This document shows positions 1 through 64,000 of a stretch of DNA of 64,000 nucleotides, in pieces. The DNA is taken from assembly GCA_035236585.1 (NCBI GenBank), contig CP141132.1, positions 27,425,445 through 27,489,444 on the forward strand, written 5' to 3'. A program made the translations under genes and the position numbers. The notes under the pieces were generated by a model. It searched no databases, was not told the DNA's origin, and saw only the letters and a list, made by a program, of their open reading frames with translations. This DNA is from Warburgia ugandensis (taxonomy: Eukaryota; Streptophyta; Magnoliopsida; Canellales; Canellaceae). Within the stretch, counting starts at the first letter, position 1. Each line of letters begins with the position of its first letter.

Positions 1-114
1 CCCCTGTTGTCTTCCACCTCCAGATTTCTCCAGAAACCCTCCTTTCACAATTTCTCTAGAAAACACCAGGGGAAATGGCGGCACTGCCATTGAGGGGCAC
101 TGCCTTCTTCCCCC

Positions 115-122
115 TATAAATA
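115..122 (+). promoter_or_regulatory. TATA box of element A LTR (5' copy)
   Basis: TATAAATA follows a C-rich stretch and lies ~390 bp into the reconstructed LTR. The same site is kept in the 3' LTR at 6081-6088. Position and sequence fit an LTR RNA polymerase II promoter; transcription itself is inferred. Confidence 0.7.
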
Positions 123-608
123 CCCCATCTCCCCCCTCTTCAAAATCACATTTTTCCAGTCGTTTGGGACTAGGGTTTTTGGCAAATCGGAAACCCGTCT
201 CAACCCAGTATTTCTATGTTTTTCGGCAATGGCCAGGCCCTAGTCAGGCTGGCCATTCTCCCCATTTCCCCTCTCTTCTCTTTTCTAGCCTTGCACGACG
301 TTCGGATTTTCTTCTTCGTGGGTTCTAATGAGCATAGGGTTTTTTAAGCGGAAAGGAGGAGCCACATCACCCGAAAAAGGGCTTCTCTAGGCACCCAGGT
401 AAGCCCCTCCTTCCCTTCTCTCCATTTCACTTTCCCCAGGCCAAGATCCATGCTGGATCTGATCTTTTTCCCAACCGATTTTTCCAGTCGGAGAAGATGA
501 AGCCGGTTCATCCGACCTTGTACAAACCAAGCATCCCAAGGACACCTTGCTCCACCTGTGCCTAGGACTAGGTCCCTGGGATGGGTTCCGGGCATACAAC
601 AGTGCGTA

Positions 609-874
609 CACTGTCCCAGGTGTGGCCTTCAGGTGCACGCGATGTGGGGCACGAGTCCTGGCTCGACCAGGATGCACGGGGTGCCCTGGGAGCTGAGACG
701 CACCATGCTACACCAAAGGTGATTTCGTGAGGCGCCATCCAAGATGCATGCTATAACACTTTGCTTGAGCATGCATGTGCACGTGTAAAACACGGTCCCT
801 AGCACGGCCTTTAGGCGCGCACGCACGTGAGGCGGTCGCAGTTCAACCAGGATACTCGGGTGTCCTGGGAACTG
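609..874 (+). repeat. Diverged GC-rich direct repeat inside LTR A
   Basis: Two units of ~85 bp (609-693 and 790-874, about 181 bp apart) share GGTCCC/TGTCCC, GGCCTT, ACCAGGAT and CCTGGGA in the same order. The block is clearly richer in G+C than the rest of the LTR. In the 3' LTR, solo LTR B1 sits between the two units. Confidence 0.65.
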
Positions 875-1962
875 GTACATGTGGACCCAATGAGACTTTA
901 AAGTTATGATTAGAGGACAAATTATAGAGTTAACCATGGAATAGTACATCATATCATAGGATCTTGCCTGACAAAATGAATTAGGCAAGGACCATGGACC
1001 CTAAAGGCAGATCTAGCGATCTAATGTTTAAATAGATTGAAATTGATAAGGACTCCTTGTACCCATTCATATCCAGGAGTTTATAAATGAGACCCAGGGA
1101 CGGGTTGAGTGATAAAGGACGCGACTCCAGGAGACTTTAAGGTAGGTGCTCTATTGCTACTAGACTTTTAAAAAGAGCCATGATTGTTTTGAATGCATGT
1201 TTTAAGTATAAGTATATGACTTGTTTAGCATGACTTAATTCAGTGTACATATGATAAATACATTATGCATAGACATGTTTTGCAAACAATTGCATATATT
1301 GCATGATTTGTGAGCATTGAGTTCTTGAAAAATTGCATGTCCTTGAGGGTTACCAGGGACCCAAAAAGGACAGGTTTTGAAAAAGAGGTTTTCGCTTGTT
1401 TGATCTTATATGATTTGGGCTAATAAACTCATGGGCGCTATGCCGAGAGGTCTGGGTTGGCCTCCGGCCTCTACCACTACTAGGTGGAATGGGTATCACA
1501 CCCAAAAAGGGCAACGTCCCTACGTCGACTGCATGTGGTACAGAGGGCTGCCACTAGTGTCACGGCACTGGGTCGATGTGTCATATGCCCCGTGGAGGCT
1601 ATGACCGAGTGTCCTCAGGTACGCGGGGACGACACGGTGGCGAGGTCGTGGGCATAGTTTGGGCCCTATGTTTTCGTGGATTTACTTGCATTGCATATGG
1701 CATGACATGAGGTTGGTCGACCATACCATACCAGATATCCATGAGTTGGATTCAGTTGAGCATCTTATGCATATCGTTATGTTTATGATATATGATACTT
1801 TCGACTTGGATTATGCTATTTCTTTAAGTCGTCAGTATTCCAATTCGACAGTGGTTTTTAATATCGATATTGACCATGATTGTTCGAACATGCACATGTT
1901 TTAAAGAGCATATGATTTTAAACATAGCATACATTGTAAAACTAGTAGTGATAGACTCCTAC

Positions 1963-1981
1963 TGAGTATAGTATATACTCA
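1963..1981 (+). other. Stem-loop in LTR A
   Basis: TGAGTATA and TATACTCA flank a 3-base loop, giving a perfect 8-bp stem about 390 bp before the LTR end. It is kept at 12585-12603 in the other LTR. Equivalent hairpins occur at the same relative place in LTR families B, E and F. Confidence 0.7.
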
Positions 1982-2376
1982 CCCTATCCTTAACATTTTT
2001 CAGGATAGTTCCATCCAAGAGTAGAGGACACCTATGTTAGTGCTATGAGTAAGAAAAATCAAAAGGAGATAATTATACATGTAAGTAAACACTCTACCCT
2101 TTGGACATGTATTTGGATTTATTCGCAGTTGGTCTGTGTGCTATGACCGGATAGACCTGGGGAAAAACATTTATGATTTCTGAAGTGTTTCAAAAACTAC
2201 TTTGATTATTGTGAAAGCAAATGACACTCGGGGTTTTCAAAATGAGTTTAAAACAAAAGATTTTCCCCTGCATAGCATGGTTTTTATAAAATGGTTTTCA
2301 AATAGGGATGCATCCTGCCTTTGGAATTTAGATCTTGCATTTTAAAAATGCATGGGAAAACCCGGGTCGTCACAGT

Positions 2377-2389
2377 TGGTATCAGAGCC
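2377..2389 (+). other. Primer-binding site, initiator tRNA-Met type (element A)
   Basis: TGGTATCAGAGCC starts two bases after the CA end of the 5' LTR. This is the usual complement to the 3' end of plant initiator tRNA-Met used to prime minus-strand DNA synthesis. Confidence 0.93.
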
Positions 2390-5300
2390 CAGGTTTTATC
2401 CTTTCACAGCCAATCCAGCTTGTCCAAGGGTCATAGACAATAGAGAAAATCAAGGAGAAGCAGTATAAATAGGAGTAGTAGAGGTGACTACTTCTAATTG
2501 AGGATTACAATATCAATGCACAAGGCAGTTCACCATAAATAAATAGGTGAAACACGCTTGGTTTAACAAATAATTAGGCAGAGGACAGTGCAACCCTTAT
2601 CCAAAATCTAGTCTATGACGACTTAAGGATTAAGGATTGTTGTATGGTGCAAATATGAAAACTCATATATGGATCATATTATGATGAGAATGATGAATGA
2701 GGATGTTAGTGGACTTGTTAGTAGATAGTTCTGACCTGCACTAAAGTAATCTCATCAAAGGTGAGAAAATTGAAGAACCTAGATGACTATCTTACCATCA
2801 TAAAGAATATCAGAATATGAGTACACTATCACAAGGATATGATATAAGTATGATAGGGGATGTAAAAGACAGATTTTGAGAAGATTTTGATGATAATCTA
2901 AGAGGGATGAGAATGCAAGATGACATTGGGAGATAATTGTGACTCGTACGTGATTAAGAGAAACATAACACAAACATGATAGGGAAATAAATTCGACTGA
3001 GTTATCAAAAGATTTTTGACGATAATATTGGGGATGATAGATCTATGATAATAGATTGATCCTAACATGAACTTAGTATAGCATGACCAAAATGTCAATG
3101 CCATTATTAAGACATTGTATGAATTTTATTGAGGCTATAGGCAATTGAGGATTTCAATGATCTTAAGACAGTTTAGAATTTCTGAGAAGCATTCAGTTTA
3201 TCATATATTTTACGTAAAGGAATAGATGAAGTATCAATTATATGCAATAAAGCATATAGAGACATTGATCCAGGTAGACGAAATGAGGATTTTGAAGAAA
3301 AGAGAGAAAGAGATAGAGATGTAACTATAAGTATTCGATGAATATTGAATATTCAAAAGAAGAAGATCATGACTCTATGAAGATACATACAATTCTATCA
3401 TCTTGAATCCTATAGGAAGGTAGATCAAACAAATGCAAAGGAATAAAACTAGGTAAGTTGGTGATCTTATTGTAAAAGAGTATAAAAGAGGGAAAGCATA
3501 TGGGGTTTAAGAAATTTTCAAAGAAGAATGGCAACCAACTAGAAATTAAATTCTACAAATGGTTTGATATCAATTATTACAATTAGATTCTAATCAGATC
3601 CATTAGCTTTTGGGGAACACCAATGGATATAATAAAAAGGAAAATTTGGTGATATCTCACCTTGCCACTACATGAGTAAATAAAGTTATATTGAAAAAGG
3701 AATTAGGCCAGGACAGTGACTTGTCCATCTATCTATCTTCAGCAAGAAGGGTACCATCAAGGATCAAATGACGGTCTTGCTATCATAAATTGGAAGACCA
3801 AATATCTTAAGAATATTATTTAGTCATTACCTTTAGAGTACTGTTGACTAAATAAAGGTGTCCCACCCTAATTAATCAAGTATGTTAGTATCTATGAGTT
3901 AGTAGTCGAAGTTATATACTCAGAGGGATATTATGAGTTTTTAGACATGAGTTTTACCTAAAAGATTACTTGTTAGACTAAATCATTTGAGGGTATGAGG
4001 TCAGTTGATTAGGCCACATCATGGAGGAGCTACAAGCACAATAAATACAGTAACAACTGAGACAGTTGCAAAAATAAGAAGTGATCTAAACCAATGTGAA
4101 AGATTTTTCAAACCTTAGTGGCTACCATGACAAGGTGAAGAAATTACTTTGGGTCTAAGAAATACTGCTGACTTCGATTGAAAAGAAAGGTAGATAAGTG
4201 CCGATCACTTTAGAGACCCTTGAGCTTATGACATAGATATATGTAGAAAGAGATCAATAGGTAATCAAATAAAGTCTTTCTATATGTCTACGAAAATGTT
4301 CCATGCTTACCTGAGTATTTTTCAAATTTGATGATTTAATAGCTTTAGCATAACTCGATGTAGTAGCTATTGAACGAGAACTGCTATTATAAGCTAAGTA
4401 TGAGAAGGCACTTGAAAGATAAATTAAGGAGGCACTTGAAAGATAAAATTTGAGGAATTGAGAAAATTACTACTTATGAGGATACCTCCTAACAATACAG
4501 ACTGCATGATTGACGATAAAGATTGAACAATATATTAACATAAGGGATGGAAGGAGAAAAGGTGAGATGGCTAGCACACTATAAGGTGAAGATTTGATGT
4601 TACATTACCTTTAGACAAATAGTTAGTTGTTATGAGCATATACCAAGTACAAAAAAATCAATTAAAGGAATTTCCTAAGGACTAACCTTATTGGATTGAG
4701 TATACAACTTTTGGACTAAAAGGTTACGAAGAAAAACATCAAGCAAAGAAAGGATAAATAAGATAATGACAAAAGATTCAACCATGACCTAGTAAGGGTA
4801 CTCGGTTATGAATAAAAGACTTTTTGCTTTACATAAATGGGAACATTATTGAAAATCCTAATGACCAATTGATGTGAATAATGAGATAGGCCCTTAGACG
4901 AGAACATTTGACCCATGATGATGAATCAACCATTAACATTTGACATGAGAAAAGCATTTAATGAATTCAATAATTATGAAACTGGATATAGAGTTAGGAC
5001 ATTTTACTTTCAGTATATGATAAGGTCCTCGATGGAAGAAGCTAGTAATTGGCTTTCATGAGTTTATTTTGAATATAATTTTGGTCGAGGAATCAAGTCA
5101 CATATGGAAAATGACAGACAGTTGAACTTCAAAGTTAATCAAGGGTTTGGCTGTAGAGCACATGATACTATGTCAGTTATTGAAGTATCTTGGGGACAAA
5201 TATAAAATGTAAGAAGCAAAGTTAGACACAATAGAAAGAAGGTAACTTTTTTGGACATGTGGATGATGAAAGAGATCACTCGATGAAAGGGATTATCCTA

Positions 5301-5677
5301 TGATATTCAAAATAGAAGAAATAAGATCATATGATCTCAAGGAAGTATGGAGTAATTTATACATGAATAAAGAAGCATGATCCTATGAGGAGACTATCCC
5401 ATACCTGATGAGAAAAGTATATGCATCTAAGGATTTCGGGATAGATGAATTACCGCTAGAAACCAGTATTATTAAACTGGTACGTATGGAGTATGTATCA
5501 GAGTACGCAGCGAAAGCAGCCCTTATAGGTAAGGCCTTGAAGAAGGAACAATAAAAATGATAAATGAAGGATGAGCCTGGATTTGATTCCTAAGGGGAGA
5601 ATGCATTCACCATGCAGTTATCTAAGAGATAAAATACCTTGAAGATGATAATTTATGGAATTTCGAGGATGAAATTC
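2390..5677 (+). other. Internal region of element A, no recognisable coding sequence
   Basis: About 3.3 kb lies between the primer site and the purine tract. It is purine- and A-rich on the plus strand, and stops are frequent in all frames; the longest open stretch is only about 70 codons. I could not find a zinc knuckle, an aspartic protease triad, the RT catalytic box or integrase motifs. Either the coding part has decayed beyond recognition or this is a non-coding interior mobilised in trans. Nothing else was seen in it. Confidence 0.7.
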
Positions 5678-5690
5678 TTTTAAGGGGGTA
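5678..5690 (+). other. Polypurine tract of element A
   Basis: TTTTAAGGGGGTA lies just before the 3' LTR, preceded by TTTCGAGGATGAAATTC. That arrangement is typical of the pol end and plus-strand primer of Tekay/Del-type elements. It marks the 3' LTR start at 5695. Confidence 0.85.
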
Positions 5691-6080
5691 ATAATGTAAC
5701 GCCCGAGCAATTTACGCCATTTTTAACAAAAATTGGACATTTTATGGGAAATGAACTAAGTTAAATGTTTCACTTTATTTAGAATACTAAATAAAGGAAT
5801 TTTTAAGGAAACTTAGTACCATTAGATTCTACTCAAAAAATGGAATCCAACGCCTCAAAGAATCCCGAAAACGGAGGTCGTATGAAGAAGTTACGGCCGT
5901 TTAAAGATCAGGGGCAATTCTGTAATTTAAACAGAAAAACGCAGGGGGCCATTTTGATAACGGCACCCCCTGTCGTCTTCCACCTCCAGATTTCTCCAGA
6001 AACCCTCCTTTCACGATTTCTTCAGAAAATACCAGGGGAAATAGCGGCACTGCCATTGAGGGGCACAGCCTTCTTCCCCC

Positions 6081-6088
6081 TATAAATA
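6081..6088 (+). promoter_or_regulatory. TATA box of element A LTR (3' copy)
   Basis: TATAAATA in the same C-rich context as 115-122, at ~387 bp from the LTR start. Confidence 0.7.
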
Positions 6089-6690
6089 CCCCATCTCCCC
6101 CCTCATCAAAATCACATTTTCCCAGTCATTTGGGACAGGGGTTTCCGGCAAATTGAAAACCCATCTCAACCCAGTATTTTTGTGTTTACTGATAATGGCT
6201 AGGCCCAAGTCAGGTCGACCATTCTCCCTATTTCCCCTCTCTTCTCTTTTCCGGCCTTGCACGACGTTGGGATTTTCTTCTTCATGGGTTTCGGCGAGCA
6301 TAGGGTTTTCAAGCGGAATGGAGGAGCCGTACCAATCGAAAAAGGGCATCCCCAGGCTATGCAAGTAAGCCCCTCCTTCCCTTCTCTCCGTTTCACTTTC
6401 CTCAAGCCAAGATCCATGCTGGATCTGATCTTTTTCCCAGCCGGTTTTTCCAGCCAGAGAAGATGAAGCCGGTTCAGCCGACCTTGTACGAACCAGGCGT
6501 CCCTAGGACGCCATGCTCCACCTGTGCCTGGGACTGGGTCCCTCGGATGGGTTCCGAGCATACGAAAGTCCGTACACTGTCCCAGGTGTGGGCTTCGGGT
6601 GCGCGCGCAACGTGGGGCACGGGTCCTGACTCGACCAGGATACATGGGATGCCCTGGGAGCTGAGATGCGCCATGCTGCACCAAAGGTGC

Positions 6691-6695
6691 GTTTG
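6691..6695. repeat. Left target-site duplication of solo LTR B1
   Basis: GTTTG directly abuts the LTR and pairs with GTCTG at 11305-11309 (one mismatch). Removing one copy plus B1 restores the element A sequence seen near 725-735. Confidence 0.8.
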
Positions 6696-7101
6696 TGTGA
6701 CGACCTGGGTTTTTGAAACATGATTTGTAAAGTATTTTGAAAGGCAGGGCCCTTAAGAGTGTAAAAAATTTTTGCAAAACAAAGCAGCGAAAATTCTTTT
6801 ATTTATAACTTGTTTTGGAAAACCCAAGTCACCACTTCATACATAACATAAGTACAATTTGTGTACAAAATAAAATTCCATTGAAGGAATATACTTTTAT
6901 TAAACTCCAGGATCCATCCAGTGGTTCACAGTACGGCCAAATCTAGTACAATACTTGTCCAAATTACATAATCCAAAACTCAAGCTCACCATACAATAAA
7001 ACTCTCAACAAATAAAAATACATGTCTTCAAGGGCATACCGTGAAGATTATTCTCTTCAAGTCTTCTATAGTCTTCAGCTCCTAACTCTCCTTCCCTGGA
7101 T

Positions 7102-7132
7102 CTGAGATATTGCAACAAGTACAATATCTCAG
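7102..7132 (-). other. Stem-loop in LTR B1
   Basis: CTGAGATATTGCA and TACAATATCTCAG flank a 5-base loop, a 13-bp stem with one mismatch. It lies about 400-440 bp before the LTR end in RNA sense. The same palindrome is at 39384-39422 and 59492-59531, and in family E LTRs. Confidence 0.75.
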
Positions 7133-8040
7133 CAAGCAATGCTTGGTAGGAGATTCAAGAAACATAATAATTGACAGTGTAATTCCAATACTTCATATTC
7201 TCATTATCCTTAAACATACTCTGTACTTTGTAAGTTATGTATATTTATATACATACATACCCTTCATGGGTAAACTAGTTAAATTCATGAAAATAGTCCA
7301 ATATCATTCCCAACTAAGCTGATCAATTCTCTTCATTTTGAGAATTTAGTATTACAGCTAATCTCATAATGGGAATTTTCCTTCTTGGGAAACATTGGTA
7401 ATATACAATTACCTAGCATTTCATTATGCTATAACATAAGGCATTTCACTATGCCTATTCCCATATGCATCATAGTGCAAAATAATCAGAAAGGTTGCTA
7501 TGCTGTAGTTTGATCCGTACTAGCACGCTCGGATAATTACCCTATTCACCACTGATACCACGGTGGAAAATATTATGTCACTGCCCGTATGGGGGGGCAA
7601 GACTTTCACAGTGGTGACCTTCCCATAATTGCCACCACCCGACTTTTAGCATCTCATTGGGCAAGGTATCATCATATCATCAAATTTCAAGGAGCGGGTG
7701 GCCAAATCCTCATAACTCCTCTAGCAATAGCATACCCTAGGCTCATGCCTATTAAAACAAACTCACAAGCCTCCAAGCTTGTATGTAAAATAGCTTTCAT
7801 ATATATCAGACCATATGTCTGTTTACTTAGGGCTGAAATATTTTCTAGTTCCCTATTCACTTATAGTTTAGTCCTTAACCATCTTATAGGTGTTTGGTTG
7901 GATCATCAGGTTTTCAAGAGATTTAGTACAAGTATTATCATTACTCTTGTCAACATAAGATCATGAGTATAATCATGTATATCTCATGTAAATGCATTCA
8001 TCAAATCCTCTTACCTTTAAGGATTGATCTCTTTTCCCCA

Positions 8041-8520
8041 CTCTTCCATGATCTTGACCGATGTATGAAATCTGTACATCCATACATATTGTCAATGTAT
8101 AAATTATGAACAATCCTATTGATCACTAGATCTGATGTTTAGAATGATCTTTAGATCATTCATATCTAAGTATTTTTCTATCTCTAAGTCTTTGTATGTT
8201 CATCTCCTTGATCTTGATCCTTCATAGATCCTTTGATTGACAATCTACACATGTTGATAAAGATCAAGGTCCTAGATCTTCTATCATCTAGTTCTTCTTT
8301 GATCTAAGTTCAGTTCTTGGATCATCCCTATGGAGGATGATCTTGGTTTTCTTCCTTGAATCACCTTTGATCAAGGGTTTGGATTATCTAATCTAATGAA
8401 CTATAACAAGTATACTACTAAACATACATACTAAGTACAATATAGTGTTCTTATTCTTATTGTTCTTGATCATCCAAGATCTAATGGATCTTGTTTGATC
8501 GTCCTTATCTTACTTACTAT
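8041..8520 (-). other. GATC-dense block of LTR B1
   Basis: I count 18 GATC tetranucleotides in these 480 bases, where about two would be expected by chance. Many are in AGATC, GATCTT or GATCAAG contexts. A second dense stretch lies at about 9510-10190. Both recur in the other B LTRs. Role unknown; a cluster of transcription-factor sites is one possibility. Confidence 0.6.
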
Positions 8521-8599
8521 TTTTATTAGGGTTAGGTAATTTACTAACCTTTTATGCTCTTATTATTATTATTATCATTCAACCAGTTAGTGTCTTACT

Positions 8600-8890
8600 T
8601 GGGTGAAGATAATTTATTTCTTCCTATCACTAGACAACTCCTTATTTCAGGATGACCAGTACTTACCAGTTAAAGTCTGCTCAAAAAGTGGTCAATACAA
8701 CCCTCATGTAAGGAGGCGTTTAGACCTCTCTTACGTCAATGGGAGGTGAGGGAAAAGCACTTGGCTCTTGTATACCCCCTATAACCACAATGTTCAGAGT
8801 CCACTAGAGTGGTACTAGCTCAACCTTTGACAAGGTTCCTATGAGCTCTTTACCTTAAGTCCCTTTTCTAATTGATTTTAATTAATTTCC
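8600..8890 (-). repeat. Module shared between B LTRs and the Athila C1 leader
   Basis: This segment aligns by eye to 22560-22840, the leader upstream of the C1 gag, in the same orientation. Shared blocks in order include TACTTACCAGTTA, GTGGTYAATACAA, TTTAGACCTC, TGTTCAGA, CCACTAGAGTG and TCCTATGAGCTC. All long B LTRs carry it (about 41060-41340, 47780-48070, 61370-61640). Confidence 0.75.
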
Positions 8891-9369
8891 ATGGATATGC
8901 ACGATGTCATCCGTGGATGTTCATTATTTTCCTACTTTGGGCCAAGGAAATGATAAATCATTCCTTATATTGTCCTACTAACTATAGCCCTTATTAAGTC
9001 AAAATCATTCATTCATCTTAGTTGTCCATGAATTTCTATATTTCATTAGTTTACATTTTTGGTGATTTATGCTCCTTCTATCTTAACAATTGAATAAAAT
9101 TTGACAATAAGTAAATCATCAACTTGAAAGCATAAATCAAATATAAGTTTAACAACTATATACTAGCATTCTTCCTATGAATGTAACTTAAGCTAGTGAA
9201 ATAAAACTAACATGATCCTAAGTTATGAAACACATCTTCTATCATAATGAAATCATGTTTAAATCCTAATTTACACTAACATGATCCTAAGATAATCAAA
9301 TCTACTAACAAATTACTCATTTAGGGCATATCATACTAAAATTTAAAGATTACACTATCATGCTTTCTA

Positions 9370-9475
9370 ACTTAGAACATAAATCACATTTACACTTCTA
9401 TATCCAATAAAAGACAATTAAAACTTAAAACATAAATCACATTTACACTTCTATATCCAATAAAAGACAATTAAA
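9370..9475 (-). repeat. 53-bp tandem duplication in B1
   Basis: Two near-identical 53-bp units starting at 9370 and 9423 (each with ACATAAATCACATTTACAC). The related LTR at 38959-43923 has one unit, near 41870, so the duplication is specific to B1. Confidence 0.85.
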
Positions 9476-11304
9476 CTAATTTTATTAAGATTATTATAAA
9501 CCTTTAAATATGATCCAACCATTAGATCTTAGGTGTTTTCCTTTAGATTAAGGGTTTTAATTACCTTTAGGGCTTTTAATCCATTAAGATCCAAAAATCA
9601 TATCTACTTGATTTTGTCACATTTCCTCCATGATCTAACTGGATTCCATCATAATATCATCCCTTTAATCCATCCCAAGGATCTGATCATACTTGATCTC
9701 ATTGATCAAGAAGGTCCCTTTGTATTTTTTTTTTCTAATTTTAGGGTTTTTCTACCATAAAGGGTAGATCCCCTATTTTATCCATGATCTGTCCAAATTA
9801 ACCATAGATATTACTTTATTTCATTATTATATCATCGTTAAAATAAATTTCCAAGATCTGATCACCTCAGATCTTGAAGATCTTAGAAATTGGACACTTA
9901 TTTCCAAAATACAGAAATAAATTTTAGAAATATTATGACTTCATTAGAAACTAGACATTACAAGCTTTCCATAGCTTCTTTATGATCTCAATTTGGAGTT
10001 CATATGACTCCACAATCTTAAATTGAAGTTTTCAGCTGTTCCTAGGGTCCAGATTTGATCTAGGCCCATCATAATTAATCTCTCTCAATTGAGGGGTCCA
10101 AAACTGCTTAGATCTTTCTGAAACTTCTACCCTAGAGGTTTTGGACCATTCTGGATTGATTGGTGGAGTCAGATTTTTCATCTGATCACTCCATCATCAT
10201 GAATTAAGGGTTCTGTTGTTTACTTTATTTTTACCTTTTTATTACCAAAATTAATTGCAGTAAAATAAAAATTACATAAAACAATACTAAACATATATGA
10301 AAAGGATTTCCACTTACTTGATTGGAGAGAAAACCTCATTTATATGCCCAATTTAAAAAAATACCTTGTTGATGAAGATACAGCCTAAAATCCACCTTTC
10401 TTGCAAATACCGTTGTTTGAACCGTTGGATCTTAAAATTTCTTGGGTATTTTGTAGAAGAGATATGTTGGGAAGTTTTGGACGGTTGAATTGATCAAATT
10501 AGATCTGGAACTGAGTGTCTAATTAATTTTAGGTCTCGTGTTTCAATCTAAAAAGAAAAACAAGTTGAAAAGAGATCTAACTCTTGGAAATTTTGGGTTT
10601 TTGGGGAGGGATCTAGATCTAATTTTTCAAGCAGAGTGAAGATAATTTTGTGGGGAATTTATGAGGATTTTTGGAATATTTTTGGGGTTGTATGTATAGG
10701 CATTTTGGGTCTTTTTCCATGATTATAATATGTTATTTTTTTAATATAAAATGGCATGAAAGTCTTCAATGCTCCCATGCCTAATTTTTCTTCCCCATGA
10801 CCAGCTGATCTTTGTTGACCCATGTTTCACATGGGATTCTGATCAAATTGGTTGTTGGCGACGTGGTGGTCCCCATGTGGGCCCCACATGGTGTAAAAAG
10901 TCCGTTTTGCCCTTTATGCATAAAATTTTGGGTTTTATTCCCATGATCTCAAATTTGAGTGTACTTAGTGGCGTTGGATTCGTATTTCTCAGTACATTCT
11001 AAATTTTGATGTTTCATATTTTGATTTTTGGAATATTTTGATTTTTGGGTAAAATTACTATTTTACCCCTTTTGTACAAAAAATGAAAAACTTAAGGATT
11101 TCTCATCCGAATCAGAAATTTGTCATGCTTACAGTCATTTTGAAGGGTTTGCTAAGTTTAATTTCAATTTTACATATCTTATGATTTGATTATACTTTTA
11201 TAAAAAGTATATTTTAAATAACCCTAATATTTTAGCCCAAAATATCTGAAACTCAAACTTTATTGATTTTTCTCAATCAATTTACAAAAATTGGGGTTAT
11301 TATA

Positions 11305-11309
11305 GTCTG
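11305..11309. repeat. Right target-site duplication of solo LTR B1
   Basis: GTCTG, partner of GTTTG at 6691-6695. Confidence 0.8.
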
Positions 11310-12995
11310 TGAGGCACCATCTAGGATGCGTTATAGCACGTTGCTTGAGCATGCATGTGCGTGTGCAAAACGTGGTCCCTAGCACGGCCTTTAGGCCTGC
11401 ACGCATGTGAGGCAATCGCGGTTCAACCAGGATACACAGGTGTCCTTGGAATTGGGACACGCAGACCCAATGAGACTTTAAAGTTAGGATTAGAGGACAA
11501 ATTATAGAGTTAACCATGGAATTGTTGATTCACATCATAGGATCTAGCCTGACAAATGAATTAGGCAAGGACCATGGACCTTAAAGGCAGATCTAGTGAT
11601 CTAATGTCTAAATAGATTGAAATTGATAAAGACGCCTTGTATCCATTCATATCCAGGAGTTTATAAATGAGACCCAGTGACGAGTTGAATGATAAAGGAT
11701 GCGACTCCAGGAGACTTTGAGGTAGGTGCTCTATTGCTACTAGACTTTTAAAGAGAGCCATGATTGTTTTGAATGCATGTTTTAAGTATACGTATATGAC
11801 TTGTTTAGCATGACTTAATTCAGTGTACATATGATAAATACATTATGCATAGACATGTTTTGCAAACAATTGCATATATTGCATGATTTGTGAGCATTGA
11901 GTTCTTGAAAAATTGCATGTCCTTGAGGGTTACCAAAAGACGCTGGGTAGGCAGTTGTGAGGGCTAAGCAGTTGTGAGGGACCCAAAAAGGATAGGTTTT
12001 GAAAAAGAGGTTTTCGCTTGTTTGATCTTATATGATTTGGGCTAATAAGCTCATGGGCGCTATGCCGAGAGGTCTGGGTTGGCTTCCAGCCTCTACCACT
12101 ACTAGGTGGAATGGGTACCACGCCCAAAAAGGGCAACGTCCCTACGTCGACTGCATGTGGTACAAGGGGCTACCACTGGTGTCACGGTACTAGGTCGATG
12201 TGTCATATTCCCCGTGGAGGCTATGACCGAGTATCCTTAGGTACACAGGGACCACACGGCGGCGAGGTCGTGGGCATAGTTTGGGCCCTATGTTTTCGTG
12301 GATTTACTTGCATTGCATATGGCATGACATGAGGTTGGTCGACCATACCATACCGGATATCCATGAGTTGGATTCAGTTGAGCATCTTATGCATATTATT
12401 ATGTTTATGATATATGATACTTTTGACTTAGATTATGCTATTTCTTTAAGTCGTCAATATTCCAATGCAACAATGGTTTTTAATATCGGTATTGACCATG
12501 ATTGTTCGAACATGCACATGTTTTAAAGAGCATATGATTTTAAACATAGCATGCATTGTAAAACTAGTAGTGATAGACTCTTACTGAGTATAGTATATAC
12601 TCACCCTATCCTTAACATTTTTTAGGATAGTTCCATCTACGAGTAGAGGACACTTATGTTAGTGTTAGGAGTAAGAAAAATCAAAAGGAGACAATCATAC
12701 ATGTAAGTAAACACTCTACCCTTTGGACATGTATTTGTATTTATTCGCAGTTCGGCTCTGTGTTGTGACCGAATAGACTTAGGGAAAAACATTTATGATT
12801 TCTAAAGTTTTTGAAAAACTACTTTGATTGTTGAGAAAGCAAATGACACTCGGGTTTTCAAAATGAGTTTAAAACAAAAGATTTTCCACTGCATTGCATG
12901 GTTTTTATAAAATGGTTTTCAAATAGGGATGCATCCCGCCTTAAGAATTTAGATCTTGCATTTTAAAAATGCATGGGAAAACCCGGGTCATCACA
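11310..12995 (+). repeat. 3' LTR of element A, right part
   Basis: It resumes homology with the 5' LTR from position ~730 and ends GGGTCATCACA, equivalent to 2374. It contains ~42 extra bases at about 11934-11978 in which GCAGTTGTGAGGG occurs twice, and which the 5' LTR lacks. The next five bases (AATCT, 12996-13000) should be the target duplication; its partner is outside the window. Confidence 0.92.
12585..12603 (+). other. Stem-loop in LTR A (3' copy)
   Basis: Same TGAGTATA / TATACTCA stem and 3-base loop as at 1963-1981. Confidence 0.7.
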
Positions 12996-13836
12996 AATCT
13001 TCAATGAATATCTATTAGGACACTTTTTGGTTTTGTTGAAGTGAATTTCCTTTGTATTCTTATCTTTTACTTTTTCTCTTCTTATTTTGTTTTTTCTTTC
13101 TTTTTTCACTTTTTTTTCTTTTTCTTTTTTTGAAGAAAGACTACTAATTTTCTCATTTATTTGACTTTTGTCTTCTTTTGAACTTTTCTACTAACACTAC
13201 TCATTTTGAAAATTGGTAATGGTTATTTATTTTATTGGTTTATTTTGGGTAAAGTGAATGGAGTTCAGAAAGAAAGGCATAATAGTAGGCTAAAAGGATT
13301 AATTAGTTGTAGATATATTGGGTAGGCTTTATGTCTCTGGGTTGATCAAGGATGGCCTATATCATTTCCTGGGTTCCTAAAGTCTATCCGATTCAATAAA
13401 TTTTTTGGAAATAAAGCTATTACTACTATTTATTCTTAATTGTTAACCAAAGCAAGGATAACAGGACCACACTAAGTTATGTTCACTTAAGAAACTATGA
13501 AATTACTTATAACCCTTTGAAAGAACATAGTCATTAAACTCACTAAGTTGTAGATCTCCACTAATTTTCCTCAAGGTCTTTGAATCATACCTCTCTATTA
13601 GTTTTGACTATGTGCTGTGTGTAAATGGGTTCCACGAATTAACTTTCATAAAATGCTTCAACACATGAATAATACTCAAAACTAATCATATACACTCCCA
13701 TTAAGAGGTGAAAACATTAGAATTACTAAATTTTGAACATCTAGTTCTCATAATAGTAAGGGAACTCTTCCAAAAATGTTTTATTTTATTTCTTTTGAAA
13801 GCTTAAGACAATTCAAAATCCCCATATGCATCTACA
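12996..13836 (-). repeat. 3' LTR of C1, truncated by element A
   Basis: On the minus strand it starts TGTAGATGCATATG just after a decayed purine tract. It aligns by eye to the plus-strand LTR D from 23528, for example CCCTTACTAT and the TTCTTAATG/TCTTAATGG stretch. It ends where the element A LTR begins. Its far part, near 13020-13140, is T-rich and low in complexity. Confidence 0.8.
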
Positions 13837-13860
13837 CTGCTCAACCTGAATGAAACAATG
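13837..13860 (-). other. Decayed polypurine tract of C1
   Basis: The minus strand reads TTCAGGTTGAGCAG before the LTR start, with CATTAGGGACATTGTTT upstream. It is homologous to the better-kept tract of element D (CATTGAGGACAATG ... GTTTGGGGG). Confidence 0.6.
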
Positions 13861-14024
13861 TCCCTAATGTTTGCAAACATAGGTTCCTATATGGAAAGTT
13901 GTAGAAGATGGAGATTTTAAAAACATCCAGATTGCTTCCCAGGGAGCGCTAAGTTTTGTGTCTTCAGCTAGACATAATGATGAGTGCAATGATAGCAATT
14001 TACATGAGTTCTTGGAATGGTAAT

Positions 14025-15120
14025 CTAAGGTGGGTCATGATACAGAGGTTCCTCTAATAGTATCTCTTTAATATCAGGATTAGGTATCTCTAAGGAAGGT
14101 TTAAACCTTTGACCATTGACTTTTTGGATTTCTCCAACTTTCTCAGTGTCGATGGCCCAATGAGGATAGACTATCTAAACTATATATGGTTTGGTCCATC
14201 TAGATCTGAGGTTTTTAGGGAACATATGTAATCTAGAGTTATACAATAAGACCTTTTGTCCAAGTGTGAAGGATTTTCTTAAGATTTGGCAATCATGTGC
14301 AACCCTCATCTAGTATTTGTATAATCGTGCATTGTCATATTCACCTATTCACAATTGTTTCAACTCATTGAGTGGAAGCTTTTGGTGGGTCCCATCAGAA
14401 TCTAAGGCAAAATTGCGCATTTTGATAACCCAATATCCTTTCAGTTCTAGCTCCACTAGTAAGTTGCAGGCCTTTCCATAGACCAAGCGATAAGGTAACA
14501 TTCCTTTAGGGATTTTATATGTTAAGTGTCATTGAGTCTCATAGACTAATCTTTCTTACCTGGATTAACTGTGTTTTCTAGAATTCACTTTATCTCCCTA
14601 TTGGATACCTCTACTAGGCCACTAGTCTGAGGGTGGTATGGGGTAGCTATTCTATGGTTGACACCATACTTTTTCATTAAATTCTTAAAAACTTTATTAC
14701 AAAAGTTTTTTCCCCCATCACTTATTAATGTTTTTGGAGTTCCAAACCTTGTAAAGATATTTTCTTTTAAGAACTTTACCATGACTTTGTGGTCATTAGT
14801 TTTGCAGGGTATAGCCTCCACCCACTTGGACACGTAGTTCACTCCCATTAGGATGTAAAGATTTCCAAAAGATTTAGGAAAGTGTCCTATGAAGTCTTTA
14901 CCCCAAACATCGAATGACTCTACAATAACTATTGGGTTTAAGGGTGTCATATGTCTCCTTCCTAGACTACCTAATCTTTGACACCTTGCACATGCCATGC
15001 AATAAGCATGTGCATCCATAAATATGGTAGCCCAATAAAAATTACACTATAAATTTTTGCAGCTATCTTTCTCTAGCTAAAATAGACCCCACATGCATGA
15101 TCATGATGAAAGGAGATGAT
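14025..15120 (-). pseudogene. Athila-type integrase, broken (C1)
   Basis: Integrase inserts retroelement cDNA into the genome. The N-terminal zinc-binding region survives in pieces: a HHDHACG segment with an in-frame stop, then CMACARCQRLGS after a frameshift. The core is open over 14585-15019 (about 144 codons): FDVWGKDFIG holds the first catalytic Asp, TLISDGGKNFC the second, and PQTSGLVEVSNREIK the catalytic Glu, so the DDE triad is present in sequence. Downstream, after further stops, the C-terminal part is recognisable by VNGQRFKP and ends YHDPP-stop at 14025. The same ending is seen in element D. Frameshifts and stops make it non-functional. Confidence 0.88.
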
Positions 15121-15299
15121 TTGATTATGTTCACTATCTGGCATGCTTCTCCTAATTTCCTAATTGAGATAGTACTTGAATAAGTACAGGTCCTCCCATG
15201 TAAAATATCAAACCTCGGTCAAAAATCTCTTTTTATCTTGTTAGGTCCCATGATTAGGCATTTGTCCTATAATAAGATAATTAACAATATCACCTTACT

Positions 15300-15737
15300 A
15301 AGAAAAATGGGAAATATGCAATTACTATTCATTCGAGAAGGATTCAATTATAGGCATGCGAATACTAGTATGCTCCAACACTAGACTAGATAAGTGGTCT
15401 ACTATAACATTTTTGGCACCTTTATTGTCTTGAATTTCTAAGTCAAACTCTTGTAGTAGTAGAATCCAATAGATCAACCTAAGTTTCACATCCTATTTAG
15501 AAAGGAGGTACCTCAGAGTCGTGTGATCTGAGAACACTACAATTTTAGACCCTAACAAGTAAGGTCTAAACTTATCCATAGCAAATGCTATAGCTAACAA
15601 CTCTTTTCTTTGAGGTTGAATAACTGAGTTGCACATCATTTAATGTTGTACTAGAGTAATGTATGACATGGGGAAGTTTATAGATGTGCCATCCCAAAAT
15701 AGCTCCAATGGCATAATTCAATGCATCACACATAATT
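15300..15737 (-). pseudogene. RNase H domain of C1 pol, broken
   Basis: RNase H degrades the RNA strand during reverse transcription. Right after the solo LTR E1 boundary the minus strand reads MCDALNYAIGAILG, matching the usual MCDASDYAIGAVLGQ start of the domain. LPHVIHYSSTTLNDVQLSYS follows. About 55 codons are open; stops then become frequent. The preceding residues (APFEI) lie on the far side of E1 at 18664, which shows that pol was continuous before the insertion. Confidence 0.85.
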
Positions 15738-18663
15738 TGTAATGACCCAAGTTTTCTTAACACTTTTTAAATACAAAAGACCTTGACATAGCAAGCTTGA
15801 TTTCTAATAAAAATCATTTTTAAAGAGTAAACAACAATGGAAGAATATTTTCTTTTAAAAATTCACTTTGAAAAACTCTTAGTGTCATTTTTCTTTTATC
15901 CAAACAAGGATTCTTAGTGAAATGATCACTCATTTCTATCAAAAATTCGATAGAGTTTCCTCGATTTTTTAGACGTATGACATTTAACTCATGTCATTGT
16001 GAAGTACCTAATAAACATTCAAATATTTTTCAAACATAAATGGAGACTCTGTCTCCTTTTCATACATCTAACGAAATAAAAGCAATTTACGTCAAACAAA
16101 ACACACCCAGATCTCCACGTCACAACTTAGTCACATAAGTTATTAAAACCCCATAAAATCACATACATTGCAGTTTCTTTCTCATTTCTGATACAATAAC
16201 TTCAATTCAATGAGCCATTCTTACCTATCTTTGTCAAAAGATTCTATTGGCGCACTCTTGTCAATATGCAGCTCCTATTTTGTGGAAATCCTTTGCTCTG
16301 AGATATTGTAATCAAGTACAATATCTCAGCAAGCTTGCACTTTTGTAGGTGGAATAAGATGCAGTTGTATATAAACAAAAGCATGATATTTCTATATAAA
16401 TTAATTTATCCATACTAAATCATGCAACTACCATTCAATTATTATTTAACTTAAAATAATTTAACATTCATCAAAATCATGAATTCATGCCAAAATGGAA
16501 GAAACACCAATGCATCAGTAATAAAACACATTCTTTGAAATGCAAAGTATGTAGTTACATGTCAAACTAATAAATCATTTTCATTTCCTAATACCAGTGT
16601 TTGTTCCTACAAACCATTTCACATTACCAAATACCAACGCGTCATGGTGTGTATTAGAGTGCACAACAAATGATATTGTCCTCTTTGGCAAAGTGAGTCA
16701 GCGCAATGGGTAAAACCCAAAGTCCCACCAACCCAAAGTCACACCTCAAGGCTTTGTTCCTAAGAGACCCATGGCTTGTCCAGTCCGAAGGCCTGCCCAT
16801 ATCATAACAACCCCTTAGAATGTGTTAAACTCGCTAAACAATGGGGATAAACTCTCATGGACTGGTAGCTAGTCCAACCAGGAATTGGTAACTTGTTTAG
16901 CCCTAAGGCCAACCCACATCATAACAACTCTATGGCTTGCCCACATCATAACGACTCCTTTTGCTCATATGAGCCATTTTTTTCCTAATATACATCTTAC
17001 ATTTTCTCACATGGTTCACAATGATGCATAGCTTATACATAAACAGTTTAATCATGGTTCAATTTCAGCATGCACATTCATCTTATCTTTCATATAAACT
17101 GAAAAGACTTGTTTTAATGCTTGAAATTCATATACAAATACATATATAGTGAAAATCTTAACAATCATAATTTCACCTACCTCAAATGGTGCTCTTCCAG
17201 TTCAATGATGTGAATACTTTATTCAGTTTGTGTATGCGCTCCCAATCAATCACGCCTTTGTAAAATACAAAAACACATTCAAATATACAATTCTAGGACT
17301 TCTCTTAGCTTTTCCAATATAAAAGCTCCCTCTATGTTAGTCCCTGGCACTAGTCATCACAAGGTGAAGTGACAGTGCTTATTTCTATGCATAGGGCTTT
17401 TCATTAGCTATTGGTTGATATTTAATTGAATGACAACTAGTAACTAGATTTCCAATCCCCACCATTGGCTTTAGATTGGCTATTCCCCATTCATATTAAG
17501 TAACTTTAAGTTGTTTTCACTATCCAGTGGCCTTATCTTTAATTTTTTTGAGTGTCTTAACTTCTTAAATGTTAGGGTACACCATGGTGGCATTTGATCA
17601 CCAATCAGAAGTGCCAAGTTCTTATTACTCTACTCTCCGGTTAGATAGTTTAGATTTTTTTGATCAATTTCAATCTAGATTCTTCAATTTGTACCACATC
17701 CTAACAATTTTAGTGCTGTAGAACTCATCTATGGTGTCTGATCATTGATTAGATATCGAAAATTTATTGTGTGAACAGTACTCGATTGGATGACTAAGAT
17801 TGTCCGATCAATTTTTCAGCCTAGATTGATGATCTTAGTCAATTTGAGGCTTTATCAAGTACTCACTTACCTAATCCTAGGTTTGGATTAAGAAATGGAC
17901 AATTAGATCATCCCTAAATCTAGATCTAGCATAAAAATGCATGGATTTAGCAAAATACATCAAATCAAAAGTTGGGTTTTGTAAATCTTACCCTCTAAAT
18001 CTATTTTCGTGCTTTTCCCTCTTTGGAATGCTCTAGATCGACTCTGATCCATCCTAAAAACCACCGACCTAGGAGTAGCACGATCTCTCCTTCAATTCGG
18101 TGTTCAATAGAGCACGAATCATTCCAAAAGCTTAGGGCTTTGGTTCATGCTCGTGCATTGAGAAGGTTAGTTAGCTCGGATTGACCACCTAAGCCGTTGT
18201 CTTCTTTGGCAACACCCGGGAACTTCGCCACCCAAAAACCCTAACTCCTCTTGTTCTCTGGTGTGGGTGGGTTTCTTGGTGTGCAAATTCGCCAACAACC
18301 CCCCCCCCCTCCCTTCTCATTTTCTCCTTCTCTCTTCTTCTTCCCTCGCTCCACTGCTCTTCTCCCCATCGTGGACATTTTTTCTTCTTTCTATCCGTCA
18401 GGTTTGGGAGAAGACAGACCCAATGCCAGTCGGGTTCACTTACGTGAGCGGGTGCCAGTATAAATTTTGCGCCCTTCATTTAAGTAGTTAATTTTTTTTT
18501 TAAATCTTTGTAAAATCATATCTTCCTCATTTGGACTCCGATTTCTATGTTCATAGTGTCATTGGAATTGTTTTTTTGAGTACTACTCAATTTTTGATGA
18601 TTCATAATTAATTTTAACATAATAAAATTAGCCCTAAAAGAATTAAAATCGTGGGCTATTACA
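15738..18663 (-). mobile_element. Solo LTR E1 inserted in C1 pol
   Basis: The plus strand begins TGTAATGACCC and ends GGGCTATTACA; read on the minus strand it starts TGTAATAGCCC. It is homologous over its whole length to the LTR at 52854-55654. It has no interior. Flanks ATAAT+T (left) and TTAAT (right) suggest an imperfect target duplication. Joining the flanks gives PFEIMCDA, the normal Athila RT/RNase H junction. A C-rich run (about 18299-18309) precedes a TC-rich stretch. Open frames of up to 96 codons at 18189-18491 are compositional. Confidence 0.88.
16298..16329 (-). other. Stem-loop in LTR E1
   Basis: CTGAGATATTGTA and TACAATATCTCAG form a perfect 13-bp stem around a 6-base loop. It is kept with one mismatch at 53414-53445 in E2. 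Confidence 0.78.
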
Positions 18664-19811
18664 TTAATCTCAAATGGTGCATTTCAATCTAGTGGGTGTA
18701 GAAGTCGACCCTACCTAGAGTCGCTCAAATGCTTTCTTATAATCCTCATCAAAGTAAGAAATGACCTCCTTTGTAGGTAAATTACAGTGTTGCTTAGAAA
18801 TTTTGCTAAAATCTTTAATGAAGCATCTGTAAAAGGCAACATGTACTAAAAAGGAGCAAATTTCTTTCACCATCCTTAGTGGAGGAAGGTTGGGTATCAA
18901 ATCCACTTTTTCCATATCAACTTCTATCCCATTGGGTGATATTATGTGGCCTAAGGATATCCCACTTTGTAGCATAAAATGTCACTTTTCCCATTTTAAA
19001 ACAAGTTTTTTCGCCAAACACCTTGCTAGAACTAACATTAGGTAGTGTAGGCGCTTAATAAATGATGACCCAAATACTGAGAAGTCATTGATAAACACCT
19101 CAAGAAACCATTCTACCATTTTAGGAAAAAAGCTAAAGATACACCATTGAAATGTAGTTGGAGCATTACAAAGCCCAGAAGGCATACATTAGTAAGTGAA
19201 GGTTCCAAAGGGACGAGTGGAGGTCATCTTCTCCTAATCCTCTAGTGCTATAGGAATCTTGTTGTAATGGCAATGTCCATCCAGAAAATAGTAATAGCTA
19301 TGTCTCGTTAACCTTTCTAGCATTTGGTCAATGAAGGGTAGAGGAAAGTGATCTTTCCTCATGACCGTGTTTAACTTTCGATAGTTAATGCAAACTCTTC
19401 ATTCAGTGGTCATAAAAGTGGGTACAAACTCATTATCCTCATTTTTTACTATTGTGATCCCAAATTTCATGGGTACAACCTGAACAGGGCTAACCTATGT
19501 ACTGTTAGAGATAGGATATATAACACCAACATCTAAAAGTTTTAGAATTAATCTAAGGCCACATCCTTCATGTGGGGATTAAGATGTCTTTGAGTTTTCG
19601 TATAAGGTTTTGCATTTTCTACAAGGTCTATCCTATGCATGCATACTGTGAGACCAATCCCTTTGATGTCTGCTATCATCCACCCTAGAGTAGTTTTATG
19701 TTCCTCAAGGACATTTAAAATCATACCCTCTTGTTCATTTAAATTTGATGCTATTAACACAGGTAATGTTTCATCTAGGCCTAGGTATGAATATTTCAAG
19801 TTGTTAGGCAA
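18664..19811 (-). pseudogene. Reverse transcriptase region of C1 pol, broken
   Basis: Reverse transcriptase copies element RNA into cDNA. From the right: a pre-RT stretch (LPVLIASNLNEQEG, then GWMIADIKGIG and CMHRIDL); the palm with YYFLDG near 19290; then MPSGLCNAPTTFQ after an in-frame stop. The active-site box reads VFINDFSVFG, where the family has FMDDF, so the first catalytic Asp of the YVDD-type motif is Asn. SLGHIISPNGIEVD and FYRCFIKDFSKI follow as the thumb/connection. The frame is split by several stops, and the domain is cut at 18664 by E1. Confidence 0.88.
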
Positions 19812-20480
19812 CGGTTATAGGTCCAGAGAAGGTGGTTGCTATATTGAGGGTATGGGGATAGATTTAGAAGGTGGGTGTGGTTCCACATAATGACCCCACT
19901 TGGAAGTATCCATGACTGGAGCAGCATCCATTAAGGTGCATGAGACAGTCCTTTAGTGGGTCAAAAATGGACAATGGTGGATAATCAAATTGACATCGCA
20001 AGAATCATCAAGTTCTAAATGTTATTAATTGGTGTTAAAGACATTTAGCTTAACTTTAAAGCTGTCGAATAACATTTTTGTTACACCATTCCTACAATTA
20101 ATAATGGTGTTGGACGTCACCAAGAGTGGACATCCAAGGATGACAGGAATTTAATTGTTTAGATTAGATACAGGTTGGGTGTCTAGTACAATGAAATCAA
20201 CTGTGTAATAGAACTAGTCCACATGTATCAAGATATCTTCAACCAAATCATGGGGTATCTTGATAGATCTATCCTCTAATTGTAGTATGGTACTGGTTGG
20301 TTTTAACTCACGAAGTCTTAAATGCTCATAGATAGAGTATGATAACAAGTTAATACTCATCCCTAGGTCAAGTAATGTCTTATCTATGACATGATATCCA
20401 ATAGCACAGGAAATGGTAGGACACCTTGGGTCTTTAAACTTTGATGGGGTTTTGTGTTGAATCAAATAGCTTACCTGCTC
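19812..20480 (-). pseudogene. Aspartic protease region of C1, broken
   Basis: The protease would process the Gag-Pol polyprotein. The open stretch 20214-20465 contains DPRCPTISCAIG, then DKTLLDLGMSINLL, where DLG is the expected catalytic D-[TSL]-G, and LQLEDRSIKIPHDLVEDILIHVD, typical of Athila proteases. The rest, towards 19812, is interrupted by stops but corresponds to the better-kept C2 sequence (FGNIKVKLNVF). Confidence 0.82.
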
Positions 20481-20600
20481 GGTGAGGAAAGATTTCTTTT
20501 GTACATATAGTTAGGATACCTTGGGTCTCTAAAGTTTGATGGGGTCTTGTGTTGAATCAAAGAGCTTACCTGCTCGGTGAGGAAAGAGCTTTCTTTTTCT
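20418..20600 (-). repeat. ~95-bp tandem duplication in C1 (gag/protease border)
   Basis: Units start at 20418 and 20513; both carry ACCTTGGGTCT and CTTACCTGCTCGGTGAGG. C2 has a single unit near 57485-57575, so the duplication arose after the two copies separated. Confidence 0.85.
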
Positions 20601-22418
20601 TGTGCAAAGCTCTTTTAAGAACTTGACATAGGTAGGGATGTCTTTAATTTTCATTGAGTAATGGAATATTGATTTGGACATGTTTAAATACCTCCATTAA
20701 CTCGTTGAAGTTTGTTCCCTTTCTAGCGTTGTTCAATATTCAAGGAAAAGTGGCTTTCGGAACATAGTGTGCCTCCATTATAGGCTTTATAGGGTTCTTC
20801 TATCTTTTCTCCCTTCTCTTGTGTTTTGGTTACCACTTTCTCCTCCGTAGTTTCCTTAGCTTGCCCTACTTTGTTACTGATTTGATGATCGCATCTAAGG
20901 GTGGTTATAAACTTGGTAAGCTCATGAGGGTTAAGGTTTTGAGAACTTGACCCTATCTGAAATTGGTCCTTCAGGTTAGGGATGGGTTGACTAGGGCACT
21001 GACCCTTTCCTCTATTATGTAGTTCAATTGACAATTGGCTTACCTGCATATCCAACATCGCTATGGCTTGAGAGATGACATTGGTTGAATGTTTACTCTC
21101 ATTTTGGAACTTGTGTAAGGCCTTTTTAGTGTCACCATTATCTTTTCAAAGTTTTTCAAGCATAGTGTGGATGTTTTCCTCTAAACAAGGTTTCTTTTGT
21201 TGATGATGTTGTTCAAAGCTAGGTCCTTGTTGGGGAACTATAGTTTTATGAGGAAATTTTTCGGTGGGGGGTTCATAGTTGGTTCCCCTTGGAAGTTATT
21301 CTTTGACCAAGTAAAGTTAGGATGCTTAGCCTATCCAAGGTTGTAGGTCTTAGAATATGGGTTGTTGTTAGGTTGGTGATATGCATTCTCTTAATCAATA
21401 AGATAGTCGTTCAACACTTTATTTGATGGAAAAGACATGGTTATATGGACTGGGCTCGAACATATAACACAAACCTCTTATGGAGGCTTAAGGGATGAGG
21501 TAGCCATAAAGGATTGAAACATAGTTTCATGTTTGTTTACCCTACTATCAGACCTATCTAATCTTGCTATAACAGAATTGAGTTTATTGGATAGATCAGT
21601 ACGCACTCCTATCTCATTGAGACCCCATCTCCTGGTGGGCTAGTTATTTCTCTCTCTTCTATTTGAATAATCCCATTACTAGGAATTATCTTCCATAATT
21701 TAAAAGAACTCCCAAGCGTCACTCTCATCCTTTAGCATGAGAGTCCCTCCACTCTTTGCATCTATCATTTGTCTACTTTGAGGCATCAATGCCTTGTAGA
21801 AGTATTGAACTTCCTACTATTTTTTGAATCCATGATGTGGACATTCTAAAGCAATTGATTCCACCATTCCTAACATTCATAGTATTGTTCAACATCCCTT
21901 TGTTGGAAATTAATAATTTCATGATGAAGGGCATTTGTTTTGTGAACAAGGAAGAACTTGTTTAAAAACTTTCTAGACAATTGGTTCCATGTATTGATGG
22001 AACCTACATCTAAGGAATTAAGCCATGATTTAGCCTTATCCTTAAGAGAGAATGGGAATAACCTAAGCCTAATAGAATTATCCAAAAAAGAATTTCCCCT
22101 AAATGTGGCATATGTATTAAGGAACTCCTTAATGTATAGGTAGGGGTCTTCTCAATCTCGATCATAAAAAGTGGGAAGCAATTGTATGATTCCCAACTTT
22201 AACTCAAATTGGTTTGTGTTTGTAGGAGGTAAAGCTATGCAAGATGGGTTGTTGAGTTGTAGTAGTGCATAGAAATCTCTAATGGCTTTATGCTCAATTT
22301 CTACTTGTGGTGCAGCCAAGGAGATAGGAACATGGTTCCTTTCCCCTTATCTTATCTTGTGTTGAATTTCTAGGTTGAAAGGTGTTAGCTGTGGGTTTTG
22401 AGATTGACGATCTTGCAT
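20481..22418 (-). pseudogene. Athila-type gag, broken (C1)
   Basis: Gag would form the virus-like particle. The likely start is the ATG at 22418, reading MQDRQSQNPQLTPF. Then come FYALLQLNNP, NQFELKLGIIQLL and YDRD(stop)EDPYLYIKEF. The best-kept core (21870-22085) reads IRLRLFPFSLKDKAKSWL, then GSINTWNQLSRKFLNKFF and IINFQQRDVEQYYE, a clear match to plant Ty3/gypsy gag. A nucleic-acid-binding cysteine region (CAIC-like in C2) lies near 21480. The C-terminal part (20723-21058) has FITTLRCD and a charged stretch. Stops and frameshifts are frequent. Confidence 0.85.
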
Positions 22419-22861
22419 AAACTATCCTACACTAAGTGCCCTAATCTAATTGCTGACTCTAACTCTACATGATACACAATCGAATCCTAATAAGCACTAA
22501 TTGAGCAATGTTTTGATTATCTTTGCTTAGTACATATGTAGTAGCTTCTTAGACCTAAATCTAGTCAACTCCTCCTTTTGTCAAGATTTGACTACTACTT
22601 ACCAGTTAGGTTCTACTTAAAAGTGGTTAATACAATTCTCATATTAATAGGCATTTAGACCTCATCTAACATCAATAGAAGGTGTGGGAAAATCACTTAG
22701 ATTTTAAGACACCCATTATAACCATAGTGTTCAGAAGCCACTAGAGTGATAAGATATCACATATTTCTTAAAGAGTCCTATGAGCTCAATACCATAGGTC
22801 TCTCTCTACTTGATTTTAAATTAATGTTCAAAGGTTGGGATCGTGGCATACAAGGATATTA
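22419..22861 (-). other. Leader of C1 (5' untranslated region between primer site and gag)
   Basis: It lies upstream of the gag ATG. The part 22560-22840 is homologous to a segment inside the B LTRs and, more weakly, to the leader at 37377-37690 read in reverse. It stops at 22861 without a primer site, so the C1 5' end is lost. Confidence 0.7.
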
Positions 22862-23360
22862 ATTGATTCTTAGGTTGGCGAAGGAGCTGGTAATAAAATC
22901 CAATCTTTATTGTATACGGGTTCCTATGGGGGCCTTACTACTAGTATTGGCCATTAAAAAGCTCATTTTTTACCTTGATATTGCTAAAACCCATAGAAAG
23001 CTCCACCTTAATGATTTGGAAGAACTAAAGAAAGATGCATATGAGTCTATTAAGTTATACAAAGACCACATGAAAATCCTTCTATTTGGTGCAAGTCTTT
23101 CACCCTAAGACATAAGGTCCTCTTGCATAATTCTATATTGCATTTATTCCATGGAAAACATTGATTTTGATGGACTAGATCATACATAGTACATAATATT
23201 TATCCTCATGGGACTGTCGAGATTCAAAAGGATGGAGACATTTCCATAGTCAATGGCAAAGGTTCAAACCCTATTTAGAGTTGGTCAACCCTGAAGTAGA
23301 AGGAATATTGCTATATGAATTAGTCTACCATGACCCACCTAAGCATGTTCCCTGATACCA
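22862..23360 (+). pseudogene. Integrase C-terminal fragment, element D (Athila-like, plus strand)
   Basis: The minimal readable stretch is AIKKLIFYLDI, THRKLHLNDLEELKKDAYES and KLYKDHMK, the usual end of Athila-type integrase. It continues in other frames with IQKDGDISIVNGK and ends ELVYHDPPKHVP-stop. It faces C1 head to head, and the left junction at about 22862 cuts into integrase, so the rest of pol is missing. Several frameshifts are present. Confidence 0.82.
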
Positions 23361-23514
23361 ACATTCATCATGGCATTGTATGTCTCGCTGAAGAAGTTAA
23401 ACATATCACTTATTGGGAGACAACCTGGGGCTTTTTTAGAGGGTCTCATTATTCTACATTACCCATTTATCATATAGGTTCCTATGCTTCAAAACATTGA
23501 GGACAATGTTAAGC

Positions 23515-23527
23515 TCAAGTTTGGGGG
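23515..23527 (+). other. Polypurine tract of element D
   Basis: CTCAAGTTTGGGGG lies directly before the LTR start TGTACATATGC. It is preceded by CATTGAGGACAATG, the classic context in Athila and related elements. Confidence 0.88.
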
Positions 23528-24619
23528 TGTACATATGCATAAGATTTTTTATTTTTCTTATATTGTTAAAAAATAATAATAATTGAGTTTTCAAAAGTTT
23601 TAAGGTAAAAAATCCCTTACTATGATAAGAATTGGATTTTCAGAATCCTATTGTTTCTCCTATTTGAACTTCTTAATGAAAATGCATATGGTTAATTATA
23701 CATTTCATTCATGTCCTAAAGTATTTTATAAAAGTTAAATCTTAGAACACACTTACACATAGTGCATAAGTTTAGACAGATAGATGGTATGACTTAAAGA
23801 CCCTGAAGAAATTAGTAGAGACCTATATATCCAAGTGAGTTTATAGACTATCATTTTTTTGAGGGTTATAAATAATTTCATACTTTCTTCAGTAGTGATT
23901 ACTTTGAAAGATCCCATTATCTTTGTTCTGATCAATTTCAAAGAAACTATAGGAGTGATAACTTAGTTTCCTAAACATTTATTGAATTTAATAGGCTTTA
24001 AGAAACATAGGAAATGATATAGGTCATCCTTATTTTTAGCTTAGAGACATAAAGCCTACCTTGTATATTATACCACTAGTTAGACCATTTGAACCTCTTA
24101 CTAAGCCTTTTCTTTTTCAAAATCCCATTTACTTTAACCTAGAAACCTAGTTAAATATCCATTACCTATATTTCAAAAAATGAATAAAGATGGTAGCAAA
24201 AGTTGCAAAAGGACAAAAACGAAGAAGTTAAAAATATGAAAGTATTGACATACAAAACCCTTTCCCTCAAATAAAAAAAATATAAAGAAAAATCAGAAAA
24301 TAATTATAAAATAAAGAAAGTTGTGAAGAGAGAAAGGAAACGTAGAAAAGATATTCACTTCAGCACTCAAAAGCGAAGTTGTCCAAATAACAATTATTGA
24401 AGTCCTCTGCTTAGTTTTGAAACTTTGAATCTTTATACCCTTCATTTTAGAACCTATCCTAAGTCTCTTTTGTCCTATCTAAAGACCTTTTAATCATAAG
24501 GTAGAAGATAGCCTTAAAGAGTATATAAATTGGAAGGAATCTGTGAACTACTCTTGTTGGTCTTGGTAATTGCATTCATTGGTGTAGCTTTAAAATTTAC
24601 TTGCAAGTGCATGAATAAT
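23528..24619 (+). repeat. 3' LTR of element D, interrupted
   Basis: It starts TGTACATATGCATAAG after the purine tract and matches the C1 LTR (12996-13836, reverse strand). It is cut at 24619 by an LTR of family G. The A-rich stretch at 24220-24350 is low in complexity. Confidence 0.78.
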
Positions 24620-27381
24620 TGTTAGTATTACATGCAAGAGAGGTCCATCCCATGAAAAATCACACAGTTTTGTATGTTGGGTGGATCTCATTTAAACTAT
24701 TTAACCTAGCAAAACGAATTGGATTTAACCTAGACTAAGGCTTTACACTAACATGGAAACCTACTAAAGCTACTCTAACATGCAAATTAACATAGACAAT
24801 GATTAACTAATACCTAAAGTGAAAGCAATTAAACCTAACATGGTATTCATGATTTAAACATGGAAAGTGCATGAAACAAAGTAAACTAAGGTGCATGAAT
24901 GGAACATGAAGGTATGTATGAACTAGGATGTAACTTAATATAGTATGGAATGTGAAATTAATCATCTAATACATGGAAACCTAAGCTTAAAGAATCAATG
25001 TTCTAAGGCTTAAACATCAAGACCATGCCATTGACCCATGGGTGATACACATGGTTCAAGTTGAATGCCTCAATTGGAATTTAAATGCAACTATTTCTAG
25101 AATGAAAATCAAGGAATCTAACCATGGAAACAACATCTAACAACCACAAAATAATAATAATAATAATAATAAAATAAAAAAGAAAAGAAAAATTCAAATT
25201 TAAAGTAAGAGGCATATTCACAATCATTGCACACTTAACATTGAAACAAAATTTCCATTAATTGAATCAACAAAGTTACAATTGTGGTGCTCACTCTCCA
25301 TGAAGTATGAACACCAGTCAATGATCCAAAAATAAATACAAAACAATGTCTTCAATCATTCAACCAGCAATCAAAGTTAAGCATGAATGATTCCTAAAAG
25401 TGATCTAAGGAAAACAAGAGGAAAAGAATGAAAAAGAATGCAATAGATGGCATGTAAGGAAAACATGGGCAAGGATCTTGATCAAAGAACTAGACTCTCT
25501 TGGTTGTCACTATAAAAGAGGTATAGTCCTTACATTTAAGGATGCTAGGTGTAAAACAAAGTGAAAGAATCAAAGGAAACTAGGCAATAAATCAAAGAAA
25601 TTAAGGCATGAATTCAATGAACAAAACAATCAATAAAACAAATCCAGCAAAATAAGGAACTAAGAAGAACTAACCCTAAATGAAGGACTTCAAAGAGAGT
25701 TCAAAACCCAAAGAGAAAAGGCATGGAAGGGCTGAAAGGGTGCTACTTCAAGGTGCACCATGTTGGAGAATTTAGGAAGGAGGGAAGGGTGGGGACGCCT
25801 CCTTTATAAGAGGGGGCATTCTCCCATTCTCCAAAAGATTCTTCCCATGAGGGTCCACCTAGAGTTTTATATGGCTTAGAAAGTTCTTAATCTTGGTAAT
25901 ATGCGAACCCAGGGTGGCAATGATATGGAGATTAGGAGGTAATATTAGAAATAGATCTAGGGCAAACAAACTCGAAGCATCAAGACCACTTAAAAGGAGG
26001 AATGTGCCTACTTTTTAGGGTGAGGCATCTCCACCTCTCTCCTATGCATGGAAAACCCTAAGGAGAGGTTGATGTGTTAGGTAAGATGGACGATGAAAGA
26101 GGTAACGAGCTAGGTGGAATTAAAAAGTGATTAGGTGGCATGGAGGGATTGGGCACCTGACTTAGCAACCTCGGACAACTAAGAGGACACCAAGGTGGAA
26201 GTAACCTACTTTTTTGGGTCAGGCATCTTCCACTTTGAGAAATTTATGGGAACCCTAAAGAGTTCAGCTGGAATAGAAAAAAATAAGAAATAAAAATATA
26301 GGAGAAAAGAAAGAGGGGAAGAAATAAATTGAAGATGGAGGAGGGGATGTGGTAAGAAAGAGAGGGAGGTGTCCTCCTACTTTCTAGAAGTTAGACATGA
26401 AACTCCTTTCTTTAAGGTATTTCATGTGGAAACCTTTGTAGGGAGTGGGAAGTGAGTGGAAAGAGAGAGAAAGTGATAAGGGGGAAGAGGTGGAAATAGA
26501 AGGTGAGGTGGTTGGTTGGCTAAGTGGCGATTTTAGGAAGGTGAAGCAATTTTAGGAATGTGGTAGGCACCATCTTCTTAGGAAGGTGCATCTCCCCTTA
26601 AGTGAAAATTGTGGGATGGAGTATGGTGAGGTGGAGAGACAAAAAAAGGTGGGAAACATGGCAAAAAGGAGAATAAAAAGGGTTCTTCCTATTGGTTCAC
26701 ATGCAAGCTTACCTAATTTGATTTTCACCCAAATATCCTCTAATTACCCTCTTAAAAATCTACTTTTTAGCTTAGGATAGTTGAATGATATTCTTCTCCA
26801 ATAGTATCACTCCATGTAGCATTGTCTTAAGTGGCTCCAATGGCTCTCTTTGAGGGCATATTTGGCATGACTTTCTTAGCCTATCACTTTTTCTCATGGC
26901 TTATATGGCTAAGGTGGTTTGAATGGATCCCATGCAAAGGTGGTGGAAATGCAGGGCTCATGCACAGCCCCATTTTAAGCACCTTTAGCTCTTCCAATAT
27001 CATCCTTTTCTTGCCTTAAGATGATCTTGATCCTTGATTGAGCTATATATCAATGATATTTATGACTTGGCTTGCTTAGGTTTCCTATTTAGACTAAGAC
27101 CCTCATGCATGGCTCAAATCCTTATCTTGATCAATCTTGGCTATTGAATACTATCTTAATTCCTACAAAAAATAAAGAAGTCTAATTAAATCCTAAAACA
27201 TCATGATTAGTCAACCATTTACTCTGGATTAGCTTCTGAATGCACAAAATAACAAACGTTTGAGTTGTTAGGTCAGAAATGCATGTGTTACAAAATTATG
27301 GAAAAACCTACAATAATGCTATATTTTATAACACATGGGCTACCAATTGTGTACTTTATGTACAAACTTGAAAACTTATCA
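24620..27381 (-). repeat. LTR of family G, minus strand
   Basis: Read on the minus strand it begins TGATAAG (plus-strand position 27381) and ends TACTAACA (24620). It is homologous to the plus-strand LTR at 27948-33582, for example GTGTTATAAA, ACACATGCATTTCT and AAACCTAAGYAAGCCAAG. It is about 2.76 kb long. No target duplication is apparent (ATAAT left, TCCAT right). TGATAAG starts are typical of Tat-type elements. The C-terminal GGGATGGACCTCTC-like end also fits. Nothing coding was seen inside. Confidence 0.72.
25149..25172. repeat. (TAA)n microsatellite
   Basis: About eight ATA/TAA units within the minus G LTR. Confidence 0.9.
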
Positions 27382-27937
27382 TCCATTCTTCTCGATCATA
27401 ATTCCTTTGTCTTATCTATGCTTAAAATAAATTAAGTGAATCACTAGTATTTATGAATTCAGTCACATAGTGAGAGAATTTTGTTTGACCCCTTTTTCTT
27501 TGAGAGCTTTAATTCTAAGTTTATATCAGTTAGAAATTGATGTCAAACATCATTCCAACAGGGCATAAGCATATAAGTTTAGAAGTCTTAACTTATGAAT
27601 CTATATGCACACTATACTCTAAGATATAATTGTAATAAAATGGCTTTGGTATGTGGATAACTTGTTGAATTTTTCATTCATCTCTATTAAGTTGTTTAAG
27701 CTAGTAGGGTGCTAATGGACTATAATTCACTGAGAATAAATTAAGGACTTAGTCTTATGGAATTTTGTGGGTGTATTCATTGCAAACCCTCATGAGGCTT
27801 AACTCATCCACTAGGGTAACGTATGAGTTCAAGGGCTTGTTGCATATGCTAAATGCAATTGTGAGTACTTATGAAAATAGCAACCTTTATGTTTTCATGA
27901 TTTTTTGCACATCTTACTTAGATATAGAAAAATGCTT
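27382..27937 (+). other. Spacer between the two G LTRs; likely 3' non-coding end of a G element
   Basis: Non-coding. Its right end runs into the purine tract of the plus G LTR, so at least the last part is the element's internal 3' end. The left part could instead be the continuation of LTR D. No protein motif was seen. Confidence 0.45.
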
Positions 27938-27947
27938 GTTTGGGGTG
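27938..27947 (+). other. Polypurine tract of element G (plus strand)
   Basis: GTTTGGGGTG is followed at once by the LTR start TGATAAGTGTGC, the arrangement seen in Tat-type elements. Confidence 0.75.
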
Positions 27948-28580
27948 TGATAAGTGTGCAATTTTGTATAAAAAATATCCAATTAGTAATCCGTGTGTTA
28001 TAAATTATAGGCATTATTCTAGGGTTTTTTGAAATTTTATAACACATGCATTTCTAACCTAATAGTCTAAATTTTTGATATTTTATAGGATTAGGAGCCA
28101 ATCCATAGTAAGCGTGTAAGTTGTCATAATTTTCTAGTATTTAATTAGGTTTTTTTCCTTTTGTAGGTATTGAAAAGATGATCAAATGGCAAAGATCAAG
28201 AAAGATAAGATTTGAAGACCAAGATCAAAAGGGAGAGCAAGGACCTACATTTCAATATTCCAAAGCCAAATCAAAGTTTAAGATCATCTTATGGCCAACA
28301 AGAAGGTAATGGGAATAGCAAAAGGTGACTAAAATGGCCAATGCAAAAAACCATAAAATTCCATTGCTTTTGTATGAGAATTGGAGTCATACATGAAGTT
28401 TCCTAGTCTATCAAAGAAACCTAAGTAAGCCAAGCCATTCAAGCCTTGAAGCCAAGGGACTTAACCACTCAAGTCATCAAACATTAAGCCATCAAAGTGA
28501 GCCTCCAAGCCACATGGAGTCACACAATTGGAGCACATTTAGAAACAAATGTCCTTTGCTAAATAGTGAATTTCAAGGGA

Positions 28581-28585
28581 TAATT
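28581..28585. repeat. Left target-site duplication of solo LTR F
   Basis: TAATT, identical to 31611-31615. Confidence 0.95.
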
Positions 28586-29479
28586 TGTAATATCCTTAAT
28601 TTTTGGTATAAATTAAGAATTTATTAAATAAATTAAATTAAAATTTTATAGATGGCCTGAAAACTTAAGAATTTGAAAGTGATCGTCGATAGGATTCCAA
28701 TGCCACAAAGAATGCGAAAAAAGGAGCTCAAATGAGGGAGTTATGAGCCATTGAAGTTATAGGGGCATTTTAGTCATTTGACAAAAACGTAAACACAGGG
28801 GCCCGAATTGATAACGACACCCCCTTTCTTCTATATGCCTCTACCCGATCTGGTAAAATCCTTGGAGAAACCAGTGGAAAGAGGCGTGAAGGGAAGAGTT
28901 TCTCTTCCCCTTAGACTCTAAGGCCTATATCTTTTCCCCCCAGGTGCCAAAACACTCCACCTTTCCTCGTTTTTCACTGAGTTTTACTCTAAACCCTAGC
29001 TCCAGAAAAATTCAAGTTTTCCGGCGAGTGGAACTCTGGCAACGTCAAGCAATGGCCAGCAAATCAAGTAAGCTCTAAGCCCTCAATTTTTATAATTTAT
29101 ATGTATAAATATAATAGAAATACAAAATAGGAAATACTTGAAAAACTAGGAAAAATCATGTTTTTCCTAGGAACCCTATGCACGCTATTGTTGGAGTGTG
29201 ATTTTATGGATGAAACCACATCTGTTTGCAAATCGAACCATCCATCTAGTGCATGATAGACCCAAGGATAAACCCTTTAAATTTGGGAGAGATCCAATGG
29301 TTGGTTTCTCTAGAAAACGTGAAAACCAGTATCTAGGGAAGTTTTTAAGAGCTTGGGAAAAACCATTTAAAAAACATGGTTTTTTGAAAAATCAAAGAAA
29401 AAGGAGGGTATAAATGAAATCTAGAGGAAATTCTGAGAAAAATGGTGCAAAAATCGCACAATTTGGACACCTGTAGGCT

Positions 29480-29840
29480 TGTCGGAGACAACCGGAATTC
29501 GGTCTTCTTCGGCGGCGGTGACCACGTCAGCGCCAAGGCGCCGATGCCAAGATGCCCAGCAGGATGCCCCAATGAAAACGCTGAATGGGAGTCGACATCG
29601 CACGCGCAAGCAGGGGAAACAGCGTGCACTGTCTCGAGAAGTCAGGAAGCGCGGCGTCTTGACGACCGTGACGTGCGCGTCGGTGCGTCACAGTACCGAG
29701 GATGAACGCGGTGCATCCTCGTTGTGTTTCACGGTGGCAGGCGTCTTCGTGACGCGAGTTTACATCGGTATAAACCAGCATAAACTAGCGCCGCCAGTAC
29801 AAACCCCCTTATGGTGGTCGGGTAGGCCCCATTTACATAT
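29480..29840 (+). other. GC-rich, CpG-containing island in LTR F
   Basis: Locally much richer in G+C than the flanks, with many CG dinucleotides. That is unusual in silenced plant repeats, where methylated C decays. Overlapping open frames on both strands (up to 126 codons at 29479-29859) are a by-product of composition. It lies where the R/early transcribed part of the LTR would be. Confidence 0.55.
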
Positions 29841-31074
29841 ATATGCACTTAAAACTTGATTTTTAGGAGCTAGAGGAGTCCAAATCACGATCCAAAAGAG
29901 GCATTGTGACCGTATTGACGACGCAGACCTAATTTTAACTTAAAAACTTATAAATGACCACTTTTAATTTAGAAAATTTTTAAATTAGTGATGTGACATG
30001 TATAGGTGCACTTGAACATACCAATTAAGGGGATAATTAGCAAGCAAGTGGTCTCACATTGAAGTAGGTGACGACAATTAATGCTTTGCCTTGATTTTTT
30101 AAACCATGCATAAACATAGCATCATGTGTGATTGTGTTTTAAATTGCATTTATTATTTGTCGTTGATTTCATGAGACTTTGAGTACATTATGATTATTAC
30201 AAATTGAAATCTTTTATTGAATAAACTCATGACAAATGTTTTTATGAGCATGATATTAATTAATTATGCTTAAATAAAGACTTCTTTCTTATTATATATT
30301 GGGAATGCATGGATTGGCATGGAAATAAGAATAGAGGCTTGTTAGCTGGTCCTTTTATAGGCTAACCCCAGGATGAGGGGCGTGTCTTGGGATTACAAGC
30401 TACGAGTGCTCTTAAGTTTTAGCATATATATATGATTTCCGTGTTTTTATAATTAATGATGGGTGCTCTCACCCAGTGGGCGTCATGCTAGGAGGGATAG
30501 GGCCGGCCACCCACCCTCTGAGATTGTGATGTGATGATATTATGATATGATAGACACCTGCCCATAGATGGCATTCGGTAGGGGTTTGGTAACATGGATA
30601 GTCCACACTACCGGTCTGTGCCTTTCCATTGGGACAAACGCTAAGTCTCCCTTTATGGTGTCGACAGAGAGCGGCTATGGTTGAGACCCATGGAGGGTTG
30701 TGTCTATGGCATGATGGCCCATATTCTTATTATGTGTGCATGTATGATGAGCATGGTTATGAATGGTATGCCTGGGTGTGACGACATTCAGAGGTTGGCT
30801 ATGAGTACTCATGATCAGAGATATTAGTGCGATGTTGTGGGACCCATTACCTTAGGGTGCCCTTATTCTTATTGTATGCTCATTTACATTGATTCATGTC
30901 ATGTTTTAACTCTGTGAAATGCATGTTTTAGCATATGGAATAAATTGGCATTTATGTTGGCATGACTTATGATACTGCTATCTTCATAGATGATAGACTT
31001 TTTATCAGTACTTTTATTCATTTATTTTATTTTATTACATTAATTGTCTATGTACCTACACAAGCTATAGTTTG

Positions 31075-31106
31075 CTGAGGCATTGTGTTATTTTGCAATA
31101 CCTTAG
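31075..31106 (+). other. Stem-loop in LTR F
   Basis: CTGAGGCATTG and CAATACCTTAG pair over 11 bp with two G-U-type pairs. It lies ~500 bp before the LTR end, the counterpart of the hairpins in A, B and E. Confidence 0.68.
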
Positions 31107-31610
31107 ATCTTAAGCGCGATAACAGGAAAGGCAAGGCTGTTGAGAAACCATGAGAGCTGTGAAAGATCCTTTTTCCTAGAATTTTAGACGATGATGTAAG
31201 TCAATAAACAGGATTATCATTTGAATTTAATTATGGACTGTTTACTTTATATTTTAGATTTGATTGAGATGTTTAGACATATGTTGGACATTTATATGGG
31301 ATTTTATGATGGATAGACCCTGGGCCATATTATTATTGTGTTTTGGATATTTATTTGATTCAAAAATAAAGGCGCCGATTCATTTGAAGTTGATTGATAC
31401 GAGTATTGTTTTAAATCTATTATCATAAAAATTTATTTATGTTTTAAATTATATATATGCCATTTTGAGAAAGGAAAACTAACACCCGTAGTTTTTAAGA
31501 GATGTTTTAGTAAAATGATAAATAAAACTTTTCTCATGGGATCCCAAATGCTCTTATTAAAAATGATATTATTATTATAAAAAAATGTCTTAAAAGTCTA
31601 GGGTGTGACA

Positions 31611-31615
31611 TAATT
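31611..31615. repeat. Right target-site duplication of solo LTR F
   Basis: TAATT, identical to 28581-28585. Confidence 0.95.
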
Positions 31616-33582
31616 CGAAATGAATTTGAGTGATAATCAACATGGTAAGATGTGCATGCATAGGTGGACAAATCAAGAGAGAAACCAAGTCAAATTTACT
31701 TACCTTTGCCTCTCTTTCCCCCCCTCTTCTCTCCTTTCCCTACCCACCATATCACATACTTAGGATGGAAGGAGTTCCACACCACCTTCCTTGAAAAGTA
31801 GGGCCTCCCCCTTTCTAAATCCATCCACTCCATCTTCTAATTCCTTTACTCACTTAACAACTTCATCTTGCTATATCTTTCCTATCTTTTTCCACTTTAT
31901 TTTCATCACAACATGATTCATACCTTAAAAAAAAGGGATTCCACACTTAATCCCTTGAAAGGTGATGCCTCCCCCTTCCCCTTGCTCATATTTAGAAAGT
32001 CCACCTCACCTCACTTCCTAATCTTTTATCTCCATTCAGTGACTTAACTTTCCTGCTGAGAGTTCTGGTTCTAATTGTTCTTTTTCTTCCTAGGATAGCA
32101 TCTTATCAAATTGAAAAGAAAAAACTCTATATAATCCTATGGAATTCCACACCCAATACAAGTAAAGTTGTTGCTTCTAGCTCCTTGAAATCAAGCACAT
32201 CAACTTGGAGGTACTTTTACACCTTCTCATTACTTCTTAGCTACCTTTTCTTGTCTTTTACACCTTCTCATTACTTTGTTCTTTTTGTTTCGATCATAAA
32301 GTCTAGGTTATTAATTCGCTTGTTTTCTTTGCTTCATTGCTTCCCTTCTTTATCTATTTCCTTACTTCTACACACATAGTTTCTCTTTGTTTCCTCTTAC
32401 TTTGCTTCCATATCTATTACATTTCATGCTTAATTCCTCAAAATCAAAGCTATGTTTTCACTGGTAGTGACATCCAAGAGGATAATGGCTTTGATATCTC
32501 TTTGTTTCCCATTTATATTTTCCTTGTTTCTCACCTAGATTTAGGACTAGTTCTTATTGCTTTCTTTTCCATCCTCATGCCCTTGCTCTCTTGACTTCTA
32601 TTTTGGGTTTCACATACATGTTATTTGATACTGGTTTGAGATTGTTGAGGAGTGGTTATACTTTTTTTTAAAATCAATTTCTAGTCATTAGAATAGTACT
32701 CAATTTTCAGCTTTGTTCTCCATGTATATGTTCACCATTTTTTAGTGTAATTTTCCTATTCAATGAATATACTTTCTAAATGAGTATTCTTGCTAATTGA
32801 TTCTAGAATTAACATACTTCCAATCTTGAATGTTTTCTTTCATGAATCACATGCATCATGTCTCAGTCCATGCCTTGATCGATTTAAGTTGCACGAACAC
32901 CATTTTTCTAGAATTTTACCTTTCATGATTCATGCATGATTTGTAGTAGTCCATACACCTTATTTGCTTGATTTCTCAAGAACCCACTTAGAATTTTAGA
33001 TAATTTAGTTACTATTTTGGTTATATCCCATGTTATCAAGCTTTTATTTCATGCATTCCATTCAGTTTCTTACTCCATGCACCACGTGCACAACTCCATG
33101 GGTCATGCGCATTGTGATTGGATGATTTTCCTTTAAGTGATTTATTTTTCCCTTGTTTTATGGTAGTTTAGCATTACTTGTTTAATTATTTTCATCTTAG
33201 TTTAGTTTTAGAATGTCCCTTAATTTAGTTTTAGAATGTTTTATTTTTAGATAGTTTTAGGATTATGTAAGTGTTAATTTAGCAATGTTTCATTTTTAGC
33301 AAGTTTACTTAAGTAAAGCCTAGATTCATCCATTCTTGTTTTGCATTAGTTTCTTTTATTGAAGGTATGTTAGTTAGGAAAGTTTTGAATTCCATTGAAA
33401 GTCTTTATTTTTAGAATGTTTTAGGATTATGCCTATTTCACATTCCATGTTGTCTAAATCCCTAGTTTATTGAAAACCCATCTCTCATTGGCTAGGCTAT
33501 GTAATTTAAATAAAATTAAATCAATTTCCAAACCTATAAGATTCCTGTTGGGATCGAGCTCTCTCATGTGCAAATTACTACA

Positions 33583-35589
33583 TTAATTCCTATGCTAACA
33601 CATAATTTTAAAACATACACCAATTTGATATATTTAGAAGTATAACATGCAATATCCCTATAATTAGCAATTTCTAACCCTAAACTTATCGTAAATATCA
33701 CTAATTCAGGGTTTATTTCAAATTTTGAACGATTAAGGTACAAATAAGAAATGCACATATTTTAGCACTCAAAATCCTAAAAAGTGCAAGATCACTATCC
33801 AAACAACATCATGGGCCCACATGCCAAATGCAAAGTCCCAAAGGTCAAAGCATAATATTGGTGTTGTTATAATCTTAATCACTATTAGAAACCCCATGCA
33901 TCACCTCAAACCTTATCCAACTACTAAGGGTGTTTTTCTCGAAAGATAAGGCAACGACATCCCATGCATAAGTGCAAGCTATCCACCACCTTTGAAAGCT
34001 TCTAGGAGAATCTCAACTCACATATAATGGAGTACAAGTGCACTTGGTATTCTGAAGTGAACTACTCAGATAGTGGGCTCTGGTTGAAAGAGTAGCGTAA
34101 CTAGTTCTTCCATTTTACCCCAAAGAGGGGACCACCTAATGGGATACACATTTTCTCCATGCAAGGTGGTGAGTTACATGTCATTATACATGTTGTCCAT
34201 GAGAAAAATAAGGAAGAAATAATAACGAGAAAAACGGGTAGAAGAAAGGAAGAGTTTATAGGAAATCTACAACTAGGGTTGATCTAGAGTTTCAAAGGAA
34301 GAATGGCCATCATCTAACCTTGATTATGGCTATCCAAAGGCATCCAATGAGAGCCCACTCAATCAAATATAGACTGATGAGAAATAACACTACAAGGAAA
34401 TCTAGAATAGCACGTCATTCATGGATATTTTTTGGATGGGCTGCCCACAAAATTTTCAAGGAGTTACAATAGTGATCCACCTTGGAAAAATGTGCTTATT
34501 TTCACTTAAATCCCATTGGATAGAGATAAAAATGGTGGTCTAGGAGAGAAACAAGGAGGGAATTGATAGTGAATAAGAAAATCTCTACAAAATCCAAATG
34601 ATTCACTCTAAGGTATGTTCATCCTATGGATGAGAAGAAAGGAGTTTCAAAATGGATCCCAAATGATAAGGAAACTTTCAAACAATCTTAGCCACTTAAT
34701 TGTTTAAAAATAATCTAATGGTAAGGAATGTCATATAGAAAAGCCACTCCAAGCCACCATCCTAGATTCCCATGTGTTCAATTTAATGCATTTAGAAGGA
34801 AAGAAGTGAGGGCTTCTTTTCCAGAGGAATTTACATGTGAATTTTAATAAGGAATGTGGGAGAAAATATCGCAAGGCATATAATTACATTATTTGTATCT
34901 TATCATCTCCATCATCCAAGGAAGAAAGCCCTCATCCAACCCTCCATCCATCTAGCCTAAGTATTCTTTCTTATCTTCCTTCTACTCTCCCTTATGCTTC
35001 TTTCCCTCCTCTTTTCTATATCTTTCCTTCTTGCTCTCTCATCTTTCCCCTCTATCCTAATTTGTATTACATGCCCAATATTCTTTAGAATTCTCTCCTT
35101 CCAATCTTAAAGCAGCCTCCACTCATTCCATAAGTGTTCCACGCCCTCATTCCCCCCCCCCCCCCCAACACTTCCTTTCATCCCTCTCATCTTAGCAATC
35201 CCTTCCTTCTTTTCTCCTATGATCTCAGCCTTTCACATCTCAAGACTTCTCCCAAGAATATTTATAAACATAGGTGAGGTGAATATGAGACATATCTCTT
35301 TCCATCCATACAATACAAAGTCAAATACAGGAGAAACAGAGGAAGAGAGATCACTCTCACCATCTCTCCCATAGAGTTACACATCAAAATCTTTAAGAGA
35401 AGAGATAAGAGTCCAATCCTAACCCTTGAGCCATACATTCCTTCTTTTATTTAAGGCTTCATGTGTGAGTTTGGAAGGATAAGACAGCATCTCCAGGTAG
35501 GTACTACACTCCATATCTCCTAAAGTTAAGAAATTAATGTTCCTAATCCAAGGAACACCTATCTCCATGTTTTACTTTGTTTTTCCCTC
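33583..35589. other. Unassigned repeat-like sequence
   Basis: No coding motif or clear LTR boundary was found. The minus strand near 33740-33800 (TGAGTGCTAAAATATGTGCA) resembles the start of Tat-type LTRs, so part may be another decayed G-like LTR. The stretch 34890-35250 is TC-rich and contains a C15 run at 35152-35166. Confidence 0.35.
35152..35166. repeat. Homopolymer run C15
   Basis: Fifteen consecutive C. It may be variable in length and prone to sequencing error. Confidence 0.9.
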
Positions 35590-36090
35590 TATTCCACAAT
35601 ATGGTGAGACTCTCAAGTCCAATGGGTGCACTCCACCTTAGTTCCTTTCTTCTTTATCTTTTATTTCATCTCTACAATTGGATGTACAAACTTAGTGGAT
35701 GCATTCAACTCTAGTTCCTTTCTTCAATCTCTTTTTCTCATTAAGGTGCGATGTCTAACTCTAATAAATGCCGCCTCCCTTAGATCTTCTCCTTTTCATT
35801 CTCTCTAGCTCTCTTCCATTTTTTATTCTTTCTTTCACTCCAAAGTAGAATGTTCAAATTTAATGAATTCTTCCCACTTTGGTTGCCTCCCTTTTCCTTA
35901 TCCCACTCCTTTCACCTCATTCTAAGGTGGATGTTCACTCTTAATGAACATTTTCCACCGTAGGCTCTTTTTCTTTTGTTTATTTCATTTCATTTCCACC
36001 CTAAAGTGGGACATAAAAAACAAGTGGACATACCTCAATTTGATTTTCTTCCTTTCCTTTTATTTTATTCTCCCTAAGGTCACCCTCTTC
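35590..36090 (+). repeat. Decayed tandem array of ~80-bp hairpin units
   Basis: Six or so units begin near 35595, 35675, 35742, 35841, 35922 and 36001. Each has an AAGGTG-type start, a GATGTTCA / TAATGAAC middle, a TCCACCTTAG-type end and then a TC/TTT-rich spacer. Start and end of a unit are complementary: in the unit at 35922, CTAAGGTGGA pairs with TCCACCGTAG and TGTTCA with TGAACA. In the unit at 35841, CCAAAGT pairs with ACTTTGG. Confidence 0.65.
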
Positions 36091-36883
36091 TTTGGGTCTT
36101 TGGCATAATGGAGTCTTTTAGTTGCTCTATCCTGAGAAGGCTACCCTCATCTTAGATTTGTAGCCAAGGAGAAGCATAGACTTTTTTTCCCATTCCCCCT
36201 TCTTCTTTCCTTTTCTAAATGGTTGGGTTTCCTTTTAGTAAAAGTGCTAGGCATCCCCTTCTATGGTAGTCTTGGTACCCTTTTCCCAAGGGATTTTCTT
36301 GGGTATAGCTGAGATATACAAGGGAGAGCAGAATGTTGGGTGACTTTTCTCTTTTCTTGCCAATTACAAGTTATGTCCCTAAACAAGTAAACAAAGTCGC
36401 ATCGATGATGTTAGCTTGGTTATAACTTTAATGCACTTTGGGTTGGATGGATGTGTACAAGCCCTTGTTGAATGACACAGTAAAAGAGTTGTAAAGTGGA
36501 AGTTCAAGCTTGGGAAAAAGAGTAGACATGTAAAGTTCCTCATTAAGTGACACAACAAAGGAGTCCTACAACAACCACTCCACAGGAAGCTTTACGTCCC
36601 TATATATCAAATTCCCTTGTAATCAAGTTACATTAATGAAAGTATTTTTCATGTTCTTATTAGTTTATTTTTCTTGTCTTATTTACTTACTTTAGTTTAA
36701 GTTGCTTTATTTGATTTTTAAACTTATTCACTTTCCTTAATCATTCACTAGGTTAAATTAGGATAATCTAAGTTTAATTGAACCTTATTTATTAAAGAGC
36801 CTCTAGGGGGTCCACCATTATTTGGCAGGCTATTCTATAATAGACCATGCACTTATGGTATTAGTGAAAGCACAACAAGTTTT
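36091..36883 (+). repeat. 3' portion of an Athila-type LTR (H)
   Basis: It ends in AGCACAACAAGTTT immediately before a tRNA-Asp primer site, so it is the end of a 5' LTR. The last ~290 bp recur at 51203-51500. Its left limit is not clear. Because the leader that follows resembles the C1 leader, this may be the far half of the same LTR family as D (23528-24619), split by the G/F cluster; that is inference. Confidence 0.6.
36601..36607 (+). promoter_or_regulatory. TATA box of LTR H
   Basis: TATATAT in the context TCCCTATATATCAAATTCC, about 280 bp before the LTR end. It is also kept at 51219-51225. Confidence 0.55.
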
Positions 36884-36901
36884 TGGCACTATTGCTGGGA
36901 A
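36884..36901 (+). other. Primer-binding site, tRNA-Asp type (LTR H element)
   Basis: TGGCACTATTGCTGGGAA matches 14 of 18 bases of the standard Athila/Tat primer site TGGCGCCGTTGCCGGGGA. The differences are mostly CG-to-TA type, as expected for methylated DNA. Confidence 0.82.
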
Positions 36902-38063
36902 TTCACGTCAGAGTATTAATTAAGATCTAATTATAATAAATTACCACTAGTCATAGTTTTTAGTACTTCATATTGAATAGTTGCATTTTTTGCATTATTA
37001 TTTTCTATAATCCTAAAGATCTTTGATACTTCTTCCTTTTAATTTGAGGAAGTATTTAGAAAAGAGGTGGAAGAAGACTTAGGAGAGTCATATTTTTCAT
37101 TTTGAGTGAATTGAAGTGAGATTGCACTTATAATTTTTTCTTTAATCATGATTCATTCAAAATTAGGTTTGCACTGCTAGTTTAAGTTTGCATTATGGAT
37201 GGTAGTGTAAAGCATGTGGAAAGCATTTTATAATCTATTGCATTCTAGGGCTTTGCATTATATGGCACAATTATTGCTTTCAGGTGATAAAGTTTGATCA
37301 AACTACCAATAGAATGCTTACCTAATTAGTAAGGGAACTTACCTTTACAAGATCATGTGGATTTCATCACCATCCCTTCGCCCATCTAGGTTAATCATCA
37401 CCTTACATGCAATCCTAGCCTTTACAATTTAATTAAAAATCACTTAGATGAGACCTATAGTAGCATACGGCTCATAGGACCCTCTTGGAAAGAGGGAAAC
37501 TATTGTCACTATGGTGGCCCCTACTTGATTAGTTACATCGGTATTTAAATGACTAGATGTGCCTACTAATCCAATGATTTAGATCATTGATGGCTAATAG
37601 AGAAGGGTGCGAAGTAGTTGATTAAGGTAGGACCTAATTGGTAAGCAGTATGACAAGTCAAAAATTGATGAGGAGCTAATTAGGGTAGAAATAATTTAAA
37701 AGGCACTCCCCCAAAGAAAATAAAGAAAAGTCAGCCTTCCAGCCTTGTTTGGCATAGGGATAGACTTATTGTGTGTACCTTTTCTGGGTGCATCATTTTG
37801 TGTATAGGTTGCATTATTTGGTTTAGTTTTCCCCTGGACTAACAGAAAAGGGTACTCTTGCATTATATACAATGATTTGTTTTCATTGTCTACAAAGTTC
37901 AGTAAACCAAGGCAAGGGTTACATAATCAAGTAGATCCAATTGTCCCTACAAAAAATATGGCCCATGAAGTACAGGTTAAAAAGCACTTTCTTACTATTT
38001 TACTTACTAGCCCATTCATTATGAAGATATGTATTGGATAGGGGATACTCTATATCTATCCAG
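36902..38063 (+). other. Leader of the H element (5' non-coding region)
   Basis: It follows the primer site. The part 37377-37690 is homologous in reverse orientation to the C1 leader (22560-22861): ATTTTTAATTAA-type ends, CTCATAGGACCCTCT and GACCTAATTGGTAAG. No gag motif was recognised before the truncated B LTR interrupts it at 38064. Confidence 0.6.
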
Positions 38064-38958
38064 TGGTGACCTGGGTTTTTTTAAATGCATTTTCATTAAT
38101 TATTTTCAAATGGTGGTCGACCAATTTTGCAAACATTTTAAAAACTTAAGTAGCAAAAAAAAATTTCTTTGAAATTCTTTTCAGAAAACCAAAATGCCAC
38201 CTTTCAGTCACATGTACATACATAATTTTGTGTACAACACATGTTTCCAAAGAAACTCATTTTATTAAAATTACAGGATCGGTCTAATGGTTCACATACA
38301 TAGCCCCTCTATTACATCTTATGTCCAAAATACACAAATCAAAATACAATTGAATCCTTTCACAAATGTACATAGTCTTGATCAACAATATCGTCTTAGT
38401 ATTCCCTTGTCGTATCCCTTCACTCCTTCCTTTCTGTATCTGAGATATTTAAACAATAAAATATTTACAATATCTCAACAAGCTATACTTGATAAGGGAT
38501 TCAAGAACATATGGAATTGTATAAGTCAAAAGTACAATATTCATAATCATAATATTCCATATTAATCACATACTTCAATTTCCATGAACCATACCATATA
38601 TGATCATTCAATCATAAAATTTATCGTGTAACATCCACTACGATAATTCCAAACCACTCACCACTATATCATATGTATATATATAGTCAAAAACCATGAA
38701 AAATAGTCAATATCTAAAACATCAATAACCATACTCAGATATACTGAGTTGATAAATCATCTAGACTTTTGCTGGGAAAATACTCCCTCATTAAGGTAGT
38801 ATTGGCATCTCACTATGCCATTCATCATATGCAAAATATTCAAGGACTACCATGCTGTAGTCTGATCCATACTAGCATGCTTGGATAACTGCCTTGTTCA
38901 CCATTGATACCACGGTGGAAAATATTGTGTCACTGCCCATATGGGGAGACAGGAAATT
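38064..38958 (-). repeat. Truncated B LTR (B2), U5 end only
   Basis: It starts TGGTGACCTGGG and follows the B pattern (hairpin at 38440-38477, CACGGTGGAAAATATTGTG, CACTGCCCATATGGGGAG), then is broken at 38958 by the start of another B LTR. The missing ~4 kb is not found on the far side of that element, so a deletion or recombination must have occurred. Confidence 0.82.
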
Positions 38959-41900
38959 TATGATGACCCAAGTTTTTGTAACACATTTTGTAATACATTT
39001 TTCAAAGGCAAGGCTCCCTTAGTAGTAAATTGTTTTCACAAAACAAAGCAACAAAAATTCTTTTCTTTAAAACTTGTTTTGTAAAATTGAAGTCATCACT
39101 TCATACATAACATAAGTAGAATTTTGTACAAGATAAAATTTCATTGAAGGAATATACTTTTATTAAATTCTAGAATCCATCAAGTGGTTCACAGTACAGT
39201 CGAGGTATCAATATAATACTTCTCTAAATTACATAATCCAAACTTCAAACCTCACCATGCATTAAAAGCTTTCAATACAATACAATGCTCTCAAATAAAA
39301 ATATGTCTTCAAGGGATGTACCCTGAGTGATTATTCTTTCAAGTCTTCATAAGTCTTGAGCTCATAATTCTCTTTCTTCGTATTTGAGATATCGTAAACA
39401 TTGAAAAATTTACAATATCTCAGCAAGCTATGCTTGGTAGGGGATTCAAGAAGCATAATAATTTGACAGTATAATCCTAATACTTCATAATCTGATTATT
39501 CATACCCATGGAGCAATCTCTTTACTTTGTCATATATGTACATCCTTACACATACATACGATATACTGTGTATAGATATATACATACGGTAAAAATCGTG
39601 AAAAATAGTTAATATCTCAAAACATAATCATACCTAGCTTATGCTGAGTTGATAAATCATCCAAATTCCACTGGAAATACTCCCTCATTTGGGTAGTATC
39701 GGTAATCCACGATTCGGCGGCATCTCATCATGCCATATCATAAGGCATTTCACTATGCCATGTGTCATAATGCAAAAATACTCAAAGAACTACTATGCTG
39801 CAGTTTGATCTATACCAACATGCTCGGATAACTGCTTTCATACTCCATGGATACCAAGTGTGGAAAATCATCTACGTCATGTCTATATGGGGAGACAAAC
39901 CGTCACAGTGGTGGCCTTCCCATAATTCCCCACCCAACATTTTGTCTCTCATTGGGCACAGTATCATCATATATATCTCATTTTGGAGAGGCTCCATAAT
40001 TGTATGTAAAGTAATCTTTTTACTTACCAAACGTCTTGTTTGTTTATATAATCAACTTCATATTTTGGTATTCTTATGTTGAGGATAGGATTTCACTTTA
40101 GACTTAGGGATCATCATTTACAATAAATGATACCCATATTCATACATGTTTAGGGATCATCATTCTATATGAATGATTCCCATGTATTGATTTTATACTT
40201 ATCAAACAATCTGTCTATTCATCTAGGGCTAAAATAACATCTAGTTCCATATTCACTTATGGTTTTCCTCAATTATAACTTAACCATTTCATATGTGTTT
40301 TGGTTGGATCATAAGGGTTTTCAATGGATTTAATATAAGTATTTACATTATACTTGTCAACATTTTTAGACATAAGATCATGTATTCAACATGTATTTCT
40401 CATGTAGATGCAATTCATAAGATCCTCCTACCTTCTATTATCCTGACTGACGTATGTAATCTGTAAATCCATATATATTGTCAATATTTATACAACTTGA
40501 ATAATCCTATATGTTTTATCCTATCTACATTCTTTGTCTAATCTTGTCCTTTAATATAAAGGATCTATATCTTGTGTCCTATCATGATCTATCTCTCTCA
40601 AATAGCATTGATCAATAGAGGCTAGAATGATCTTCTAATCATTCAAATGTATGCATTTTCTATTCTAAGTCTTTTTGTATTCCTTTCTTTAATCTTGATC
40701 TTTTATAGATCCTTTGATCAACAATTTATCCATGTTGACAAAGATTAAGGGCTTAGATCTTCTATCATCTAGTTCTTCTTTGATCTAAGTTCATTTGTTT
40801 GATCATCCCTAAGGAGGATGATCTTGGTTCTCTTCCTTGCATCCTATTTGATCAAGGGTTGGAATTCTCTATCTAGATTTGTCTACAACATACATACATA
40901 ATAAAGTACAACATTAGGATTCTCATTGTTCTTGATCATTTAAGATCCTATGAATCTTGTTTGATCATCCTTATCTTACTTATAATTTTTATTAGGATTA
41001 GATAATTTACTAACCAATTATGCTCTTATTATTATTATTCAACTAGTTAATGTTTTACTAGCTAATGATAACTCATTTCCGCCTAAGTCTAAACTACTCC
41101 TTTTATTTCCAATTGGTTAAGGCTTACTAGCTGAATGGTTGAACACAAAGTGGTTACTTCAATCCTCTTGTAAGGAGGCGTTTAGACCTCATAAACGTCA
41201 ATGGAAGGTAGGGGAAGAGCGAGGATCTATTAGAAAAGCCCCTTAACCACCATGTTCAGCATTCACTAGAGTGACCTTAGCTCAACCTTTCATAAGGTTT
41301 CTATGAGCATTTTAACCCTAAGTACTCTTTTTAATTGATTTTAATTAAATCCATGAACATTTAAATTGTCATTCATGGGGTTTATTATTTTTCTAGTTTG
41401 GGCCAAGGATTTGATAATCCTTATATTATCCTACTAACTATAACCCCTACTAATATTAAGTCAAAGTCATTCACTCATCTTAATTGTCTATGAATCTCTA
41501 TATTCCATTAGTTTATATTTTTGGTGATTTATGAATTTTGAGACATAACCACTAGTTAAACAATTATATCTACTAACTTAAAGACAATAAAGATGCTTAT
41601 ACTATACTTTGACAATTGAAATAATCATACACTTTAAATCATAAGAGAATTGCACATCTATATCATTCTAAGGGAATTTATACTCTAATATACTAACATA
41701 AAGCCTAAGTTATAAAATACATGAAATTTTACTACTAATCTAATGGAATCATGCTTAAACTTCAAGTTTAAACTAACATGGCCCCAAGATAAATAAATCT
41801 ATCAACTTAATAATATTTAGAGCATAGCATGCTAAATTTTAAGAATTACACTAACATGCTTCTTAATTTATAACATAAATCACATTTACTATTATATTCT

Positions 41901-43923
41901 CAAATAAAAGACAATTAAAATAATTAGATTTAGATTATTAGAAACTTTTACTTATGATCCAACCTGTAGATCTTAGATGTTTTACTTTAGATTAAGAGTT
42001 TTAATCACATTTAGGTCTTTTACTCTATTAAGATCCAAAGATAATATCACTTGTTTTTGTCACATTTAATCCATGATTTCACTGGAATCCATCATAATCC
42101 CATTTGTTCAATTCTTACCAAGGGCCTGATCATGCTTGATCTCATTGATCAAGTGGGTCCCTTTGTATATTTAGGATTTTTCTACCATAAAGGGTAGATG
42201 CTTCAATTTATCTTAGATCTATCCAAATAAATCATGGATATTACTTTATTTCAACATTATATCATTAGAAAATCTGATCCCCAAGATCTGATCATCTTAG
42301 ATCTTGAAGATTATGAAAATTAGAAGCTTAATTCTTAAAAATAGAAAGTTTCTGGAATTATTTTTATCAATATTATGATTTCATAAGAAAATAGATGTTA
42401 CAAGCTTTCCATGGCTTCTTTCCAATCTCAATTCGGAGTTCAGATGACTCCACAATTAATGATCGAAGTTCACAGTCATTCCTAGGGTCCATATTTGATC
42501 TGGGCCCAGTAGAATGGACGACTAGGATCAGTCGAGCAGAATGATCACCTCGCTCTTGTCACCAGGACACACACAGTAAAGCACATCCCAGGACCAGTGC
42601 TATTGCGTGGTCGTTCCATCAGGAAAATGTTGCATGTAGAGTGCATGCGCGAAGATGTTCCAGCAGGGTGCATTTTGTGTGGCATCCCAGGATTCCGATC
42701 ATTGAAAGAAGATCGGATAGTCCATTTTCAACCATCCAATCAATTATTCTTCAATTAAGGGCTCAAAACTTGATAAAAATCCTTGAAATTTCTGCCCTAG
42801 GGGTTTTGGACCCTTTTGGATCGATTAGATAGCTTAGATTTTCCATCTGAGCCCTTCATCATCCAGATTTGAAGGGTTTTACCCTCACTTGATTTTTATT
42901 ATTTTTAACCTAAACTTAATTTCAGAAAATTAAAATTTACATAAAATAACATGGAACAAGTGTGGAAAGGGTTTCCGCAGAGAAAAACTGTGGTTTTGTA
43001 GCCCAAATTAAAAGAATATCCGCTTGATGATAAGATAGCCTAAGAACTGCTTGTCTTGTGATTTCTCATTGTTTGAACCATTGGATCTTGAAATTGATTT
43101 GGGGGTTTTGTAGATAAGGTAGTCTAGGGTCATATGGATGGTGAGATTTATGAGTCTTGATTTGGAATAGAGTGCCTAATTGAATTTAGGTCTCTTGTTC
43201 CAATCTAGAGAGAGGAGAGAGAAAGTGTAAGAAGAGAGGTTTTGGGAAATTTTGGAAATTCAAGAAGGAATCTAGATATGAATTTTTAAGGTAAGCAAGA
43301 TGATTTTGTGAGAAATTTACTAAACATTTTTGGAGGATTTTTTGGGGTGTATTTATAGATGTTTTTGAATTTTTCATAATTACTTATAATAATTATGTTT
43401 CAATTCTTTTGAATATTAAATTAACATTGGATCCTCCACTATCACCTCCTTTCGCACTAGCAAATGGTTGTGGTTGGACCACTCATTACATGTTTTCTAG
43501 CCATTGGATTTGTTTGTGGGCCCCATAGAGGTGTGAAAGGACCATTTTGCCCTATTATGGAGAAAAATTCATTTTATTCTCTCGAACTCAGAATTGAGCG
43601 TGCTTAGTGGTGTTGGACTCGTATTTCTGAATACATTCAAAATATTGATGTCTTAGGTCTTGGCTATGGGTTAGTTACCATTTCACCCTTTTATTCATAA
43701 AAATAGAGAAAATTAGGGATTTTTCATTTTAACTCGGAATTGAAGGTAATTAGTGTCATTCCAATATGTTTTTCGAGTACATTTGTAATTTCTAAGTTTT
43801 AAATTATATTTTAATCTAGATAAAAAGAGAATTTCCAATAACCTAATATTCTAGCTCAAAATTTTTGAAAATTAAAACTAAATTGATTTTCTCAATCAAT
43901 TTACAAAAATTGGGGTTATTTCA
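38959..43923 (-). repeat. 3' LTR of element B (B3), subfamily I
   Basis: 4,965 bp. The minus strand starts TGAAATAACCCC and ends GGTCATCATA, with the terminal CA mutated. Its U3 half is homologous to B1 (for example TTTTGGTGATTTATG near 41520 and 9060). It holds the hairpin at 39384-39422, two copies of the GGGATCATCATT-type short repeat (40100-40190) and the leader-like module at about 41060-41340. A GC-richer block at about 42510-42700 is absent from B1 and different from that of B4. Confidence 0.85.
43350..43357 (-). promoter_or_regulatory. TATA box of LTR B3
   Basis: The minus strand reads CTATAAATAC. The counterpart in B4 is at 50374-50381 and in B5 at 63774-63781. Confidence 0.68.
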
Positions 43924-43934
43924 ATCTTCCACCT
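43924..43934 (-). other. Polypurine tract of element B
   Basis: The minus strand reads AAGGTGGAAGAT before the 3' LTR, preceded by TTTCAAAGACAAAATTATTA. The layout is the Tekay-type 'TTTCGAGGACGAAATTT' plus purine tract. Confidence 0.85.
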
Positions 43935-44289
43935 TATAATAATTTTGTCTTTGAAATTTGCAATTCAACTTACTTATGAGTTTTCATTAACTCATTCATA
44001 AGTTTTCTCATGAGCCTTGCTACTTAAGGAAACCTCCATTTCCTTTCATTCATAGTTCATATTACCTTCCCTTTCAAAAGAAAATTCACATTTTTGCGTC
44101 ATAAACACACATCTTAGTAATAATGCTAATGCATTAGTCACTTCAGCTAATACTTTGCTAGACTTTCTAAAAGGAATAATAACTCTTAACTGAGTTATCC
44201 TTTTCTTTCCTTTTTCAAAAATCTTTGTTACTAATATCTATTTCCTCAGAGATTTATGTTTTATTTTTCCTATGAAGGTTGAAGTTATT

Positions 44290-44420
44290 TCATCTATTTC
44301 AAATCTCAAACCTTCCAATAGATTTATGCAAATTCATAGTAAAGAACAATTATTGTTCCTGTATCCTCAATCAAATAATACCTTTGCATCACTATAAGTC
44401 ATAAGCAAAGTACCTTCAAT
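44290..44420 (-). pseudogene. Trace of aspartic protease (element B)
   Basis: The minus strand reads TYSDAKVLFD-stop-G, resembling the ..AYVLFDSGA active-site region of Tekay-type proteases with a stop inside the D-[ST]-G motif. RFEIDEITSTFIG follows. Short and weak; the remainder of pol between here and the purine tract is deleted. Confidence 0.5.
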
Positions 44421-44519
44421 TTTTCCTTAGGATGATTGACCTTCCGTAATAGCAAATACCCTCCCTTCGTGTCGAGGGACATTTTCTAGTTTGTCATCCT
44501 TGATTGCCAAAGGTTTGTT

Positions 44520-45517
44520 GCAGTGATTGGCCATATGTCCCAACTCTCCATACTTCTAACATTCAACTGGGGGTCTTTGTTGTTGTGGCCATTGATTGTA
44601 ACATGGTCTTCTAGGATGAAATCTTTTACATTTAAAACATGGTTTTTGATTTTGTCCAATTGCAGGATTTCCTTGATTTCTTTGTGGCCTGAGATTGTTC
44701 ATGCATCCTTTTCTTTTCTTAAAAGGTTGTGGATTGAAGTCTCCCACTCCCCTTTTCTCATTTTGGTTTTTCTTAAGGCCATTTCCACACATTCTGCCAA
44801 GGTCATGGGTTTAGTACAAAGTACCTTTACTTTCAATCCTGGGTGAAGCCCTTCTGTGAATCGATTTACTGTGTGTATTTCAGTGTTACAGACATGAGTC
44901 ACAAATTTCCTTAACTGCATAAAGTTATTATCATATTCTACCATTGACATGTTTCCTTGTCTAAGTTCAAGAAACTCTATCAACTTTCTTGCTTGTACAT
45001 GAGAAGGGAAATATTTTTGGTTGAAGACTTCCTTAAATTCTTTCCATGTAGTATTTTTAGAATTTGAGAAGAAGGTATTGTTAACTGAGCTCTACCAAAA
45101 TGCAGCTTCTTGTTCCAATAAATAGGTGACAAATTTAACCTTCAACTCTGGAGGAGTATGTAGTGCACTGAAAGTCCTTTATAGTTCATATATCCATTCC
45201 TCAGCCTTCTTAGCTTCTCCTTTGCCATTATACCTTGTAGCCATCTTTTGAAACATTTTCATCATTTTGTTTACCTTTTCTGGGGCTAATGGAGAATTTC
45301 TAGCTTCTTCACTTGGTACAGTGAAAGATGGACCCTATACCAGTGTGGGAGTATTTGGTGTTGGTGTTCATGTATTGTATCTCACTTTAGGCTGAGCTTG
45401 AGTACTTGGTACTTCTACTGGAGGTGATGAACTTTGGGGATGTTGAATGTGAGGAAAAAGGTTCCTCAATACTCTCGTTGCCACCTCTTTCACATTATCC
45501 ATTGTTAATCTCTTCAT
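44520..45517 (-). pseudogene. Tekay/Del-type gag, broken (element B)
   Basis: It would encode the capsid/nucleocapsid precursor. The likely start at 45517 reads MKRLTMDNVKEVATRV. Then come EKVNKMMKMFQKM, ELKVKFVTYLLEQEAAFW with a stop after it, and TWKEFKEVFNQKYFPSHVQ. The longest open part is FLELRQGNMSMVEYDNNF through MTLAECVEMALR. After a frameshift near 44790 come CFKCKRFHPRRPC and a second zinc knuckle, C(stop)KYGELGHMANHC, in which one Cys codon is Tyr. The order capsid, CX2C motif, CCHC knuckle is usual for this lineage. About 330 codons with several breaks. Confidence 0.85.
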
Positions 45518-46091
45518 ACTATCTTCTGGAGTACTTTGTGGTATCTACCTTGTGACTCTCTTCGCTGCTCCTAAACCAAAATACTTATTCGTATTCCATA
45601 CAACTATTTCTATCATATATAAGTAGAATCAATATATTTAAAATCATCATATTAATATTCCTATTCATTTATAGGTCTTCACTTTCCATTCTATCATCTC
45701 CTTCTCTTAATCTCCATTATTTCACCTCATAATAGTTATTTTTATTTCTACAAGTATCTTAAGATTTTAGGTTATACTTGAATATCATACATTACATCTT
45801 ACTATTCCCTATATTGATATCATTAACTTACTAAGTAGTACTCCTAGTTATTTCACTAAGTACTATCGACTTATGCTCCTCTAGTACTTCATGAGTTAAT
45901 TACATTAACTCCTCACCAAATGAGTTAATAACATAACTCTTCCTATACTCATTCTCAACTAATGAGTTAATCACATAACTCATTCTCATCAAGCACTATC
46001 TTATTTCTTATTCACTCATTATTTCTCATCCTCCAATTGGATTGTCATCTTGATATTGGACATAAGGGTACTATACTGTGACTGGATGAAT
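45518..46091 (-). other. Leader of element B
   Basis: Non-coding A/T-rich stretch between the primer site and gag. Around 45830-46000 it contains several near-repeats of ACTCATT and ATGAGTTAAT. Nothing else seen. Confidence 0.6.
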
Positions 46092-46104
46092 GGCTCTGAT
46101 ACCA
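46092..46104 (-). other. Primer-binding site, initiator tRNA-Met type (element B)
   Basis: The minus strand reads TGGTATCAGAGCC, two bases after the LTR end GTTGTCACA. Confidence 0.93.
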
Positions 46105-46106
46105 AC

Positions 46107-49100
46107 TGTGACAACCCAGGTTTTTATAACACATTTTGCAATAGTGCCCTTAGTAGTAAAAAAATTTCCCAAACGAAAGCAGTGAATATTCTTTTCATTA
46201 AAACTTGTTTTGTAAAACCCAAGTAATCACTTTATACATAACATAAGTAGAATTTTATACAAGATAAAATTCCATTTAAGGAATATACTTTTATTAAATT
46301 CTAGAATCCATCCAATGGTCCATAGTATAGCCCAGGTATCACTACAATACTTGTCCAAATTACATAATCCAAACTTCAAACCTCACCATACATTAAAAAC
46401 TCTCAATACAATACAATGCTCTCAAATAAAAATACATGTCTTCAAGGGACATACCCTGATTGATTATTCTTCCAAGTCTTCTTAAGTCTTGAGCTCTCTT
46501 TGGACAAGATATCATAACATCAAATTTTGGGAAGTGCATAGCCAAACCCTCATAACTTCTCTTGCATAGCATCCACAGACTTTTGCATGTTTAAAACAAA
46601 ACCACAAACCTCCATGCTTATATCTAAAATACTTCTTATACATCTCAGATGATTAGTCTGTTTATATTATCATTATCATTCTCATATTCAATATCCTCAT
46701 ACTAAGGATATAAATCTATTTCTAGATTTAGGGATTCTCATTTACAATGAATGATACCCATATTCTTATAAGTTGAGGGATTAATCATTTATTGTAAATG
46801 ATCCTCATTTCTTTTAATTTGGTATTCATATACCAAATGTTATTAAGTGTAAGGATACTCATTTAATACAAATGATATCCATTATTATTATGTTCTTATC
46901 TAAGTTTAGGGGTAATCATAAATGATACCCAGGTATTTATTATATGTTCCATCTAATCTCAATAGTTATCTCTATTCATATACATGAATTATGATTCAAA
47001 TGTAACTAAGCATGTTATCATTCTTAAGCATTATAATGTCTATGTATAATAGCAATTCCATAGACCATAGGTCTTGTATTCTTAAAGTTCCACCTACCTT
47101 CATGTAGTGATCCATCCCTTCAGATCCTCCAGAATAGACATATGTAATCTGGAAATACACACATACTGTCATTTATTTGTACAAGTTTGGATAATCTCCT
47201 ATCTATATTCCTTATCTAATCTTACCCTTTGATATAAAGGATATAGATCTATCATGTGTTCCTATCATCCACATAATCTATCTTCCTCAGATAGTATTTT
47301 ATCCTATTGATCAATAGATTTGATGGTTAGAATGATCTTCTAATCTTTCAGATCTAAGTATTTTCTATCTCTAAGTCTGTGTATCCATCTCTTTGATCTT
47401 GATCTTTTATAGATCCTTTGATCAACAATCTATTCTTGTTGATAATGATCAAGGGCTGAGATCTTCCATCATCTAGTTCTTCTTTGTTCTAAGTTCAGTT
47501 ATTTGATCATCCCTAAGGAGCATGATCCTGGTTCTCTTCCTTGAATCATGTTTGATGAAGGGTTTGGATTATCTAATCTAATGATCTAGATTTGATCTAT
47601 AACATACTTATTAATAAACATGGACACTAAGTACAATACAATGTTATTATTCTTATTGTTCTTGATTATTCAAGATCTCCTTATGGATCTTGATTATCTT
47701 ACATACCATTTTTATTAAGATTAGATATTTTAGTAACCTTTTATACTCTTATTATTATTATTATTATTATTATTCAACCAGTTAATATTTTACTGGTTAA
47801 AGATAGCTTATTTCATCCTAAGTCTAGACTGCTTCTCTTATTTCCAATTGATTAAGGCTTACTAGTTGAATGACTGAACACAAGGTAGTTACTTCAATCC
47901 TCATGTAAGGTGGTATTTAGACCTCACAACCGTCAATGGAAGGTAGGGGAAGAGTGAGGCTCTATTTGAAAAGCCCCTTAACCACCATGTTTAGCATTCA
48001 TTAGAGTGACCTTAGCTCAACCTTTCATAAGGTTCCTATGAGCATTTTAACCCTAAGTACTCTTTCTAATTGATTTTAATTAAGTCCATGAACATTTAAA
48101 GTGTCATTCATGGAGTTTCATTATTCTCCTAATTTAGGCCAAAGAAATGATATTCCTTATATTATCCTACTAACTATAGCCCTTACTATAATTAAGTTAT
48201 GTCATTCATTCCATGTAAATGTCCTTCAACTCTAATTTTCATTTAATTACATTTTTAATGTAATTTTCATAACATAAGCATTAAGCATTAAGCATAAATA
48301 AATAAGTAAATCTAACAATTAAATCTACTGAGCAATAAAAGACAATTATAATAACATTCAATAATTCAAATGAAAATTTAACATGCCATAACTATTCATC
48401 ATAATCCAATAGTCATAGTTGATTTCTATTCATTTTTCATCCATTTTAGGGTTTAGATCTTGATCTTTCATTTTCCTTTAGATCTAATACATCTTAATGT
48501 GATTTGATCACTAGATCATTGATGAATCTCATCCAATGATCTGATCCTTCTTGAGCCAACCGTTCAAGAAGATCTTAAGTCTTTTTATCCAATTTAAGGG
48601 CATAGATCTTAATCCATCCTAATTTATCATCATCAAGTCCATCAATCCATATGATATTAACTTTATATCATCATCCAAATACATCCATACTATCCAATCC
48701 TCGTTGATTGAATTGATCAAGGAGATTACCATTCATTTTTATGGATTTTACTACTTGTAAGGCTAGATCTCTTAATTAGACATAGATCAATCACTTCCAA
48801 CCATTGATTCCATGTTTTAAAATGACAAGATCATTAGTGGATCAGAATGATAGAGTTTAATCATTGCAAATTTGACTAATCACAGGAATTAGTAATACTT
48901 TTCTTTATTAACAGAATTTTACATGCATCAAAACATAAATTTTCTAAGTTTAGTAGGTTCTCCTCATCAAGAGGAATCCAACCCAATTTTTCGATCTTAA
49001 TTTGGACTTAAATTGAGATTAGAATTTAGATTTTAAGATTTCAGCCCGTTTTAAGGGCCGATATTGATCTTATTGTTTTTTTGTTCAATTAATTGATCTA

Positions 49101-50967
49101 AGTATCCAAATATTTTATTGTGATCATGGTTGTTATGGTTTTAAGACCTCTTGAATCCATCCACCAGTTTAGATTTTTATTTTAAAGTCATCATGATGAT
49201 GATCCAATACTGTTGGAATGAATTTTAGTAATTATCACAAATAAATACTATTAAAAACATAAATCTTATGAGTTCAGAAACTTATACAAGTGGTAAGAAA
49301 TCTATAGAAACTTTTAGTTCTAAAATTAAAGCCAATTGAACTCTTAATTGAACAAATAAGCTCTCAGTTCAAAATTGGATAGCTGAGATCAATTCCACAG
49401 AACATGACAAAATGGGAGTGTGGCCTGCATTGTGTTACTTGGAATTACCCGTCACCAGGGAGATGTGACTGGTCATAGGTGAGACAGTCCAAATCTGGAC
49501 TGTCATATCGCTCATCATCCAATCTCCTCCATCAGTCATGATCAAAACCCCAAATTTTATCTCATGGGGTTTTTGGGCCCTAGGAAATCATCCAATGGCT
49601 CAGAGTTTACTTCTGAGCTATAGATGATGGAGATCTCACAATCCGTTGTTGAATCCATCATTTTTTATGGATCAGTGGCCGGAGGAGATTAGGGATGGCC
49701 AAAAATCACCTAGGGGATGCTGAAAATGAAAGGGGAGTGAAGGGTGCACTTACTTGTGCCGGTCTAATGATGTAATTTCATTGGAGAAGAGATATACCAG
49801 TGAAAGAAAACCCTAACGCAAGAAAATACATACAGTCAAGGAAATAGTCATTGCCTTTGCCGGAGAAGGTGGGGGACCATGGGGCTTTTGTAGATCACCT
49901 CGCACTGAAGATATTTAACTGTGCAAGATCACCGTTTAATGACCAGATTGGGCTGAATAACTTGAAAACTCCACCGAATGTGGTAATTAGTACCAGAGTT
50001 GTTCTTTGTTTTGAGTTTCTGGATGATTTAGGAGGTGGATCATCATGAAAACTTAGGGCTTTTGTAGATCACCCTTGTCTGACCAGATCCAATAGTGAAG
50101 ATTGAAAATTGACAGTTAGAATGTGATGGCTAATTGAATTAGGGTTTCCTAGAAAGAAACCTTGGTTCATGGGGAATGATGCGTCCCTGGACACTCTCGA
50201 TGCAAACACAGGGGTGGGTCGTCTACCTGGCTGCACTTGGGGACACTCCCATAGAGAAAGAGAGAAAGACAAGAGAAATGGGGAAGATGGAGGGGGATTT
50301 GGAGTTGGGATTTTGAGGTATTCTAGGGGACCTTATGAAGAACATTAGGAAAATTTCTGGGAATTTGATGAGCTATTTATAGATATTTTTGAATTTTCCA
50401 TGATTACATGTAATTATCATGTTTGATTTCTTTTTATTATCAAATTGTCATTGGATTCCCACTACCACCTCCTTCTCCACTAGCAGTCAGGTGGTAGTGA
50501 TTTGACACATGATTATGTGTTTTCTACTTGCTAGATCCATTTTTGGGCCCCATGTGGGCCCCATGAAGGTGCAAAATGACCATTTTGCCCTTTTTTGAGA
50601 AAAATCTGTTTTGTTCTCCCGAATTCAAAATCTAGTGTACTTAGTGGTGTTGGAATTGCATTTTTCAGTGTTTTCCAAATTTTGATGTCTTAGGTCTCAG
50701 TTATGAGTAAAATTACCATTTTTCCCTTTTATTTATAAAAAAGGAGAAAAGTAAGGATTTTTCATCCAGACTCAGAATTTGACATACTTATAGTCATTCT
50801 GATCGGTTTTTTGAGTACATTACAAATATCCAAGTTTTAAGTCTTGATTTTATTTTTATAAAAAAAAATAAACTTTTTTAGAACTCAAAGTTCCAATTCC
50901 ACTTTTAGAATTTTAACTTTTAATTTTTTAGAATTCTATTATATTCATAAAAATTGGGGTTGTTACA
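46107..50967 (-). repeat. 5' LTR of element B (B4), subfamily II
   Basis: 4,861 bp from TGTGACAACC to GGGGTTGTTACA on the plus strand. It lacks ~580 bp relative to B3, missing between about 46494 and 46500 (B3 39365-39947), which includes the stem-loop. Its U3 half (48190-50967) matches B5 (61760-64000), not B1 or B3. It carries about four GGGAT-ATGATACCC short repeats (46727-46940), an 8-9 unit ATT run (47749-47774) and a TATA box at 50374-50381. Confidence 0.85.
46727..46940 (-). repeat. Variable-number short repeat in LTR B4
   Basis: About four diverged ~55-bp units with TTTAGGGAT, TCATTTACAATGAATGATA and CCCATATT motifs; the centre is palindromic. B3 and B5 have two units, and I see none in B1. 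Confidence 0.65.
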
Positions 50968-51202
50968 TGTCCAATACAATAGATAGATTGGTGAGTAAAG
51001 TAGATAGCCAATTTAATTAATTGCATACCTTCATTCTAGCTAGCTAGTTACCAAGGCAACCTTGGTGTGAGGATTGTTTTACCTATTCTAGTCTAACTCA
51101 TCCTACTACTTTGTGCCCATCATGCTTTGCATATGCTGGATATTTTTCAAAGCTAGTGACTACAACAAATATATTCACATACCCGAGGAACAATCAAAGG
51201 CA
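50968..51202 (+). pseudogene. Athila-type gag fragment, plus strand
   Basis: Reading in one frame gives DRLVSKVDSQFN and, after stops, PWCEDCFTYSSLTHPTTLCP. This parallels the C2 gag segment with CAICLSLVHITMSCP, i.e. the cysteine/histidine region of Athila gag. Both ends are abrupt: element B on the left, a duplicated LTR segment on the right. It is too short and broken to be functional. Assignment is moderate. Confidence 0.5.
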
Positions 51203-51657
51203 AGAAGCTTTATGTCCCTATATATCAAATTCCCTTGTAATCAAGTTACATTAATGAAAGTAGTTTTCATGTTCTTATTAGTTTATTTTTCTTGTCTTAT
51301 TTACTTACTTTAGTTTAAGTTGCTTTATTTGATGTTTAAACTTATTCACTTTCCTTAATCATTCGCTAGGTTAAATTAGGATAATCTAAGTTTAATTGAA
51401 GCTTCTTTATTAAAGAGTCTCTATGGGGTTGACCAGTATTTGTTGGGCTATTCTATAATAGACCATGCACTTATGTTATTAGTTAAAGCACACCAAGTTT
51501 TTGCCACTATTGCCGGGAATTAACAGTAAAGTATTAATTAAGATCTAATTATAATAATTTACCACTAGTCATAGTTTTTAGGACTTCATATTGAATACTT
51601 GCATTTTTTGCATTATTATTTTCTATAATCCTAAAGATCTTTGATACTTCTTCCTTT
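51203..51657 (+). repeat. Second copy of the LTR H end, primer site and leader start
   Basis: By eye it is nearly identical to 36586-37041, including the TATA-like site (51219-51225) and the tRNA-Asp primer site at 51502-51519, where TTGCCGGGAA is better preserved than in the first copy. It stops at 51657, where broken E2 gag begins. Confidence 0.88.
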
Positions 51658-52731
51658 ATGACGTGGTCTCTTAGGGCAATCCTTAACAATGTGCCCCAGT
51701 TTGCCATAGCGAAACCATCTCTGATCATGATAGTAACATGTCATGCCATTGTGGAATCGATTACAATGAGGACACTATTTGAAGTCCCTTTTTTTGCTTG
51801 GCCCATGAAATTGTCCTTTCTGGGGCTTCTAAGATCCTGAAGAGAAACTAGAGCTCTTCCTTTCCCCATGGTATCCTCTGCTGCCACTCTGCCAAAACCT
51901 TCCTTTTTCCTTGCCTCCTATGGCAGTTTGCATCTTCGGTTGCTCCTTCTCTGCAATGGAAGCCATATCCATTGCCTTAGCCACACTAGTAGGCCATGTC
52001 ATTTGAACCTTACCCCTCAATCTAGGTTCAACCCTTCTACAAACATCTGGGTTGCTTTTTCCTCTATAGTGCACATATCTGGCACAATTCTCCTAAACTG
52101 AGTGAACTTATCTTCAAACTCAAGAATGGTCATGCTTCCTTGCTTGAATGGTAGGAATTCTTGCTCTTTCTTTGCTTTAATGTGGGGAGGGAAATATTTG
52201 TTGAGGAAGACATTCTTGAATTCTTCCCAAGAAACATCACTTCTATCCTTGAAAATTGTTCTCCTTGTAGATGGCCACCAAAAAGAAGCTGATACTGTCA
52301 AAATGAATGTTGCCACCTTCATGTTTCAATCATCTAGAATGTCCATGGCCATAAATATCTTCTCTGTCTCATGTATCCACTCCTCTACAACTTCTGGCTC
52401 ACCATTCAAATGTAGGCGCAATCTTCGTATCCCTCTCTAACATGTTATCCACCTTAGTCTGATCCCCACCTAAACTTTCCTCACATGTGTTAAGCACAAA
52501 TGAGGTATGGGGCTGTGCTTAGGGCTGTTGTTGCTACTGTTGTTGTTGTTGTTGCTGTTGTAATTGTTGTTGCAGATGTAGTTGCATCTGTTGTTGTTGC
52601 TGCATTAGCTGACTAAGGTTTCGCATCATGTTGGCCATGAAGTTCATCATTTGACTCCCATGGTCAGATTATTCAGTAGAGGGGTTTATTGTCCTCTGAC
52701 TCATCCTCTCTGGTGGCATCCTTCCCTTCAT
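51658..52731 (-). pseudogene. Tekay/Del-type gag, broken (element E2)
   Basis: The likely start at 52731 reads MKGRMPPERMSQRTINPSTE-stop. Then come MMNFMANMMRNLSQLM and a glutamine-rich tract (52516-52610, CAA/CAG repeats with stops). The capsid part, open at 52017-52322, has VSWEEFKNVFLNKYFPPHI, QGSMTILEFEDKFTQF and RIVPDMCTIEEKATQMFVEG. The open stretch 51829-52074 is a basic, Ser-rich linker. The C-terminus has CPHCNRFHNGMTC, then FRYGKLGHIVKDCPKRP, a CCHC knuckle with one or two Cys replaced. The frame is broken in several places, and the gene stops at 51658. Confidence 0.86.
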
Positions 52732-52838
52732 GACAAGATCCTTTCATGAGTTACTCTTTACTCATCAATTCCAACATCTTACTTTAGAGACTGCTTAAGA
52801 CTTACTCAATGTGACTGGTTGTGAGTGAATTGAACCTG

Positions 52839-52851
52839 GGCTCTAATACCA
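52839..52851 (-). other. Primer-binding site, tRNA-Met type (element E2)
   Basis: The minus strand reads TGGTATTAGAGCC, one base different from the standard site, two bases after the LTR end. Confidence 0.9.
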
Positions 52852-52853
52852 AT

Positions 52854-55654
52854 TGTGACGACCTAGGTTTTCTTAACACTTTTTAAATACAAATGACCTT
52901 GACATAGCAAGCTTGATTTCCAATAAAAATCATTTTTAAAGACTAAACAATAGTGGAAGAATCTTTTCTTTTAAAAATTCACTTTGAAAAACCCCGAGTG
53001 TTATTTTTCTTTTCTTAGAACAAGGATTCTCAGTGAAATGAGTACTCATTTCTACCAAAAGTCTAGCAGAGTTCCCTTTATTTTTGGGACATATGACATT
53101 TAATGCATGTTGTTGTCAAGTACCTGATAAACATTCAGACATTTTTCAAACATAAATGGAGAATTTGTCTCCTTTTCATACATCTAATGAAATAATAACA
53201 ATTTACATTAAACAAAACACACCCAAGTTCTCCATGTCACCACTCAGTCACATAAGTTTTTAAAACTCCACAAAATCGCAAACATTGAAGTGACTTCTCA
53301 CTTCTAATACAATAACTGCAATTCAAAGACCCATTCTTACTTGTCTTTGTCAAAAGCTTCTATTGGTTCACTCTTATCAGTACGCCACTCCTATTTCCTA
53401 GAAATCCTCTGCTCTGAGATCTTGTAAACAAGTACAATATCTCAGTAAGCTTGCTAAATCATGATATTTTGATATAAATTAATTTGTGTAGGTGGAATAA
53501 GATCCAGTTGTATATAAACAAAATCATGATATTTCTATATAAATTAATTTGTCCATGATAAATCATGCAACTGCCATTCACTTACCATTTAACTTGAAAT
53601 AATTAAACATTCATCAAAAACATTAATTCATTCCAAAATGGAAGAAATACTAATGCATCAGTACTAAAACACATTCTTTGAAATGAAAATATGTAGTTAC
53701 ATGTCAAACTCACAAATCATTTTCATTTCCTAATAATAGTCTTTGCCCTTGCGAGACATTTCACATTACTGAATACTAACACGGCATTGTGTGTATCAGA
53801 CCATACAACAAACAATATTGTCCTCTTTGGCATAGTGAGTCAACATAGTGGGTTAAACCCAAAGTCTCACCAACCCAAAGTCACACCTCAAGGCTTTGTT
53901 TTTGAGAGACCAATAACTTATCCAGCCCAAAGGCCCACCCATATCATAATGATCCCCTAGAACGCATCAAACTTACTAAACAATGGGGTTAAACACTCAT
54001 GGACCAGTAGCTAGTCCAGCCAGGAATTGGTAGCTTGTCCACCTCAAAGGCCAGCCCACATCATAACTACTTTGTGGCTCGCCCACATCATAACGACCCC
54101 TTTCGCTCACATGGTTCACAATGATGCATAGCTTATGCATGAACAGTTTAATCATGGTTCAATTTCAGCACGTACATTCATCTTATCTTTTGTATAAACT
54201 GAAAAGACTTGTTTCAATTTGCGAAATTCATATACAAATAAATATATAGTGAAAATCATAGCAATCTTAATTTCACTTACCACAATTAGTGCTCTTCTAG
54301 TTCATTGATGTGTATACTTTATTCAGTTCGTGTATGCGCTCCCAATCAATCACACCTTTGTAAAATACAAAAACACATTCATATATACAATTCTAGGACT
54401 TCTCTTAGCTTCTCTAGTATGAAAGCTCCCTCTATGTTACTCTCTGGCATTAGTCGTCACAAGGCAAAGTGATAATGCTTATTTCTATGCATAAGGTATT
54501 TCATTAGCTATTGGTTGATATCTAATTGAATGACAACCAGTTACTGGATTTCCAATCCCCACCATTAGCCCCAGATTGCCTATTCCCCATTCATCTTAAG
54601 TAACTATAAGTTGCTTTCATTGTCTAGTGGCATTATCTTGAAAATTTTGGAGTGTCTTAACTTATTAAATGTTAGGATACACCATGGTGTCATCTGATCA
54701 CCAATCAGAAGTGCCAGGTTCATATTACTCTACTGTCCGATGAGACAGTTTAGGTTTTTTTTATCAATTTCAATCTAGATTCTTCAAGTACTTTAGAACT
54801 CATCTATGGTGTCTGATCGTCGATGGATGGTTAGATCATCCTTAAATCTAGACTAGCATAAAAATGCATGGATTTAACAAAATTCATCAAATCAAAAGTT
54901 GGGTTTTGTAGATCTTACCCTCTAAATACGTTTTTATGCTTTTCCCTCTCTAAAATGAGGTAGATTGGCTCTGATTCATCCTAAAATTGTTCGACCTAGG
55001 CATGCCATGATCTCTCCTTCAATCTGGCATTCAACAGAGTAGTTATCATTCCAAAAGCCTAGGGCTTTGGTTCGTGCTTGTGCACTAAGAAGGTTAGTAG
55101 GCTCGGATTGACAATCCATGCCGTCATCTTCTTTGGTGACACCCGTGAACTCCGGCACCCCAAAACCCTAACTCCTCTTCTTCTCTGGTGTGGGTGGGTT
55201 TCCTGTTGTACAAATTTGCCCCCGCCACCCCCCCCCCCGCCCTTTTCTTTCTTTCCTTCTCATTTTCTCCTTCACTTCCCTCTCTTCTCTCTTATTCTTC
55301 CAACTCTCCACTCCTCTTCTTCGCTCTCTCCACTCATCTTCTTCCCTTCTCCCCTTCATCGAGTTTTTTTTTTCTTTTTGTTTGTCGGGTTTGGGAGAAA
55401 ATAGACCCGACGCCTATCGAGTTCACTTAAGTGAAGGGGTGCTAGTACCAATTCTGGCCCCCTTCATTTAAATAGTTAAAAAAAAATTTCTTCAATCTTT
55501 GGAAAATCATATCTTCCTGATTTGGACTCCGATTTCTATGTTCTTAGTTTCATTGGAATTGTTTTTCTGAGTACTACTCAATTTTTGATGATTCATAATC
55601 AGTTTTAACATAATAAAATTAGCCCTAAAAGAATTAAAATTGTGGGCTGTTACA
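52854..55654 (-). repeat. 5' LTR of element E2
   Basis: 2,801 bp, homologous throughout to solo LTR E1. It has the stem-loop at 53414-53445, a C10 run at about 55229-55238 followed by a TC-rich stretch, and a small local duplication of ATCATGATATTT near 53460-53530. Open frames of up to 108 codons around 55078-55471 come from the C/T-rich stretch. Confidence 0.9.
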
Positions 55655-56830
55655 TTATCTCAAATGGTGCATTTCAATCTAGTGGATGAATAGTAGGTGT
55701 AGCAGTCGACTCTACCTTGAGTCGCTCAAATGCTTTCTTACAGTCGTCATCAAAGTAAGAAATGGCCTCTTTTGTAGGTAAATTGCAGTGCTGCTTGGAA
55801 ATTTTCCTAAAATCTTTGATGAAGCATATGTAAAAGCCAACATGTACTAAAAAGAGCAGATTTCTTTCACCATCCTCAGTGGAAGAAGGTTGGGTATCAA
55901 ATCCACTTTTTACTTATTAACATCTATCCCATTGGGTGATATTATGTGACCTAAAACTATCCCACTTTGTAGCATAAAATGGCACTTTTCCCATTTTAAA
56001 ACAAGTTTTTTCTCCAGACACCTTGCTAGAACTAACTTTAAGTAGTGCAGTCACTTAATAAATGATGACCTAAATACTGAGAAGCCATTGATAAACACCT
56101 CAAGAAACCATTCTGCCATATAAAAAAAGATGCTCAAGATACACCTTTGAAATGTAGCTAGAGCATTACAAAGCCTAGAAGGCATACGTTGGTAAGCGAA
56201 GGTTCCAATGGGATAGGTGAAGGTCGTCTTCTCCTGATCCTCTAATGCTATAGTAATCTTGTTGTAATGGGAATATCCATCTAGAAAATAATAATGGCTA
56301 TGTTTGGCTATCCTTTCTAGCATTTGGTCAATGAAGGGTAGAGGAAAGTGATTTTCTCATGACCGCATTTAACTTTTGATAGTCAATGCAAACTCTTCAT
56401 TCAGTAGTCATACAAGTGGGTACTAACTCATTATCCTCATTTTTTACTATCATGATCCCAAATTTCGTGGGTACAACCTAAACAGGGCTAACCTATGTAC
56501 TGTCAAAGATAGGATATGTAACACCAACATTTAAAAGCTTTAGGACTTCATCTTAGGCCACATCCTTCATGTGGGGATTAAGATGTCTTTGAGTTTTCCT
56601 AGAAGCTTTTGCATTTTCTTCAAGGTCTATCCTATGCATGCATACGGCTAGACTAATCCCTTCGATGTTTGCTATCATCCACCCTAGAGTAGTTTTATGT
56701 TCCTTAAGGACATTTAAAATCTTACCCTCTTGTTCATTTAAATTTGATGTTATTAACACAGTTAAGGTTTCATCTAGGCCTAGGAATGAATATTTCAAGT
56801 TGTTAGGCAAGGGTTTTAGGTGCAGAGATG
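55655..56830 (-). pseudogene. Reverse transcriptase region of C2, broken
   Basis: Same layout as in C1: LTVLITSNLNEQEG, GWMIANIEGIS and CMHRIDL. Then comes an open stretch (56051-56323) with LERIAKHSHYYFLDGYSHYN, TTFTYPIGTFAYQRMPS and LCNALATFQRC. The active-site box reads VFINGFSVF, so both Asp residues of the FMDD motif are changed (Asn, Gly). It lacks the stop before MPSGLCNAP seen in C1, so here the two copies carry different lesions. The end at 55655 abuts LTR E2. Confidence 0.88.
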
Positions 56831-56837
56831 GCAGTTG

Positions 56838-57767
56838 CTATATTGAGGGTATGGGGATAGATTCAGAATGTGGGAGTGGTTCCACATAAAGACCCCACTT
56901 GGAAGTATCCATGACTGAAGTAGCATGCAGAAGGTTGTTTGCCTCCTCAATAGACTTGTCCTTATCAAATTCTCCATTAAAGTACATGAGCCAGGCCTTT
57001 AGTGGGTTAGAAATGGACAATGGTGGATGAATGTCATTAATTAAACTCTTGATCAAATTGACATCACAAGAATCATCATGATCTAAATGTTGCTGATTGG
57101 TGTTAAAGACATTTAACTTAACTTTAATGTTGCCGAATGACATTTTCATTACACCATTCCTACAATTAATAATGGCATTGGACGTCACCAAAAATGGATG
57201 TCCAAGGATGACTAGAATTTAATTGTCTAGATTAGATACAGGTTGGGCATCTAGTACAAAGAAATCAACTGGGTAATAGAGCTGGTCCACATGTATCAAG
57301 ACATCTTCAACCAAACCACAGGGTATCTTGATAGATCTATACTTTAATTGCAGTGTGGTAGTGGTTGGTTTTAACTCATGGAGTCTTAGATGCTCATAGA
57401 CAGAGTATGATAACAAGTTAATACTCGCCCTTAGGTCAAGTAATGTCTTATCTATGATGTGATATCCAATAGCACAGGAAATGGTAGGACACCTTGGGTC
57501 TCTAAACTTCAATGGGGTCTTGTGTTGAATCAAAGAGCTTACCTGCTCAGTGAGGAAAGATTTCTTTTGTACATTTAGCTGTCTTTTTCTTATGCAAAGC
57601 TCTTTTAAGAACTTGGCATAGGCGGGGATGTCTTTAATTGCATTGAGTAATGGAATATTGATTTGTACATGCTTAAATACCTCCATTAACTCATTGAAGT
57701 TTGTTCCCTTTCTAGCATTGTTTAGTATCCAAGGAAATGGGGCTTTAGGCACATAGGGCACCTCCAT
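56838..57767 (-). pseudogene. Gag end and aspartic protease of C2, broken
   Basis: Two long open stretches. The first (57219-57767, 182 codons) starts PYVPKAPFPW and has KFLKELCIRKRQLNV, DPRCPTISCAIGYHIID and LLDLRASINLL. The active-site DLG/DTG triad reads DLR, so the essential Gly is lost. LVEDVLIHVDQLYYPVDFFVLD follows. After a stop near 57219, the second (56838-57191) has INCRNGVMKMSFGNIKVKLNVF and an acidic tail. PFPW and the FPVDFVVLD-like end are usual in Athila proteases. C1 keeps DLG at the same site. Confidence 0.86.
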
Positions 57768-57779
57768 TATAGGTTCTAC

Positions 57780-59065
57780 AAGGTTTTTCTATCTTTTCTT
57801 TTTCTCTTGTGTTTTGGTTGCCACTTTTTCTTCTGTACTTTATTACTGATATGATGATCACATCTAAGGGTGGTTATAAACTTGGCATGCTCATGAGGGT
57901 TAAGGTTTTGAGAACTTGATCCTATCTCAAATTGGCCCTTCAGGTTAGGGATGGGCTGACTAGGGAACTAACCCTTTCATCTATTATATAGTTCAACTAA
58001 CAATTGGCTTACCTACATATCCAACGTCGCTATGGCTTGAGAGATGACATTAGCTGAATGTTTAGTCTCATTTTGCAACTAGTGTAAGGCCTTTTTAGTG
58101 TCGTCATTATCTTTCAAAAGATTTTCAAGCATTGTGTGGATGTTTTCCTCTAAAGAAGGTTTCTTTTATTACTGAGGTTGTTCAAAGCTGGGTCGTTGTT
58201 GGGGAACTATAGTTTATAAGGAAAGCTTTGGGTAGGCGGTTCACAGTTGGTTCCCCTTGGTAGTTATTCTTCGACCAAGAAAAGTTGGGATGCTTAGCCC
58301 ATCTAAGGTTGTAGGTCCTAAAATATGGGTTGTTGTTAGGTTGGCTATATGCATTTGCTTGATCAATAAGATAGTCGTTTAACACTTTATTTGATGGACA
58401 AGACATAGTTATATGGACTAGGCTCAAACATATAGCACAAACCTTGTATGGAGGTTTAAGGGATGAGGTAGCCATAAAGGATTGAAACATAGTTTCAAGT
58501 TTGTCTGCCCTACTATCGAACCTATCCAATCTTGCTATTACAAAATTGAGTTTATTGGATAGATTAGTACGCACTATCATAGAGCCCCATCTCTTTGTGT
58601 GCTAGTTATTTCTCTATCTTCTATTTGAATATTCCCATTACTAGGAATTATCTGTCGTATTTTGAAAGAACTCCCAAGCCTCACTCTGATCCTTTAGCAT
58701 GAGGGTCCCTCCGCTCTTTGCATCCATCATTTGTCTATTTTGAGGCGTCAATGCTTATACAAGTATTGAACATGTTGCTATTTTTTTACTCCATGATGTG
58801 GGCATTTCTAAAGTAATTCATTCCACCATTCCTAACATTCATAATATTGTTCATCATCCCTTTAATGGAAATTAATAATTTCAGGATGAAGGGAATTTGT
58901 TTTGTGAATAGGGAAGAACTTGTTTAAAAACTTTCTAAACAATTGGTCTCATGTATTGATGGAACCTACCTCTAAGAAATTAAGCCATGATTTAGCCTTG
59001 TCCTTAAGAGAGAATGGGAATAACCTAAGCCTAATAGAATTATCCAAAAAAATTTGGAACCTAAA
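57780..59065 (-). pseudogene. Athila-type gag of C2, broken and interrupted
   Basis: The open stretch 58182-58580 reads KLNFVIARLDRFDSRADKLE, then VCAICLSLVHITMSCP (CX2CX4HX4C, nucleic-acid binding) and NPYFRTYNLRWAKHPNFSW. Upstream, near 58900-59060, is the core gag region (LRLFPFSLKDKAKSWL-like), cut at 59065 by LTR B5. The gag start is therefore off the window. Stops are numerous. Confidence 0.83.
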
Positions 59066-59491
59066 TGTGATGGCCCAGGTTTTTGTAACACTTTTTGTAA
59101 TACATTTTTCAAAAGCAGGGCGCCCTTAATAGTAAAAAGATTTTGCAAAACAAAGCAGCGAAAATTCATTTCATTAGAACTTGTTTTGTAAAACCCAAGT
59201 CATTACATTATACTAACATAAGTAGAATTTTGCACAAGATAAAATTCCATTGAAGTAATATACTTTTATTAAATTCTAGAATCCATCTAGTGGTTCATAG
59301 TATAGCCCAAGTATCAGTACAATACTTGTCCAAATTACATAATTCAAAATTCAAATCTTACCTTACAATAAAAACTCTCAATACAATACAATGCTCTCAA
59401 ATAAAAATACATGTCTTCAAGGGATACACCCTAATTGATTATTCTTCCAAGTCTTCTTAAGTCTTAAGCTCCTAATTCTCCTTCTCTGTAT

Positions 59492-59531
59492 CTGAGATAT
59501 TGTAATCATTCAAACATTTACAATATCTCAG
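59492..59531 (-). other. Stem-loop in LTR B5
   Basis: CTGAGATATTGTAA pairs with TTTACAATATCTCAG around a longer loop than in B1. Confidence 0.72.
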
Positions 59532-61286
59532 CAAGCTATACTTGGTAGGGGGTTCAAGAGGCATAATTATTTGTCAGTATAATCTTAATACTTCATAATC
59601 CCATTGTTCATAAACATACTCATGGATCAATATCTTTACTTTGGCATATATGTACATCCTTATACATACATACTGTATATGTCGTATAGATATATATAGG
59701 GTCAAAACCATGATAAATAGTTAATATCTCAAACATCAATACTCACACTTAGACACATTGAGTTGATCATTCGTCTAGACTCTGCTGGAAAATACAGCCT
59801 CATTTGGGTAGTATCATCACACTCAGCCATACTGAGTTGATAAAACATCTAGACTCTGCTGGGAAAATACTCCCTTATTTGGACAGTATCAGCATCTCAT
59901 TATGCCATGCATCATAGTGCAAAATACTCAAAGGACTATTATAATGTAGTTTGATATGTACTAGCTTGCTCGGATAACTTCTTTCATACTCCACGGATAC
60001 CAAATGTGGAAAATCATCTATGTCATGTCTATATGGGGAGATAGATCATCATAGTGGTGGCCTTCCCATAATTGCCCTACCTAACATTTTGTCTCTCTTC
60101 GGGCACAGTATGATCATAATATCACATTTCAGAGAGCGGGTGGCCAAACCCTCGTAACCCTCCTAGCATAACATCCCCAAGCATATGCTTGCTTAAAACA
60201 AAAACCACAAGCCTCCTTGCTTGTATATAAAGTATTCTTTTACTTATCAGACATCTTGTCTATTTATATCATCATTGTCATATTTTGGTATTTTTATATT
60301 GAGGATAGGATTTCACTTCAAACTTAGGGATTGTCATTCACAATGAATGATACCCATGTTTATATAAGTTTAGGGATCACCATTCTATATGAATGATTCC
60401 CATGTATTGATTTTTATACTTATTAGACAATTTGTCTGTTTATCTAGAGCTGCAATACCTTCTAGTTCCTTATTCACTTAAGGTTTTCCTCAATTTTAAC
60501 TTAACCATTTCATATGTGTTTTGATTGAATCGTAAGGGTTTTGAATGGATTCAATACATGTATTTACATTATACTTGTCAACATTTCCAGACATAAGATT
60601 ATGTATTCAACATGTATTTCTCATGTAAATGCATTCATAAAATCCTCCTACCTTTAAGTAGTGATTCATCTCTTCAAATCTTCCATGATCCTAATTGACA
60701 TATGAAATCTATAAATCCATACATACTATCAATATTTATACATCTAAATAATCCTCTATTTTTTTATCCTACCTATATTCTTTGTCTAGTCATGTCCTTT
60801 GATATAAAGGAGCTAGATCTTTTGTCCTATCATGATCTATCTTCCTCATATAGTATTGATCAATAGATCTGATGATTAGAATGATCTTCTAATCATTCAG
60901 ATCTAAGTATTTTCTATTCTAAGTCTTTGTGTATTCTTTTCTTTGATCTTGATCATTCATAGATCCTTTGATAAACAATTTACACTTGTTGATAAAGATC
61001 AAGAGCATAGATCTTCTGTCATCTAGTTTTTCTTTTATCTAAGTTTAGTTGTTTGATCATCCCTAAGGAGGATGATCTTGGTTCTCTTACTAGAATCATA
61101 TTTGATCAAGGGTTGGATTCTCTATCTAGATTTGTCTACAACATACATACACAAATACATAATAAAATATGACATTAGGATTCTTATTGTTCTTGACCAT
61201 TCAAGATCCTATGGATCTTGTTTGATCATCCTTATCTTACTTACAATTTTTATTAGCATTAGATAATTTACTAACCTTTTATGCTC

Positions 61287-61335
<49 letters not shown>
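61287..61335. repeat. (TTA)n microsatellite in LTR B5
   Basis: About 16 uninterrupted units. The same site has about 5 units in B1 (8561-8576), 4-5 in B3 (~41027-41041) and 8-9 in B4 (47749-47774). Confidence 0.95.
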
Positions 61336-64000
61336 CATTGAACTAGTTAATGTTTTACTAGTTAAAGATGGCTTATTTCATCTTAAGTCTAGACAACCCC
61401 TCTTATTTGTAATTGGCCAAGGCTTACTAGCTAAATCGTTGAACACAAAGTGGTTACTTCAATCCTCATGTAAGGAGGCGTTTAGACCCCACAAACATCA
61501 ACAGAAGGTAGGGGAAGAGTGAGGCTCTATTACAGAACCCCCTTAACCTCCATGTTCAGCATTCACTAGAGTGACCTTAGCACAACCTTTCATAAGGTTC
61601 CTATGAGCATTTTAACCCTAAGTATTCTTTCTAATTGATTTTAATTAAATCCTTGAACATTTAAAATGTCATTCATGGGGTTTATTATTCTCCTAGTTTG
61701 GTTTAAGGATTTGATAATCCTTATATTGTCCTACTAACTATAGCCCTTACTATTATTAAGTACATGTCATTCATTCCATGTAAATGTCCTTCAACTCTAT
61801 TTTTCATTTGCTTACATTTTCAATGTAAATTACATAACAAAAGCATTAGTGCATAAATAAATAAATAAGTAAATATAACAATTAAATATACTAAGCAATA
61901 GAAGAAATTTACAATATCAATAATTCAAGTGAAAATTTAACATGCCATAACTGCTCGTTACGATCCAACAGTCATATTTGATTTTTATTCATTTTTCATC
62001 CCATTTAGGGTTTAGATCTTGATCTTTCATTTTCCTTTAGATCTAATAAATTTTCTTAATGTGATGTAATCACTAGATCATTGATGCATCATCTCATGAA
62101 ATGATCTAATCCTTCTTGATCCAACCGATCAAGAAGATCTTAAGCCATTTCATCCAATTTAAGGGCATAAATCTTAATCTATCCCAAATTGTCATTATCA
62201 AGCCCATCAATCCATATGATTGTAACTTTATATCATTATCCAAATACATCCACACTATCCAGTCATCCTTTATCAAACTGATCAAGGAGATTATCATTCA
62301 CTTTTATGGATTTTACTACTTTTGAGGGTCAAGATCTTAAGATCTGGAAAATAAATTACATCCAACTGTTTAATTATTGAAATTATGCATTTAGATCATC
62401 ATATAAGCTATTTTAAAAGGTATAATCATGCTTGATTAATCAAATCATGAAGATCCATGCTCAATTTTATGGTTTTTCTTCTTTTAAGGTTATTTCTCTT
62501 GATTAGACATAGATCAGTCACTTATAACCATTGATTCCATGTTCTTGAACCACAAGATCATCAGTGGATCAAAATTATAAAGTCTAACCATTCCAAATTT
62601 CACTGATCATAGGAATTAGTAATAATTTTCTTTATTAATAGAATTTTACATGCGTCAAAACATAAATTTTCTAAGTTTAGTACCTTATACAAGTAACAAG
62701 GAATCTATATCAACTTTCAGATCTAAAATTAGAGCTAAATTGAGCTCCTAATTGAAGAAATAAGATTTTAGTACAAATATTGGATGGCTCTGATCTAATC
62801 TAGGCATAGTAGATGTGGGGACAACTAGCAGCCCGTGCCTGTGACCACCTATTATAGGTGGTCTAAGAGTGGTGACCAGCTATGGGTGAGACAGTCCAGT
62901 TCTGGACTATCAGATCACCCATTGCTGGATCTCCTTCATCCTTGATAGTCAACGGCTAAGATTTCATCTCTTGGGGACCTAGGAGATGAAATATATCCGA
63001 TGGCTTAGAAGTTTCATTTGAGCTACCCAAGATGGGGATCTAAACCCTATTGCCAGATCTATCGTATTTGACAGATCAATGGGCGAGGAGATCACTTGGA
63101 GGACGGATAACCTAAGGGAGGTGCCCAAATTGAAATGGGATGAAGTGGTGGCCTATGTTTGCTAGTCTGGTGAAGGGAAATTCACTGGGGGAGAAAAATA
63201 CTTATGAAAGAAAGCTTAGTCACTAGTGAAGTATACAAAGATAGATTCCTCTATCATCATTGCCGGAGATGGAGTGTGAACTCGGGGATTTTGTAGATCT
63301 CCATGTATTGAAGAGATCTAACAATCCGTGATCATTTTTCATTTGCTAGATTGGCTAGATTAAATTGTAAAATCTTTTGGAGATGGTACCTAATACTGTG
63401 TTTATCTTTGTTTTGAGTTTTTTGGCAATCCAGGGGGTGGATCATCATGGAAACTTAGGTCTTTTGTAGAGCAGCCTTGTCTGACTAGATCCAATGGTAG
63501 AGATCTGATTCTAACAGATGGAATTGGATGGCTAATTGATTTAGGGTTTCCTAGGAAAAAACCCTTGTCCATCATGGATGATGCATTCCTAAATGCTCCC
63601 AATGTAGACACAGGGTCGCCTGCCCAGATGCATTTGGGGGCACGCCCATAGTGAAAGAGAGAGAAATAGAGAAAGAGGGAGAGATTGAGGAGGATTTTTT
63701 AGCTAAAATTCTAGGGGAGTCTAGGGCACCTTGTGAGGGATTTTTAGGAAAAATTTTGGGAATTTTTATGTAGTATTTATAAGAAATTTTGAATTTTCCA
63801 TGATTACATGTCAAAATTATGTTTCATTTCTTTTTATTATTAAATTATCATTGGATTCCCACTACCACCTCCTTCTCCACTAGTAGGTGGTAGTGGTTTG
63901 ATTCATGATTGTGGTCATCCAGACCATTGGCCCACCTTGTGGGCCCCACATAGTTCTGAAAAGATCGATTTGCCCTTTTAATTCCAAAAATGGAGAAAAA

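Follow-up and report, generated by a model that had tools for sequence, protein, structure and literature searches.

LTR swapping is said to have been described in soybean by Du in 2010, between elements that are relatives or partners, and in plant LTR retrotransposons, to our knowledge, the signals for packaging and those of the leader are largely unmapped. Diaspora of soybean, a member of the Athila lineage, has a tRNA-Asp primer-binding site (PBS), 873 bp between its LTR and gag, and splice sites that are predicted only (PMC1142308, in the part available). The two Athila subfamilies described here, C and D, resemble it in their tRNA-Asp PBS and unusually long LTR–gag stretch; unlike the case of C and D, the available part of that paper mentions no conserved RNA domain. 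TR-GAG elements consist of LTRs and gag only and need pol from others, which is also the anatomy of the family B described below; the active example in the available part of PMC8704663 is a Ty1/copia element with a close autonomous relative, whereas in B the LTR contains part of the leader of a different lineage. As summarized in part of PMC5491270, non-autonomous rice pararetroviruses carry noncoding regulatory sequence of their partner, kept by recombination, as B may do: those pararetroviruses are circular and their shared sequences near-identical and kept homogeneous, whereas here the resemblance is 67–74% and spans two lineages of LTR elements. In grasses, recombinant centromeric retrotransposons likewise show that exchange of LTR/UTR pieces makes new families, but the exchange outlined in the accessible part of PMC4079200 is between relatives or partners; here it is between elements with unrelated gags. 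Judging from these partial accounts, both the exchange of LTR/UTR pieces and gag-only elements are already known; we found no report, by title or beginning of abstract in the open-access literature, of a structured domain from an Athila leader inside the LTRs of other elements, such as a gag-only family with an unrelated gag.

We analyzed a stretch of 64,000 nucleotides from Warburgia ugandensis (the window, C7:27425445–27489444; genome 1.12 Gb, 14 contigs), in which six strong copies of one segment are distributed between B LTRs and Athila leaders (Table 1). Each copy has an E value below 1e-38 with a covariance model built from these six copies and related sequences; the next-best match of this model in the window has an E value of 0.14.

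Table 1. Segment copies, their host elements, and RNA and promoter features in the window (P1 coordinates in B1 converted by hand from alignment A1).
Feature	Position	Strand	Remarks
Segment in B1 LTR, most likely Athila-derived	8620..8971	-	RNA domain core 8620-8871
B1 LTR, nested in A-type LTR	6696..11304	-	
B2, 3' LTR of B2-B3 gag-only element	38959..43923	-	segment 41079-41333
B2-B3 element interior	43924..46106	-	iMet-type PBS 46092-46104; gag piece 44702-45091
B3, 5' LTR of B2-B3 element	46107..50967	-	segment 47814-48068
B4 LTR, inserted in Athila C2	59066..64000	-	segment 61379-61633; LTR extends ~358 bp past window end
Segment in Athila C1 leader	22540..22900	-	RNA domain core 22551-22809
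Athila C1 leader, gag, part of pol	18655..22963	-	
Segment in Athila subfamily D leader	37341..37720	+	RNA domain core 37443-37693
TATAAG	8964..8969	-	only motif of its kind that aligns across B1-B4
Predicted helix P1, 5' side in B1	8843..8847	-	pairs with 8636-8640
Predicted helix P2, 5' side in B1	8812..8818	-	pairs with 8656-8662
Predicted helix P3, 5' side in B1	8801..8807	-	pairs with 8666-8673
Predicted helix P4, 5' side in B1	8782..8787	-	pairs with 8689-8694

The relationship between the B1 LTR and the leader of Athila C1 is direct: blastn aligns B1 8638–8886 with C1 22572–22825 in the same orientation (74.6%, E 6e-35), and softer alignment scoring extends this to B1 8623–8956 against C1 22554–22893 (71.6% over 345 columns). 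The local score of 113 far exceeds the maximum of 20 in 500 dinucleotide shuffles. An earlier note on this DNA had proposed a same-orientation match of ~260 bp between 8600–8890 and 22560–22840; the match and the order of its named conserved blocks are borne out by these alignments, and the length is revised to a stretch of ~350 bp common to B and C (about 8623–8971 in B1). By the covariance model, the segment is indeed in all long B LTRs of the window (B1–B4, 4/4), and the length of these LTRs is 4.6–5.3 kb instead of ~4.9 kb. The weaker homologue placed at 37377–37690 stands out clearly against C1 (score 55, shuffle maximum 20) and weakly against B1 (23, maximum 16); it is not a third kind of host: it lies in the leader of the second Athila subfamily, D, which is collinear with C. 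The idea that the B LTR and the Athila leader are homologous throughout was rejected, as their flanks fail to align.

Retrieval of further Athila loci bears upon a simpler origin of the C1 copy, namely a B LTR fragment inserted in C1. We collected 30 C loci, from 40 scored matches to the C1 stretch (7409 first-look candidates), and 12 D loci, also from 40 matches. The C1 stretch retrieves one family: 24 of the 29 other C loci are collinear with C1 for more than 900 bp gag-ward of the segment, and because they stay collinear past it, an inserted B fragment was rejected as its origin. In C2 (L010) the match to C1 covers ~460 bp gag-ward of the segment, and in four of the 29 it ends after ~100–120 bp; two of the 24 collinear loci, L033 and L034, have identical segments. 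Upstream of the segment most C loci mutually agree over hundreds of bases, C1 itself being broken at 22963. One locus, L018, has two segment copies in opposite orientation (1499–1910 and 2493–2852).

In Athila the segment sits between the primer site and gag. An Asp-like PBS, called with up to 4 mismatches of 18, was found at half of the C loci (15 of 30), at 4 of the 12 D loci and in none of 30 shuffled C stretches; in C it lies 570–675 bp before the segment. We take the tRNA-Asp primer-site motif upstream of gag to be a mark of Athila; to the eye, the gag, PR and RT pieces of C and D look Athila-like, and C1 has an INT piece at 14588–15046 (PF00665). Downstream of the segment, a related gag is present at 9 of the 12 D loci, and at the C locus L041 the domain occupies 125–383, with the gag-side frame open from 513, i.e., 130 nt after the domain. 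Over 19 of the 30 C loci, conservation of the segment (0.85–0.88) is above that of the gag side (0.69–0.82), but not above that of much of the adjoining 5' leader (0.79–0.87).

The proposal that part of an Athila leader lies within B LTRs is supported by these data; whether the piece moved in that direction or in reverse had been left open. Flanks were compared between 5 of the 12 D loci and 3 of the 30 C loci: the real score was above each of 100 shuffles in 8 of 15 pairings 5' of the segment and in 3 of 15 pairings 3' of it, and D–C matches outside the segment were also found by blastn. For B and C (3 of the 4 window B copies), the corresponding counts are 1 of 9 and 0 of 9. Because flanks are common to C and D and not to B and C, an Athila leader piece most likely entered the B LTRs. 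A tree of 54 rows is neutral on direction: B and D each form one clade (100/100 each), and B is placed among the C rows with modest support (97/77, 93/82), but forcing C together without B is 7.6 log units worse and is not rejected (p-AU 0.276). Several placements compatible with the tree would accommodate the opposite event, entry of a B LTR piece into the Athila ancestor of C and D; we regard that as very unlikely, given that some of the comparisons reveal leader sequence common to C and D to either side of the segment, whereas B and C lack it, and that B is one tight clade. The halt of B–C similarity at both sides would also be expected of a SINE- or MITE-like segment, mobile in its own right, that hit both B and Athila. 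Against this, every locus examined, all having been fetched by similarity to the two hosts, is a B LTR or an Athila leader and has the segment in the same place, and C and D have flanks in common; such an element is an extremely improbable source.

The recipient family was characterized from its interior, which in B2–B3 is 2.2 kb long. From 83 scored matches to this interior we took 29 places with a near-full second block, one being the window's own contiguous copy. Twenty-four are compact, with the first block within 1.5 kb (spans of 2115–2498 bp), and four are without the first block. In all ten of the compact copies that were fetched, the match continues into the 3' LTR after the short interior, the LTR starting ~182–195 bp into the fetched stretch, behind a purine-rich tract. 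Since the interiors are compact and a 3' LTR directly follows, B is a gag-only family, in agreement with the earlier note. It has the LTR, PBS, gag, PPT, LTR order without pol by which TR-GAG elements are recognized, but in place of an intact single gag ORF the window copy has its gag in broken pieces. That gag matches PF03732 (E 1.6e-14) and Ty3_capsid (E 3.9e-10); together with the iMet-type PBS, a Ty3-type gag fits Tekay or chromovirus, though it is not specific to Tekay. The B gag also matches a gag piece beside the 52854 LTR (40%, E 1.7e-24), and had no match to the one Athila gag piece tried.

The segment is present at six of eight predicted B 5' LTR sites; the other two, L082 and L085, have other sequence instead. 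These two belong to a region (C6:52517955–52529737) in which two B interiors lie ~9.3 kb apart in the same orientation, perhaps as a tandem LTR–interior–LTR–interior array. Full-length B1-type elements were also sought: an iMet PBS was seen within the 45 nt after none of 14 fetched LTR 3' ends, nine of these ends being clearly readable (the end called in L071 was plainly wrong, L079 yielded no end, and those of L068, L078 and L081 were too near the start of their stretch).

The place of the segment in B RNA depends upon where transcription starts. Identity among B1–B4 is 0.62–0.77 near the LTR 5' end, ~0.52–0.65 from 9100 to 10620, 0.78–0.88 from 9050 to 8116, 0.53–0.79 between 7290 and 8030, where it falls, and 0.8–0.88 near the LTR 3' end. 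There are three promoter candidates: TATAAG at 8969, a second box, TATAAATA, at 10698, and a third, TATA-like word at 7793. A start at TATAAG would place the domain ~70 nt into the B RNA, and one at TATAAATA would place it ~1.8 kb in; a start at 7793 would leave the segment untranscribed from that LTR. The segment is thus likely transcribed in B, from a start site predicted from sequence. These motifs also bear on whether B LTRs acquired a core promoter with the segment, any RNA fold being a by-product of Athila ancestry. TATAAG is aligned in 4/4 B LTRs, B identity climbs from ~0.55 to 0.83 at ~9050 in the element direction, and a similar motif is found in C leaders (26 of 30 leaders have it with two changes or fewer, and 14 of 30 have it exactly). 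On the other hand, TATAAATA is a better TATA-like box and is, like the word at 7793, aligned in B2–B4, and promoter use leaves unexplained the paired changes within B that are described next; we consider promoter capture decidedly unlikely.

Evidence for an RNA structure was derived from an alignment of 39 sequences, comprising 12 of the 23 B rows, 15 of the 30 C rows and all 12 D rows. RNAalifold returned 16 pairs, eight with compensatory change (energy -3.52, covariation term -2.55). A 25-pair sense fold of four helices has 93.0% standard pairs, whereas slid versions of it pair in at most 46.7% of cells; it contains 70 doubly changed cells against 27.7 (s.d. 5.0) in shuffled alignments, with 0 of 500 as high. 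Pairs with any double change (9) and pair types (36) were not in excess, with 403 and 377 of 500 shuffles, respectively, as high. Bearing in mind that this fold was chosen on the same sequences, we ran an all-helix search on column-shuffled alignments: the real alignment gave 22 nested pairs (2 of 1500 column shuffles as high), 61 doubly changed cells (11 of 1500) and a sum of 83 (6 of 1500), compared with 8, 12 and 20 under antisense pairing rules. The best helix alone was matched by 11 of 150 column shuffles. A first consensus fold, on 25 sequences, had a z of -7.5 but an unfavourable covariation term (1.5 vs 0.2 shuffled). Compensation is above shuffles within B and between groups, and not within C or within D; the signal stems from differences among a small number of lineages and hence from few independent events, and the lack of within-group signal is as expected if old copies decay freely. 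Single-sequence folding energies are ordinary (z -0.9 to -1.9). For the RNA fold, the conserved sense-strand structure speaks in favour, and the missing compensation in C and D and the ordinary energies speak against; that the predicted fold is kept in B, C and D is supported but not proven. A search of Rfam with 4 of 99 loci (E up to 1) gave two weak matches, both below gathering score and outside the segment. A simple splice donor was considered and set aside: GGTAAG is conserved, yet its bases contribute to helices P2 and P3 and to the internal loop. Splicing at the segment may occur.

We hypothesize, with somewhat more belief than doubt, that a structured RNA domain of the Athila leader was borrowed into B LTRs with its predicted fold kept. 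According to this proposal, a cis-acting RNA domain of ~350 nt would be native to the Athila 5' leader, where it lies after the primer site and before gag. A segment of this kind, nearest to the C type, would have been copied into the LTR of a B ancestor with an unrelated gag, either through a template switch while the two RNAs were packaged together or through illegitimate recombination of copies nested in one another, and would then have been retained. Its sense RNA would fold into four nested helices, preserved across B, C and D, and would act in genomic RNA, most plausibly in Gag packaging or dimerisation, or else in gag translation through the long leader. The seeming preservation of the predicted fold in both lineages suggests that B borrowed a working control element; that its work is packaging or dimerisation we put at slightly short of an even chance. 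A bolder version, which we consider unlikely, gives B two masters: a Ty3 chromovirus-like partner, which its LTR ends, primer site and gag would fit, and Athila, whose packaging domain would admit B RNA to Athila particles. If true, one plant harbours a gag-only element that travels between two lineages of retrotransposons.

Translation is a possible though somewhat doubtful role: short upstream ORFs would terminate ahead of a closed RNA domain, with the ribosomes carried over the leader to gag, an ORF-then-closed-domain layout that is the same as in plant pararetrovirus leaders that mediate shunting. The end of a short ORF falls within the interval from 40 nt ahead of the 5' side of P1 to 5 nt past it in 12/12 B (shuffled expectation 6.2) and 15/15 C sequences (expectation 6.9), and a function based on the host's translation would explain how the segment works beside an unrelated gag. 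However, only 4/12 D sequences have such an ORF end (expectation 5.9), and the sequence is AT-rich with frequent stops, the shuffles preserving single-base content only. A domain that has persisted after transplant into an unrelated element marks a possible site of a packaging or leader signal. The segment offers a definite structure to probe and a natural experiment on portable leader parts; furthermore, LTR similarity can mislead lineage assignment.

Other LTRs in the window are without the segment by the covariance model: the A-type stretches (1–2374, and 5967–6697 with 11309–12995) and the LTR type at 15738–18655 and 52854–55651. The ends of both types resemble B LTR ends; an empty-site comparison of B with them was abandoned, there being too little in common. 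We also noted that a stretch of 80–150 bp recurs, in both orientations, in otherwise unlike elements (5830–5978, 10948–11028, 18442–18615 and 28625–28832). The stretches 36583–37039 and 51201–51657, 94% alike and in the same orientation, flank the B2–B3 element; because the former adjoins the D leader, they may be LTR parts of a D element. The leader break of C1 is filled by an inverted pair, 13034–14276 and 23093–24365 (67% alike), which matches a 3' part of Athila (L041 5527–7110). Finally, the LTRs at 15738–18655 and 52854–55651 occupy the same place in the pol regions of C1 and C2, respectively, a place where L041 (4213–4242) has none; the LTR is solo in C1 and has a PBS and gag alongside in C2. 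C1 and C2 being sister copies, this was probably one insertion that was then duplicated.
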